Assembly: GCA_903813345.2 (NCBI GenBank)
Contig: CAIIXF020000011.1
Coordinates: 27,148,166-27,212,165 of the forward strand
DNA length: 64,000 nt
DNA from: Owenia fusiformis
Lineage: Eukaryota > Annelida > Polychaeta > Sabellida > Oweniidae
Direction of reading: 5' to 3'
A model generated the notes under the pieces. It ran no database searches and was not told where the DNA came from. It saw nothing but the letters and a program-made list of their open reading frames with translations. Position numbers and translations under genes: made by a program. This document shows positions 1 through 64,000 of this stretch, in pieces (the stretch's first letter is position 1; each line of letters starts with the position of its first letter).

Positions 1-421
1 GCTTAAGATGTCACCATTCATTTGATTAAAATGGTAACTGGAATAAGCCCAAAAGGTATGCCACTTCCATGCCACTCCCCTACCCCATCCATTTCAGGCC
101 CTTGGAACACGCCAAAATCTCAAATAATGCAGGTATCTTCAGGGTTCGTTTTGGCCCTGTTTTATTTGAAATATCATGTTTCCGCATACCATCTTTCTCG
201 GAAATGTCTCAATTACCTAAAACAGTTACAATTGTGCTGAATAGGAAAACATGTGGTCATTTTGGAGTTATTACACCAAAAGTAGTGATTTTTTAATTAC
301 GTCAAAATTTTGCATTTGTTGCACAAATTGGCAAATTTTGGTCATTTTTGTGTGTGGATTGATATATGATATATGTATGTTTGCGAGTCACATAATCATG
401 AATGCAGATATGATATTACAG
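1..421. other. Non-coding, probably last intron of R1
   Basis: No coding exon is recognisable. The stretch ends in a 3' splice site (TATTACAG at 414-421) directly before the R1 tail exon, so it is most simply the end of the last R1 intron. The short open frames here show no domain signature. Confidence 0.5.
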
Positions 422-1247
422 AAAGTCATCTGATGAGAGCAAGCAAAATAGTGATCAATTTCAAGAAGACCGAGGCATTGAACCAGGACTAAAAAATAAA
501 CCCGAGACTCAATTTGACCAACAGATACACGTGTATGGCAATCGTGCGTTTCATGAACAAGATGTTGTAAATCGAGTTGAAATTCCCGCTGTTGCTATTA
601 TAAGGCCAATCTCGGAGCAGGCGGGCTATGCCAATATTGATCAACTCAAGAGCAACCCCAGTACATCAATAGCACACCATGAAGAACCTATTGGTACAAA
701 TCCTTTCGTTATCTCTGATAAACCTGAAATTTCTGTGAAACCAAAACTGAGCAATGTGAAATCAGATCAGCACCTAATAACACCAACCATCCTCACTGAT
801 GAAGAATTGGGTCAACTATATGCAACCTCGAACAAGAAGCGTCCATCAGAACCTCACAAATTGGAATCCGAAACTGAACAGAGTGGCATCGTAGAGAACA
901 ACCAGGGAATAGCGGAGGTTTACGCGAAACCAAATAAACTATCACGTAAGAGAAGTGTCCATTTCCATGAGGAAAAAGACACTGTAGTACCTCCAGTCGA
1001 ACAGTATGAGTCATTAGTTAATGAAGATGAGCAATCGCAGAGGTATGGTGTTAATGTTGAACAAGATCTTTCGCTGAATACGAAGCCAGATGAACCATCA
1101 AAGTATGATAAAATACAACTCAATGTGTCGAAATCGATTGGGAAAACTTCCATTGATCCCGCGTATGATAGCATAAAGTCTATCAAAGTTGATGACAAAC
1201 AACCCGGGAATCAAATGTATGTCAACGTGGATAGTATCAGGAACTGA
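422..1247 (+). CDS. R1 terminal exon: tyrosine-rich cytoplasmic tail of a receptor (partial gene)
   Basis: Last coding exon of a gene whose start lies left of the window. It opens after TATTACAG in the same phase as the R2 tail exon; both begin KSSDESKQ, and in R2 a transmembrane exon precedes it. The tail is about 274 residues, hydrophilic, with no domain fold. It carries spaced tyrosine motifs in order: YGNR, YANI, YATS, YAKP, YESL, YGVN, YDKI, YDSI and, just before the end, YVNV. Phospho-YxN motifs such as YVNV and YANI match the Grb2 SH2 class, YxxP the Crk class and YxxL/I the ITAM/ITIM-like class; that is known of SH2 ligands, and use here is inferred. R2 and R3 downstream are paralogues, both keeping traces of the same tail. 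Extracellular part unseen. Confidence 0.75.
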
Positions 1248-2920
1248 ATGTTGGACTTGTGTATAAGTGTTTTTTATTGTCAGCTTTCATGCTTGTCATG
1301 TCGAGCAAAAATCATCTAAACCTATTTTGCAATTATTATATGGAGAAGGAAAGTATAATTTGTAATTCAGTAAAATGGGATTGTTAGATCAGTCAGGTGA
1401 ATTTGGTTGTGATCATGGTTCTTGAGGAAACGGGATGTTAGGACTATTGTTTCTTTGAACATAAGTAATACTTAGGGTTTTGCAAGTTTGTGACTCATGT
1501 GAGCTACGATTGATACTGCACCCTAAGATATTTGCTTACCTTGCCAATGTGCTTACATTTTGTTTATCTTCCAATTCTTGAGATAAGACATCGTTTACTA
1601 AACTTTTAAAAGTAGTTTGCAGATTCGAGAGTACCACAATCCCCGTTTTTCATCGGTTTTCTTTAATAACCGAAATACAACGCTCAATTGTTAAACGCTT
1701 CATGTATAAGTAGTATATTATTTAGTTCCATATAGATTTAAATGGCAAATACATTACTTTAGTCAATGGTTTTAGGCGTTTTGTCTCTATTTCACTTTAT
1801 ATCTTTAATTTTTACTGACTCAGTTCTCTCACTCTTCTTCATTACATGGTCCATTCATGAGCTATGAAGTATGCTGTGATACATGAAGAAATGGTTGCGG
1901 CAGTAAACATCAAATGTCAATTCTGTTTTTTAATGTCTCGGTAATGATTTGTTGTTAACTCATCTTAGTCATCTAAAGTGTTTACATACTTCTTATCTGG
2001 TACTTCCACTTCAAGGAGGTCAAAACTGAAAACGAATCGGCCATTTTAGATCGTAGATGGAAATCCATATTAAAATCTTTTGGACTTTGGAAAGTGTCAA
2101 ATTTACTCCCTGTCCATGAAACCATTTAATATACATTGTCACCAGTACATAATGTTATTATCCCTGGTACTGTCCCTTTTCCAACGGCACATTCAAATTC
2201 CTGGACAAAAGGCGTCATTCTTTTTACCCTCGTTTGCTCACCCGGCAGGATCACCAGGAGCTGTGTGGAACAAATTGTACTAGATGAGATTTACAGGATT
2301 CCTGATTATAAACGGTATAGCGCGCCGTTAATACCAATACAAACTACACTGTTTCCATTAGTTACGATTAAGGAATAGATTAAGAACATGATTGAGATAC
2401 TTGGCTTGATAGGATGGTCGTGGTTTTAACGACAATCTTGTTTCAATTATTTGTGTAAAGAGTGAATTAAGACCCAATACCACGTATCTTTTAACTGTAG
2501 GAAGCTACACACATTATAGACTATTAAATTATTAAAACAATATCATCAGAGTATTGAAAACAATGCATACACAACAATAATACGGCTTGTGGAACACGAA
2601 TTATGGATTGAGTAATGTAACAGTATATGTAAATTTTAGAATATCCAATCAAATAATCTCAACTATTTTAAGATGAAAATTATATTTTTAATGATTTCGC
2701 TTTATCCCTCTTATAATCTACTCGACTGTGTTTACTTTTCAGTAGAGTTTTATCAATTTGTCTATGATCTACTTACCAGAAATTAGGGGACATCACGACT
2801 TGTCAAAATTTCAAGTCTTCTATGAAAATGTAATAATCAGCATTTGATTTTAGCGATTTAACTTATTTGCCGCATTCAAATTCGCAACACTAGGAACGGA
2901 AGCAGGTGCTCGCCGTGGAG
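1248..2920. other. Intergenic between R1 and R2
   Basis: Contains the presumed 3' UTR of R1 and the upstream region of R2. AT-rich. No open frame with domain character, and no repeat shared with the rest of the window, was recognised. Confidence 0.5.
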
Positions 2921-2996
2921 ATGTTTCTAGTCGCCACATTGATTGTCGCCAGTAGTCAAATTAACGCGGTTTTCTCCGTGTGTCATCCTAACGATG
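2921..2996 (+). CDS. R2 exon 1, signal peptide
   Basis: ATG at 2921 begins MFLVATLIVASSQINAVFSV, a hydrophobic leader followed by CHPND. The exon ends GATG|GTAAAT in phase 1. A GTG in frame at 2906 is not a plausible start in an animal gene. Confidence 0.6.
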
Positions 2997-5929
2997 GTAA
3001 ATATCATTTTGTGAACTATGGAGGTGGACTTGGGATATGCGAATGGATGGTTGCCTTAATACACTTATTGAATTCAAAACTAGATTTGGTCTGCTCCGCA
3101 TTATTTGAGACTGAGCTGTATGAGGAGTAGAATTCAATTTGTTGAGCTTGGGAGTTTATGATGTCGTTTTTTCGTCAAGTTCTGTGACACATTCAACATT
3201 AATGAAATGCAATATGCAAGACATTGATTGTTTATTTTTTAATATATCTTCGTTTGGATTATTTAGAATGCAAATTATATGAATAAGCACAGAACTATAT
3301 CTATGAAAATTCGATTTGAATTAGCCTGTGTTTCAGTAAAAGTGTAGCATATTACTGTTGATCGCAACATCCTTTTCCATATGAACATTAACACGATTCC
3401 AGGCTGTCTTAGGCTCTGTGTCGACGGGGTCTTTCGTTTAGAGCGTACATCAAATAAGATAATACACATAACAGAATCCATCATTGGAAAAGGATCTACT
3501 GACCAAGAAGAATGTCAAAATAAGAACATCTATTGCGCTAGATTTGATCAGAGCAGAAAGGGTTTTATAAAAGGTATGTGCAGTAACAAACAAAATTGTT
3601 CATTTCCCTCGAGGATATCTGGGAGATGCTTCGATCGCGTCGAAGTTGATTTTGAGCAGGTTCGCTATGAATGTACAAAACAACAAGTTACACCAAGCTC
3701 TCCTTCTCCAACGTCCATAGTAGGTATGACTACATCACACTCTACACCTCGAACAGAAGTTATTACAACCACGGGGCCACGAAAAACATTCTCAAGGGAA
3801 CATACAACCAGCAATTATGTAGCGACAAGTACAACTGGACCGAACAATTCACGTACGAGGGGGTATCATTAATTAGTGAGACAAGTACCATAACTTTTTC
3901 AAATTTGCTTCAATTGCATTGATATTTTCACCAAATAACATCTTGGTAGTATGCTACATCCTCACGTAGTTTGATTAGTTAACTCTATCATATAGTGGTT
4001 TAAGAGATTTCTATGTGGCGTCATGACCAGTGACCCGGAGCAGTTATTAATATAAAAAAACTTCAAGATTTTACGTCAAATTTTCCAATTTCTCTATATT
4101 TCATGACTTTATGGAATATGTACTAGTATAGTGCCATCTAAGCATACATGCCGAACTATGATATAGCTTGCAAAGTTCAGTAATAGTGTGTCTACCATCA
4201 ATAGATATCATATCTTCAATAAGTTTGATGTTTTCTGGAATCACGGTATCAGCTTTGCGACCACATCTGGGAGCATCAAAAACAGTGTGGTTTCCATTAT
4301 CTTTAAATGTAGAATACCACCTGTAAACAATTGACCGCTTCACATTTTCCTGTCCATACACCTCATGTAGGCCCCTTAAGGTGTCTAGTGCTGGAATACC
4401 TCTGATTGCATTTTATTTTATAACAGATCTTATGTTAACATTGAGTTCTTTGGAATTCATCCCTATTTTAGCCAATTTTGCTCCACCCTAAAGTACTGCA
4501 AAATGGCTGTGTCTCTGATGTCACAGCCATGTGTGACATCATGTACTAGAGATGACATCATAATTGGTTGTGTTGTCATAACAACCACCTCAGGGCACTG
4601 TGTAAACAAAATTTGAAAAGAAACTGTCATTTTGTAAAAAATTACATAGTAAAAAGTGCCCTTGTTTCCGGTAATTTTTAGCTGCTCCACCAACCCCTAG
4701 CAACCGTTGCCATGGTAACTGCTGTTGCTAGGTATCTATGAAAATAAATTAATGAGTGTGTTCATTCAATACCCTATTTCCAAGGGCATATACCTACCAA
4801 GTTTTATTGCAATTGAATGAATATAAGATGCTGCCTCAAAAAAGTCTCACTAATTAATGATACCCCCTCGTAGGTCCACGTTTATCTTTTTTCATTTAAT
4901 ATGCGTCATTGAAGTTATTTTCAACAGTAAACTGGCTGACTGATAACTTGGCAAATGCGGAGTATAATATCATATGACCTTCGCATTCTTTCATGAGTGC
5001 AGGAGAATACATTTATGCCATCGCAACGCAATTTAAAAATCGTTTTTCATAACGTTAAAATTGGATTCACTGGTGAACAATTTGAAACTCACACCAATCA
5101 AAGATGTCTCACTTGCGATTCTATTTTGACAGTATTATATATGATCCATTTATGATAGCATGTCTTCCTTAATATATAACTGCAAATATACCCCATCACT
5201 CTACTATACCTTGCATTTGGTGTTCATGAGCAACCCATTTGGCTTATTAGTAACAATTATGTTATTTGTTTTCATTTGTCTGTTCCTTATTAATGGTTTT
5301 ATCGGTTGAAAGTTAGATGTTAATAAGGTACTTTCAAAAATATACTTAACAATGCAATTAGACAAACAGAGTATCTTATGCATTTCTAGGGGTTAGGTAT
5401 AGTAGAGTGCCTATATACAAGTTTAGCATGTAACATTCCAGCGCTGGTCGTCCTGGTGGTTGCATCATTTGTCCTCAATATCCTGATCATCATAATTCTC
5501 TGCATTTTCATTGCATGTGTCATCAGAATCTACAGGTATAGTAAATATTTTTTGACATATAACTTCCTGTTTTTGTTTGTAAAACATCTGAGAAAATGAA
5601 ATTCAGACTGACATTTCTGATAATTGTACGCGAATATATTTTTGGTGTCCACATTATGAATGTTTTCATATTACAGAAAATCATCGGATGAAAGCAAACA
5701 ACAAAGTGACCAATTTAAAAGCGATTGTCACGATTCAACAAAAATAGACCGAGACAGTGAACCAGGACTAAGCGTTAAACCCGAGACACGACATGAACAA
5801 CATGAATTTCCAGCTGTTCCGATTATAAGTTCCATTTCGAGGCATATACAAAAAGAAAACGACAATGTGGTACCAACAGAAGGTCATTATGAGTCAATTA
5901 ATGAAGACGAGCAGTCATTGAAAGCGTGA
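2921..5929 (+). CDS. R2: SUEL-like lectin domain receptor with one TM helix and shortened tail (4 exons)
   Basis: Model join(2921-2996, 3403-3852, 5442-5535, 5677-5929), 873 nt, 290 aa; intron phases 1,1,2. Order: signal peptide; a domain of about 100 residues with Cys spacing and end motif (CSNKQNCSF ... VEVDFEQVRYEC) resembling the SUEL/Gal-lectin fold; Thr/Ser/Pro-rich stalk suited to O-glycosylation; a 25-30 residue hydrophobic helix; cytoplasmic tail of 83 residues ending shortly after YESI. Type I surface receptor by prediction. A second in-phase donor at 3723/3724 would give a 247-aa form with a shorter stalk. A mariner element sits at the exon 2 donor. The tail lacks about 110 residues present in R1 and stops early, so signalling may be reduced. 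Ligand unknown. Confidence 0.6.
3403..3852 (+). CDS. R2 exon 2, SUEL-like domain and stalk
   Basis: Acceptor ATTCCAG at 3396-3402, then GCLRLCVDGVF. Eight Cys between the exon 1 junction and the end of the domain; the CSNKQNCSF segment and the closing VRYEC correspond to the C-x-G-x-x-x-C and V-x-Y-x-C features of SUEL lectin domains. The Thr/Ser stalk follows. Donor CAC|GTACGA at 3853 is weak because the mariner begins 3 bases later; TAG|GTATGA at 3724 is the alternative. Both are phase 1. Confidence 0.6.
3856..4870 (-). mobile_element. mariner-type transposon, non-autonomous, 1015 bp
   Basis: Bounded by perfect terminal inverted repeats of about 27 bp (tip CGAGGGGGTATCATTAATTA) and flanked on both sides by TA (3854-3855 and 4871-4872), the mariner target duplication. 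The minus strand keeps a relic of the transposase N-terminus but no recognisable DDE catalytic region, so the copy looks internally deleted. It sits in the R2 intron with its edge touching the exon 2 donor. Confidence 0.85.
4101..4460 (-). pseudogene. mariner transposase N-terminal relic
   Basis: Reads on the minus strand as a helix-turn-helix of the mariner type: a segment ending LHEVYGQENVKRS, then the typical IVYRWYSTFKDNG, D-x-P-R-x-G-R, and a second helical part. One in-frame stop lies upstream of the VYGQ segment and no catalytic DDE domain follows, so it is non-functional. Confidence 0.65.
4871..5441. other. R2 intron 2, remainder
   Basis: Starts with the second half of the original splice donor (TA then GGTCCACG). 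Nothing coding seen until the acceptor AACATTCCAG at 5432-5441. Confidence 0.5.
5442..5535 (+). CDS. R2 exon 3, transmembrane helix
   Basis: Acceptor ACATTCCAG, donor TACAG|GTATAG. The 94-nt exon encodes one hydrophobic run (LVVLVVASFVLN, then LIIIILCIFIACVI) closed by R-x-Y-R, a stop-transfer pattern. Enters in phase 1 and leaves in phase 2, like R3 exon 3. Confidence 0.65.
5677..5929 (+). CDS. R2 exon 4, truncated cytoplasmic tail
   Basis: Begins KSSDESKQQSDQF, aligned with the R1 tail. Compared with R1, the segment holding YANI, YATS and YAKP is absent; the text rejoins at the shared DNVVPTEGHYESINEDEQS (R1: DTVVPPVEQYESLVNEDEQS) and ends at a stop after SLKA. One tyrosine motif (YESI) is left. 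A full-length tail would need the relic that follows. Confidence 0.65.
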
Positions 5930-6091
5930 TAACAATGTTGAACAGGAACAAGTCTTGAGTGCGAAGCAAGATGGACAATAAACAGATAAAAGTATAATAA
6001 ATAACAACTCAATCTGTCGAAGTCGATTTAAAGATGTCCCATCATTGATCCAAGCCTGCGTTACGTAAACGTGGACGGTATCGGGAACTGA
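5930..6091 (+). pseudogene. Relic of the distal R2 tail
   Basis: After the R2 stop the DNA still resembles the distal R1 tail: AATGTTGAACA, then AACTCAATCTGTCGAA, then TACGTAAACGTGGAC and GGGAACTGAATGTTAGAC, matching R1 bases coding YVNVDS and its stop. Frameshifts and stops lie between, so this is decayed coding sequence now in the 3' UTR. Confidence 0.6.
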
Positions 6092-8569
6092 ATGTTAGAC
6101 ATGTGTTATTGTATTAGTATGTTAACTCTCACACTTGTCATTTAAGTAATACCTATTTTGAAATAGGCTCCTTTTAATTAAAGTAAGAGTGCCGATTAGT
6201 GTATTCTAGAAAATACGATATAAGGATGGCCCACTAAAGATGGGACGCTTTCTGAATCTTAATAACTTTTTTACCATCACTGGTATCTCACTGTAATTTT
6301 ATACAATTGATTTTTGTGGTATTATCTGCTGTTTTAAACAAGTAAGTAATACTTCAATTTGTGCTTAAAATGACTACCCTTGCCCGCACACAGAGCCTGG
6401 CTCGAGCATACCACTGTTTCACCGATGAACGCAAATTTGTGGGAGGGCATTCCACTCCTCGTGTACAACTAATTGTGCCACGTGGTGAATTGTCTGTTGT
6501 AAACAGCACGCTCTATCGATGTGTTCGGAATTCTAAATAGCGGAAGTACACATGGCGCATGCGCAAAACATGGCGCAAAACACATTTTAAGTTTGTTTGA
6601 TCATGTGACAATGGCATGAAAAGTCACGCGATCCCTGTTAGTCGACAAACAGGTTGTTCGATATTGCAACTTCAAACTGTCGGATAAATTTATGCAAATC
6701 AATAGGTTAATCCGGTAGCCGGTAGCCGCTATTTGCACTTAAAATGATTGATTTATTCATTCTAAAAATGGGGCTGGTATCACTGTTTGAGTGTGCTTCT
6801 TTCAGCATGTTTATTCAAACATGTTCATTTTCTAGAGTGATCGCAACTTGATTGTGTACTTCAAATCTAAACTGGTTTGAATATCCACAAATGCTGAATA
6901 TTAACAAATCGGAGGCAAGCCATCACTATATACTGTACTGTATACTGTACTAGTACATAAGAAAGATGCTTCCATTTTGATATTGATCTATTATTGATAA
7001 ATGACATAATGATAGACATAAGGAGGAACGCAAGTGCAAATTATAACATCCTAAACTAGCTTACAAAGACATAAGGCCATATGCCTCAGTCAAATATGAA
7101 CTATGGCAACTGTACGGCAGCCATAGCTTACCAAAATTGAGAGTATATGCAGCATAATATATATTAGGAAGCAGTACGATGGAAATGTGTGAAGCTACGG
7201 CCCCCATACGACCGCCTTAGAGCAAATGTGAATGAACCTTTACTCTCCCACGCCTCTCGGTTAATTGAGGTGTTCATGAAGGTAAATAAAGTAGACACGC
7301 TGTAACCACCACCCTGTCCCACATCAATATGAAACTGAATGCATCTTTTAACTTGTTTAACCTACTATTTTAGTATTTTCGATATTTTATCTAATTTCAT
7401 TTTTTCTGCAACGTATTGTGATGACATCAGTATGAATGAAATGTCAGTTCTGATTTTGGTTTTAGATCGTGGTGATTATTTTTAAATATTTGGGCGGGGG
7501 CGGGTGTTGCTTTTATTATATACTGGTAGGATAGACCATACTTTTCAAATTAATAGGGGCTTAGTGAGGTTATTGGTGGTTCATCATTACTCGGGTGCTG
7601 TCACGCAGATATTAATATTTTCTTGCTAAGTTTCGTTTGGGAAAGGTTCTTACATATCGTTGACCTTCAACTCTTTGGGTAGAGCAATATTTAATAAATT
7701 CAATAAATTGTATATTCAATATAAAGATAGCACAAAAACATTAAGCTATGCCGAGTGTAAAAATGAATTAAGGTTTTATATTCTTGATCTTTGTTTTGAG
7801 AGACAGGGAAACTCTCTATACACTCTAATTCAATGGGATTTGCCAATGTTATCGATAAGTTCATTTTTCATTAAAGGCAAGATAACAGTGTACTCGTTTA
7901 AGACAATGCAGAAATAAAAAGAATATCCCGTTACTGAAAGGCACGCAGCTTACTCCTATACCTTATCTGGTCTTTAATAAAAAAACTTTCCTTGTGATAA
8001 CAAGTCGAACCTATACTATGTATAACTTAACACTGGAGTAAAACTTATCAATGTAAATCGTAGAGATCCTGGTGACCATATGAATTATCTTACGCACCAT
8101 GTCATTGCGACCTGTGTTTACTTACATTGTTTTCTTACTTGCAATATTTATACTTCGTTAATTTTGACAAACATTTTTATAACTTCGTATTTTTGATTTA
8201 ACGTCAGTTATGTGAAAAGAACGTGTACTTATAAACAAAGAGCAAGGACTATCAATAGATGGTTTACCAGTCTGTCCTTGAACTTAAATCCACCAAAAAA
8301 TGTAAAACGAAAATAAAAAATGAACAAATATAAAGCAGTGCAGCTTGACATGTTCTTTGTTGGCATATTGCAGTATAGTGAATACAATAAGCTAAAAACA
8401 TACGAATCTGAGTCACTCGATCTCTGTATGTGTTCACTTCCTCTTTATAAAATGTGATTCATCTCGTATACGATAAATCCTTGATCAGAGTTCTCTTTAG
8501 TATCGTTTGGTGATGTTAGTGCTTTATATGGATAAGATAGGATTCAGTTGTTGTATGTAGGCATAAACC
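6092..8569. other. Intergenic between R2 and R3
   Basis: AT-rich, no supported gene. The open frame at 7660-7917 has no recognisable domain and no splice context. No copy of the window's repeats was recognised here. Confidence 0.45.
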
Positions 8570-8630
8570 ATGTGGATTATCTTGTCAGTACTCTTACTTT
8601 GGGGAGACACGGCAGAGGGACAACATAGAA
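8570..8630 (+). CDS. R3 exon 1, signal peptide
   Basis: ATG at 8570 gives MWIILSVLLLWGDTAEGQHR, a short leader with a hydrophobic core and a plausible cleavage after the Ala of DTA. Donor AGAA|GTATAG, phase 1. Confidence 0.6.
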
Positions 8631-11600
8631 GTATAGTATTCTTTTACTTTAAAGTTTCAATGGCAGCAAACAATATTAGAGAATCTAAAATATATGAAGC
8701 AAATTTTTCAAAAGTATTCCAATTGTTTCTTTTTTAACCCATTATCAGAAGGTGAATCTGAGATAGCCAAGATCATACGTGGAATGAGAACATAAACTAG
8801 AACAGTAGAATGAAATTTAATTGATAGTTTATCACAGTCATATCATGTAGTAAGATGTAGCTGATTTGGATATAAACAAACAAATCAGAAAACCAATTGG
8901 TCGAATATTGCTATTACTTTTATCAAATAAAAATTCAATTCTGTAAGGGCATTTAATTGAAATACCATGATTTTTTGTTTTTGCAGAAGATATTTGTAAG
9001 GAAGGGTGTTTTGAAGAAGAGATTGCCTTAAACGACTGTCGAGATGACTATTTGATAAATATAACTGAAGTTTCTAATCTATATAAGAAATGTGATTCTT
9101 GCGATCAAAACAATTGCGATCTAAACAATCAATGTTATAACCTTAAACAGATAAGTGATGATTACCGAAGATGTAACAGAAAGAAAAGATGTTTCTTGCA
9201 AATTCACTACGTTCGCAAAGAAACATGTGCTATTGATAAGCGAAATGAATACATCAATTTCCAAAGAATTTGCTATGGATGCATTCCACCCGATATAAAG
9301 ACTACAGAAGCACCTGTAACTAACGCAATAACGTTCACAACAGAAGGATATAGAACATCAACATCAGAAAAAACACAAGTTACAACTACAGGTACATGCA
9401 AACGTGTGTATTTACAAATTAAATCTATGTAGGCGGGCCAGTATGTACTTTTAAAGATGCATTTGTGACATTAGTCAATTTTTTCGAAAATTAGCTGTCA
9501 CATATGGTATTAATCACGATAGGATTTGTATTTTACGCTTAAAATTCAAGGTATTCGATCTTGTTCAATCCATGTAAAAGAGCAATCAATTTTAGGCAGA
9601 ATCAGACCTCACCCCCCCCCGACAATTGAAAAACACCTTTAATCTATTTATTACCTCAGACACTAAAGTCCCCAGACATCATCATATAGCACCCCCCCCC
9701 CCAAAGAAAAAAGAGAAAAACTGTTCTTTTATCTTCTCAGTTTTATCTTTTGTCTAACACTTTAAAAGAGCCAAGAAGTCACCAACATAATGTACACTCC
9801 CGTCCATATGTTTGGCAACCTTTACTCCCCCATTGAACTACGTGTTAAAGCCTCTTTACGATTGAATTTTTATTTACTTACCCTGCGATATAATACGTAT
9901 AACATTAATAGACAACGGAACTTGACTTTATTTACAATTCAAAAATTCATTTTTCGCCTTCTGTGTTATTTCAATGGAAGAGTTTTTTAAAAGACAATTT
10001 TGATCCCTATATCTATAGACCCTGAAAAAACGTTTCAATTTTTCGTTAAATAAAGTTAGCAAATTCAATTGCCTACCTAATTTGTATTTTTTGCAAGGAC
10101 TCGGATGGTTGGATATTTTGTCAAATGACTTGCGGCAACCCTACCATTTCCCATTTGTTAACATGAGAATGTCAATTTTCAAAAAATTCATAAAATTTAT
10201 CATCAATTTTTGACCTATTAATTGAGGAAAAAAGATGAGAAAATTTGGAGGTATTGGAAATATAGTCAAGTTACGTTTCTATTAATATCATAAATATTTT
10301 CATCGCAGGTTAAGTAAATAAAAATTCAAACGTAAAGAGGCTTTAACATGTATTCCAATGGGGAGCTAAGGTTGTCAAACTTATGGAGGAGAGTGCACGT
10401 ATTTTATGGATTGGTCAAATTTCCTAGAGATATGGGCTATATCTTCTTCACCTTCCTTCTCCGTAAAAAGTGATTTTTGTCCAGAAAAGGCGTCTTGAAT
10501 TGCATCCCCCCCTAAGAATAATGATTAAAAATATTTTATCCAGTTCCATGTATTGACTCAAACAGATTTGAAGGTCAATGAAATAACCAAATAAATATCT
10601 TGAATCGGTAAAATGAGGTGGTTACCCTATGCACACAAAAATAAATTCGAATGATTTTTTTAGTGGTCAGAAATCTCCAAATAACATGTTAAAATCATAA
10701 TATATTTAGTACCAATTACTTTGATATTATATTTTTATCCAGCAGGTTCGCATCTAAATACAACCATTCAAATAGCAGTTGGTGATCGTATCGACAATGT
10801 AGTCATAATAGCAACTGTTATAGCTGCATGCATAGTGGGAATCGTAGCTGTGACAACCATTATTTGTGTTGTTCTATATGTAAGGTATGTTTTTTAATTG
10901 TTTTTCCACTGTAAAAGTAACAACTGAAACCTTGTTATTAGTATCGATTTTTATCTAATCCCGATTCTAGAAAACGTTTTTGGAATAATTGAATACATCC
11001 GATGCGTAGGTTATTACACGTCGCACGAAACTGGGGACAATAAGCGTAACATTATGGCGTCAAAATACCAAAACAATGAGCAGCAGTATAGGGCGCAAAC
11101 AGCCTTACAACGTCAAAATCGACGAGCGTCACATTTTTTCAAGTTTCAAGAAAATACTTTATCCTTATTTAATCATGATAAAATTCACAGAGTAGCAAAA
11201 TCTCGAGGACAGTATTTCTAAAATGTTTTTGAATTTCGAAAAACGGTCAGGAAATTGAATTGATATGTATGGAACTTGTGGTAAAAATCGATGCGTCACA
11301 TTTTTCAAGTCTCGAAAATCAGCTCTTATTTTAGTAGTATTTGCGAAATAAACAAACTGGTTATTGTTTTGTAAATTTCGCCGTGACAATATTGTGCAGT
11401 TATTTTTTTTCAAATTAGACCTAAATTAGAAAAACCTTAAGACAATTTAAGGTCAAAACCGTTACGCAATTGTGAAGTCATAAATGCACATGTTCCATTG
11501 AATGAAATGTGAAATCTTAGTGGGATTCTGGTCATTATTTCAAAAGTTATCCCGATTTCAACGAGCCTCGTAAGCTTAAAGTGTTACGTCTTACAGCGTA

Positions 11601-13224
11601 TATGACGATATCTGGGTATATTTAACTTTAAAATATGGTAGATCCCATCTTTTCAAGGAAAAATAATTTCACTGAAATGCAAATAAAAAATACTACAAAA
11701 TGATATATAAAACACATAGTTAGCTTTTCAGGCAGAGATTAACGCTTAAAGCTGAGATTACCACGCATTTCCCGAATTGTCCCCAGGTCTGTCCACGTCA
11801 TACAGGGTGGTCAAAAAACGGAAACCCTGCATTTTCCTCATAATCTTTGTCATTTATTACTCCATGATGTTTCACACATTTGTAAATCATTCAATTCCCT
11901 ACCACCCTACCATATTTCATGACCATCAGACTGACAGTCACAATTTTACAGCACTTTGAACAACATGCTGCAGGTTTGGCCATCATCGTGCAGTAGGTAA
12001 ATCTGCACATTTGTCAATGGCTCAAATGCATTCCTCAGCAGGTATGGCCTGAATGATACAGATGATCTCACTTTAGAGGTTTGCAATTGTCCTGATGTCA
12101 TTCTTATACACTCTATCTCTGCCATATCCCCATAAGTAGGGACAGTTTGGACGACATGTGCAGGTTTCTCTACAGCGCAATAGTGGCCACCAGGAATGTT
12201 CTTTAAAGTGCTGTAACACTGTGACTATCGATCTGATGGTCATGGAATAAGGCAGTCAGGTAGGAAATTGAATGATGTACAAATGTGTAAAGTCATTTCT
12301 TAGAATGACAAAGATATTAAGAAAATGGTGTAAGGGTTTCCAGTTTTTTGACCACCCTGTACAAGCGTAAATTGTATTCGTCTTTTCAGAAGAAGAGCTC
12401 TCAAAAGGAACATCGGTATGAATGTATACAAGGAGTGTGGTAAGGACGATTCTTACGTTCATCTTTCCGACAACGCAACACAACTCGAACATGAATCCTC
12501 TTCGCAAAAAAACTCGAATGGCATCAACTTTTGCGTCAGCGAGAATACAAATCATGACGAGACAACTGGACCACAGGAGCACAACATTGATTCAGTTCTA
12601 TGTGTGCATCCAAAGGGACTGGTATCAGCATATGAAGAAGTTGATCTTGACATGAATACCCAGCAAAACGAACCAGTCCGATCAAATACCAAAGACGATA
12701 TGACTTCGGCTTTAGCATATGAAGATGTTGATATTGATCAACAAGATACATCAGGCCAGAGTGGTGAATCCTTGAACAAGCCACCACATAGCAACAGTTC
12801 TGATATTATAGCCATGGACAAATCAAAAGCTGGATATGAAGAGGTTGACATAGACAACAATAATCCAAATATCTCCATTGATCAGCTTTACTCTAAGCCA
12901 TTTAAAAAACAACACCAGGATTCGAGTGAAATTGCGGCATTGTACGCAAAACCAAACAAAGGTCCACGTGCTTTAACAAAAGACCCAAACAGTGCAATAC
13001 AAGATACCAACAAGCGTGTTGCTTTAAACGATGGAAAAACACCACTGTTGCAACATAACGAAGCAGATCAGACGAATCATTCCCAGGAATATTACTCATG
13101 TCCAATAGATGTTGATCCCACATATGTAGATGATAATGGAGACGATTATGACGCGTTGGCCCTGGGTAATAGAAAACGTCCCCCGGAACTTGGGGATGAT
13201 TATTCCCATTTAGGAAAAAGATAA
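8570..13224 (+). CDS. R3: SUEL-like receptor with long tyrosine-rich tail (4 exons)
   Basis: Model join(8570-8630, 8987-9391, 10746-10884, 12390-13224), 1440 nt, 479 aa; phases 1,1,2 as in R2. Order: signal peptide (MWIILSVLLLWG); Cys-rich extracellular domain of about 100 residues, a diverged SUEL-like fold; Thr-rich stalk; one TM helix; 278-residue tail. Tail motifs: YKEC, YVHL, three acidic repeats YEEVDLD, YEDVDID, YEEVDID, then YSKP, YAKP, YSCP, YVDD, YDAL and YSHL at the C-terminus. YEEV resembles the Src-family SH2 ligand class, YxxP the Crk class, and the last two YxxL look like a widely spaced ITAM. This suggests a phosphotyrosine scaffold receptor; ligand and kinase unknown. Its introns carry at least three MITEs. 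The tail shares YAKPNK with R1. Confidence 0.7.
8987..9391 (+). CDS. R3 exon 2, SUEL-like domain and stalk
   Basis: Acceptor TTTTTGCAG at 8978-8986. Starts with KDICKEGCFEEE; ten or more Cys, with RRCNRKKRCF and the closing INFQRICYGC at positions matching the end of SUEL domains. A Thr-rich stalk follows (TTEAPVTNAITFTTEG). Donor ACAG|GTACAT, phase 1. The Cys pattern is diverged, so the fold assignment is less sure than for R2. Confidence 0.55.
9795..10395. mobile_element. MITE family M1, copy A
   Basis: In R3 intron 2. Tip CACTCCCGTCCATATGTTTG, other end matching its inverse (CTTATGGAGGAGAGTG). TA precedes it. Shares its body with copies at 33706-34571 and 56241-56935, for example the GTTAAAGCCTCTTTACG block near both ends. 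No coding capacity. Confidence 0.75.
10746..10884 (+). CDS. R3 exon 3, transmembrane helix
   Basis: Acceptor ATCCAGCAG, donor TAAG|GTATGT. Encodes a short juxtamembrane piece (GSHLNTTIQIAVGDRIDN) then a hydrophobic helix (VVIIATVIAACIVGIVAV, TTIICVVL) ending YVR. Phase 1 in, phase 2 out. Confidence 0.65.
11031..11786. mobile_element. TIR element family M2, copy A
   Basis: In R3 intron 3. Ends are CTGGGGACAAT and its inverse ATTGTCCCCAG, with further weaker inverted similarity outside (ACACGT / ACGTCAT). Body shared with 27321-28151, including GCGTAACATTATGGCGTCAA. No transposase seen. Confidence 0.65.
11803..12359. mobile_element. MITE with mariner-like TIR, 557 bp
   Basis: Tips CAGGGTGGTCAAAAAACGGA and the inverse TTTTTTGACCACCCTG, flanked by TA on both sides (11801-11802 and 12360-12361). 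The inner arms are also inverted copies (CATGACCATCAGA.. near both ends), so most of it can fold back. It ends 30 bp before the R3 tail exon. Confidence 0.8.
12390..13224 (+). CDS. R3 exon 4, tyrosine-rich cytoplasmic tail
   Basis: Acceptor CGTCTTTTCAG; begins RRRALKRNIGMNVYKECG, a basic membrane-proximal stretch. Eleven or more tyrosines, mostly in acidic context. The triplet YEEVDLD / YEDVDID / YEEVDID is spaced about 35-40 residues apart, an internal repeat. The exon ends DDYSHLGKR then TAA. Confidence 0.75.
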
Positions 13225-14202
13225 GGTGATACCTGACAATTAATAATCAAATACAAACCCAATCAAAATATATTTACATACATTAAGGTATTGCATGAGA
13301 ACATTAAATTAAGGACTTTTATGATATTTAACTTGCCATGCAATGAAATTCAATAAGAAAGATGCTATATTTCATTTATGACTCCATAACAGGCAACGGC
13401 AGACCGATACTTTACCTCATGTGCTCCAATCTAGACTCAAAAAAATTAGTTTCATGTTCTGAGAGTGGCTAGGGAGCGATAAAGACTGATTTAGCAGTTG
13501 AATCCCCGTTCTAATTTATCTTTTGATTCACTTATATCTAGTTTATCGTATATAGAGTAATATTGCATAGATTGCATTCGTTATCCCTGATGATGATGCA
13601 CGTCCTCAAATATGATTAATTACTTTAAGGATGCAATCACGTTTTGTTTACTTCCATGAAGTTTTAAAATAAAGTTTTCATATAGCTCAGTAATGTTTCG
13701 CATCTGGGTCACCATGACACATTACCTATTCCAGATTTTCAGAACAAGGTTCTGCTGACTTTTCAACACATCACGATTTCCATGGTGAAGTTAATTTTAG
13801 CATTTCCTTAAAAGTCAAATCACGCAGTTTTGGAGTGGGAATTTATTGGTTGCGGATGTGCAATATTAAACCACGCATTGTAATCTGACGAATTAATGTT
13901 TTTAGTCTAGCACGAGTAGAAGTCTCCATTTGAAAGTATGTATATTTTCGAAATGTATGTGTCATTTTAATGTATGTTTTTAATTTAATCATATGTTTTT
14001 GAATGATTATTAGTTTATGCTTTTATTAAACAATAAATCATACATTCTACCCCCTATATTGTATATATTTACCTTCGAATAAATGTTAGTTTTATCTTCT
14101 CTGATTAACCGTGTACTTCGATGTAACTTTAAGGATTGGATATACATGGTATATTCGAGTCTCAGATCTGGAAAATAACACAGACAAAATACTGAAATCA
14201 CT

Positions 14203-14730
14203 GGTGATCCACTCGATTACGCTGGTTACCAAAACGGTTCGTTTTGGTAACAAAATGTCGGAACATCGAAGGTAGGATTTTTCTCGTTTCCTTATTTTAT
14301 ACGTTGTAGGCAGAATTCCCACGTCGTTTTTTAACACAAACGTGTATCAGTATCATATGTTTAAGAAATTGTACATATTTGCGAACAAATAGTTCAGAAG
14401 ACAACAGAATCGTCGATTTACTTCCTCACTTAAGTTACATAAACGGTTTGGGTTAAAAGTGCAGATCTTCACTGTTTTTCGAAAAACCGTTTATGTAACT
14501 TAAGTGAGGAAGTAAATCGACGATTCTGTTGTCTTCTGAGCTATTTTTTCGCAAACATGTACATTTTCTAAAACATATGATACTGATGCACGTTGTCAGA
14601 AAAAAACATCGTGGGGATTCTGCCTACAACGCGTGTAATCAGGAAAAAAGAAAAATCGTGCATTCGACGTTCCGACATTTTGTTACCAAAACGGGTCGTT
14701 TTGGTAACCAGCGTAATCGAGTGGATCACC
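14203..14730. repeat. Long inverted repeat (hairpin), arms about 250 bp
   Basis: The left arm begins GGTGATCCACTCGATTACGC and the right arm ends with its inverse GCGTAATCGAGTGGATCACC. The inner parts (for example TTACTTCCTCACTTAAGTTA) match exactly; small gaps lie midway. A loop of about 30 nt lies near 14450-14482. A fold-back MITE is the simplest reading; no open frame of its own. Confidence 0.85.
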
Positions 14731-17211
14731 TGTGGAAATGATTTGTACCACTAGTATTTACTATGACCTAACTATCCTTTGCTTGTCTCGTGTAAACAAA
14801 TGTTTCACACGACTTTATGAACAGTTGCTATGGTAATTAGTATAATAGTGATTTGAATGCATAATGTTTATGGTAAAAGATAGGAGTATATCGAGGAGTT
14901 CACTAAACATGGTTTTTTATGATATTAATTAATTATCATTTAACGTTTTTTGCAGTAATTATAAATAATATCAATGTATGTTTCAGGTTACGCTGACATG
15001 GTATTTCAATATTTCCAATATAATCAAGTTTTTGCAATGTTAAACTTGGTTTTATCTACTGACATCTTTAATGAATCAGAATAAAGTTAAGGAAATTATC
15101 CAATGAATATAATTATGGTGGACCTGGGGTGTGGGCCCTGAAAAAATGGGCTCAAAAAATGTGGGCCGAAAACTTTTCTAAAGGTGGGCCTTGAAAGGCC
15201 CTATTCTATAATTTTAAGCCAAATTATCAGAAAAATGGGCCTTAAATCTTTAAAATTTAGGCCCTTCTGACCTAAAAGTGTTTTCAGACTTCGAATATGC
15301 CCCCCCCCCCTACCTAATTGGTTCCCGGCAATGTTGGGGATATGTGTGTGACTGCAAAAAAATACGATAACTACATGAGGAAGCAGGAAGAGCACTTTCT
15401 AGCTGAGTAAACGGGAGGTACAAAATCTGTTGTTCAAATGTTGCTATATACCATTTTGAAACTGAGAGTCACTTTTGAGGATCTGACCTACTTTCGGAGG
15501 TGCCCTTTCGGAGGTTCACTAGTTACAAAGATGGCTAATTTACCGTAAACCTTATGGGAATCGATTTACCATTTCGGCGACAGGTATTTAAGTCATATTA
15601 CTATATGGTACTCCGGAATATGAAGAATCCGTAGCACATTTTAGCGCAGCAACATTTGAACCAATATTTAAAGAGTTGAATATGTCTTGTTTTTTGAAAA
15701 TGCTGAAAAAACTTGCAGCTTTCAGGTCGAAATATGTCTATCATCACAAGGGGTCAAAAACATAAACATTTGCATTCGAATTAATTAGTGAAATTACATT
15801 TGCATGCTTTGTAGCTTTTTCAAATACGAGTGGAGCAGATTCAACAAAATTAGGCGAAAGATTTGGGTAATTCATGATTGCCGAGTTAATATCAGGCTTT
15901 ACTATGTACAACATTTTGTTACAAGAATTTATTCCTATCATCGCAAGGGGTCAACCAACAATTTATTGTTATGTTTTACAAGACATAAGACAATAACAAA
16001 TAGGTAAGATTTATATCTAATTAAATATTACAGAGGTATCGGAATGTTTATATATTCCAAGGGCATGTCTAATAATCTATAAGAGTCATGTGTCATTGAA
16101 TCCCTTACATTTTTCCTCAACCTTACCGGCGCTGGCTATCATCACATTTTCTGATGAATATTTCTCCTTTGACATTACTGCTGGTTATCATCACATTTTT
16201 GAAGATAATGATAATAATTTTTCTTGAACATTCGTGAATTCTGTGTTTTTTGACAAAAATAATCTCAACTTAGGAACCCCCAAACATATATTTAAAATTC
16301 ATCTCATATACGTAAAGGTCAAATACTTAATTTACGAAATTGAACTCACTATTGATTCTCAGAAAATCCTGATAGATATAGTGATGCAATTTGTACAGGC
16401 CTGTTATAAGTTTCCATCAAATTAATTAATGTTATTCTCATTTGTATCTTGTGACAACCCCCCCCCCCCTCCCTCCCAATCTCTCACATTACCAATAAAC
16501 CATCTATGGTTACTGTAATTAATCCTCTATTGTAATTTAAACTACCTAGAATGCCTATGGCGATTGGTAGTAGATATTTTGTGTATTTTTTGATTATGAA
16601 GGAAATAAATAATATGTTAAAAAAATATTATAAATAGCATTATGTACTCCAAATTGGAAAAATGAGGTTTAGTGAATTGTTGACCCTTGGTAAGGACAGG
16701 GATAACTCAGCCTAAGATCTGGAACTATATTGAACGGCTATAATGAAAACAATACTTGACAAAATTGTAAATATAAGGTCAAATCGCTGCTCTATTTGGT
16801 GAGAATATGACAAGGGTTTTGGGAAGTCGGAGGGCCACTTGTTCGCTATAATTTTTCTGAAAGGTGATGTAATTCTGCATCAATTCATGTAGTTTGTTTC
16901 TTTTTATTTTGTGGACAAAGAATTTAGAGCATTTTTATTCCCTAGAGTAATATTTTATGGGAGGGGTAACGATGATCACATTATCATTCTATAACATCAA
17001 TCAAATATTTGCTATAGTACTGATTTCTACACTATGTCACTAGTACAGTGGCTAAGTGTATCTTAAAATTATAGAGAGATGTGTTGATTGGTTTAGGAGA
17101 AAACATGATTTAAAGAAATTAATGAGCATATCTTCGTTCATATTTTAGTCTCTTTTTTTGTTTTTGCACCTTCGGAGAAAAATTGAGTAGTGATAGTGCT
17201 CCAAGTAGTAT

Positions 17212-17640
17212 TCAAAAATCATTTCTAATCTGTGTGACATTGTTATTAGTAATGACATCATAAATAAACAGTGGTTTCTTTCCTTCCCTCCTGGCCCCTA
17301 GGGACCTCCACCCTAAACATGAAGTGACTTTGATTGCACTTGTCCCTTGGATACATCCACTCACAATTAATGCTGACCAATACTGGATTATTTCCAATTT
17401 AGAAAGTAAATTTAAATTTGCACAATGAAATATGATATTACCATATTCTAACTGAGGAAGTATGAATGCCATATAAATCTTCTCTAGATGTTTTGATCTT
17501 AACTTATGTTTCAGTGCCATAAGTAGGTTCAACGTCCTGTTACATTTAACAATAATATTATTAATGTGTTCCTCAAAATTCAAAGACTGGTCTAAAATAA
17601 TTCCAAGATGTTTGTGACAACAAGTAAATGGAATAGAGTC
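17212..17640 (-). mobile_element. LINE fragment, reverse transcriptase C-terminal part
   Basis: The minus strand reads HKHLGIILDQSLNFEEHI, then KCNRTLNLLMALKHKLRSKH, LEKIYMAFILPQLEYGN: the thumb-side region after the catalytic core in Jockey/CR1-like reverse transcriptases. The LINE at 59503-61215 carries the same layout (KHLGLNLDKHLNFNYHI). Catalytic motifs are absent. Confidence 0.7.
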
Positions 17641-18266
17641 ACCATTTAATATAACTCATATAAATCATTCATTTAGTATTTACATTTGATAGCTTTTTCA
17701 ATTCTGGTATATTGATATGCATTGTCTTTGATATCAATATTTTTTCATGAATCGTAATACAAATTGTTTTTGGGGGCTCTCAGAAAAAGGATAATATGTT
17801 GGGGTTTGATCATGTGTGTGATTGAGTTGGTTTTTCAGACATTACAATTTTCGATATTTTCTAGGTCGATATTCGGACTCATTCCCTGACTCATCCTTTC
17901 ACACCATGGGCTATCATCGTAGTGGGCATGTCAGTGCCTCGTAGTTTTAAAACAAAAGCTTAAATTAACAGTGATCTATTTGAGATACTCTCCCCTCAAA
18001 AGGTTTGACAAGACTAGTATTTTAGTGTATGTTAAAGTACAAGGGACAATGAAAACGTTTCTTACCGTTGGTTCTAGATTTTATAAGTCTTAGAATAAGT
18101 CTTAGAGGAGTTGGATGCTCAAACTTTAGTACGAGCCAGTGCAGTTAGTTTGCTTGAAACTATGAGTTTAATATAAATTGGTTTATTGGTAGTGGCACAT
18201 AGTAACAATACATATTGTCAATGATTGCATGATTTATAACACTCTGTTAAGCTGCAGTTCTGGAAA

Positions 18267-18416
18267 TTTGACGACAGCGTTTACAACCTCCATCAAGGAG
18301 GCCTTAAACATCTGTTTTTGGATAGGATGGACACGTGTAGGAGGTGCATTGCAGCTGAGGGGGATATTTTGAAGGAAGTTGAATATGAGCATAAGAAACT
18401 ACTAAAGAAGGTTTAA
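18267..18416 (+). pseudogene. Possible mariner transposase C-terminal relic
   Basis: An open end of 49 codons with LFLDRMDTCRRCIAAEGDIL followed by a basic tail and stop. This resembles the R-W-x-x-C-I-x-x-x-G-x-Y-F end of mariner transposases. Upstream the frame is not kept and no TIR was found, so the call is tentative. Confidence 0.35.
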
Positions 18417-19005
18417 ACTACAGTCTGTTGACAGATGACACTACTGAGTGTTTAGAAATTTTCAGAACCGTAGCTTATTTTTTAAAAATCACGCCGCTCC
18501 ACCTAGATTAATCATTGAAAATGTATATTGACACTGTGCCACTACCAATTAATAAAATATGAAACACATACAGTTTCAAGCAAGTTTGATCGACCCGTGT
18601 ATTGTATTATGTCTAAGGGCCATTTATGTCCTAATAAAGTCAATAGGATAGCAATTTTGAAATTCGTCATCAATCTGCAACTTCCTGAAATTGAGGGATT
18701 GAAAAATTATATCTAACAGACATTCTTGTCCAGATAAAGTCAAGAAAAAATAAAATAGTATTTAGAAAGTATATCGAAAATTCAAATGACAAACTTTGGT
18801 AATTGCCATGCATAATTTCAAATACTGAATTGGGTTAGGGTTGCAAACATGTTGAAATGGGGTGTTATGTACTATTAAGCAGCAACCTTGGAATATAGCA
18901 TCCAACAGGATGACGTAAATTATGAAATACACTATAAGTGTTTATTGAAGTAGATTAATTGGTATTCTTCTATTCTTTTTCATTTCTTGATGCAGGTATT
19001 GGTTC

Positions 19006-19373
19006 TGGAAATTGCTTTTCGGAAATGACCACTCAAAAAGTAAATTTGTTTATAATTCAATACTATGTGGTCAATGTACTTCACACGTATTTAAACAAAA
19101 GCCATATAAACAGAGTACACATACATTGTCCGTTCTTAATGACTTTGTTAAAGTACTTTATTTTCGATTCTCTAAGATGGAGAACAGACAATACACCTTT
19201 TAAGTCATTTCCTGCATCAAAAACATTTTCAGCAGGTGTTTCACTTTTTGAGACAGCAACGAACCCGAATGGATAAACAGATAAAATAATTGTCAATTGC
19301 TCACGCCGGTGTAAGACTTATTGGTGTATTTTCTTTGATAATTAGTTTTGTGAAAATCTGAAACAACATAGAA
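19006..19373 (+). promoter_or_regulatory. Conserved 5' flank of L1
   Basis: This stretch resembles the DNA before the L2 start (26457-26837), including CGATTCTCTAAGATGG, AAGTCATTTCCTGC and TTTCACTTTTTGAGAC-like blocks, so the promoter region was duplicated with the gene. No TATA box or factor site is claimed. Confidence 0.4.
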
Positions 19374-19452
19374 ATGGAGAAAACAGTTGTAAATGGAATA
19401 CTTTGCATATACTTGACATTCTGTTATATAATAACCCGTCATTTGTCATTTG
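19374..19452 (+). CDS. L1 exon 1, signal peptide
   Basis: MEKTVVNGILCIYLTFCYII, then TRHLSF. The HLSFG ending is shared with L2 and L3 (HISYG in L4). Donor TTTG|GTAGGT, phase 1. Confidence 0.75.
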
Positions 19453-22400
19453 GTAGGTATAAAAATTACATCTTCGAATATTTCAGAAATTATTTTTATT
19501 TTCTTCAAAATTATGTTATTAATTTAATGATTATGATGTAATTATAATGGAAAAAATAAACATCCTTTTAAGGTTGTTTTGACTTCCTTTTACTTTCTAA
19601 TACAAAGGTAAGCATAAAGAGAGTAATAATAACCGTCTTTGCAACATATTTCATTTTTCAACACGTTAAAGATGAAATTAAAGTTAAGCTCATAATCAAT
19701 TGACCGACCCCGCATGGGTATATATCCAGTAACTTTATAAATACTTCGTATTTAAGGACAGTTTTAGCTGAAATGAGCAAAAATGCAAGAGATACATGTA
19801 CATCTAAATGAATGAATTTGTTGGAAATCTTCGGACAGATAAATAGTATATAATTAAAGTAACAGAACGTTTGATCATTTTCCTTAGGCCAATACCAGTG
19901 TGAGGTGGGGAGTGAATATAATGGCAAATGCTACCACTTTGATGCAACGTTATCCACATGGTCAGATGCTGAAGTTTCATGCAACGGATTCACAGGTGGT
20001 CGTTTAGCAGCAGTTCATTCTCAAGGAATATTTGACTTTGTTAAAGACACGATAAGGTAAGTGGTACAAAGAAACGGGTCATTAATATAACAAAATGTCA
20101 CCAAGAATGGACACTCGTGCACAGGTACGAATACAAAGGCATTTTTCTCATTAGCCTCAGTCTATAGAATGCCATTTTCATCTCTTCGTAATAAAATTGA
20201 GGATGAAATAAGCTAAAACGTTGCATGCAACGGATTCACAGGTGGTCGTTTAGCAGCAGTTCATTCTCAAGGAATATTTGACTTTGTTAAAGACACGATA
20301 AGGTAGGTGGTACTAAGAAAAAATTACAATTAGTTTTAGGGGAAACATTGATCGGAATGTTGACCATGGAACTGCTGGCCGTAAATAAACAAGCCCCAAC
20401 ATGTCATACAATAATCTTAAGTATGAAGAGCCCTCCAGCCATTATTAATTAAAATGATTTATGATGTTTCTAAAATGAGCAACTGATACTGAATATTGTT
20501 AATAATCACAGATAGCGGAGGGCAATGTCCTACAAATTGGCACAGCTATCAATCAAGCTGTTACTCATCCAGCGGAACTGCAAACGCAACATGGGAGAAT
20601 GCAAGAATTGCTTGTGCTAGTCAAGGTGCCCATTTGGCTACTATAACATCAGATGGCGAAAATACCAATGTGGCATCATGGCAGTAAGTGCTCAAACTGC
20701 CCATGTGTATATGTTTAAGGCCTCGTGAATTGTTTGAGACAATTAGACTCCTAGTAGACACCTTTGCCTCGTACCTTGTTTGTAATGAAAAGTTAGCAAT
20801 TCACGAAGAACGTAAATTTGTTCTGATTCAGCTGGAGCAATTAACTATCTAAAAATTCTAATGTTTGTGTTAATTTTGCTGAAATTGAAATATTTGAAAT
20901 ACAACTCCTAGAACAATTTGTATAATTGAACATTGTTTCCGGAAATGTTCAAAACAATTGTAAAAATTAAGAGAATAAAAGATGTTTTCAAATTTTGCAT
21001 GGGACTTTAATCGTATCATATTTGTTAGTATTGCATAGTTCGTTTTATACAGGTCGTCTTGGCATTGGTACGGCTTAAAGCGGGGCTTGTATTTCTGGAA
21101 TGGTAGGGCATCTTTCGCAGACTGGCTGAAATGGAAAACTGTCCCGTCGTCAAACTTATTAATGTCTCAAAGTTGTGTGCTTGCTGATGTATCAAATCTA
21201 GGTCTTTGGAAAACTGGTTCATGTAGCAACACACATGGGTTCCTTTGTGAATCTCAATTGGGTAAGATTTGGTTGAACAAATGCAATGAAATGAAACATG
21301 AAATGTCAACTGTGAGATCCAGTATCAAACAAATAAGGATACAAGATTGCTATAATAATTATAATGTCCAATCTGTTTTTTAGTTGACATCGATGAATGT
21401 GCACAAGGATCGCATAATTGCCACCAAGATGCAATTTGCGCAAATACAGACGGAAGTTTTGACTGTAATTGCAATCCAGGATACTCCGGGGATGGTGTAA
21501 CTTGTACAGATGGCGATGAATGTATCTTGAACACTCATAACTGCGACATTAACGCTGTTTGCAGTAATCTTCCAGGATCATTTTCGTGTAATTGCAATCC
21601 AGGATACTCCGGAGATGGTGTAACTTGTACTGATGACAATGAATGTATCTTGAACACTCATAACTGCGACATTAACGCTGTTTGCAGTAATCTTCCAGGA
21701 TCATTTTCGTGTAATTGCAATCCAGGATACTCCGGAGATGGTGTAACTTGTACTGATGACAATGAATGTATCTTGAACACTCATAACTGCGACATTAACG
21801 CTGTTTGTAGTAACATCCCAGGATCATTCTCGTGTAATTGCATACCAGGATACTCTGGCGACGGTGTATCTTGCACAGATGACGATGAATGTACTCTGAA
21901 CACACATAACTGCGACATAAACGCTGTTTGTAGCAACATCCCGGCATCATTTTCGTGCACTTGTAATTTTGGCTACACTGGAGATGGTGCACAGTGCCAA
22001 AGTAAGTGATACATCGAAAATAGTTCGCGCACGTATTGTTACACATTTTCGCTTTTTAACACGACAGAATGTGACGTTTTTTGAGAAAAATGTACACATT
22101 TGGAAATCCTTTCGTCCTCCACATTGCCTCTATATCTCAAAATATTCAAGACGAATAATTCTGATATCGTATACATATTATCAATGGGTAAGGGGCATCA
22201 TAAAACACGAATCATAAACCCCAGTCAATGCAATTCAATGTAATCACAGCTGTATATCTGAATATAGATGGCACGTGTGTAGACTGATTTCTCTAAGCAA
22301 AAAAAATAACTATAAAATCCAAAAGATGGCAGTGTTTATATCACTTCTCACATTGAAATCTTTCTGCAAAGCCGGCCACATTTTGACCAAAATGTACCGG

Positions 22401-24073
22401 TTTTATCATATTGTTTCAGCAAAATAAATATTATTAAGGTAAGTTATACTATATTTTTTAAGTTTAAGTTGTATAAGCTTGATTTATTGGGTTAAACTTG
22501 GAGAAAATTCCGTTTGACCTAAAATAATTTACTTTCTATTTTTTTCATTCGACAATTTTATTTCTGATATGTTTTCGCCAATTAGGGACGTTTTTCATAT
22601 AAAATAACATTTGTTTGCAACCTATGGTGAGTAATGCGTCCAAAGAACGCACCAACAATTTTTTTCTGCGTCCTTGACTATTTATTTACGTCCTCATAAT
22701 GGGAGGACGGCGTTGTTAAAAACCCAGAATATTGATTTTAAGTGAAATAAATATATGTGCTGCTATGATTGAAAATAGGTGAATGGCCTTTTGCCCTATT
22801 TAAATGAATTTTGAAAACCTTTCGTCCTCCACTTTTCCACATACAACAGAAAACACATACGTTTGCGAACAAAATCAACTATTTATTGATAAACTAGAGT
22901 TTATGAGCAAAATAATTATGTATGATTTATTTAAAATCGGTGTCGTATTTTTTGTTTAACGTACACCTGAAAAGCTGAAGGTAACAAAAAAATGAGCAAA
23001 AAAGGTCGCTGTCGACAGATTCTATTTTTCAAACTATATGACGTCACAATATGGGATGCTTACTAGATTTAATTCTTTGAAATAACACTTCCATATATCT
23101 TTGTCAAGACGAAAATAAAGTATAATAGTCAAATGTTGTTTAGGTTATGAGCGTTTAAAGACGAAAAATTATCCAAAATGTAACGTGTCGACGATTTTAT
23201 TTACCAGATTTTTGGGTAAAAGAATCTTTTCTAAAAAGGAACGCGTAAGAATTGTGAAAGGAGCGTACTTGATTTGAAAACTTCATTAAAGCAGCTTTAA
23301 AATTATATATAGCTTTAATGAGAATATTCACTAATATTCCGAAGAATTAAAGTTACATTCATACGATACCCTGAAAACACAAGTGCGCCACCTTTTTGCG
23401 ACGTGACAGTATTTTTAAACAAGACAGGCCAAAATTAAATATTGATTGTGAAATAACTCATGAATGAAAACAAAGGTCACATGATGGTAATGTTTTTATC
23501 TGATTTTATAAAAATTGATAGCTAATATTACTCATTCAGATCAAAATATTGAACATCCTCTTTCATACTGTAGAATACATCATTCTCAAGAACATTGAGA
23601 CATCACAATTCTAAAATTGTCTACCTTCTACAGCATTCAAAATATGTTACATTTGATAATAAAAACCAATGTTATACATTATCTCTTGGTGCTAGTAAAT
23701 ATATTTTAAAATGGCTCACGTCGCCATGTACATCTAACAGGCATGTGTAACCTACATACCTCTGCATGTACATTTAATCGTATTCAATTTTTCAGTAATC
23801 GACTTTAACCATAAGCAGGATCAGGATTGCCTACGCTACCAAGGTCAAAGGTTGAGGAATCATGTCCTTCGTGTGGCAGGATCAAGGTCAAGGATTGACT
23901 GCGCTCGTCTTTGTAACACGATTCCCACCTGTGTTGCTTTCAATTTCAACAAGAATCGAAACATTAACAACTGTGAATTGCTGTCTCAAGATATGGATGA
24001 TTCGCCGCCATCTGATTGGGTTATTGATTCAGAGTGGAATTATCACGCTGTTCAGATGCGTATTTGGGAATAG
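19374..24073 (+). CDS. L1: secreted CTLD-EGF5-PAN mosaic lectin, CTLD1 broken
   Basis: Best in-frame model join(19374-19452, 20512-20683, 21053-21261, 21384-22001, 23796-24073): 1356 nt, 451 aa, giving signal peptide, CTLD2, five EGF repeats and PAN. The first-half exon of CTLD1 is present at 19888-20056, but its partner exon, found in L2, L3 and L4, is missing. Splicing 20056 to 20512 joins phase 2 to phase 1 and gives ATA AGA TAG, a stop after 83 codons; skipping it keeps phase 1 throughout. Extracellular by its leader. CTLD2 lacks sugar-coordinating EPN/QPD motifs; the EGF repeats carry calcium-binding and hydroxylation signatures. L2 to L4 follow in tandem. Either a functional shortened lectin or an early pseudogene. 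Confidence 0.6.
19888..20056 (+). pseudogene. L1 orphan CTLD1 first-half exon
   Basis: Acceptor TTTTCCTTAG, donor TAAG|GTAAGT. Encodes GQYQCEVGSEYNGKCYHF through STWSDAEVSCNGFTGGRLAA to the Ile-Arg end; 169 nt exactly as in L2, L3 and L4. Without its partner it cannot make a domain, and its use would cause a stop. Splice sites look intact, so inclusion would give an 83-residue product. Confidence 0.6.
20223..20302 (+). pseudogene. Duplicated 3' half of the CTLD1 first-half exon
   Basis: Repeats the last 80 nt of the preceding exon (TGCATGCAACGGATTCACAG on to ATAAG|GTAGGT). The sequence before it (20101-20220) matches L2 intron DNA (27280-27300 and 28180-28250), but the acceptor and first half of the exon are deleted. 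A relic of a tandem duplication. Confidence 0.75.
20512..20683 (+). CDS. L1 CTLD2 first-half exon
   Basis: Acceptor [24 protein letters not shown], then TWENARIACASQGAHLATIT: the standard N-terminal half of a C-type lectin domain (C-P-x-x-W, C-Y, A-x-x-x-C, GAHL). Donor GGCA|GTAAGT, phase 2. Confidence 0.75.
21053..21261 (+). CDS. L1 CTLD2 second-half exon
   Basis: [50 protein letters not shown]. Keeps the C-terminal Cys pair and W-x-T-x-S-C, but WIGL is replaced by WYGL and no EPN/EPD/QPD is present, so calcium-dependent sugar binding at site 2 is unlikely. From about 21113 to its end this exon differs from L2 at only one base. Confidence 0.75.
21384..22001 (+). CDS. L1 EGF exon, five repeats
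   Basis: 618 nt = 5 x 123 + 3, phase 1 to phase 1. The first repeat ([12 protein letters not shown]) differs from the others; repeats 2 and 3 are almost identical in DNA, a recent duplication. Each repeat has six Cys, a D/N-x-D/N-E calcium motif and the C-x-N-x4-F-x-C-x-C hydroxylation pattern. Donor CAAA|GTAAGT. A TIR element starts only a few bases later. Confidence 0.8.
22006..23407 (-). mobile_element. TIR element family M3, copy 1, with insertion
   Basis: In the L1 EGF-PAN intron. Its right end CACCTTTTTGCGACGTGACA and body match, in reverse, the copy at 39896-40776 (TIR AGACGTGTCGCAAAAAGGT). Against that copy it carries about 500 extra bp near 22217-22728. No transposase seen. Confidence 0.6.
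23796..24073 (+). CDS. L1 PAN/apple domain exon and stop
   Basis: Acceptor TTTTTCAG. YQGQRLRNHVLRVAGSRSRI, CARLCNTIPTCVAFNFNKN, NNCELLSQDMDDSPPSD, ending QMRIWE and TAG. The C-x3-C ... C-x-A-F-N-F ... N-C-x-L-L pattern is that of PAN_1/apple domains, which bind proteins or glycans. 278 nt, as in L2, L3 and L4. Confidence 0.8.
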
Positions 24074-24097
24074 TAAAAAAACACATACTTGTACACA

Positions 24098-24103
24098 AAT
24101 AAA
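24098..24103 (+). promoter_or_regulatory. Possible polyadenylation signal of L1
   Basis: AATAAA 25 bases after the L1 stop codon; a second AATAAA lies near 24270. Position is plausible only. Confidence 0.35.
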
Positions 24104-26456
24104 CTATGAGTATACTGGCTATAGGTGGTGGACGGGTGCCTTAAAACCCACACTCACTCTTATGTAAGGTAAATGGACAGTGATCCATTAAGCTTACACT
24201 GTACTATAAACGTATTTTGTACCACACTGGGTCTTATAGCTTGCCAAGTGTTATGTTATGTATATTATCTAAAATAAACTACAGTTCATTCTATTGTGTT
24301 GCTTATACGATTTGTAGATAATGTCTGTTCACATCACTGGCATATTTGCCGGAATAATAATATATGAGATTTTAAAAGCACTACTGCTAAATTCCTCACT
24401 CTCTGATTGGTCCTTATTTCCGGTCAAGGGTAATGACACGCCACGACCTGTTACACAGCAATATATATTCACAGGCTAACTCAGGTATATTATCCCCAAT
24501 GGATTTGTTGGATGGAACTACTTGATCGACCAAAACAGCTCAAATAGACCACATCAGAGTACACAATAAATGAACAAAAAAAATCTTCTGTCAATTTGAC
24601 CAAAAGATGACTAAATATGTTTATGGCAATGAATTTAACCAATTTCTGGATAGGGTTAGATGTGTAGAAAATAGAGGGGCAAGGAAAGTGCTGAAAACCA
24701 TTTTGTAACAAGTGGAATGCGAAAAAGATCAACTTTTTGACGTATTTCTGAGGTCATATCCTTGTCATTTTGACGCAAAAAAAGCTACTTAAAGGAGTGC
24801 ACGTAAACTATAAAAGACATCATAAAAATATAGGTAAATTTCATCCAAAATACTTGAGAGTTGGTGAGTTAACATAACTTTGGATGATCTTTCCAATGGT
24901 ATATCACACTAGGTACCGTCTGTTAAGGCTTTAGCTGTAGCAGGGGGGACGGGACTTATTTGACACCCTGTATATTTCCAGTTTTTTAGCAATGTCAATG
25001 ACCTATGGCGAAATTGTTTGCATCGCGTGATTCATTCATTCTGAAAGAATTGTTAATTTAAATCAAGAGTTATATAAAAACATATACTTTGTGAAAAGTG
25101 AACATTTACTACTATGGATCCCTAACTTCAAGTGCTGTTTTCTATCTGAGGCATTTTACCACTTCAGTTTGAACCAAAATTAAGGTATGTATCATATTTG
25201 ATTGAGTGTGTAAGTAACCTCAAAGATCAATTCATCATTTTCCTCAGAAATACACATTGTGCCTGTTTAAGTATCTTTACCATTTTAAATGAAATTATTA
25301 TTATCTTTTTTGCAGTTTACTAGTATATCATGTTGGTATGTCAATAGACATGTATAGCTGGGATGAGATATTACAGGATGTCCAAAAACAGGACCGTAAA
25401 AAAGTTGAATAACTCGGTCAATTTTGCATATTTCAGAATTATTTAGTTCATTTGATGTGAATTTTGATGTGAAAGTTTGATAATAGTCTACCAATTGAGT
25501 CAAAAACTACAGCTCCTTACAAAACATGGCCCAAATGTGCATCTCTCCTCTCTATGCACAATTCAATCTGGCGAACAAAGTTGTTGATGATCCTCCTACA
25601 CACATGTCTTTCTGAATGGACAAGTTTGTTCCAAGTACAATTGCTACTGGGGCTTACATCCTCCTGATGAAGTGTTACAGCATCCATTGCAATCTGAACA
25701 ATGCACTGCCTGGGTGGCAATGAGGAAACATGGAATATTCAGTCCCTTTTGGTTCGATGGTGACTGGGTACGTGCTATCACCATGAACAAGGACCAGTAA
25801 ATTCTCACCAAGTTTCGGAGGTCACTAAGCACCAGAAGGGACATCTGAAGAGATAATTAAGCAGTAGTGGTTTCAACAAGCCAATACCACCCCAACACTG
25901 CAAATGATATGCTGAAATGGTTTAGGCAATACTTTGATGGTCAGCTCATCAGTTGCAGAATGCAAACCATATGGGCAACTCATTCGCCAGATCTAAATCC
26001 CCCAAATATTTAACTTTGAGGATTTCTCAAAGCCAATGTGTATACTGACAGGCCCCTAACATTCTTAAGAGTGCAATAACTACCCCAATATTTACCATCC
26101 ACATTAATGTGTATAGGTCAGGGTCATTAACAACTTTGTTCGCGGGATTCGTTTGTGCATAGAGAGCAGAAGTGCCCACTTTGAGCATGTTTTGTAAAGT
26201 ACTGTAGTTTTTGACACAATAAACAAATTATCATCAAACTTTCACAACAAAATTCACATTGAAATAATTCTAAAATTTCAAGGCAAATTATGCAAAATTG
26301 ACCGAGTTATTCAACTTTCTTACGGTCCTGTTTTTGGACACCCTGTATGTACTATTAGCTAGCATTTGTTTGTATGACGTCAATTATGTAATACTCTAGG
26401 AATTTATTGGACTGAATTATCGGGATTCTAGTGCTTTTCAATTTATGATACAAGTA
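24104..26456. other. Intergenic between L1 and L2
   Basis: No host gene. Holds a Tc1/mariner relic (25374-26345); its right end merges into DNA shared with the L1 upstream region. Confidence 0.5.
25374..26345 (+). mobile_element. Tc1/mariner element, degenerate
   Basis: TIRs CAGGATGTCCAAAAACAGGA and its inverse, flanked by TA at 25372-25373 and 26346-26347. The inverted similarity runs inward about 200 bp. Plus-strand remnants near 25862-26020 resemble a DDE transposase: a Q-Q-x-x-x-x-P-H-T-A-N-like stretch, LKWFRQYFDGQLI, and WATHSPDLNP, the Tc1/mariner motif around the last catalytic Asp. Many stops and shifts; inactive. Confidence 0.8.
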
Positions 26457-26837
26457 TTCTCGGAAATTACCACTTAAAAAATAAATGTGTTCCTAATTCA
26501 ATGTTTTTGCACTTTTTCGAACAAAAGCCGTGTAAACAGTGTCCTTTCATAGTCTGTTCATAATGGTAAATTATTGGTATGCTATTGGTATAGTATTCGA
26601 TTCTCTAAGATGGACAGCAGACAATATAGATCAATCTTTGAAGTCATTTCCTGCGTCAGAGACATCCTAAAGTCTGCAGATATCTCACTTTTTGTGACAT
26701 CGGCGAAACTAGATAGATAAACAGAAAGAACGGAAGAAATTAGAATAGTTGTTGACTGCTCACCCTGATGTAAAACACGGTGGAATATTTTTGAAAATGA
26801 GAATTTCATTTGATATTGATATCATTAATAAGCAGAA
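26457..26837 (+). promoter_or_regulatory. Conserved 5' flank of L2
   Basis: Similar to 19006-19373 before L1, sharing TTCGATTCTCTAAGATGG, AAGTCATTTCCTGC and CTCACTTTTTGTGAC-like blocks. Likely duplicated promoter DNA; no factor sites asserted. Confidence 0.4.
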
Positions 26838-26916
26838 ATGGAGAATGTCATCGTGAAAGGTACACTTTTCATCTGCCTGACGCTGTGTACCATCATCACC
26901 CATCACTTGTCATTTG
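26838..26916 (+). CDS. L2 exon 1, signal peptide
   Basis: MENVIVKGTLFICLTLCTII, then THHLSF; donor TTTG|GTAGGT, phase 1. 79 nt, as in L1. Confidence 0.75.
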
Positions 26917-29900
26917 GTAGGTATATATAACATGTAAACTCAGTTGTTGAAATCATTTGCGACAACAACAACAATAACAACAGCGACAAAAACAATATAA
27001 TTTGGTAGTCTTGAAAGAAACACATGTCGTTAACAATTTAGTATATTGAATATTGAATAAAATTGAAGGGAAAGAATCGTAGGACGACAAATTAAGTGAA
27101 ATGCGAATTCTCCAAAAGACCTTTAGATAAAACTTAATTTCAGTCATTTAAACAAAACAATATTAAGTCTAAGCTTATTGAAAAGCTACATGTATCAGAT
27201 TACAAGAGGTTCTTGTATGAGAACCTTTACAAGATATTCCATATTTCATGAGTTTTGATAATGCTTGGAAGAATGGAAACTCGTGCACAGGTACGAATAC
27301 AAATACACGTAGAATGAAAGTTGGGACATTTAGCGTAACATTATGGCGTCAAAATACCGAAACAAAACAATGGGCAGTATATGGCGCAAATAGACTTATA
27401 ACGTCAAAAACGACAAGCGTTACATTTTGTCAAGTTTACTGAACCTAAAAATAAAATGCTTTATCCTTATTCAATTCTGATAAAATTCACATTGTAACAA
27501 GATCTCGAGGACGATATTTCTAAAATGTTTTTGATTTTTGAGAAACGGTCAGGAAATTACTTGAAGCGTTTAGTAAAAATTAATATGCATGGAATTTGAG
27601 GTAAAAATTGATGCGTTACATTTTATCAAGTCTCGTAAATCAGCTCTTATTCTAATGTTATTTGTAATTTTTTTAATTGGATAGTATTTTGTACATTTCG
27701 CAAGGACAATATTGAGGAATTTTTTTTTTTCAAATCTGACCTCAATGAGAAGATCAGATAGAGGTTAACTTCTCGCTCACCCCCTTCGCCTTCAAAACAA
27801 TTTTGACAATTTTGAAAGCGTCCCTATAAGAAAATTCGGATCATGATCGTTACGCAGTCATGACGTCATGAATGCAAATGGTCAAATGAACAATATGTAA
27901 AATTTTAGTGGCGTTCTGGTCATTTTTCCAAAAGTAATCCCAATTTAAACGAACATTGCAAGGGTAAAGTGTTACGTCTTACAACGTATTTTGCGGTGTT
28001 GATATATTTAACCTTAAACATATGGTAGATCGCATCAACATTTTCTAGGAAAAATAGTATCTGTCACTAAAATGTGCATAGCGAATACTTTAAAATGATA
28101 TATGGAACACATGGTTAGCTTTTTAGCCCGTATTTCTCGAATTGTCCCCAGGTCCATGCACGTCATAAAAGGCATTTTTTCTCATTAGCCTCTGAAGTGT
28201 GCCATTTTTCATTTCTTCGTAATAAAATTGAGGATAAAGTTAACTAAAACGTTTGATCGTGTTCCTTAGGCCAATACCAGTGCGAGTTGGGAAGTGAATA
28301 TAATGGCAAATGCTACCACTTTCATGTAACGTTATCCACATGGTCAGAAGCTGAAGTTTCATGCAACGGATTCACAGGTGGTCGTTTAGCAGCAGTTCAT
28401 TCACAGGGAATCTTTGACTTTGTTAAAGACACGATAAGGTAGGTGGTACAAAGAAACCAGTCATTAATATAACAAAATGTCACCATCTAGTTGCTCACAT
28501 TAACATTTTGAGTTCAATCTTATTTGAATTTCTTAGAACTTGAATGATTTTAACAAATGGTAATTTGACGCAATCTGAAAATGACCTTTTTACCTTGAGA
28601 AAGTCAGTGAAGGTCGTCTTAAATCTATAATCCGATTTGAATTTCTGAGATCTTGTAGATGGTTTGCAAAAAAGAATCGACTAATCGACTAATGAGACGC
28701 TCATTGAAGGTCAAATCTCAAATCCAAAGTCAAATGTGAAATTCTGAGAATTTGTAGATGATTTTGAAAAAAATGGTAAAAATGAAGCAATTTGGAAAAA
28801 GACCTTTTTGACATTTTTTACCTTGGGGGTCTAAGAACCTGGAGAAGACTTTAAAAACAAATTGGAGTTAGTCTAAACAGTATTTGTTAAATGTTTGGTA
28901 GTTTTTAGAGTTTGTAACAGACGCCAACCACCAACCGCCGTCACAAAAAAACGGAGACCATAACAAATTGTCAACACCACAATATGCCACCACTTTTGTT
29001 GATGACATAAAAATTGCACTCAGTTTTAGTTAGAAGAAATGCTGACCAGAATGTTGACCATGGAACTGGTCGCACACAATGATCTAAGTATAACTACTCC
29101 CACCCCCAAGCCAATATTGAGAAGCCAGTACTGTATCACAATGTTTATTAATCAAAAATATTGGATTTTAGCCCATCTGCTGACTATTGGATTGGCCTGA
29201 AGAAGAAGAGTAGTGATTTAGATTGGGTGACTGGGGAGGCCTATTCCTACTCCAATTGGTTTTCTGGAGAACCAGACCAAACAGGAGATTGTGTTTTCAG
29301 TAGGGATTGGAACAGGATACTCTGGAGAGACGGGGATTGTTCTCAGTCGAGAGAATATCTCTGTGAAAAAGAGGGTAAGTGTTTGATAACCTAGTATAAA
29401 GGTTGTGAAAAGTTTTAATATTTAATATGGATGATATACATAACATGACAGTATATGACATTGGCAATTTGTGATAATTTGAATTATATCTATTGATTAT
29501 TCAGAGCCTTCAATATTGTCCAAATTCATCAATAGGCCAGACAAAAAATGAAAAATGTAAGCCTCGGTTTTTGAATAGTATGAAAAACAACGATACCTGT
29601 CATGATCAACCAACAATAGGTTTAAATTGCGAGTACCAGGCTAGCTTGCACACAAGCATCATGTAATCCTCGTGTAAAGTTTGAGAATATGCCTTTATCA
29701 TTCATTTACAATTTGTCATGACTTTAAAAGCGAGATTTCTAAAAAAAATCATCAGCTTTTCATGATTCGAATTTCCCGCCATTTTTCAAACAAAAGTTGA
29801 AAATGTTTAGTCATCAAATTTTCCACTGTACAGGTCACCTTTTTATAACCAATGTGCCACAATTTTTTAGTATATAAAAATATTTTGCAACCTAAGTGAC

Positions 29901-32399
29901 CTCAGCGTGACATCACTCAGTTGGCAAAACTTTTTTAAAATAATTTAAAAAAATTCATGACAATCTTTTCTAAATATGCTAAACTTCAAAAATAAACTAA
30001 CGTTGATTGTCTAAATAGGTTAAAGGGGAGAATATATAATCGATTAAATATTATTGTACCATTGGTTTCTATGATAACTAAAATTTGGAAATGCATTTTT
30101 TCTGAACGGTTTTCATGCATGGCTGAGATCATTTCTTGCTTATTTACCAATTTTCTTATTCTTTCGTCAAAAGGCACGTGAGGATGAATGCGATATATTT
30201 TATGTGATTTATCGCTGATGAAAAGACACGTGCGACCTCTAAACGTTAGTTTTAAATAAATTCACGATTTTTCGAACAAAAGTCATTCAAAAACCATTTT
30301 TTGAAATTATAAAAAAAAACGTTTCACATATCACACTTTGATAACATAGGGTAAGAATAAAATATAAGACAGAGTGGTTTAAACTTTATATGGGGACTTT
30401 ATATGGACCCCAAAGGTATAAACGTACTAACCTACATTCAGATTGAGAGGACTGGAATAGATACCGAAATATTCATAATATTTCTAAACACGCGCAATTA
30501 TCAATGAATGTTGTTTATAATCACAGAAATTGGAGGATCGTGTCCCACCAATTGGCACAGCTATCAATCTAGCTGTTACAAACCCAGTGGAGCTGCAACT
30601 GCAACATGGGAGAATGCAAGAATTGCCTGTGCTAGTCAGGGTGCCCATTTAGTAACTATAACATCAAATGGCGAAAATACCAACGTGGCATCGTGGCAGT
30701 AAGTTCTCAAACTCCCCCTGTAGTTCATGTCAGTTCATCACCTCTAAAAACCAATATTATTTTGTTAGATGTCGTTATTTGTTCATCATTCAATTATCTG
30801 TTCATCAATGCAAGTGTATTTGTGTTCTCTATTATCAGTACAATCTTAAATGATAAAATATTTTTTCAATTTACATAGGGAATTTAACAGTATCATATTC
30901 GTTTTTTTCAATTCTCAATTTCAATTCAATTCAATTCACTTTATTTCACTTCACTTGATATATTCGTTATATCACAGTCGTTATATCGCAGGTCATCAAC
31001 GCATTGGTACGGTTTAAAACGTGGCTTGTATTTTTGGAATGGCAGAGCTTCTTTCGCAGACTGGCTGAAATGGAAAACTGTCCCGTCGTCAAACTTATTA
31101 ATGTCCCAAAGTTGTGTGCTTGCTGATGTATCAAATCTAGGTCTTTGGAAAACTGGTTCATGTAGCAACACACATGGGTTCCTTTGTGAATCTCAATTGG
31201 GTAAGATTTGGTCGAATAAGTGCAATGAAATTTCAACTTATGACATCAACTATTCAGAAATAAAAATGCAAGAGTGCAAAATTCATTTCTCATGTTTTAG
31301 TTGACAGCAATGAATGCGCACAGGGAACGCATAATTGTCACCAACAGGCAACTTGCATAAATACAGACGGAAGTTTTGACTGCAGTTGCAATCCAGGATA
31401 CTCCGGAGACGGTGTGACTTGTGCGGATGACGATGAATGCTCTTTGAACACACATAATTGTGGCATTAACGCTGTGTGTAGCAACATCCCAGGATCATTC
31501 TCTTGTAACTGTATGTGATCCAGGATACTCCGGAGACGGTGTTACCTGTACTGATGACGATGAATGTACTCTGAACACACATAACTGTGACATAAATGCT
31601 GTGTGCAGCAACACTCAGGGATCATTCTCGTGTAATTGCAATCCAGGATACTCCGGAGACGGTATAATTTGTACAGATGACGATGAATGTACTCTTAGCA
31701 CACATAACTGCGACATTAGCGCTGTATGTAGCAACATCCCGGGATCATTCTCGTGTAATTGCAACTTTGGCTACACTGGAGATGGTACACAGTGCCAATG
31801 TAAGGACATTTACAATATGCTAGGCCCAAGTAGGCCCTTTTTAAATGTTAATGGACCGAAATATTGAACATTCTCTTTATAATGCTGATTCCATGGTTCT
31901 TATGAACATAATCTCTTTATATATGTCCAGTAGTAAATTGTGACAACACAATTCTAAAATTGTTTTTACAGCATGCAAAATATGTAACAAAAAATAATAT
32001 CGTATGAAACTATTTGTTCCTAAATATATTTCAGAAAGGCTGGCGTCACCCTGTACACCTAACAGGCATGTGTAGCCTACGTACCCCTGCATGCACATAT
32101 AATCGTGTCCATTTTTTTCAGTAATCGACTATAACCGTAAGCAGGGATACAATTGTCAACGCTACCAAGGTCAAAGGTTGACGAATCATATCCTTCGTGT
32201 GGCAGAATCAAGGTCAAGGATTGACTGCGCTCGTCTTTGTAACACGATCCCCGCCTGCATTGCTTTCAATTTTAACAAGAATGGAATCATCAACAATTGT
32301 GAATTGTTGACTCAAGATATGGATGATTCGCCGCCATCTGATAGGGTTATTGATTCTGAATGGAATTATTACGCTGTTCAGATGCGTATTTGGGAATAG
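26838..32399 (+). CDS. L2: CTLD1-CTLD2-EGF4-PAN lectin with a frameshift in the EGF array
   Basis: Exons 26838-26916, 28270-28438, 29172-29374, 30527-30698, 30992-31200, 31301-31799, 32122-32399. All junction phases agree with L3 and L4 except the EGF exon: 499 nt instead of 495, because of 4 extra bases near 31510-31515, so the frame stops at TGA 31516-31518. Predicted product 349 aa: signal peptide, both CTLDs, one complete EGF and half of a second; the last two EGFs and PAN are lost. CTLD1 keeps WIGL, an EPD triplet (EPN position) and W-R-D, so calcium-dependent sugar binding is possible. Either a shortened secreted lectin or a young pseudogene; an assembly or sequencing error would also explain it. 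Introns hold an M2 element (27321-28151); the others show no gene. Confidence 0.65.
27321..28151. mobile_element. TIR element family M2, copy B
   Basis: In L2 intron 1. Same body as 11031-11786. The related L1 DNA at 20120-20140 runs ACGAATACAAAGGCATTT without it, an empty site that places the insertion between ACGAATACAAA and AAAGGCATTT. Confidence 0.65.
28270..28438 (+). CDS. L2 CTLD1 first-half exon
   Basis: Acceptor TTCCTTAG. GQYQCELGSEYNGKCYHF, then STWSEAEVSCNGFTGGRLAA; donor TAAG|GTAGGT, phase 2. Confidence 0.8.
29172..29374 (+). CDS. L2 CTLD1 second-half exon
   Basis: Acceptor [30 protein letters not shown], then SGEPDQTGDCVF, LWRDGDC, EYLCEKEG. EPD plus W-R-D forms the classic site-2 region, with Asp in place of Asn. 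Donor GAGG|GTAAGT, phase 1. Confidence 0.85.
30527..30698 (+). CDS. L2 CTLD2 first-half exon
   Basis: [20 protein letters not shown], then [20 protein letters not shown]; donor GGCA|GTAAGT. The same 172 nt as L1. Confidence 0.8.
30992..31200 (+). CDS. L2 CTLD2 second-half exon
   Basis: SSTHWYGLKRGLYFWNGRAS, ending [10 protein letters not shown]. No EPN/QPD motif. Its last 145 nt or so are almost identical to L1 while the first 60 differ at about ten positions, a sign of gene conversion. Confidence 0.8.
31301..31799 (+). CDS. L2 EGF exon, four repeats, frameshifted in repeat 2
   Basis: Repeat 1 ([13 protein letters not shown]) is intact. In repeat 2, where the paralogues read TGTAATTGCAATCCAGG, this copy reads TGTAACTGTATGTGATCCAGG with 4 extra bases, giving Cys-Met-stop. 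Repeats 3 and 4 stay open in the shifted frame, showing little decay since. Donor CAAT|GTAAGG. Confidence 0.75.
32122..32399 (+). CDS. L2 PAN/apple exon, intact but out of frame with the upstream EGF
   Basis: IIDYNRKQGYNCQRYQGQRL, then CARLCNTIPACIAFNFNKNG, NNCELLTQDMDDSPPSD, QMRIWE, TAG. No stop or indel inside, suggesting the lesion upstream is recent or that some transcript still uses it. Confidence 0.7.
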
Positions 32400-32479
32400 A
32401 ATACTGTACAACATTGAGTTACAGTACTCTTAAGCATAGTATTCGTCACAACGAAATCTATCTACTATCTACGATAATT

Positions 32480-33130
32480 CAATTCAATTTATTCGATACA
32501 AAAGTCCATCATACAACATGTTATATATAACAGGAAAAAGACCCCAGGGGGCGTATATATTCCATAAGTCATTATTATTAATGATAATGTTTTAGTCGTA
32601 GATCAAAAGCTAAATAAATCAAAATGAAAAAAAAGTGGAAGCATAAATTATCAAAGATTATTTTTTATCTGTGTTTCGGATTCTTTAATGTATATGCTTT
32701 GCCTTTTTAAAGTCTATAGCCAGTGAGTTGTATCGGATTGCTCTTCTAACTGATTTTCGACTAGTTTCAGCTCTAAACCTTTTGAGTTTTGATTGTTAAA
32801 TTGCATTTGTATCTGGTATCATGGGTGTGTATGTCTCTCCTCTCCTGAAGAAAGTGTTTGAAATTACGAAATGAGAAGTCTGCAGATTCTGTTACAGTTT
32901 TCTGCACAAAAGCGAGCGTCTGAAATATATCAATGTCAAAAATATTAATATTTTGATTTTTTGAAGATGGGACTTGAATGAGCAGTTCTTCAGAATTTGT
33001 CATTATTCTCAAAAAATTCTTTTGCAAAATAAATAGTCTGTTTAGATGATGATTTTTTTGTATTGTCCCACAAAAATATTCCCATAACTAATACATGAGT
33101 ATTCTAAAGAATAATAAGAAGTCAACAAGC
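32480..33130 (-). mobile_element. LINE 3' relic
   Basis: The minus strand at 33027-32773 reads QKNFLRIMTNSEELLIQVPS, then IFQTLAFVQKTV, RDIHTHDTRYKCNL: the region after the reverse transcriptase of CR1/Jockey-type LINEs (I-R-I-x-x-x ... H-x-x-x-T-R). A frameshift follows and no catalytic motif remains. Confidence 0.5.
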
Positions 33131-33705
33131 CATGCAATATTAATTTGTGTGTAGTTTTAGTCTAACTGGATTTGAACATTAGGTACAACGTATATTTGTA
33201 TGAGCAGCCCATGTTCACTTAGAGTCTGTGGTTACTCCTAGAAAATGACTATTATTAACCTTTTCTATTGATTATTTAAAATTACTTCAAGGTTGTCAAT
33301 TTTGTTGATTCTTTTCTTTGTCAAAAATTATAAATTTTATTTTTCTACATTGAGTGTTAATCCATTAGAATAATTTATATCATGGAACATTTGACAACGA
33401 TTATAATATGAGCAATGAGTTACGTGTAAAACAAATATTTGGTGAAAGTACAACCGAAATTCAGTTAAAAACAGCAGACATAATTCTGGCTATGCAAATC
33501 AAAAGAAATTCGTTGTTGGTGTGACAACTCTATCTTGGTCCTGAGCTGTCAACATTGGGGAAGATGGCATCGGTCACTATAGAGGTTTCATCTTAACTTG
33601 GGATATATATTTCTTCACTATTTCAAATATGTGTGTTTTTATTCATTATTTCAATTTGTAACTTTATAATTGTAACTCTCTAGTGATTAGAGGTAAATAA
33701 ATATA

Positions 33706-34571
33706 CACTCCCCTCCATAAGTTTGGCAACCTTTTTTCCCCATTGAACTACGTGTTAAAGCCTCTTTACGTTTGAATTTTTATTTACTTAACCGGCGATG
33801 AAATAACTTATAATATTGATGAAAACGTAACTTGACTTTATTTCCAAATTTTCTCAATTTTTTTCCTCAATTACAATAGGTCGAAAATAGATGATAAATT
33901 TGATGAATTTTTGAAAATCGTCATTCCCATGTAATCCAATGGGAAATGGAGGATTCGGGGCAAATCAGAAATCAGGATATCTTTTCAGTAAAAGATTCAG
34001 CAAAAAATATTTTTATATAGAAAATTGAATTGTCTAACCTTCTTTAACACTAAGTGTTTAGTTTATTTGATGAATATTAAAGTTACAGCGCTTCAAAGTC
34101 ATGTTTGAAAATAATTTTTCGCCTCCTGTGTTATTTCAATGGGAGAGTTTTTTTGAAAAACAATTTTGACTTTAAAGCCCTATAACTTTGTTGAACCTGA
34201 AGAAACATATCAATTTTTTGTTAAATAAAGTTAGCAAATTCAATTACCTGCCTAACTCGTATTTTTGCAAGGACTCGGATGGATGGATATTCTGTCATAT
34301 GACTTGCGGCAAACCGACCATTTCCCATTGGTTAACATGGGAATGTCGATTTTCAAAAATTCCTCAAATTCATCATCAATTTTCGACCTATTGTAATTGA
34401 GGAAAAAAATTGAGAAAATTTGGAGGTATTGGAATTAAAGTCAAATTACGTTTCCATCAATAGTATAAGTATTTTCGTCGCAGGTTCAGTAAATAAAAAT
34501 TCAAAGGTAAAGAGGCTTTAACACGTAGTTCAATGGGGGAAAAAGGGTTGCCAAACTTATGGAGGGGAGTG
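33706..34571. mobile_element. MITE family M1, copy B (longest)
   Basis: 866 bp; CACTCCCCTCCATAAGTTTG at the left and its exact inverse at the right, with TA on both sides (33704-33705, 34572-34573). Inside, the two halves are partly inverted copies (CATCAATTTTCGACCTATTG and its relative). No transposase. Confidence 0.85.
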
Positions 34572-34644
34572 TAGAATACAATTAGATAGCATCATGCAAA
34601 GCAGTATTCAAGTATTCAGTCTTCTATGTATGAAATCAATATTA

Positions 34645-36143
34645 AAGGCCCGGTCACACCGCCTAAACGTTGCTGGAGCGTTCCTTGAACGATGAAAAAA
34701 ATCATCAACGCTCGTAAACGTTCACCACCTTTTAACAAAAGTTGGCATCCGTTAAAGCAACGCTGTAAACGCTCGGCCAACGCGGATGTTTCTCGAGTGG
34801 CCATCCTAACGCTCCAAAAGTTTTGAGCTGCTCAAAATATTGCGAGCGTTGAAAAAGGGACAATTTTACGCCCTGGCAAAGTTTATCACCGCTCCACCAA
34901 CGCCCAGTCAAGGTTTGGCACCGATAGACGCAAGTTCGTGGACGATTGAATCCGCTAGACCAACGCAGAAATCTTAAACGCTGGACCACTGCTGCTTCGC
35001 CAGCGTTGCCCGGGCGGCGATGAAACGTTGCACAAACGTCAGTGGAGCGGTTGTTAGCGTTTAATCAGCGTACATGGGGTTGTTGGAACGGTGTCGGACG
35101 TTGTCGCAGCGTTCCATGGCGGCGATGAACTTTGCTTTGGCGTTGGTATAGAGGTGTCGGAGCGGGACCAGAATTTGGCTATAAATACGTGGAGAAATGC
35201 ACCACTGTGTAGAACACTGTGGAGACACTTGTGCATTGTACATTTGATATATATTCATGTCTGGCATTTCAATTTTTTGCATTGTAAATTCCTAAATTAA
35301 GCGCTCAAAGTTTGTGATTTTGGATTTTAAAAAGGTGAATTATGCGATTTTTGTTTTTCATTAAATGTTAATTCAAATAGACTTTTACTGAGACCTTTAT
35401 TCAAATATAGTATATACCCAGTGTTTTCACGTCAAGCAATTCAATATATTATCTGTGAATTTTCTGCGCAGCTTGTAAAATGTTGCACTCGTCATGGTAT
35501 TATACAAAAAGTTGCTGCGCGCACAGCAATGCAAAAATTTGTCATGCGTCATGATTATTACTTTGCTGTAAATGTTATTTGACATTGTTAAAGCAATTTG
35601 AACGTAAATCGGTTCCAAGTAATGGAAATGCAACGATTAAATTGTGATATGTTTGTTTCAAATGATATGAGAGATAATTAAAGAAAATTGTAATGTTATT
35701 CATTCTTAATGTCATATTACATTAATAGAAGCACTTTAGATTTAAAACATTTCTTCTTTAATCCTTGAAGGACTTTTGTTCAAATTACAAATTCCAATAA
35801 AGGTCTTTACTCTTAAACAAATTCCCACTTGAAATAATTTCCAAGTAGTCAAACGCGATATGCTGCTAAACCAACGCTGCTGCTATTTATACCCCCGCCG
35901 AGGCAACGCTCTCATGCGCAGAACGCCGCTATACCAACGCTCGCATTACCGCTAAACAAACGCTAGCTACCGCTCGCAACCGCTGAACCAACGCTTAAGC
36001 AACGCCGGCTTCAGCGGTGCACCGCTAAGCCAACGCCCGTGTTTTTGTTTTTTCCCCATTTTGTGCGCGTTGACGAGCGTTGATGAATTTTTTCAACGTT
36101 CAAGGAACGCTCCAGCAACGTCCGGGCGGTGTGACCGGGCCTT
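34645..36143. mobile_element. 1.5-kb palindromic element built of AACGCT-type repeats (family M4)
   Basis: Ends AAGGCCCGGTCACACCGCC and its inverse, with inverted similarity continuing for over 50 bp (GGAGCGTTCCTTGAACG). TA adjoins both ends. The inner 400 bp next to each end is packed with AACGCT/AGCGTT words in both orientations and is richer in GC; the middle (35300-35850) is AT-rich. Minus-strand open frames inside only follow the repeats. Confidence 0.75.
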
Positions 36144-37802
36144 TAGAACGGAGTTGAAGTCGGAATGTTTATTTACTAATTTGATCAATGTTTTTGAGTG
36201 AAGGTAAAAGCTCCAAGAAATATTGAAAATTCCAAGAAAATAAAAATTCATATTTGTTACATCACGGTTACCAAGCAATGTAGTAGGCGTATTGAAAATG
36301 TCAATCTAACCAATCGAGCTGGAAGGGAAACTAACGTCGACTTTATTCATATCAAACACGTTTTGCTCACAGCAATTCAGTAATGCCAATCTGAATAAAC
36401 ATGTCAAGTTCAAAGATTACCCGTCCCCTCCCTCAGGTACAAACGAATGACACCAGGTTCATCGATTGATGTCGTTGAATATGTTAGCATGAATGCAATA
36501 ACTGATAATGGAATATCGAATCGAAATTAGGGGGATATTCGGAATTACTTTTTGCACATAAAGACATTTTTAGTTGAAAATCAAACTTAATTACTCATGT
36601 CGCTCTTGCCTAAAAACATCAGGTCTCTCGTCCATGTACTTGAAGCAGGAGTGATTTTCGGAATTGTATATAATGATGATAAGGAGACCTTGCTACTTAT
36701 AGCGATACACGTGTACGAGTTGCACAGGCATACACACAATTCTCTCAAGTTTAGTTATCCTCGTAACCTTTATCATCACACAATTTATAAATGTTTAGTC
36801 CATTATATGTTAATTAGATGAATGTAACTCGCAGGGTTCAGAACCCCCCCCCCCCCCCCCTGGCCAAAAATTCTTTCAAAATCATGCAGTTTTTCACCAT
36901 TTTGAGCACTTATCAAGTGATTTTAGCCATATTTGGGCCAAAATTGTCAAATGTGAACCCCCCCCCCTGGAAATTTTTGAAAACTTTAGTTATACACGGT
37001 ATAATAATGTTATGATTCCATGATAAAATCTGCTGAAAAGAGAGTTATTATAGATATTTTGTGAAATGTAAAAGTTGTTGACGTTTAAAGGGATTGTGAT
37101 ACGAGAGGGTCAACGTTTGGAGTATTGCTGGTGTTTCCAAAAGGGCTGGAAGTTCCATAGTGTATCTTGTGATTATATCACTACCCTGCGCGCAGAGTCT
37201 AGTTATAAACTACAGAAGACGAAGCTCTCTTTTAAGAAGTAGAGTCGAATGAATGCAAAGGTTATTATATCAAATAAGCTGATATATGATAGGTACCAAT
37301 ACATAAGCGCAGAAACAACATCCAGGATGAAGTAGATAATCGAAATAGTGATAAAATAGATTCGTAATCCTAACTTGTTAACCTAACAGTACGCCATATA
37401 AACTAGAACAATATAGATCTGACACTTTAAATGAAAAACTCAAAATGATATCCAAACATCCATACGTTTATGTTCGTAAGATAAGAGCAAACTTGACAAG
37501 GCTACTTGTAATAAAACCATTGCCTGATTGAAAGACTTCAAACACACTTCATATCGCCACTATATCGAAGAGATAGAGTTTGAAGGTTTTTTTGCAGTAT
37601 CGATCGCAATGAGAAGTTAAAACAGTGAAAAGAAGTATTTGAGTTTTGTATACATTAAGGGAAATAAGAATGCTTCTTTGTTTTAATTATCTGTCCATGG
37701 AATTGTTTTAATCGTTTTTTGCGAAACGACGAAAGTATTATTTTGTTTTCAATAAAGGGCATTATAAATAATAGATTAAAACTGTCGAAGTTGTGAGATG
37801 GA

Positions 37803-38017
37803 CACTCCCTTCCATAAGTTAGGGAGCCAGAAATTCCATTTGGATCACTTACGAGTATCAAAACGCGTACGTGTAATCTATGTTTGGCTAATTAAAAATA
37901 TCGTAAATTTGTCATTAATTTTCTAACTGTTAAACAAAACAGAACAAAATCAAGATTAGAACATAGACGCATGTTAGCCAGTGAAAACTTCCGGTGTAAA
38001 TCTCATGGAGGGGAGTG
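37803..38017. mobile_element. Small MITE with M1-like tips
   Basis: 215 bp, CACTCCCTTCCATAAGTT at the left and ATGGAGGGGAGTG at the right. Only the outermost 15 bases or so resemble M1; the body is different. Confidence 0.5.
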
Positions 38018-38536
38018 TACATTACCGTAAAGAATCAAACCGTATACAATCAACCAATCAAACCATTAAAACGATGGTCTATTTCGCTGATTTACCTCTT
38101 ATCATTTTGTTTTTCTCACAACCTACACATTTATGTTTAAAAACAGAATCAAACTTTCAATTTTCGAATACTTTGGGGTCATTTTTCTATAAATGCCCAG
38201 ATTTTATGTATTGGTTATTTGGGAGAATTTACACGATTTTGCACTTTGGGTCCACCATTTGAAATGATACCATATATCGTTTTTGCAATGTATATCATGT
38301 TGACATGTATAGAACTTATGTTTTGAATATGTTACTTGTAATTTTGTCACCCCAATATCTCTGATTCAGCCTTAAGTTGGACGTTCGATATAACCATAGT
38401 AACCGCGATGAATAGAGCGTTATTGAATAATAGCTGGAAACAAAAATTTAGTAATATTCAAATGATGACATAACAATATCACAAAAGTCGGCTCTTCTTA
38501 TGCATTTTAAATTTAGTTACTAATAGCTCCTTGGAA

Positions 38537-38609
38537 ATGGTCGCTGTAAAGAGAATTCTTTGCATTTTGCTATCTCTGTGGTCCATCATCAGCCATCATC
38601 TATCGTTTG
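38537..38609 (+). CDS. L3 exon 1, signal peptide
   Basis: MVAVKRILCILLSLWSIISH, then HLSF; donor TTTG|GTAAGT. Two codons shorter than L1, L2 and L4. Confidence 0.8.
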
Positions 38610-41600
38610 GTAAGTATATGTTCTGTATTATGTAATCTTTTACCTAGGAACTAAAAAACATCATTGTAGAATTTCTTGTTGCGTTTCTTGGAAATGAGAC
38701 ATTTTGTTATATGTAAAAAATATTCATTTTAAGAAAAAAATTAAAAAACATACATTCAAATAATAATTCAGAACAGATATCGAGCCTTGGTAAAATATCA
38801 GATAAGATCTGATTGACACGGTCAACTGATCTACAGCTTGGGCACAGAGGCCATGAGTTCTCCAAATCACGACTCCCGTTTGCCCAAATCCCACTATACA
38901 TTCCGAGGCAGTCTGCAAGACTCCAGAGTGCATGGACAACATGAACTTGGAAAAAATTAGCCAAAACCTAATATGAAAAGTTGATTGAAAATATTGTATG
39001 AAAATGCCACACGACAGAGAGATATCGAAAGGAGAAACTTGAGCGCATGACAGCCGCATCAAATGAGATAACAAATGTGGGGGATTAATAATACAATATT
39101 ACCAAACAATCATACAAAATTTATCTTCTTTTTGATAAGTTGTCGACGTGTAAAAATTGTCTTTCGAAATTATAAAGTGCTTCGCAAATTCATTTTTGTC
39201 CGATACTTGTATATCAATTTGCGCATCCATCTATTGATATTGCCAATCCTTTGCTGCTATTTGACAAACGTGCTGGGAGCCTATTTTTGTTTGTAATAAG
39301 AAAACTACTATTCACTACATTTACAAAAAGTCGGTAATATTTGACAATTTGCTGAACTTTTGGAAATCGTTATTTTCGTGAAAACTGCGAAATGAGGAGT
39401 TCACAGTAGATTGCACTGCCGGATATCTTCTTGGTATAAATGATTCACAATAAAACTGTTCAAGTAATAAAGAGTCCTAAAAATATTGAGATGATTAGAT
39501 CAAGACCCCGGGGGCGATCGATCTACCCATCATCACTAGCTAGGAAGCGCGTAGTAGCCCTGTTTAGTGTTGACTGTAAATACTTTGTATTCATAAATTG
39601 TTAATATCTTTGTTCAGCCCAATACCAGTGTGAGATTGGCAATGAGTACGGTGGTTTATGCTACCATTTGAATAATACTGCTGCAACTTGGTCAGATGCT
39701 GAAACTGCATGCAATGGCTTCACTGGTGGACATCTTGCCACATTACATTCACAAGATATATTTGACTTTGTTCAAAATACAATAAGGTAAGCGGGGCCTT
39801 CAAGTTTTTGCCAAGGGGGTACAATTTAAAAAGTCCAGGAGGATGACATTTAATAACGTCGGCCCAAAAGCACTTGACAAGTGCTCAGAATGGTGAGACG
39901 TGTCGCAAAAAGGTGACGCATTTGTTTTTTCAGGGTATCGCGTGAATGTAACTTTGATTCCCCGGATTATAAGATAATATTCTAATTAAAGTTATATACC
40001 ATTTTAAAGCTGTTTCGATGAAGTTTTTAGATCATCTACACTCCGTTCACGATTCTTGCGCGTTCTTTTTTAAAAAAGAGTTTTTTACATCTGGCAAATA
40101 TCCCCTGTTGACACGTTACATTTTGAATTATTTTTCGTCTTTAAACGCTCATAACTCAAACAATATATGATTATTATACTTATTTTTCGTCTTGATAAAG
40201 GTAGATGGAAGTTCATTTCAAAGGATGAATTTTAGTAAGCGTCCCATATTGTGACGTCATATAGTTTGAAAAATAGAATCTGTTGAGAGCGACCTTTTTT
40301 GCTCATTTTTTTTTACCTTCAACTTTTCAGGTGTACATTAAACAAAAAATACGAGATCAATTTTTAATAAATCATACATGATTATTTTGCTCCTAAACTC
40401 TAGTTTATTAACAAATAGTTGATTTTGTTCGCAAAAGTATGTGTTTTCTGTTGTATGTGGAAAAGTGGATGACGAAATGTTTTCAAAATTCATTAAAATA
40501 GGGCTCATTTACGCCATTCGCCAATTTTCAAGCACAGCAACATATTTATTTCACCTTAAATATCAATTGATTCGTGTTTTATGATGCTCCTATCCCATTG
40601 TTAATACATATACGATATCAGAGTTATTCGCCTTAAATATTTTGAGATATAGAGGCAAATGTGGAGGACGAAAGGATTTCCATATGTGTACATTTTTCTC
40701 AAAAAACGTCACATTCTGTGGTATTAAAAAGCGAAAATGTGTAACAATGCGTGCGCGACCTTTTTGCGACACGTCTGAAGAACTGCATGAATTTGAAATA
40801 ATTTTTGGCTAAGTAGGGTTCGCTCCACAGAGAGACAGGGAAGTTGCAAACACCCCACAAATATTTTTTCTGAAATGTTGTCCTGATTTTTAGCCCTTTC
40901 CACATCTGTCTTTTCAGTGTTTGTTGCATCAATAGTACTATGTTGCATTTTGTAATACGATTAACTTCTTTGGGGAAAATGCATTCAATCAGGAGTTTTG
41001 AATATATCAATTATAGGTGACTTAAATTTAAGCTGAAAACAATGGATCGCATGAGTTTTCCATATGGCAAAATAACATGGAAAATATTGTATACCAGTTT
41101 ATCCCAAGTGAATGCATTTTGAGAGATCATCTGTGTCTGAGTCTCAAAATGCAAAACATCTTATACAACAGACTACATCCGCCATTTGTGACAACGGATT
41201 CTGACGTTGCCGTTGTCAGGGTGTACGGTGTGAAATTGGTATGTTTACATAATACAATATACTAATCAGCTTGAAGTATTAGCTATACAATATGTAATAT
41301 TACATTTTAGCCCATCGGAAGACTACTGGATTGGTTTAAAGAAGAAAAATAGATATGAATCATGGATAACGGGTGAGGCTGACGTGTACAATAATTGGGA
41401 GAGTGGAGAACCAGATGGAAGCGGCTATTGTATTCGTAGCAGAGACAATGCATTCAAATGGGGAGACTCGAGCTGTTCTATTACGTATGCCTATATGTGT
41501 GAAAAAGAAGGTATTTCAAAATATTATGTATATATATGAGAATAAATATGTTGTGTTGAATGGACCAAACAATGATAACGCAGTGCCGACTTTAAGATGA

Positions 41601-44600
41601 TCACATGCTTTCATCTAAACATGCTCTGGGTCATCGTTCTCTAGATTGGCCGTTGTTTTTGCTTCCCTATGCCACCTTCACCTTGGCAATGGTATCATTA
41701 CTTTTGAAGTTTTGTCTATTCAACAATAACGATTTACAATCAACATTTACGATCGACAATTTAAAGAGTAAAATATACCAGAGTGCAGTTTCTAATTTAT
41801 TGACATTTTCATCATCTGATTATTGCAGTATATGACTATACAATTTCTGACTATTATACTTATTTTTCGTCTTGAAGTTTTATTTCAAAGGATGAATTTT
41901 AGTAAGCGTCCCATATTGTGACGTTATAGATTTGAAAAATATAATCTGTTGACAGCGACCTTTTTTGCTCATTTTTTGTTACCTTCAACTTTTCAGGTGT
42001 ACATTAAACAAAAATACGAGATCAATTTTTAATAAATCATACATGATTATTTTGCTCCTAAACTCTAGTTTATTAATAAATAGTTGATTTTGTTCGCAAA
42101 AGTATTTGTTTTCTGTTGTATGTGGAAAGACGGAGGACGAAAGGTTTTCAAAATTCATTAAAATAGGGCTAATTTACGCCATTCGCCTATTTTCAAGCAC
42201 AGCAACACGACGTATATTTATTTCACCTAAAATATCAATTGATTCGTGTTTTATGATGCTCCTATTACCCATTGTTAATTATTTTTATTATTAATAAGTT
42301 TATTGGTCTCTTGAACATGTAATGTACATCGAGATATAAGTCCAATAAAGCAAATAACAAATAAAACATTCATGTACATGCATGGCAAAACAATACTTAC
42401 AATCTAATTTTAACAATCACTAAGTACTATACTAAATAGCATAAAATGATTTAATGTCAGTTTTGTTTAACAACTCTTTGGTAATTTATGAATTCTTGTA
42501 AAATAATCACCAATTATTTCATTAATTGCATCATCGTGCGCTAACAGGGAGTATAAAAATAGACTACTTAACTTATATTAAAATGAGAAAAACTATTGTT
42601 TATACTTTTTATTTACTGAGATATAAAGATCGAGCTAGTTTTAGTTCTGGTTGAGAACAACAAAAAAGAACGTGTTCTTCATCACCTATTGTATTTTTTG
42701 AATTACAGAAGAAACAAAATCGTTTCGATACATATACGATATCAGAGTTATTCGCCTTAAATATTTTGAGATATAGAGGCAAATGTGGAGGACGAAAGGA
42801 TTTCCATATGTGTTCAATTTTCTCAAAAAACGTCACATTCTGTGGTGTTAAAAAGCGAAAATGTGTAACAATGCGTGCGCGACCTTTTTGCGACACGAAT
42901 TGTAACTTTTAAGTTTGGCTGTTTATTTCAGGCGGTAGAGCATCAGAATCGAAACTAGAAGGTCCTAAGTTTGGTTCCCACACAGAGCATTACCACGCAA
43001 ATCGCCGAAGGCATGCTTGAGTCCTTACAGAGTTACATATTTGCATATTGAAGTAGATATATTTTGCCACCCTCCCGCCATATTCTTCTGTATTTTTAAT
43101 CATATTAGCAATCTACCGTTCGGATGGGTCACAGCAGCACCACATGGCCTTTAAAAAATAAATCCAAATACCTGGCTATTGACTTTTGACCTTTTTCCGA
43201 TTCCTGAGATGAACTTGCCCAAGGGCCTTAAAAGGCTTCTTGACTTCTGACCTTGAATTGACATTGACCTACCCATAATGATTTTGACCCCAAGTCGCCT
43301 AGTAATGGGTCACCAAATGTCACAGCATCCCCCGAGTGCCTTAAAACGCCAAATACTTACTAAGATATTAACTTTGATCTTGAATTGAACCATAAAATTA
43401 TGAAGTTGACCTCATGTTACCTTATCACGAGTCGCCAAGGGCCACAGCACGACAGCAGCCCCTGTGGCCGTAAAACGCCAAACATTGAGATTTAGATTGA
43501 CCTTGACCTCTGGTCACATATTCAATGGAGTCAAGTGTAGCAGCTGCCCGTAAATACAAAAATGCCTAGATATTGAGCTATGACCTTGAGATGGCCTTTA
43601 CCTATAACAATGACACTGATATCAGGTCACTTTATCATTGGTGATCAAATCTCAGTGTATTCCAACACTAGCCAACGACCTAGATATAGACTTTTGACCT
43701 TACTATGATTTTGAACCATAGATATTGACTTTAACCTCATGTCACCTTAACATTAGTTGCCAAGGGCCAAATTAGCCACCAGAGCCTCAAAACGCCAAAT
43801 ACTGAGATACTGACCTTTGACCTTGTAGGAATGACCTTGACCCCATGACACATACACATGGGTCGTCACGTGAAGCAGCATCGCAAAACGCCAAATATTT
43901 AGATCACAGACACGGGAACAATAGTTCATCCCCTCCCACTCATTTTGTATTAGGTAGAAAATAGACACTATACAGTGAGTAGGGGGATTTAAATCTTGTT
44001 CCCGGGCCTGTGATTTAGATATTGATCTCTGACGTTGAGATGACCGTCCTTGACCTATAAACACTGACACTGACCTTAGGTCAATTTATCATTGGTGATC
44101 AAATGTTACTGTACATAGACCTACAGTTGCCAACTACCTATATTGACCTTGAAATTACCTTGACACATTCAGACCTTGACGTAATCATTGGCTGTGAAGG
44201 GTCAAATCATCGGCCAGGTGTCTTAAAAAGCTAACTACCTAAACATTGACATTTTACCTTGAAATGACCTTGACCTTTGTCGAATACGCATTTTATGAAC
44301 AAAAATGAAACATGAAAACTGACCTATTTAAAAAATAAAAATCGCTGCCTGCTTTATCACGATAAACTTTTACAAATAACTGCAGTAAAACATGCAAATG
44401 GAAGTTTGATATTAATATGTAAGGATAGTGGTTATTTTACTGCAACAACAATAATGCCTTTTATTCAAAATCATTTTAATCCTATTTTACCTATCAGATG
44501 ATATTTATACGAGGATTGATCCAAAAGTTCTGAACCATTTGCTCCAAAAATCTTAATACTTTATGAAAATTGTTCATATTTGGCCACAACCACCCCATAG

Positions 44601-47600
44601 TAGTTTCATTTTCTGTAAAAATAAGCAATAAATTTGACAAGTAACATAGGTATCTGGTTACCATAGTAACATGACAACAGGGTATGTGGAGCAAGAGTAC
44701 GACATATTGTAGAAAAAAAGTTGATTCTAAAAGAGTGTTACAGGGTACCAAATTTCAAATGTGTCAGTCATGCCTGCCTATTAACCAATTGTTTTTTTCA
44801 ATTTGTCCATATTTCATTGTTAGTTCTTGATTTAATTTCGCAAAATAGTCTCTTATCCCCTTATATACACTTAGTATATCTGCTGACCCTTTGATCAAAC
44901 ACATCTTTAAATTCACCATCACCTGTCTCAGAAAGCCACTCAAGAACAGCAAGACTTCATTTAATGTTCATAAGCATGTCTTGTCTTGTAATTTGTACTT
45001 CAGGTCACTATAAAAATAAACGTCAGAGGGAGGCAGATATAGTGAGATGGATGCAAGGGTAAGTCAAGGCATGTGCATATTTTCATTGACGTTTCGGTAA
45101 GTATTGAGGTATGGAATTGCGCATTGTAAAAATCGAACTTGATTTTATGCTTTAATTTGACTGCTTTTGGCGCAAGACATTCTTCTGGTCAATGACATCA
45201 CACATATAGCATTGGTCTAATGATAGAATAATTGATTAATAGGCATGACTAACAAATTTGCAATACGTTTGGTACCCTGTATACACCCTTCAAGTATCAA
45301 CTTTTTTCCAACTCTACAATGTGTCGCTTTCTTGCTCCACATACCCTGTTGTCATGTTGCTATGGTAACCAGATACCTATGTTACTTGTCAAATTAAATG
45401 TTTATTTTTACACAAAATGGAACAACTATATATGGGGTGGTTGAGGCCAAATATGAACAATATTCATTAAATATTAAGATTTTTAGAGCAAACGGTTCGG
45501 AACTTTTGGATCAACCCTCGTATATCCAAATAATCGTTACCTTAGTTTTTGGCAAAGTAAATAATTGTAGGGCTCATACAAGAATCAACTTTATTGAAGA
45601 CCTTTTCGTACTGGTATATGCCCTGTCGCTCTAAGAGCAAGAGCAATGGATTGCGATTTTTCAGTTGAAACAATGAAACAAACAAATATTATCATTTTAT
45701 TCAATATTTAACAAATACAATTGCGTCTAACTTACCCCCCTATCACACCAAACTAGTTCTTACCCGTTCTTGCCAGTCCTACGAAAACGTCGTAAAACGG
45801 GCTCAATCTGGCTGTGGTCGGGAAATATGTCTGAAATAATTAGCTTTTTCGTCCTTAAACAGTCTTCAATACGTCCATCTCGTTCGCAGTTCGTTCAGGT
45901 CGCACCACGTCGGTGTGCAACGTCGTAGAACGCGTCCCTTAGTCTAGAAGGTCAACATGACCTGATTACAGAACGGCATGGTCGCCATCGAACTTTGAAT
46001 CGATTCAAAATTCTAAAATCACATTCCCGTCTGAGAACGTTCATAAAGTTCGTAAATAGACCTTAGAAAGTTGCAGCTACGTTCATTCCATTCGCACACA
46101 GTTTCAAACCAGTTTTGAAGAACGCAGTGGCAACTTGTTTGGTGTGATAGCTATATTTTTGCTAACTCGTTCTTAAGCAGTGTTAAATACGTTCTTAATC
46201 AGTTTAAACCCGTTTGCAATTAGTTCTACCTCGTTCTCAACACGTCCTCAGACAGTTCAACTCGTTGTTAAAACGTCCCTAGTAAGATTGAAGTACGACG
46301 GTTCCGTTCGTAGTACGTCCAGCTCGTCGTTAGTACGTTGTCACTCGTTCTAATTGTAGAACGTGACGACCCCGAGTACATTTTGAGCATTGTCTAAGTT
46401 CTAGAGGACCTACCCGTTCGAGTACGTTCGATGAAGTTTGTAAATAGATCCCAAACGGTTCTTAGTACGTCCAGTCCGTTCGTACACAGTTGAAGCCCGT
46501 TTTCGAGAACGTAGTGAGAACTAGTTTGGTGTGATAGTAGGGTTAGTATTTTTTCAAAACATCACTAAATATGAACAAATTGTAAACAAAGTAGATCCTT
46601 GCGTGAGCCCTTTAATTATTTACTTTGCCAAAAACTAACATATAATGGTAATTGAAACATTTAAAAAACATTGAAAAGGTAAAATAGAAATATTATTATC
46701 ATTAGCAACAGTGACTTTTTAATTAAAATGGCATTTCAAGGTCAGCAATGTATAATTCTCCATTATTGTTTTTAATAAAAAATTACTATCATACATATCA
46801 ATATCAAAGTTGCCTCCTATTTCATGATCGCTGCTGTTATTTGAAACTTTCCCTTTCGTGTCACCTTTTTGACTGCAGATAAGTGAAAATGAATAGTCAA
46901 TGAACCAATCTATTATGACTATGGGCCACTTCTTAGTTATCTACCCCAACATCGGTTTAGACTAACTAAGCCACTTTAATTTGGTTTTGATTTGGAATGA
47001 CAAACATTTCTCCTAAGTCTCTCCCAGCAAGCTGACCCTGACCTCAAACTTTTCTCCAGTAAACGTAAATATGACAAGGTTGATATGATTTTATTTGGTG
47101 ATAAAGAACTATCACCAAAGCTTAACTCCATACTCCAAATCTATCATCAGATTTTATTAACAAAATATTGTGAAACCAGTGTCATATACTGTACCTTGCC
47201 AAATTTCATATCATCATCACTCATCTTCATCCCATCTGAACACTGCATTTATGTAAATTATGACTACTATTGTATGTGTAAATATCCACTGTATAAAATG
47301 TATTTTCACAAGCCAATAATGTGCAAACGTAGGCTTGTTTCTCCATATCAATGTATTATTGTATGTTTATATATGTCATGGAAATAAAATAATCTTAAAA
47401 AAAATTGGAAGCGATTTGGCCAATACTAATTTTCTTAAAAAATGACAAAGCGGATGTAGCGGATTTTGGAATAGACACTTTTACATGGTCATTCAAGCCC
47501 ATGCTTTATATGATTAACGAGTTTTGTTATATTTCCTTTTTTATCATAGCTGTTGGAGGGAGTTGCCCTTCCAATTGGCACAGCTATCAATCAAGCTGCT

Positions 47601-50600
47601 ACATCACAAGTGGTACTCTGGGACAGTCAGACAAAAGTTGGGAGAATGCAAGACTTGACTGTGCTAATTATGGCGCACATTTAGTAACGATTACATCAGC
47701 AGGAGAAAACACAGAAGTAGCAAATTCGCAGTAAGTCAATTGATATTGACGGAAAGAGAAACATTATTAAATCATTTTATTGCGGTGTTCCAAATTAATT
47801 AGGCCGTCTAATGGTGTATTTGCAGTTAAAAATTAGATGTTACTTATAATTTTAAGCACATGTACGTCCCACTTGATCCGGGGTCCAGTTACAGGCCCGT
47901 AGCCAAGGTGTCCACTTTTTAAAAAATCCAAGGGGGCTCACGTTTGACAGCTTTGTCCCAGAATGGCCAAAATCGCTTGTACAGTTCTCTCAACCCCCCG
48001 CTCTCTGGCGGCTACGGGCCTGAGCTAGCAAGCTTTCCGCATTTGCAATTGTTCTTAATCATTTCAAGCAAACAGGTTTATCATAACATGTAAATGCCTC
48101 GAGATAATATATTAATATGTACATTTATATCTCACTTCTAATGTAAAACCAAACTTCACTATTCAGAATTTTCTTTCTAGATCGGAGAGTCATTGGTATG
48201 GTATGCGATCCGGTTTGTACTTCTGGACTAGCAAGCAGCCGTTTGCAGATTGGCTAAATTGGCAAAATGTTCCAACGGCGTACTTAGGGGTGGCTTCAAG
48301 TTGTGTGTTCGCAGATGTATCAAGCCAAGCTAAGTGGAAAACTCAGTCGTGTAGCGACACGTATGCATTCCTCTGTGAATCGCTAAAAAGTAAGATTTTA
48401 ACAAATTTTAACAAATTAAAATACCGACACACAAATCCGAATCCGATACGATTCCGATATCGACGTAAATCAATATTTAGTACAATAAACATATACCCTC
48501 TTAGGTGGAAGGCGTTTAAAGAGAATTGTCATCAAATTAGTAAGCACCATACTAAGAATTCAGAGTAATCATAAGTACATAAGTAAGATGTAATATTTTT
48601 AGCTGACATTGATGAATGTGCACAGGGAACCCATAACTGTCACCAAGATGCCAATTGCACAAATACAGATGGAAATTTTGATTGCATTTGCAATCCAGGA
48701 TACTCTGGAGACGGTATAACTTGCACAGATGACGATGAATGTACTCTGAACACACATAACTGCGACATTAACGCTGTTTGTAGTAACATTCCAGGATCAT
48801 TCTCGTGTAATTGCAATCCAGGATACTCCGGAGACGGTGTAACTTGTACAGATGATGATGAATGTACCTTGAACACTCATAACTGCGACATTAACGCTGT
48901 TTGTAGTAACATTCCAGGATCATTCTCGTGTAATTGCAATCCAGGATACTTCGGAGACGGTGTAACTTGCACAGATGACGATGAATGTACGTTGAACACT
49001 CATAACTGCGACATTAACGCTGTTTGTAGTACCATTCCAGGATCATTCTCGTGTAATTGCAATCCAGGATACTCCGGAGACGGTGTAACTTGTACAGATG
49101 ATGATGAATGTACCTTGAACACTCATAACTGCGACATTAACGCTGTTTGCAGTAACATTCCAGGATCATTTACGTGTAATTGCAACCCAGGATACTCTGG
49201 GGACGGTGTAACTTGTACAGATAACAATGAATGTACCTCGAACACACATAGCTGCGACATTAACGCTGTTTGCAGTAACATTCCAGGATCATTCTCGTGT
49301 AATTGCAATCCTGGATACTCCGGAGACGGTGTAACTTGTACAGATGACGATGAATGTACTCTGAACACACATAACTGCGACATTAACGCTGTTTGTAGTA
49401 ACATTCCAGGATCATTCTCATGTAATTGCAATCCAGGATACTTCGGAGACGGTGTTACTTGCACAGATGACGATGAATGTACCTTGAACACTCATAACTG
49501 CGACATTAACGCTGTTTGTAGTAACATTCCAGGATCATTCTCGTGTAATTGCAATCCAGGATACTCTGGAGACGGTGTAACTTGTACAGATGTCGATGAA
49601 TGTACCTTGAACACTCATAACTGCGACATTAACGCTGTTTGCAGTAACATTCCAGGATCATTTACGTGTAATTGCAACCCAGGATACTCTGGGGACGGTG
49701 TAACTTGTACAGATAACAATGAATGTACCTTGAACACTCATAACTGCGACATTAACGCTGTTTGTAGTAACATTCCAGGATCATTCTCGTGTAATTGCAA
49801 TCCAGGATACTCCGGAGACGGTGTAACTTGCACAGATGATGATGAATGTACCTTGAACACTCATAACTGCGACATTAACGCTGTTTGTAGTAACATTCCA
49901 GGATCATTCTCGTGTAATTGCAATCCAGGATATTCTGGAGACGGTGTAACTTGTACAGATGACGATGAATGTACTCGGAACACACATAACTGTGACATAA
50001 ACGCTGTTTGTAGCAACATCCCAGGATCATTCTCGTGTAATTGCAACCCAGGATTCTCTGGAGACGGTGTAACTTGTACAGATGACAATGAATGTACTCT
50101 GAACACACATAACTGCGATATTAACGCTGTTTGTAGTAACATTCCAGGATCATTCTCGTGTAATTGCAATCCAGGATACTCCGGAGACGGTGTAACTTGC
50201 ACAGATGATGATGAATGTACCTTGAACACTCATAACTGCGACATTAACGCTGTTTGTAGTAACATTCCAGGATCATTCTCGTGTAATTGCAATCCAGGAT
50301 ACTCCGGAGACGGTGTAACTTGCACAGATGATGATGAATGTACCTTGAACACTCATAACTGCGACATTAACGCTGTTTGTAGTAACATTCCAGGATCACT
50401 CTCGTGTAATTGCAATCCAGGATATTCTGGAGACGGTGTAACTTGTACAGATGACGATGAATGTACTCGGAACACACATAACTGTGACATAAACGCTGTT
50501 TGTAGCAACATCCCAGGATCATTCTCGTGTAATTGCAATCCAGGATACTCCGGAGACGGTGTAACTTGCACAGATGATGATGAATGTACTCTGAACACAC

Positions 50601-52068
50601 ATAACTGCGATATTAACGCTGTTTGTAGTAACATTCCAGGATCATTCTCGTGTAATTGCAATCCAGGATACTCCGGAGACGGTGTAACTTGCACAGATGA
50701 TGATGAATGTACTTTGAACACTCATAACTGCGACATTAACGCTGTTTGTAGTAACATTCCAGGATCATTCTCGTGTAATTGCAATCCAGGATATTCTGGA
50801 GACGGTGTAACTTGCACAGATAATGATGAATGCACCTCGAACACTCATAACTGCGACATTAACGCTGTTTGTAGCAACATTCCAGGATCATTCTCGTGTA
50901 ATTGCAATCCAGGATACTCCGGAGATGGTGTAACTTGCACAGATGAAAATGAATGTACTTTGAACACACACAACTGTGATATTAACGCTGTTTGTAGTAA
51001 CATTCTGGGATCATTCTCGTGTAATTGCAACCCAGGATACTCCGGAGATGGTGTAACTTGTACAGATGACGACGAATGTAACTTAAACACACATAACTGT
51101 GACACCAACGCTGTGTGTAGCAACATCCCGGGATCATTCTTATGTAATTGTAATTCAGGTTACTTTGGGAATGGAACACATTGTGAAGGTACACGTAAGT
51201 TCACATATTAAATCATTAGGTTTCAGATTCTCGGATTTGTACTGTGGTACCAGCTTAAGTATATAATACTGTCTCCTTAGTTTGCATTACTCAAAATTTT
51301 GCGAATGAGATTTTGGATTTTGTGATTTAAAAACCAAGAATTTTGCGATGATTCTACATCAAAATTTTGAATTTTGAAATTTAAAAACTACGAATTATGC
51401 GATGACTTTGCATCAAAAATTGAAATTTGCGAAAATTTGCAAGTAAAAAACTATATTTAACTGTTAAACTATGAGTCAATTGACGACTTTTATTTCTGAT
51501 GGGTAATATTATCTGATAGCAACTATGTCATGATATATTTAAAATGCACTTTCCTGTTTTAACTATGTAGCAAGGAACTTCCTCGTTGTATAAAAACAGA
51601 AATAACAGAATTGGACACAATTATGAAGGATGGAAATTCAAATGATCTTAATACTACTATTACTGCTCATAATGTAGTTTAGAATCAATTTCAAAGATGT
51701 ATATTTTAATTAATGATGAAAAAATCTGCCTGCCATAATGTTCTCTACTTACCTCTTCATGTACTTAAAATCGTGTTCATTACTTTTCAGTGGTTGGTCA
51801 TAATCGTAGGCAGGGACGCGATTATCGACGCTACCAAGGTCAGAGGTTGATAAATCATACCCTTGATGTGGCAAGGTCAAGATCGAGAATTGACTGTGCT
51901 CGTCTTTGTATCACAAATCTTTCCTGTCATGCTTTCAATTTCAATAATAATGGAGTCGCCCACAATTGTGAATTGCTGTCTTGTAAAATGGATGATTCGC
52001 CGCCATCAGATAGGGTTATTGATACGGAGTGGAATTATTACGATGTTCAGATGCGTATCGAGGAATAA
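38537..52068 (+). CDS. L3: secreted CTLD1-CTLD2-EGF21-PAN lectin (intact)
   Basis: Join(38537-38609, 39618-39786, 41311-41510, 47550-47730, 48181-48389, 48603-51188, 51791-52068): 3696 nt, 1231 aa, all phases consistent (1,2,1,2,1,1). Signal peptide; CTLD1 with WIGL, EPD and W-G-D; CTLD2 without an EPN/QPD motif; 21 EGF repeats in one 2.6-kb exon; C-terminal PAN. Secreted, probably an extended calcium-stiffened rod bearing lectin heads at the N-terminus and an apple domain at the C-terminus. An alternative EGF donor at 51195/51196 (ACAC|GTAAGT) is also phase 1 and would make 51196 the first intron base. The 6-kb intron 3 holds several transposons. Partner and ligand unknown; role in adhesion or immune recognition inferred. 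Confidence 0.75.
39618..39786 (+). CDS. L3 CTLD1 first-half exon
   Basis: Acceptor TTTGTTCAG. AQYQCEIGNEYGGLCYHL, then [20 protein letters not shown]; donor TAAG|GTAAGC, phase 2. Confidence 0.8.
39896..40776. mobile_element. TIR element family M3, copy 2 (reference copy)
   Basis: 881 bp in L3 intron 2, ends AGACGTGTCGCAAAAAGGT and its exact inverse. No open frame of a transposase. Copies 1 (22006-23407) and 3 (41850-42898) share the body. Confidence 0.75.
41311..41510 (+). CDS. L3 CTLD1 second-half exon
   Basis: Acceptor TTACATTTTAG. SPSEDYWIGLKKKNRYESWI, then SGEPDGSGYCIRSRDN, KWGDSSC, YMCEKEG. Site-2 region EPD with W-G-D. Donor GAAG|GTATTT is weak at +5, the only poor site in this gene. 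Confidence 0.8.
41850..42898. mobile_element. TIR element family M3, copy 3, interrupted by a LINE fragment
   Basis: Same orientation as copy 2, left end missing, right end CGACCTTTTTGCGACACG. Split at the sequence CCCATTGTTA; copy 2 at about 40596-40620 shows the uninterrupted site. Confidence 0.7.
42280..42723 (-). mobile_element. LINE 3' fragment inserted in M3 copy 3
   Basis: The minus strand ends a frame with KRFCFFCNSKNTIGDEEHVL, FCCSQPELKL and stop: the C-x-x-C ... D-E-E-H-x-L-x-x-C knuckle found at the C-terminus of several LINE ORF2 proteins. AT-rich 3' tail toward 42280. 5'-truncated. Confidence 0.6.
43170..44290. repeat. Degenerate interspersed repeat with TGACCTTGA words
   Basis: In L3 intron 3. 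Irregular repetition of phrases such as TTGACCTTGA, ATGACCTTGACC, GGTCAC-x-CATCATTGG and CCAAATACTGAGAT. At least six near-exact TGACCTTGA words. Probably an old decayed minisatellite or element. Confidence 0.6.
44510..45520. mobile_element. mariner-like element with long TIRs, 1011 bp
   Basis: Ends CGAGGATTGATCCAAAAGTT and the inverse AACTTTTGGATCAACCCTCG, TA on both sides (44508-44509, 45521-45522). Inverted similarity runs inward for about 270 bp, including GTTACTATGG / CCATAGTAAC-type words. The minus-strand open frame 44764-44952 is not recognisable as transposase. Confidence 0.8.
45740..46537. mobile_element. Palindromic CGTTC-rich element, tandem dimer (family M5)
   Basis: Ends CTATCACACCAAACTAGTTC and its inverse; a third copy of the right tip (TTGTTTGGTGTGATAG) sits inside, ending at 46150, so this looks like one unit (45740-46150) plus a second whose left tip has decayed. 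Interior full of CGTTC, ACGTCC and GTTCG words. Confidence 0.65.
47550..47730 (+). CDS. L3 CTLD2 first-half exon
   Basis: Acceptor [30 protein letters not shown], then [20 protein letters not shown]; three codons longer than in L1 and L2. Donor CGCA|GTAAGT, phase 2. Confidence 0.8.
47892..48022. mobile_element. Small MITE with CAGGCCCGTAGCC ends
   Basis: 131 bp in L3 intron 4, CAGGCCCGTAGCCA at the left and its inverse GGCTACGGGCCTG at the right. A one-ended relative (GGCCCGTAGCCAGGA) lies in L4 intron 3 near 54866. Confidence 0.7.
48181..48389 (+). CDS. L3 CTLD2 second-half exon
   Basis: SESHWYGMRSGLYFWTSKQP, then ADWLNWQNVP, KWKTQSCSDTYAFLCESLK. Same pattern as the other CTLD2s; no EPN/QPD. 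Donor AAAA|GTAAGA, phase 1. Confidence 0.8.
48603..51188 (+). CDS. L3 EGF exon: 21 tandem calcium-binding EGF repeats
   Basis: 2586 nt = 21 x 123 + 3 in one exon. The first ([12 protein letters not shown]) and last repeats (..LCNCNSGYFGNGTHC) are distinct, also in L4; the inner ones are near-identical: [40 protein letters not shown]. Each carries the calcium motif D-D-D-E-C and the C-x-N-x4-F-x-C-x-C Asn hydroxylation motif. Rare variants recur exactly 492 bp apart (CTTCGGAGAC at 48949 and 49441; TTTACGTG at 49169 and 49661; ACTCGGAAC at 49973 and 50465), so four repeats form a higher-order unit. Confidence 0.9.
51791..52068 (+). CDS. L3 PAN/apple exon and stop
   Basis: Acceptor TTACTTTTCAG. 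VGHNRRQGRDYRRYQGQRLI, CARLCITNLSCHAFNFNNNG, HNCELLSCKMDDSPPSD, QMRIEE, TAA. One extra Cys (LLSCKM) compared with the paralogues. The bases GAATAAA at the stop include a polyadenylation-like AATAAA. Confidence 0.8.
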
Positions 52069-52978
52069 AACTTGAGACAGTTTTACAGACTATCAACATA
52101 TGAGCTCTTTGAGGTTCTAGATAAAGGTTTAATGTGTTTTTTTAGTTTTTTTTTATAAATCTTTCATAATTTTCAACATTAAAATCACGCCTTTCTTCGC
52201 AACGAAAGTGACATCTATCACATGAAGTAGATTTGCATATTTTATCTCCAGTGGATCAGTATGTCTATGGTATACCTTCCATCTGAGAATATGAATCCTA
52301 TCGATCTTATATATTATTCACCTGCCATTATTTAGAATATATATACTTGTAGTAACTAGTAACTTAAATATACAAATTGTTTGTGAATAGGAAGCACATT
52401 TTTAGATAATTGCTTTACTTTAAAATCGAAACGCCAACCTTTACGTAAGACCAATCGCCCATACAAATGCATCGTTTAATATTTTCTGTCCGAGTTAAGG
52501 TTGTGAATAACATTGCAAGCTTAAACTCCCTATTGACGCAAATTATTATCATCATCATTGGATACTGTAACTATTGGGCATCGTCGTTTCCAACGCTCAA
52601 TCACTACGTTTTATCCGAAGCTTGATGAGACAAGATGACAGATCTTAGCCATATATCCCCTAATCTCACTTTCAAGCTTTTCACAAACGCTCAATAAGTT
52701 TCACTCGTGTAAATATGGTAACATCGATTGGTCAACCGACTCCATTGCTTTCTGATAATTTTATTTGTGCTTTAGGACGTTTACGCTATCATGGATAACA
52801 TTCTCTGTGAACAATAAAGTAAGACACGATGTCCCGGGGCACATATCTTCAAGATATTTGTAGATATGAAATGAGCTTAGCGACAACAGTCAAATTGATT
52901 AACTCTCCACGTGACGTTAAAATAATATTTTGCATATAAACCTATTGAGATTGATCTCAATTCTATAGACACATAGGA
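52069..52978. other. Intergenic between L3 and L4
   Basis: About 0.9 kb, AT-rich, with 3' UTR of L3 and promoter of L4. No repeat or open frame of note. Confidence 0.5.
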
Positions 52979-53057
52979 ATGGAACGAATGACTATACAAA
53001 ATAGACTTTATTTTTGTCTTTCCCTCTGTTTCGTCGTCAGCTATCACATATCATATG
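52979..53057 (+). CDS. L4 exon 1, signal peptide
   Basis: [20 protein letters not shown], then SYHISY; donor TATG|GTAAGT. A second in-frame Met lies at codon 4. Confidence 0.8.
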
Positions 53058-56000
53058 GTAAGTAGCCAACCTGATTTCGTGTAATATTTCAGAAGTAGAT
53101 AAGAATAATGTCAGTTAGCTATTTTGCAAAATAATTACAATAACGAAAAGGCCAAAAGACAAAAATTAGGTTATATGTATATTCAAATCATGTTTGAAAA
53201 TATACTGAGTAGTTTCAATATTGTATCATTTTGTAGCGCAATACCAGTGTGAGGCTGGAGTAGAATATGGTGGTTCCTGCTACCATTATAATTCTCCGCC
53301 TGCCTCTTGGGCAGATGCTGAAATTGCATGCAATGGCTTCACTGGTGGACACCTTGCCGCAGTACATTCACAAGACATATTTGACTTTATCCAAAACATA
53401 ATAAGGTAAGAACATATGAAAGCTAGACAGTTGCAGACAAACATGTTAAACAGTCTCTTTGTGAACTAGATCCTGTCGTCCAATCGGACCTCGGAATCCA
53501 AGGTAAAAAGAACAACCTGCTTAGAATTATTCTACAAATCAGAACGGAGTGATTACATTGTGAAATCCACAGGCTTTACTGTCCCTCTGAAAAGCTTTAA
53601 CTAAAGAGAGACTCTGAAAAATCAGAACAGACAAATTATTATGGGCCTATTATAAATGGAAATAGAGTTTAGAATTTCATTTTCCAAAGATAACTAATCG
53701 CCGAATAATTTTTTTTCAAAATTCAGAGATTCGAGTCATGATTCATAATGATGATTTTTGTATAGTTTGCAGTTAATAGTATGAACCCGAATTAGAGCAC
53801 ATTACTCTATATCGATTTTGTTACCCATGAAATGGAATACTTTTTCTTTGCATATGCGATTTTGTCTAATAGTTGTTTCCTCCAACACTTTGGATGAAAT
53901 AAGCTTGTCGATGCATCATTTGTTGAAAGCTTCGTCTGGAAGTGCCCTTAAGGAAACCTTCCTTTTAAATGTCAGACAACGAAAATATCCGACAAAATAT
54001 TTTTATTATATTAATTTGTGATGAATTAAGGTTGTGCCGTCCAATATTTTGTATCCTCCAAACATTTAGATTTCAGCTGTGCGCAAAGATTTCGAATTAT
54101 TACTTTTACAAATGAAACTAACCCAATGTAGTATTTAAATTATTGGTATATAAATTCTCAATTATATCTAATTTGTAAACAAATTTCATGTGTTAAGCAT
54201 GTGTTGGAGGATACAAATCATATGGACAGAGTGGAACTAATTATATTTCATGAGTAAGAAATATCAAACAATCCCCTTTTGGGAGCTGGTCGCAAACATA
54301 CTTTATTAACATGTTGGAAATAATCTACGGACTTGATACATTATATGTTCTGCTGTCCGAATTTATATTAGCAAACTTTTTTGTCTAAAAAACATCATAA
54401 GCTATTTCAAAGAAAATGTAAGCAATGTTTCCAAAACATACATCTTGATCGTTGTGTTGGCAACAAAATGGAACACATTAAATGTCTTCGATATCAACAC
54501 ACGTGGCGCAGCCTTTAGTAAAATAACAGAATTGGAATATATCTATAATCGTAAATAGGCCCACGTGTGTATTTAATATATAGGGAAACAAATAGTATAT
54601 TTGTATCTTATAGTCCCCCGAGGAAAACCTGGATTGGTCTAAAGAAGAAAAGTAATGTCAACGCATGGGTGACTGGTGAGAATAGTGTATACAATAATTG
54701 GGAGAGTGGAGAACCAGATAGAAGTGGGGATTGTATTCGTAGCAGAGACAATGAATTCGAATGGGGAGACTCGAGCTGTTCTTCTACTTATGATTACATC
54801 TGTGAAAAAGAAGGTATAAGTGGATCATTTATTATTGATTTCATTGTTAAAATAACTGTTTCCAGGCCCGTAGCCAGGATTTACCAGGGGGAGCAGTTTT
54901 ATCAAGGGTGGAGTTTTTGCCAAGGGGGGAGCGGTCGCTTCCTCCGCCCTCCCCGCACACCTCCCCGCCCCCGCTTCGGGCCTGGTTTCCTCTCTCGAAA
55001 AAACAATAGCTAGGAGTAACAAGTGCGCTTCTTAACCCCGATAATGCAATGTCATCGTTCTAGTATTCAATTAATTTAACTTGGCAGGCATAAAAAACAG
55101 AATAAGTATTCCCATAAGATTATGGACGTGTCATTAACATTGATCTAATGAATTTTGAACATCCAGGAGCATAATGAAATTGTATAACTACAGTAAAAAA
55201 CAAGTAAAAAACCTTTATCAAAACATTTTCTTCTGACACTTGATCTGTTATACTTCAAGTAATAACAAACTGTCAAGGATACGATCTTTCCCCTAAAGGA
55301 GACAAGCAGAGAAACACCAATTTAATCAATATATATTGAGCACTCAAACGTACCCTTCTTTGGCCGTTGTGCATCTTTATTTCTCTGGCATAAAACTGGT
55401 ACTAGTTCAGCAAACTTTTATTTCTCCCGGAATAAAGGAAAATGGCAAGAAAAGGCACAGTCGGTATTACAAAACGACAATGTTGCTACAGCGTATGTTG
55501 ACTTTTTTACTTAAAACTCATACAATACTTGGGTTGACATGCTTGTCTCGTGGAAATGGCAGTTGTATCAGTTGAATATCATCAATTCTAAACTACGGTA
55601 ATATTATTTCAGTTGCGCTATCCAAACGTTATGATAATATTCGGAAATCAACAGCGAACATTCTGAGATTTTAAACGGCCATGCAAACGTTTCCAGTTTA
55701 GAAAAACTAAAGGTAAATGATGAAATCATAATTATAGATGAAGGAAAGCCTTGTCCTACATATCTGTGTTGCATTCTCTATATTATGATTTTAGCTGTTG
55801 GAGGGAGTTGCCCTTACAATTGGCACAGCTATCAATCAAGCTGCTACATCACAAGTGATACTTTGGGGCGGTCAGACAAAAGCTGGGAGAATGCAAGACT
55901 TGACTGTGCTAATTATGGCGCCCATTTAGTAACTATAACATCAGCAGGAGAAAACTCAGTTGTAGCAAATTTGCGGTAAGTCAACTATTCAATAAAGATA

Positions 56001-59000
56001 ATAGTAATGAATGTAAATTCTTCGATTTTAAAATACAAGCAACAGACTATTCTAAACTCATTCATCATACCATACCGTACCTGGCACTTAACCAGAATTG
56101 GAAAGGATTGGCATCGATATGGTGAACTGGACTCAACAATTTTTTTCTCTTAAACCAATTATTAAAAACATTCTGTAAAAAACCACGGTCCTTTATGTAA
56201 TGGTCACTGATTGACAACAATTTAATGCGAATATTATTTACACTCCCCTCCATAAGTTTGGCAACCTTTTTTTTTTGAAAATCGACATTCCCGTGTTAAC
56301 CAATGGGAAATGGTAGGTTTGCCGCAAGTCATATGACAGAATATCCATCCATCCGAGTCCTTGCCAAAAATACGAGTTAGGCAGACAATTGAATTTGCTA
56401 ACTTTATTTAACAAAAAATTGATATGTTTCTTCAGGTTCAACAAAGTTATAGGGCTTTAAAGTCAAAATTGTTTTTCAAAAAACCTTCCCCATTGAAATA
56501 ACACAGGAGGCGAAAAATTATTTTCAAAAATGACTTTGAAGCGCTGTAACTTAAATATTCATCAAATAAACCAAACACTTAGTGTTCAAAAAAGTTAGAC
56601 AATTCAATTTTCTATATAAAAATATTTTTTGCTGAATCTTTTACTGAAAATATATCCTGATTTCTGATTTGCCCTGAACCCTCCATTTCCCATTGGATAA
56701 CATGGGAGTGACGATTTTCAAAAATTCATCAAATTTATCATCAATTTCGACCTATTGTAATTGAGGAAAAAAATTGAGAAAATTTGGAGGTATTGGAAAT
56801 AAAGTCATTTTACGTTTCCATAAAATATTATAAGTTATTTCATCGCCGGTTAAGTAAATAAAAATTCAAACGTAAAGAGGCTTTAACACATAGCTCAATG
56901 GGGAAAAAAGGTTGCCAAACTTATGGAAGGGGGTGTATATATATTTTATATAACTGTTAGTGCAATTGTTTTTTGTTCCTTTCTACAAATTCTTGAGAAT
57001 GAAATAAAATATCTTTCCGAACCTTGTTGGAAAAAATAGGATATAAAACATTTTCTTAGACCTCTCAATATTATAGTTGTACAAAGCTTGATTTAACAAA
57101 AATTATTAAAAAACTAAAAAAAATAGATAAAAATTAAGATAAGCCCTTTATTTCATTAACAAGATACTTTTTTTAAATCAACCAAACTTTCCTTTGTACA
57201 ATTACAAAATTGAGAGACCTAAACACGTTGTGGTTATGTCGTTTTGTTCCAATGAGGTTCGGATATAGATGTTTCATTTCATTCCGAATATATAAAACCA
57301 AGAACAAAATAAGTGCGTGGTGTGTTTTCTAAAGCAATATAGAGAAATATATAAATATATATTTCATATTATACTATTACCATTCAAAAGATGACCATTA
57401 AATTGACGATGTGTAAAATTTTCAGAATTTTTTAATGACTGGTTTAAGAGAAACGTGTGTTCAAAAAGTTCACCATATCGCCGGATACCAATCCTTTGAC
57501 TTTTTGTGATGCTTACCTCTGCGTACAGTGACCTCAATGACCTCATATGTGACCCATGTTTAATTTGATATGGTACTTTATTCTTCGACATGTAGCCGAG
57601 GAGGCGGGGTCGGTGGGTTCGAGTGCTTTGGTCAAAGATTCTTTCAAAATCTAGCCGTTTTCGACCATTCTAAGCACATTTAATTAATTTTGGGCCAAAA
57701 TTGTCAGATGTGAACTACCCCTGGAATATTTTGAAAAATAAAGAGTGTTGGCAAAGGCTTACACTTTCATTTCTAGATCATCCAGTCACTGGTATGGTAT
57801 GAAAGCTGGTTTGTATTTCTGGAATGGCAACGGCACATACGCCGACTCATATGCCGAGTGGCTCAACTGGGATAGTACTCCATCCACGAACTTAGCCGAG
57901 TCCTCAAGCTGTGTGTTTTCAGATCCCCCAAGACAGTTTCGTTGGAGAACTGATTCGTGTACAAAATCATATGAATTCCTTTGTGAATCACAACTGGGTA
58001 AGATGATGATGAACAACTGAAGTCAAATAAAGATTCTGCAATTAAATTATTGCCAAATGCTTTCAACCAATCAGATCGCTCATATTAAAAAACAAAATTC
58101 GAATCCAAACAGCCGCAATTTGTTCACTTCAACATTTGAATCGTGAATTTTGGTGTTATTTCCCAACGAAAAATTCCAAAATGTACAAGAAATGATCGAG
58201 ATATTGGTTCGAATCTTTCGGACCGTTTATTTTGAATTTATAGTGGTTATAATTTCAGAAAATAACGACATTTCGACGTTTTCATTGTTCGAAAATATCG
58301 AGTTTCGATCCTGAGAGCGAATCCTCCTTGAAGCTCAATTAATTAAATTAACATAATTTTTAAATGGTCCATCGAAACCTCTTCAAAATTTATCAATACA
58401 TGTAAAATTGGTAGTGTGTCAATGGTTACAGCAACCAAACCAATATCGGGGTAGACTAGTAATTAGGAATGTCCCTTTTAAAATATACTCTATCTCATAT
58501 GTTTTCCCCACACCTAGTTGACATCGATGAATGCGCACAAGGAACACATAACTGTCACCAAGATGCCAACTGCACAAACACAGACGGGAGCTTTGGCTGC
58601 AACTGCAATCCAGGATATTCTGGAGACGGCGTGACCTGTGCGGATGACGATGAATGTACCCTGAACACGCATAATTGTGACATTAACGCTGTTTGTAACA
58701 ACGCCGTGGGATCATTCTTGTGTGCTTGCGACTCTGGTTACCTTGGAAATGGAACACACTGCGAAGGTTAGTTTTCAGATTCTCGGACTTGTGTTATTAG
58801 TAATGCCTTGGTCACATTTGCTCCGATTCATCGGCCGGCGCCCGGCCGATTGAGTATCCTGTTCACAATTGTATTCAGTTTTGAACAGAATACTCAATCG
58901 GCCGGGCGCCGGCCGATGAATCGGAGCAAATGTGACCCAGGCATAAGGCAAAGTATGGGTCAAAAGTTCCTTTTAATACATTGTATACGCATCATGGCTA

Positions 59001-59496
59001 TAGGCAAACTTGGTACCTATGGAAAACTGACATATTCACCTTATTTGTATTCACACTGGTCTTATCAAGATTTTGTGGCGAAAGTTGTTTTAAAGGTTCG
59101 TTGCCATAGTAACTGTTTAAGTATATTACTTATTAAGAGAATACACTTTTCAGCGTGTTGTTTATCCATGGAGACACTACTTTGCATACTATCATCAAAC
59201 AGTATTGCCATATTTCAGTGATGATCCCAACTCGCAAAAGGGGACTGGATTCCCAGGTCTACAAAGGTCAGAGGCTGACAAATCATATTCTTGATATGGC
59301 AAGGTCAAGGTCGAGAATTGACTGTGCACGTCTTTGTAACACGAAACGCGACTGCGTTGCTTTCAATTTCAAGAAGAAAGGACTGGATAACAATTGCCAA
59401 CTGTTGTCTCGGAAAATGGATGATTCGCCGCCAACTGATTTGATCATTGATTCAGACTGGAATTATTACGAAGTTCAAATGCGTGTTTGGGAATAG
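52979..59496 (+). CDS. L4: secreted CTLD1-CTLD2-EGF2-PAN lectin (intact)
   Basis: Join(52979-53057, 53237-53405, 54614-54813, 55795-55975, 57777-57997, 58518-58766, 59219-59496): 1377 nt, 458 aa, phases 1,2,1,2,1,1 as in L3. Signal peptide (about 26 aa); CTLD1 (WIGL, EPD, W-G-D); CTLD2 of the non-canonical type; two EGF repeats, essentially the first and last of the L3 array; PAN domain. This is the most compact intact member and may be near the ancestral form. Secreted; calcium-dependent glycan binding by CTLD1 is plausible from EPD and W-G-D. Its introns hold MITE copy C, a one-ended CCCGTAGCC repeat and a GC-rich hairpin. A LINE has inserted at its stop codon, so the 3' UTR is LINE-derived. 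Confidence 0.8.
53237..53405 (+). CDS. L4 CTLD1 first-half exon
   Basis: Acceptor [26 protein letters not shown], then [20 protein letters not shown]; donor TAAG|GTAAGA. Confidence 0.8.
54614..54813 (+). CDS. L4 CTLD1 second-half exon
   Basis: Acceptor [30 protein letters not shown], then [30 protein letters not shown]. Donor GAAG|GTATAA, phase 1. Close to L3 in sequence and identical in length. Confidence 0.85.
55795..55975 (+). CDS. L4 CTLD2 first-half exon
   Basis: [20 protein letters not shown], then [20 protein letters not shown]; donor TGCG|GTAAGT, phase 2. Confidence 0.8.
56241..56935. mobile_element. MITE family M1, copy C (inverted, internally deleted)
   Basis: In L4 intron 4. Same tips as copy B, TA on both sides (56239-56240, 56936-56937). 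Runs in reverse relative to copy B and lacks about 170 bp beside its left tip. Confidence 0.85.
57777..57997 (+). CDS. L4 CTLD2 second-half exon
   Basis: [20 protein letters not shown], then [34 protein letters not shown]. Four codons longer than in L1 to L3 (extra residues around ADSYAEW). Donor CTGG|GTAAGA. Confidence 0.8.
58518..58766 (+). CDS. L4 EGF exon, two repeats
   Basis: 249 nt = 2 x 123 + 3. Repeat 1 [18 protein letters not shown]; repeat 2 [20 protein letters not shown], ending [13 protein letters not shown]. The second matches the last repeat of L3. Donor GAAG|GTTAGT. Confidence 0.8.
58803..58944. repeat. GC-rich near-perfect hairpin, 142 bp
   Basis: In the L4 EGF-PAN intron. 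Arms of about 60 bp, with CGGCCGGCGCCCGGCCGATT on the left and its inverse on the right, loop about 20 nt. Tips ATGCC-x-x-GGTCACA resemble the GGTCACAC tips of the 34645 element. Far richer in GC than its surroundings. Probably a small MITE. Confidence 0.85.
59219..59496 (+). CDS. L4 PAN/apple exon and stop
   Basis: Acceptor [75 protein letters not shown] at 59494-59496. Confidence 0.85.
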
Positions 59497-59502
59497 ATTT
59501 AG

Positions 59503-61215
59503 ATAGATTGGATACGGTTGTAATGATAAAATCAATTTAATGTCCTCATACTTAGATAACAGAAGAGTAAGGGTCCGCGTGAATGGCACCCTTTCAAAAT
59601 GGTCTTCAAATAATATTAACAATCAAAATGAACCTAATGAGCAGTCTGTGAACTATACCATCAATGCTGGAGTGCCACAAGGGTCTGTCCTTGGACCGTT
59701 ACTATTTCTAATTTATATAAATGATTTGCCAGATGAATTACTATCAAAATCGTTCATTTTTGCCGATGATACTTCCATTTATTGCCCATATGACAAAAAT
59801 ACAGTGTTTTTCAATATCCATCAACCAATTCAAAGTGATTTGGACAAGCTTGCTCTCTGGGCTGCCACCTGGAAGATGCAATTCAAAGCTCAAAAAAGCG
59901 CCGACATCATTTTCTCTAGAAGAAATATTCCTTTTGACCCACCACCATTGAGATTAGGTGCAGATGTTATTCCCAGTTGTGAGAATCACAAACATCTAGG
60001 GCTTAATCTTGACAAACACCTTAACTTCAATTACCATATTGATCAGATTATAAAAAGAGTTACCTCACTCCTAAGTCCAATGAAAAAATTGAGCAAACTT
60101 TTAAATAGTATGCACTTAGAGATAATATATAATACGTATATCATGCCACATTTTGATTATTGCGGTGTAATTTACAATAAGGCTTCAAATTTGAAACTAC
60201 AAGCTCTTGGCAGACTTCACTACCGAGCAGCCTGTTTGGTATCTGGTTCTATTCATGGATCCAATACTATTAAAGTCTTAAATTCTTTGAATTGGAAATC
60301 CTTATCCGTTAGAAGAATCGAGCACCTAAAAATGTTTGTTTTTAAATGCAGATATAATATCAACCCCCGTTTATTTGTGATTTACTTCGTAAATATGAGC
60401 ATATACCTGCCCGTAATTTAAGAGATCAAAGAGATTATTCTCTTCCGACTCGACTGAGCATGTCTTCTAAAAGAAGTACCATATTTCAGGCTATAACATT
60501 GTGGAATGATTTGCCACCTGATACTAGAAGGGGTCAACCTATTTCTAGTTTTAAAAGATTAGTGCGAGAGTACAAGAGCCCGGTCTCTTTAATCCCAACT
60601 ACTAAATTAAATGTGACCTTACCCAGACATCTCGAAATACATGTAAAACTTAATAGACTAAGATCTGGCCTCTTATTAAAATCACACCTTTATGCTCACA
60701 ACTTCAAAGACATTCCTTTGTGCCATTGTGGTGTACCAATGACAACCATGCATTTTCTTTTAAAATGCCCACTGCTACAGAATGAAAGAAACAACCTCAT
60801 TGCAGGCCTTCGTACTTACAATTTAAGTCACTTGTTCAATAACTACAACTTGAATGACAAATTACAATTTTTACTGTTTGGAAGCACTAACCTGGATGCT
60901 ACTATGAATGAAGCTTTAATTCATATTGTTAGATTATATACATACAAGTCTTGTTTTATTATCTATCTAGTAGTAATTTGACAAGTCCTTTTTTCTGCAA
61001 TGACCGAATTATTTTTCAAGTTCCGTTAACATCCCGGCCCATTGGGATAACCTTCAGGTATTTTGAAATAACCTTAACAAATTTATCTTATTTCATTATC
61101 TAATATCTACATGTATATATAATATATATATTAAAATGTTGCAAAACCTTGGCAATTAGAATTTGTAATTGAATGTAAATGTTTATATTAGAAATAAATT
61201 GATAACATGAAAAAA
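59503..61215 (+). mobile_element. 5'-truncated LINE (Jockey/CR1-like) with target-site duplication
   Basis: Flanked by AATAGATTTAG at 59492-59502 and 61216-61226, an 11-bp target-site duplication, with an A-run before the right copy. About 1.7 kb. The coding part begins inside the reverse transcriptase and runs to the C-terminal Cys/His knuckle; upstream domains and endonuclease are missing, as usual for incomplete reverse transcription. Confidence 0.85.
59540..60981 (+). pseudogene. LINE reverse transcriptase fragment, one frameshift
   Basis: Frame 1 (to 60421) holds RT motifs: AGVPQGSVLGPLLFLIYIND and FADDTSIY, the catalytic Asp pair, then KHLGLNLDKHLNFNYHI and IYNTYIMPHFDYCGVIYN. The frame shifts near 60372-60379; the other frame continues DLLRKYEHIPARN, ITLWNDLPPDTRRG and LCHCGVPMTTMHFLLKCP, a C-x-C ... 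H-x4-C knuckle, to the stop at 60981. Not functional as it stands. Confidence 0.8.
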
Positions 61216-61226
61216 AATAGATTTAG

Positions 61227-62088
61227 TGAAATTGGTAATCAATGATATAGATTAATCTTCAACATACAACCAAATTTGAAAATTAGCTCATTTATGGAAC
61301 CAAAATAGTGAACATTATTTTGCTCCTGTTCAGACCATATAAACATGTACAACCTTAGTGTGTAAAACACTTACTTTCTCAAACTCAGTTTCTCATATAT
61401 GGTTATGCCCCAAGTTCAGGTTCTCTAGGAACATATTTGGATGTCTATAGGAACTCATTTGTTTGATATATCGATGTGAATAGGTTACATTATTTTTGCA
61501 TGATTTTGACGACACGTGTCCATGATGTACTCTTTATTGTAAATACAAATAGATTTGTAGTTGATCAGTAGGACGGCACATTGAAAAAACCCATTGTTGT
61601 TTACCAAACTTTATATCAAAGTGGTGTAGCGATATATGACGTCATCGCACTACTTGTTTCTGGTCCGTTGGCTACCATCTTTATGAGGTCCATTGAAATG
61701 GTAAACATTTAAACATTTGAAAATGAAAGTGACGGATAGAATTCTACTGATCTCTTCTTTCGAACTATCTCATTTTAATGTTAGAAAAATGCACATGAAT
61801 GGGAGTAAAATGCAATCAAACACGTGAGACTTTCACTCATTTTGTACCCTATATTCGTGCGAAATTAATATTGATTAAACATCGTTTTTTTAAATGTCTG
61901 AATCGCTTAAAAGTTAAAGTAAATACGATATTTTATAAGTACCAAATATCAATCAGTTCCGATAAAATGCCTTCATTTGTTACATTTTCTGCGAAAACGG
62001 TTGGGCATAATTTCGGTAGAAATGTGTATTTTACGACGTTATATGCATGGTTGAATCCAAAAAGTAACGTCATTCAGAAAATTATCAT
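61227..62088. other. Non-coding DNA after the LINE
   Basis: Original downstream flank of L4. AT-rich; the open frame at 61799-62098 has no domain signature. Confidence 0.45.
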
Positions 62089-63480
62089 GTGTGCGTAAAA
62101 GCATGTGGATATTTCATTTTGAGTAACTGAATTATCAAATTGACATATATATTGTCTTTGGAACATCACCTTTACACAGAATTATTTTCATAATGATTGC
62201 TCGTTTTGTTCCATGATAAAATGCAATTTTAGACCTGCAGCTGACTCATATCAAAAATTATTTAGCAATGAGTTCAGGCTCACTGATTTTTAAGATAGAT
62301 GAAATGAACAAAAAGGTAAAGGGTTATTTGTGCGGTAAAGCATGTGGATATTAAACTTTCAATAAATGAATTACAATTTTGATGTTTATATGATCTGAAG
62401 AACATCACCTTTACACATAATTATTTTTATAATAATTGTTCGATTTCTTTTATGATAAACTGCAATTTTAGACCCGACATGTATTAAAGAAGTATCGGAC
62501 AATGTATTAAGGCTCACTGATTTTTAGGATGAATAAAATGAGCAAAAGGAGAAAAGGTCACGTGTGCGTAAAAGCGTGTCAGTATTTGGATTTGAAGAAA
62601 TGAATTGAAGTTTTGACATTAATATTATTTGTGAAGCATCACCTTTACATAGAATTATTTTTATAATTTTTGCTTGGTTCCTTCCATGAGAAAATGCAAT
62701 TATAGACCTGGCACACGTATCAAGGATGTATATAGCAATTGCGTTTGGTCTCCTTGGTTTTCAAGGTAAATGAAATGAGCAAAACTGGAAAAGGTCATGT
62801 GTGCTTAAAAGCGTGTGAGTATTTAATTTTTGATAATTTTTTGACATTTTTGACATTTATTATATCTATGGGGAATCATCTTTACACAGAATTATTTTTT
62901 GATTCAAATTTAGTCCCTTCTGTTAGAAAGGCATGGCTAAGATTGGTTCATATGTATAACTGTAATGAGATTTTTATGTTTGAATCGCACAAAAAGAGAT
63001 AATGTCACATTTGCGTGAATGCATGTCAATATCTTATTTTAAAAACTGAATTATGATTTTGACATTTTCATAAGCTTTAAACCATTGCCTTTCCACATAT
63101 TTATTTTCTTAACATGAGAACTTTAAACACGTTCTAAATAAGAAAGGCCAATGTGAGTTGAATTAAAATTAAAAAAATATCAATTATCTGCGCATTTTCG
63201 TTATATTACGTCATACGGGATTTCGTGCTTTAAGTGGGCTGAAGATGAAGAATGGCACGTGTACGAAAACGTTTGTTACCAATTCATCTTTCAAAACACA
63301 TTTTTATTTTTTACATATCTATGATCTATGATATATAACCTATGTAAAGAATTATTTTCAAATTAATTGCTAGGTTAATTCAATAAGCAATTCTGAGGTA
63401 TATTTGAACTTTAATTCCATAGCAGATGTAATTCGGACAAAGGTTTTGTAATTCAAGAATAGATTAAATCAATCAAAATA
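62089..63480. repeat. Degenerate tandem repeat, unit about 235 bp, about six units
   Basis: Units start with GTGTGCGTAAAAGC-like text at 62089, 62330, 62562, 62799, 63009 and 63259. Inside each: CATCACCTTTACACAGAATT, then ATGATAAAATGCAATTTTAG, then GGCTCACTGATTTTTA-like phrases. Copies diverge toward the right. Confidence 0.7.
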
Positions 63481-64000
63481 AATCTTATGATTCAACTGAG
63501 TCGACAATACTTGGTTCAGTTCTTTCATTTTCAATCATACCATGGTCATAGATTAACATAAGTGACCGTTCAAAAACATACCATTTTTGTAGAAAATGAA
63601 AGAAAATCGCGTTATAACGTGTATCGAGTCATTGCCAAGTTTACGTCTTAAATTTGATGTGGTAAACAGCATTCTTCATTAAGTCACACATATAAGTTAA
63701 TGGAAGCAAAAAATCATTTTAAAAATGAAACATATCAATAGATATTTTTAACATTGAAATACTTTTAGAAAGTAAGCTTCTACTAGTAGATTTGCAAGAA
63801 CTAGCTGTTTGGAATTCATCAACTTTTCTCCACAGGATCATTTCGTAGTACAAATGCAGGTCATTCAAAGGAAATGTAGGTTTCAACATCCCCGTCTATG
63901 AATATTGATCTTTTTCAGACAGCAAAGGTAAGTTTAAAACAGAAATACTTCTTACGAATCCAAATTACATATTAAACTTAGAATTGTGATCTACGATCTT
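63481..64000. other. Right end of window, nothing recognised
   Basis: AT-rich, no supported gene or repeat. CTTTTCTCCACAG near 63825-63837 and TTTTTCAG near 63912 resemble 3' splice sites, but the following frames show no homology. Confidence 0.4.

Follow-up and report, generated by a model that had tools for sequence, protein, structure and literature searches.

A tandem cluster of putative lectin-like, single-pass receptor genes with tyrosine-rich tails in Owenia fusiformis

Does a short interval of the Owenia fusiformis genome encode a family of surface receptors in which a lectin-like ectodomain is coupled to phosphotyrosine signaling, and which of its genes are intact? A preliminary description of a 64,000-nt stretch (contig CAIIXF020000011.1; the window) placed three neighboring paralogues at positions 422-13224, each with an ectodomain, a stalk, a transmembrane (TM) helix and a long tail. 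That interval is correct, and the genes in it (R1, R2 and R3) form a small tandem receptor-gene cluster; the full architecture holds for R3, whereas R1 is present in the window only as a tail exon and R2 has no long tail. The idea of three complete receptors was dropped. We consider it reasonably probable, judging from the sequence, that the cluster represents a divergent family of lectin-like, single-pass receptors with phosphotyrosine-scaffold tails and one short-tailed paralogue.

Gene models and the shortened R2 tail

The features are as follows.

422-1247, forward strand: R1 tail exon, starting in phase 2, 275 aa with 9 Tyr (open frame 414-1247)
2921-5929, forward strand: R2 model overall, with ectodomain and TM present and a tail that ends early
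2921-2996, forward strand: R2 exon 1, putative signal peptide; hydrophobic N-terminus (hydropathy 1.81), joined in frame, ending in phase 1
3403-3723, forward strand: exon 2 of R2, joined in frame (phase 1-1), for the Cys-rich, SUEL-like domain and a short stalk
3854-4872, no strand assigned: probable mariner-like transposon copy between the SUEL-like and TM exons of R2, with inverted ends and TA at each end
5442-5535, forward strand: R2 TM exon; phase 1-2, joined in frame, hydropathy 3.41
5677-5929, forward strand: R2 tail exon, truncated; 84 aa with a single Tyr (YESI), then a stop
5930-6091, forward strand: relic of an R1-type tail past the R2 stop (tblastn), with stops and frame changes and a YVNV-bearing C-terminus at its end
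8570-8630, forward strand: R3 exon 1, ending in phase 1, with a short hydrophobic N-terminus that is probably a signal peptide; hydropathy under the 1.6 cut-off
8987-9391, forward strand: exon 2 of R3, joined in frame (phase 1-1), for the Cys-rich, weakly SUEL-like domain and a stalk rich in Thr/Ser
10746-10884, forward strand: R3 TM exon; phase 1-2, joined in frame, hydropathy 2.96
12390-13224, forward strand: R3 tail exon, 278 aa with 12 Tyr, joined in frame; a repeat element with inverted ends lies directly upstream

The R3 model (8570-13224) is complete: its four exons encode a single-pass protein of 479 aa, in which a hydrophobic N-terminal stretch is followed by a Cys-rich domain, a T/S-rich stalk, one TM segment and the tail. 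The intron phases (1, 1, 2) are identical in R2 and R3 and all joins are in frame; the GT-AG introns were picked by eye, with the R3 exon 1 to exon 2 join read by hand, and both models are built from genomic sequence only. Each model has an ectodomain, one TM segment and a tail in one reading frame, as a type I single-pass protein should, and this exon structure and the TM segments are seen in the sequence itself. On a 19-residue hydropathy scale with a cut-off of 1.6, the N-terminus of R2 scores above and that of R3 below. The mucin-like stalk of the preliminary description is clear in R3, and in R2 it depends on the donor site used (3723 or one farther downstream). No R1 ectodomain, stalk or TM was seen by eye in bases 1-421, and the remainder of that gene lies outside the window; its tail-exon acceptor (tattacag followed by A) is the same as that of R2. 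A search of Rfam at gathering scores gave no matches. The genes would share one plan, that of a tandem family of animal single-pass (type I) surface receptors: one exon provides the signal peptide, a symmetric exon (phase 1-1) the SUEL-like domain and stalk, a third the TM segment, and a single large exon the tail.

The R2 tail is homologous to that of R1 (BLASTP 3e-13). Over 71 codons ahead of the R2 stop, compared in five hand-picked ungapped blocks, differences between the two fall 11/11/29 by codon position, an excess at third positions (P 0.0005) with dN 0.22 and dS 0.65 (NG86), and coding constraint is in this sense directly visible. An 87-column block past the stop shows no such excess (6/8/5); the contrast between the two sides has P 0.03 with this block only, and P 0.09 once a second post-stop block (43 columns, 3/0/4) is added. 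The pattern suggests that the tail codons were constrained up to the stop, with no constraint visible in the longer post-stop block. R2 would then be a short-tailed copy, able to bind ligand minus most of the docking sites.

Tyrosine contexts in the R1 and R3 tails

The surroundings of the tyrosines in the R1 and R3 tails are far from chance. Asn at +2 or one of ILVMP at +3 follows 16 of their 21 tyrosines (6.4 expected), a count reached by none of 10,000 full shuffles and by one of 10,000 in which Tyr positions were fixed; the same context accompanies 76% of Tyr versus 0-40% for nine other residue types tried. Every motif named beforehand (YVNV, YANI, YEEV/YEDV, YAKP/YSKP, YDAL, YSHL) was found in the tails. 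Those of R1 include YANI, YAKP, YDKI, YDSI and YVNV, while R3 has three YE[ED]V-D, two Y[SA]KP and three acid-preceded YxxL; YxN occurs three times in R1 and YxxP four times in R1 and R3 together. The two tails are unalignable apart from a shared YAKPNK peptide (GIAEVYAKPNK in one, EIAALYAKPNK in the other; 1 of 2000 shuffles), which is included in the YxxP count.

The ITAM-like label given earlier to YDAL and YSHL does not fit, as neither tail matches Y..[LI].{6,12}Y..[LI]; searches of the R1 and R3 tails for ITSM, YxxM and NPxY patterns likewise gave zero matches. Three R3 sites are hemITAM-like (DDSYVHL, DDYDAL, DDYSHL), with just two acidic residues before each. Acid-preceded YxxL, one of 8 patterns tried, occurs 3 times in R1 and R3 versus 0.14 expected (P 0.002).

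By class, YxN is bound by SH2 domains of the Grb2 type, YEEV by Src, YxxP by Crk/Nck/RasGAP and acid-preceded YxxL by Syk. We postulate that ligand, bound by the Cys-rich SUEL-like domain, would cluster the receptors, that a Src-family (possibly also a Syk-family) kinase would phosphorylate the tail, and that the phosphorylated sites would recruit SH2 proteins of these classes; because of this recruitment, the tail may act as a scaffold. Short motifs do not prove binding, and SH2 docking in R1 and R3 is putative. For R1 and R3 the sequence statistics give good support to the scaffold-type tails first proposed; for the R2 tail, with its one Tyr, that proposal is wrong.

The SUEL-like ectodomains

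The SUEL assignment was said to rest on Cys pattern only. The suggested profile search makes PF02140 the best Pfam match of the trimmed R2 core, at 14.3 bits and E 0.056, below the Pfam cut-off of 31.4 bits; in a longer R2 stretch SUEL ranks third (11.0 bits, E 0.56), and the R3 ectodomain has no PF02140 match. Pfam scans of the raw exons gave no SUEL match, and neither the nine weak, mostly TM-type matches of joined full-length R2 nor the single match of joined full-length R3 was SUEL. The best Pfam matches of R3, SLATT_6 (E 0.029) and zf-TAZ (0.39), were taken as chance. In phmmer searches of the PDB, the R2 ectodomain stretch had no match, and the three matches of R3 (COP9 subunit, CTPR) were at chance level.

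Shuffles that hold the cysteines fixed go beyond the Cys pattern. R2's score was equaled by 3 of 2000 against an animal SUEL profile and by 3 of 5000 against a broader profile, and R3's by 61 of 2000 and 1811 of 5000. Against three single SUEL domains, 3, 70 and 9 of 3000 shuffles scored as well as R2, and 40 (latrophilin-1), 51 and 475 of 3000 as well as R3. PF02140 was matched by none of 10 such shuffles of the R2 core. When the broader-profile scores of R2 and R3 were added, 1196 of 200,000 random pairs of shuffles did as well as the real pair, which owes its score almost entirely to R2, and the weak similarity between the two ectodomains was reached by 225 and 196 of 5000 Cys-fixed shuffles. 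The Y-G-R and D-P-C sugar-site motifs, invariant across five SUEL rows, are absent from R2 and R3, and we therefore call both SUEL-like instead of SUEL members; with these motifs gone, neither ectodomain would be expected to bind rhamnose. With moderate support beyond the cysteines, a SUEL assignment is plausible for R2; for R3 it is weak and varies with the profile. The refutation proposed at the outset, a lack of any SUEL match or fold in both ectodomains, does not apply outright, in view of the sub-threshold R2 match.

Structure prediction gave R2 no confident fold. AlphaFold2 with R3 as sole alignment partner, in an alignment with misaligned C-terminal cysteines, reached pLDDT 41. Two alignments of R2, R3 and SUEL rows misaligned R3 and were left out of folding, and a SUEL-seeded alignment without R3 yielded a low-confidence model (pLDDT 50.5). 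The 13 best PDB matches of this model are all SUEL/RBL chains, led by 5h4s (E 0.014, TM 0.43, rmsd 6.9); they are partly circular and count as weak because the alignment was SUEL-seeded.

The most substantial alternative, which we hold to be somewhat doubtful though by no means far-fetched, is that these ectodomains adopt some other small disulfide-rich fold. The missing YGR and DPC motifs, the profile-dependent scores and absent Pfam match of R3, and the unconfident R2 structure all suit such a fold, whereas the near-complete failure of Cys-preserving shuffles to match R2, whether scored with either of two profiles or against the single sequence of latrophilin-1, argues against it, as do, with the circularity noted, the PDB matches of the seeded model. 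Decay of much of the cluster is a good deal less probable. It would make R2 a pseudogene, with a transposon inside and a broken tail, and R1 and R3 perhaps likewise, and it could draw on the truncated tail with its relic, the inverted-end element immediately 5' of the R3 tail exon, and the mariner-like insert (inverted repeat 3851-3882/4844-4875, 97% identical; weak Mos1 HTH match at 4101-4412 on the reverse strand, E 0.0046, 17.5 bits versus a cut-off of 24.1). Yet with splicing from the donor at 3723 that insert is intronic, the third-position excess lies ahead of the R2 stop, and the R3 exons are all open and in frame across 479 codons.

Two further readings, each improbable in our judgment, concern what the tails do. 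If these were endocytic or scavenger lectin-like receptors, the tyrosines would be YxxPhi sorting signals for clathrin adaptors and not phosphotyrosine docking sites; an uptake role suits lectin-like ectodomains, and Yxx[ILVM] sites number 11 in R1 and R3 versus 3.84 expected, some of which could indeed serve as endocytic signals. Sorting usually requires one or two such sites, however, and the YxN, YxxP and repeated YE[ED]V-D motifs would be left unexplained. Or, perhaps the receptors are inhibitory, with ITIM-like SAYEEV and LAYEDV (R3) and SKYDKI (R1) recruiting SH2 phosphatases. Amphioxus BbLcLRR, for which such recruitment is reported, offers an invertebrate precedent, its ITIM or ITIM-like tail motifs being described as phosphorylated by Lck (PMC8211107), but the 3 ITIM-consensus matches in the R1 and R3 tails compare with 0.97 expected (P 0.07) and are therefore not clearly over chance, and the majority of sites are of other types.

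Known relatives and possible meaning

On the scaffold reading, it is tempting to speculate about a paired SUEL-like system, unlikely as we consider it at this stage, in which long-tailed R1 and R3 would signal through multi-SH2 Tyr scaffolds and hemITAM-like sites and R2, constrained up to its new stop, would be a ligand-binding decoy or modulator. If true, this would be a non-C-type-lectin counterpart to the logic of Dectin-1 and CLEC-2. If the scaffold reading itself is right, an ancient lectin-type domain would have been coupled to Tyr-based adaptor signaling separately from C-type lectins. The split into long and short tails would resemble paired immune receptors, and the locus would provide a compact, testable case of signaling-tail evolution through tandem duplication and truncation. 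Each component part is already known, so that the cluster seems to combine familiar elements in a new way and not to be a new kind of system; nothing would be overturned, since SUEL receptors of single-pass type have been found before, and so have invertebrate lectin receptors with Tyr-bearing tails.

The earlier view that SUEL domains are mostly soluble or in adhesion GPCRs, making a single-pass form unusual, overlooks EVA-1/EVA1C (C21orf63), a Slit co-receptor described as a single-TM surface protein with two RBL domains (PMC2430599). R2 and R3 resemble it in having one TM segment below a SUEL-like ectodomain, but each model has one divergent Cys-rich domain, and no EVA1-family domain appeared in the Pfam scan of either. 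EVA1C carries that domain and is not known to have a comparable Tyr array. RBL-type domains are also described in the ectodomains of latrophilin/ADGRL and PKD1-like membrane receptors (PMC2430599). The SUEL-like ectodomains of R2 and R3 are comparable, and latrophilin-1 is the best single-sequence match of R2 among the three tried, but both models have one TM segment rather than seven, and the Pfam scan found no GPCR, OLF, GAIN or REJ domain in either. Latrophilin/ADGRL and PKD1-like proteins are multi-TM with further domains, ADGRL combining 7TM with OLF/GAIN.

Nearer in signaling are the oyster transmembrane lectins CgCLec-TM1 and CgCLec-HTM, described as bearing a hemITAM, with Syk association stated for CgCLec-TM1 (PMC13027682); these marine-invertebrate proteins recall the hemITAM-like sites of R3, but their ectodomain is a C-type lectin, whereas the present receptors pair a SUEL-like ectodomain with a long multi-motif tail. 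BbLcLRR is likewise an invertebrate receptor with a Tyr-motif tail, reported to be phosphorylated by Lck at several sites (PMC8211107); it differs in its LRR ectodomain and inhibitory motifs. Among the literature matches listed (titles and abstract starts), none describes a receptor that joins a SUEL domain to a tyrosine-bearing tail, which is no proof of absence. The soluble lectins CSL3 and SUL-I are secreted and carry RBL domains in tandem, in which YGR and DPC are present, in contrast to the membrane-bound R2 and R3, which lack both motifs; their partial resemblance to the cluster, in Cys pattern and in sequence, is found chiefly in R2.

Gene models of the tandem receptors

The three receptor-like genes at 422-13224, numbered R1 to R3 from left to right, lie head to tail on the + strand:

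422-1247, + strand, R1 tail (intracellular) exon, starting in phase 2 like the R2 and R3 tail exons
2921-2996, 3403-3723, 5442-5535 and 5677-5929, + strand, R2 exons with in-frame GT-AG joins
8570-8630, 8987-9391, 10746-10884 and 12390-13224, + strand, R3 exons with in-frame GT-AG joins

The preliminary description of three neighbouring receptors holds for the tandem arrangement and the in-frame models of R2 and R3, whereas R1 is represented in the window by its tail exon only, its transmembrane segment and ectodomain presumably lying off the left edge. GT-AG borders of R2 and R3 were picked by eye, and the junction after R3 exon 1 was traced manually; the joins keep frame, with intron phases 1, 1 and 2 common to both genes, and predict proteins of 247 aa (R2) and 479 aa (R3). 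The proposed single transmembrane helix is borne out by one strong segment in each (hydropathy 3.41 in R2, 2.96 in R3), and an N-terminal hydrophobic stretch lies above the hydropathy cut-off of 1.6 in R2 and below it in R3.

The extent of the R2 stalk is uncertain and depends on the donor used: with a donor at 3723 it spans ~16 residues, and the Thr-rich open stretch runs on to a mariner-like insertion bounded by inverted repeats (3851-3882/4844-4875). An alternative in-frame acceptor 5' of the R2 transmembrane exon (5421-5441, by eye) would fit a phase-2 donor at the mariner site, and so the insertion may have struck an older exon-intron border. Intron 3 of R3 holds a repeat element (11801-12361) whose ends form an inverted repeat (27-nt arms, 89%), with TA outermost; the element stops 28 bases 5' of the tail exon.

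Tyrosine motifs and the shortened R2 tail

Tails crowded with SH2-type motifs had been proposed for all three genes, and this stands for R1 and R3. An Asn at +2 or I/L/V/M/P at +3 accompanies 16 of their 21 tyrosines (9 in the 275-aa R1 tail, 12 in the 278-aa R3 tail), compared with a mean of 6.4 in full shuffles, 0/10,000 of which reach 16; with Tyr positions fixed, 1/10,000 does. The same context follows F, H, S, T, K, D, E, N and Q, the nine residue types tried, at 0 to 40%. Acidic residues before Tyr are not enriched in the two tails (15/21 vs 12.7 expected, P 0.22). R3 has three Y[DE][DE][VI] sites against 0.03 expected. Its YxxP count is three (P 0.02), that of R1 one (P 0.48), and YxN sites, of which R1 has more than chance predicts (three, P 0.02), are lacking in R3. 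The SH2-class names attached to these motifs are ones we presume to apply. The two tails share the peptide GIAEVYAKPNK/EIAALYAKPNK (1/2000 shuffles); beyond it they cannot be aligned (best BLASTP E 0.013).

Most likely, ligand would cluster the receptors, a Src-family kinase would then phosphorylate the tail, and several SH2 adaptors would be recruited to this probably disordered region. Or, perhaps the tail tyrosines serve endocytic sorting, or the tail mediates ITIM-type inhibition, for which the three ITIM matches are not clearly beyond chance (P 0.07). The ITAM-like reading of YDAL/YSHL has to be given up, as the R1 and R3 tails were searched for an ITAM and hold none; R3 instead has three acid-preceded, hemITAM-like YxxL sites (P 0.002, with eight patterns tried in all).

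A further rival to adaptor recruitment is decay of the receptor cluster, on which R2 bears directly. Its tail is homologous to that of R1 (BLASTP 3e-13), but in place of the long motif-rich tail expected it runs for 84 residues, with a single tyrosine, before a stop codon, and 3' of this stop R1-like sequence continues in broken frames as far as the YVNV-bearing end. Before the stop, R1/R2 differences number 11/11/29 at first, second and third codon positions (third-position excess P 0.0005; dN 0.22, dS 0.65, NG86) over five hand-picked ungapped blocks, 71 codons with gapped parts omitted. After it, an 87-column block differs 6/8/5 and a 43-column block, partly past R1's own stop, 3/0/4; the pre- versus post-stop contrast has P 0.03 for the former and 0.09 with the latter included. 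Judged by these codon patterns, a tail of the R1 type does encode protein and the lost part of the R2 tail looks free of constraint; the pre-stop constraint could in part have acted on the R1 lineage only. R2 may be a short-tailed receptor or a gene on its way out.

Ectodomains and known relatives

Because of the profile, shuffle and motif results, and of the AlphaFold2 models of R2, we hold with moderate confidence that the R2 ectodomain is SUEL-like (the lectin domain family of Pfam PF02140) and with low confidence that the R3 ectodomain is; R3 is tied to R2 mainly by gene structure and position. The Pfam comparison recommended earlier gave a divided answer: PF02140 is the top match of trimmed R2 among 24,736 families (E 0.056), but its 14.3 bits fall short of the 31.4-bit cut-off, and the full joined R2 and R3 proteins have no PF02140 match. 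The family ranks third for a longer R2 stretch (E 0.56) and is matched by 0/10 shuffles of R2 with cysteines kept in place. Such Cys-preserving shuffles also served as the yardstick for a profile built from nine SUEL domains in the PDB, on which R2 scores 9.7 bits (reached by 3/2000) and R3 6.9 (61/2000); extending the profile by nine SUEL domains from bacteria and viruses takes R2 to 11.0 (3/5000) and R3 to 0.3 (1811/5000). For R2 and R3 respectively, shuffles reach the score 3/3000 and 40/3000 times against latrophilin-1 alone, 70/3000 and 51/3000 against CSL3 domain 1, and 9/3000 and 475/3000 against SUL-I domain 3; the R2-R3 ectodomain score is reached by 225 and 196 of 5000.

An ectodomain fold other than SUEL is the rival here, and the R2 shuffle counts have to be set beside less favourable observations. 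R2 and R3 both lack the YGR and DPC motifs that five SUEL rows share without exception, and the rhamnose contacts named for latrophilin-1 in excerpts of PMC2430599 (Glu, Tyr, Gly, Lys) have no clear R2 equivalent by eye. Structure prediction was likewise equivocal, with AlphaFold2 giving R2 a pLDDT of 41 when aligned with R3 and 50.5 with a SUEL-seeded alignment; the 13 best PDB matches of the seeded model are all SUEL or rhamnose-binding lectin (RBL) chains (top E 0.014, TM 0.43), a partly circular result.

A single-pass SUEL-type receptor is less unusual than first supposed, as EVA-1 is an RBL receptor with a single transmembrane segment (PMC2430599, in excerpt). Oyster has transmembrane lectins with a hemITAM, CgCLec-TM1 being stated to associate with Syk (excerpts of PMC13027682), and excerpts of PMC8211107 describe an amphioxus Tyr-tailed receptor phosphorylated by Lck. 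Single-pass RBL receptors, hemITAM lectins and Tyr-tailed invertebrate receptors are each known; a SUEL-like ectodomain joined to a tyrosine-motif tail in one receptor appears in none of the literature matches listed from open PMC text.

Surroundings in the window

All results rest on the 64 kb window, whose spliced genes, EGF_CA, C-type lectin and PAN domain exons, and reverse transcriptase and mariner-like remnants lead us to infer animal DNA. A retroelement remnant lies at 59507-60981 (+; RVT_1 match E 9.5e-12 within 59507-60418), and 17212-17655 (-), which has no Pfam match, is similar to it and retroelement-like by eye. EGF-repeat exons at 21365-22009, 31264-31867, 48587-51211 and 58463-58771 belong to tandem genes that also have C-type lectin and PAN exons; the open frame at 48587-51211 runs for 874 codons with ~20 near-identical repeats, assigned to EGF by eye. 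Just 3' of R3, a large inverted repeat (14199-14734) has 251-nt arms, 88% complementary, around a 34-nt spacer.
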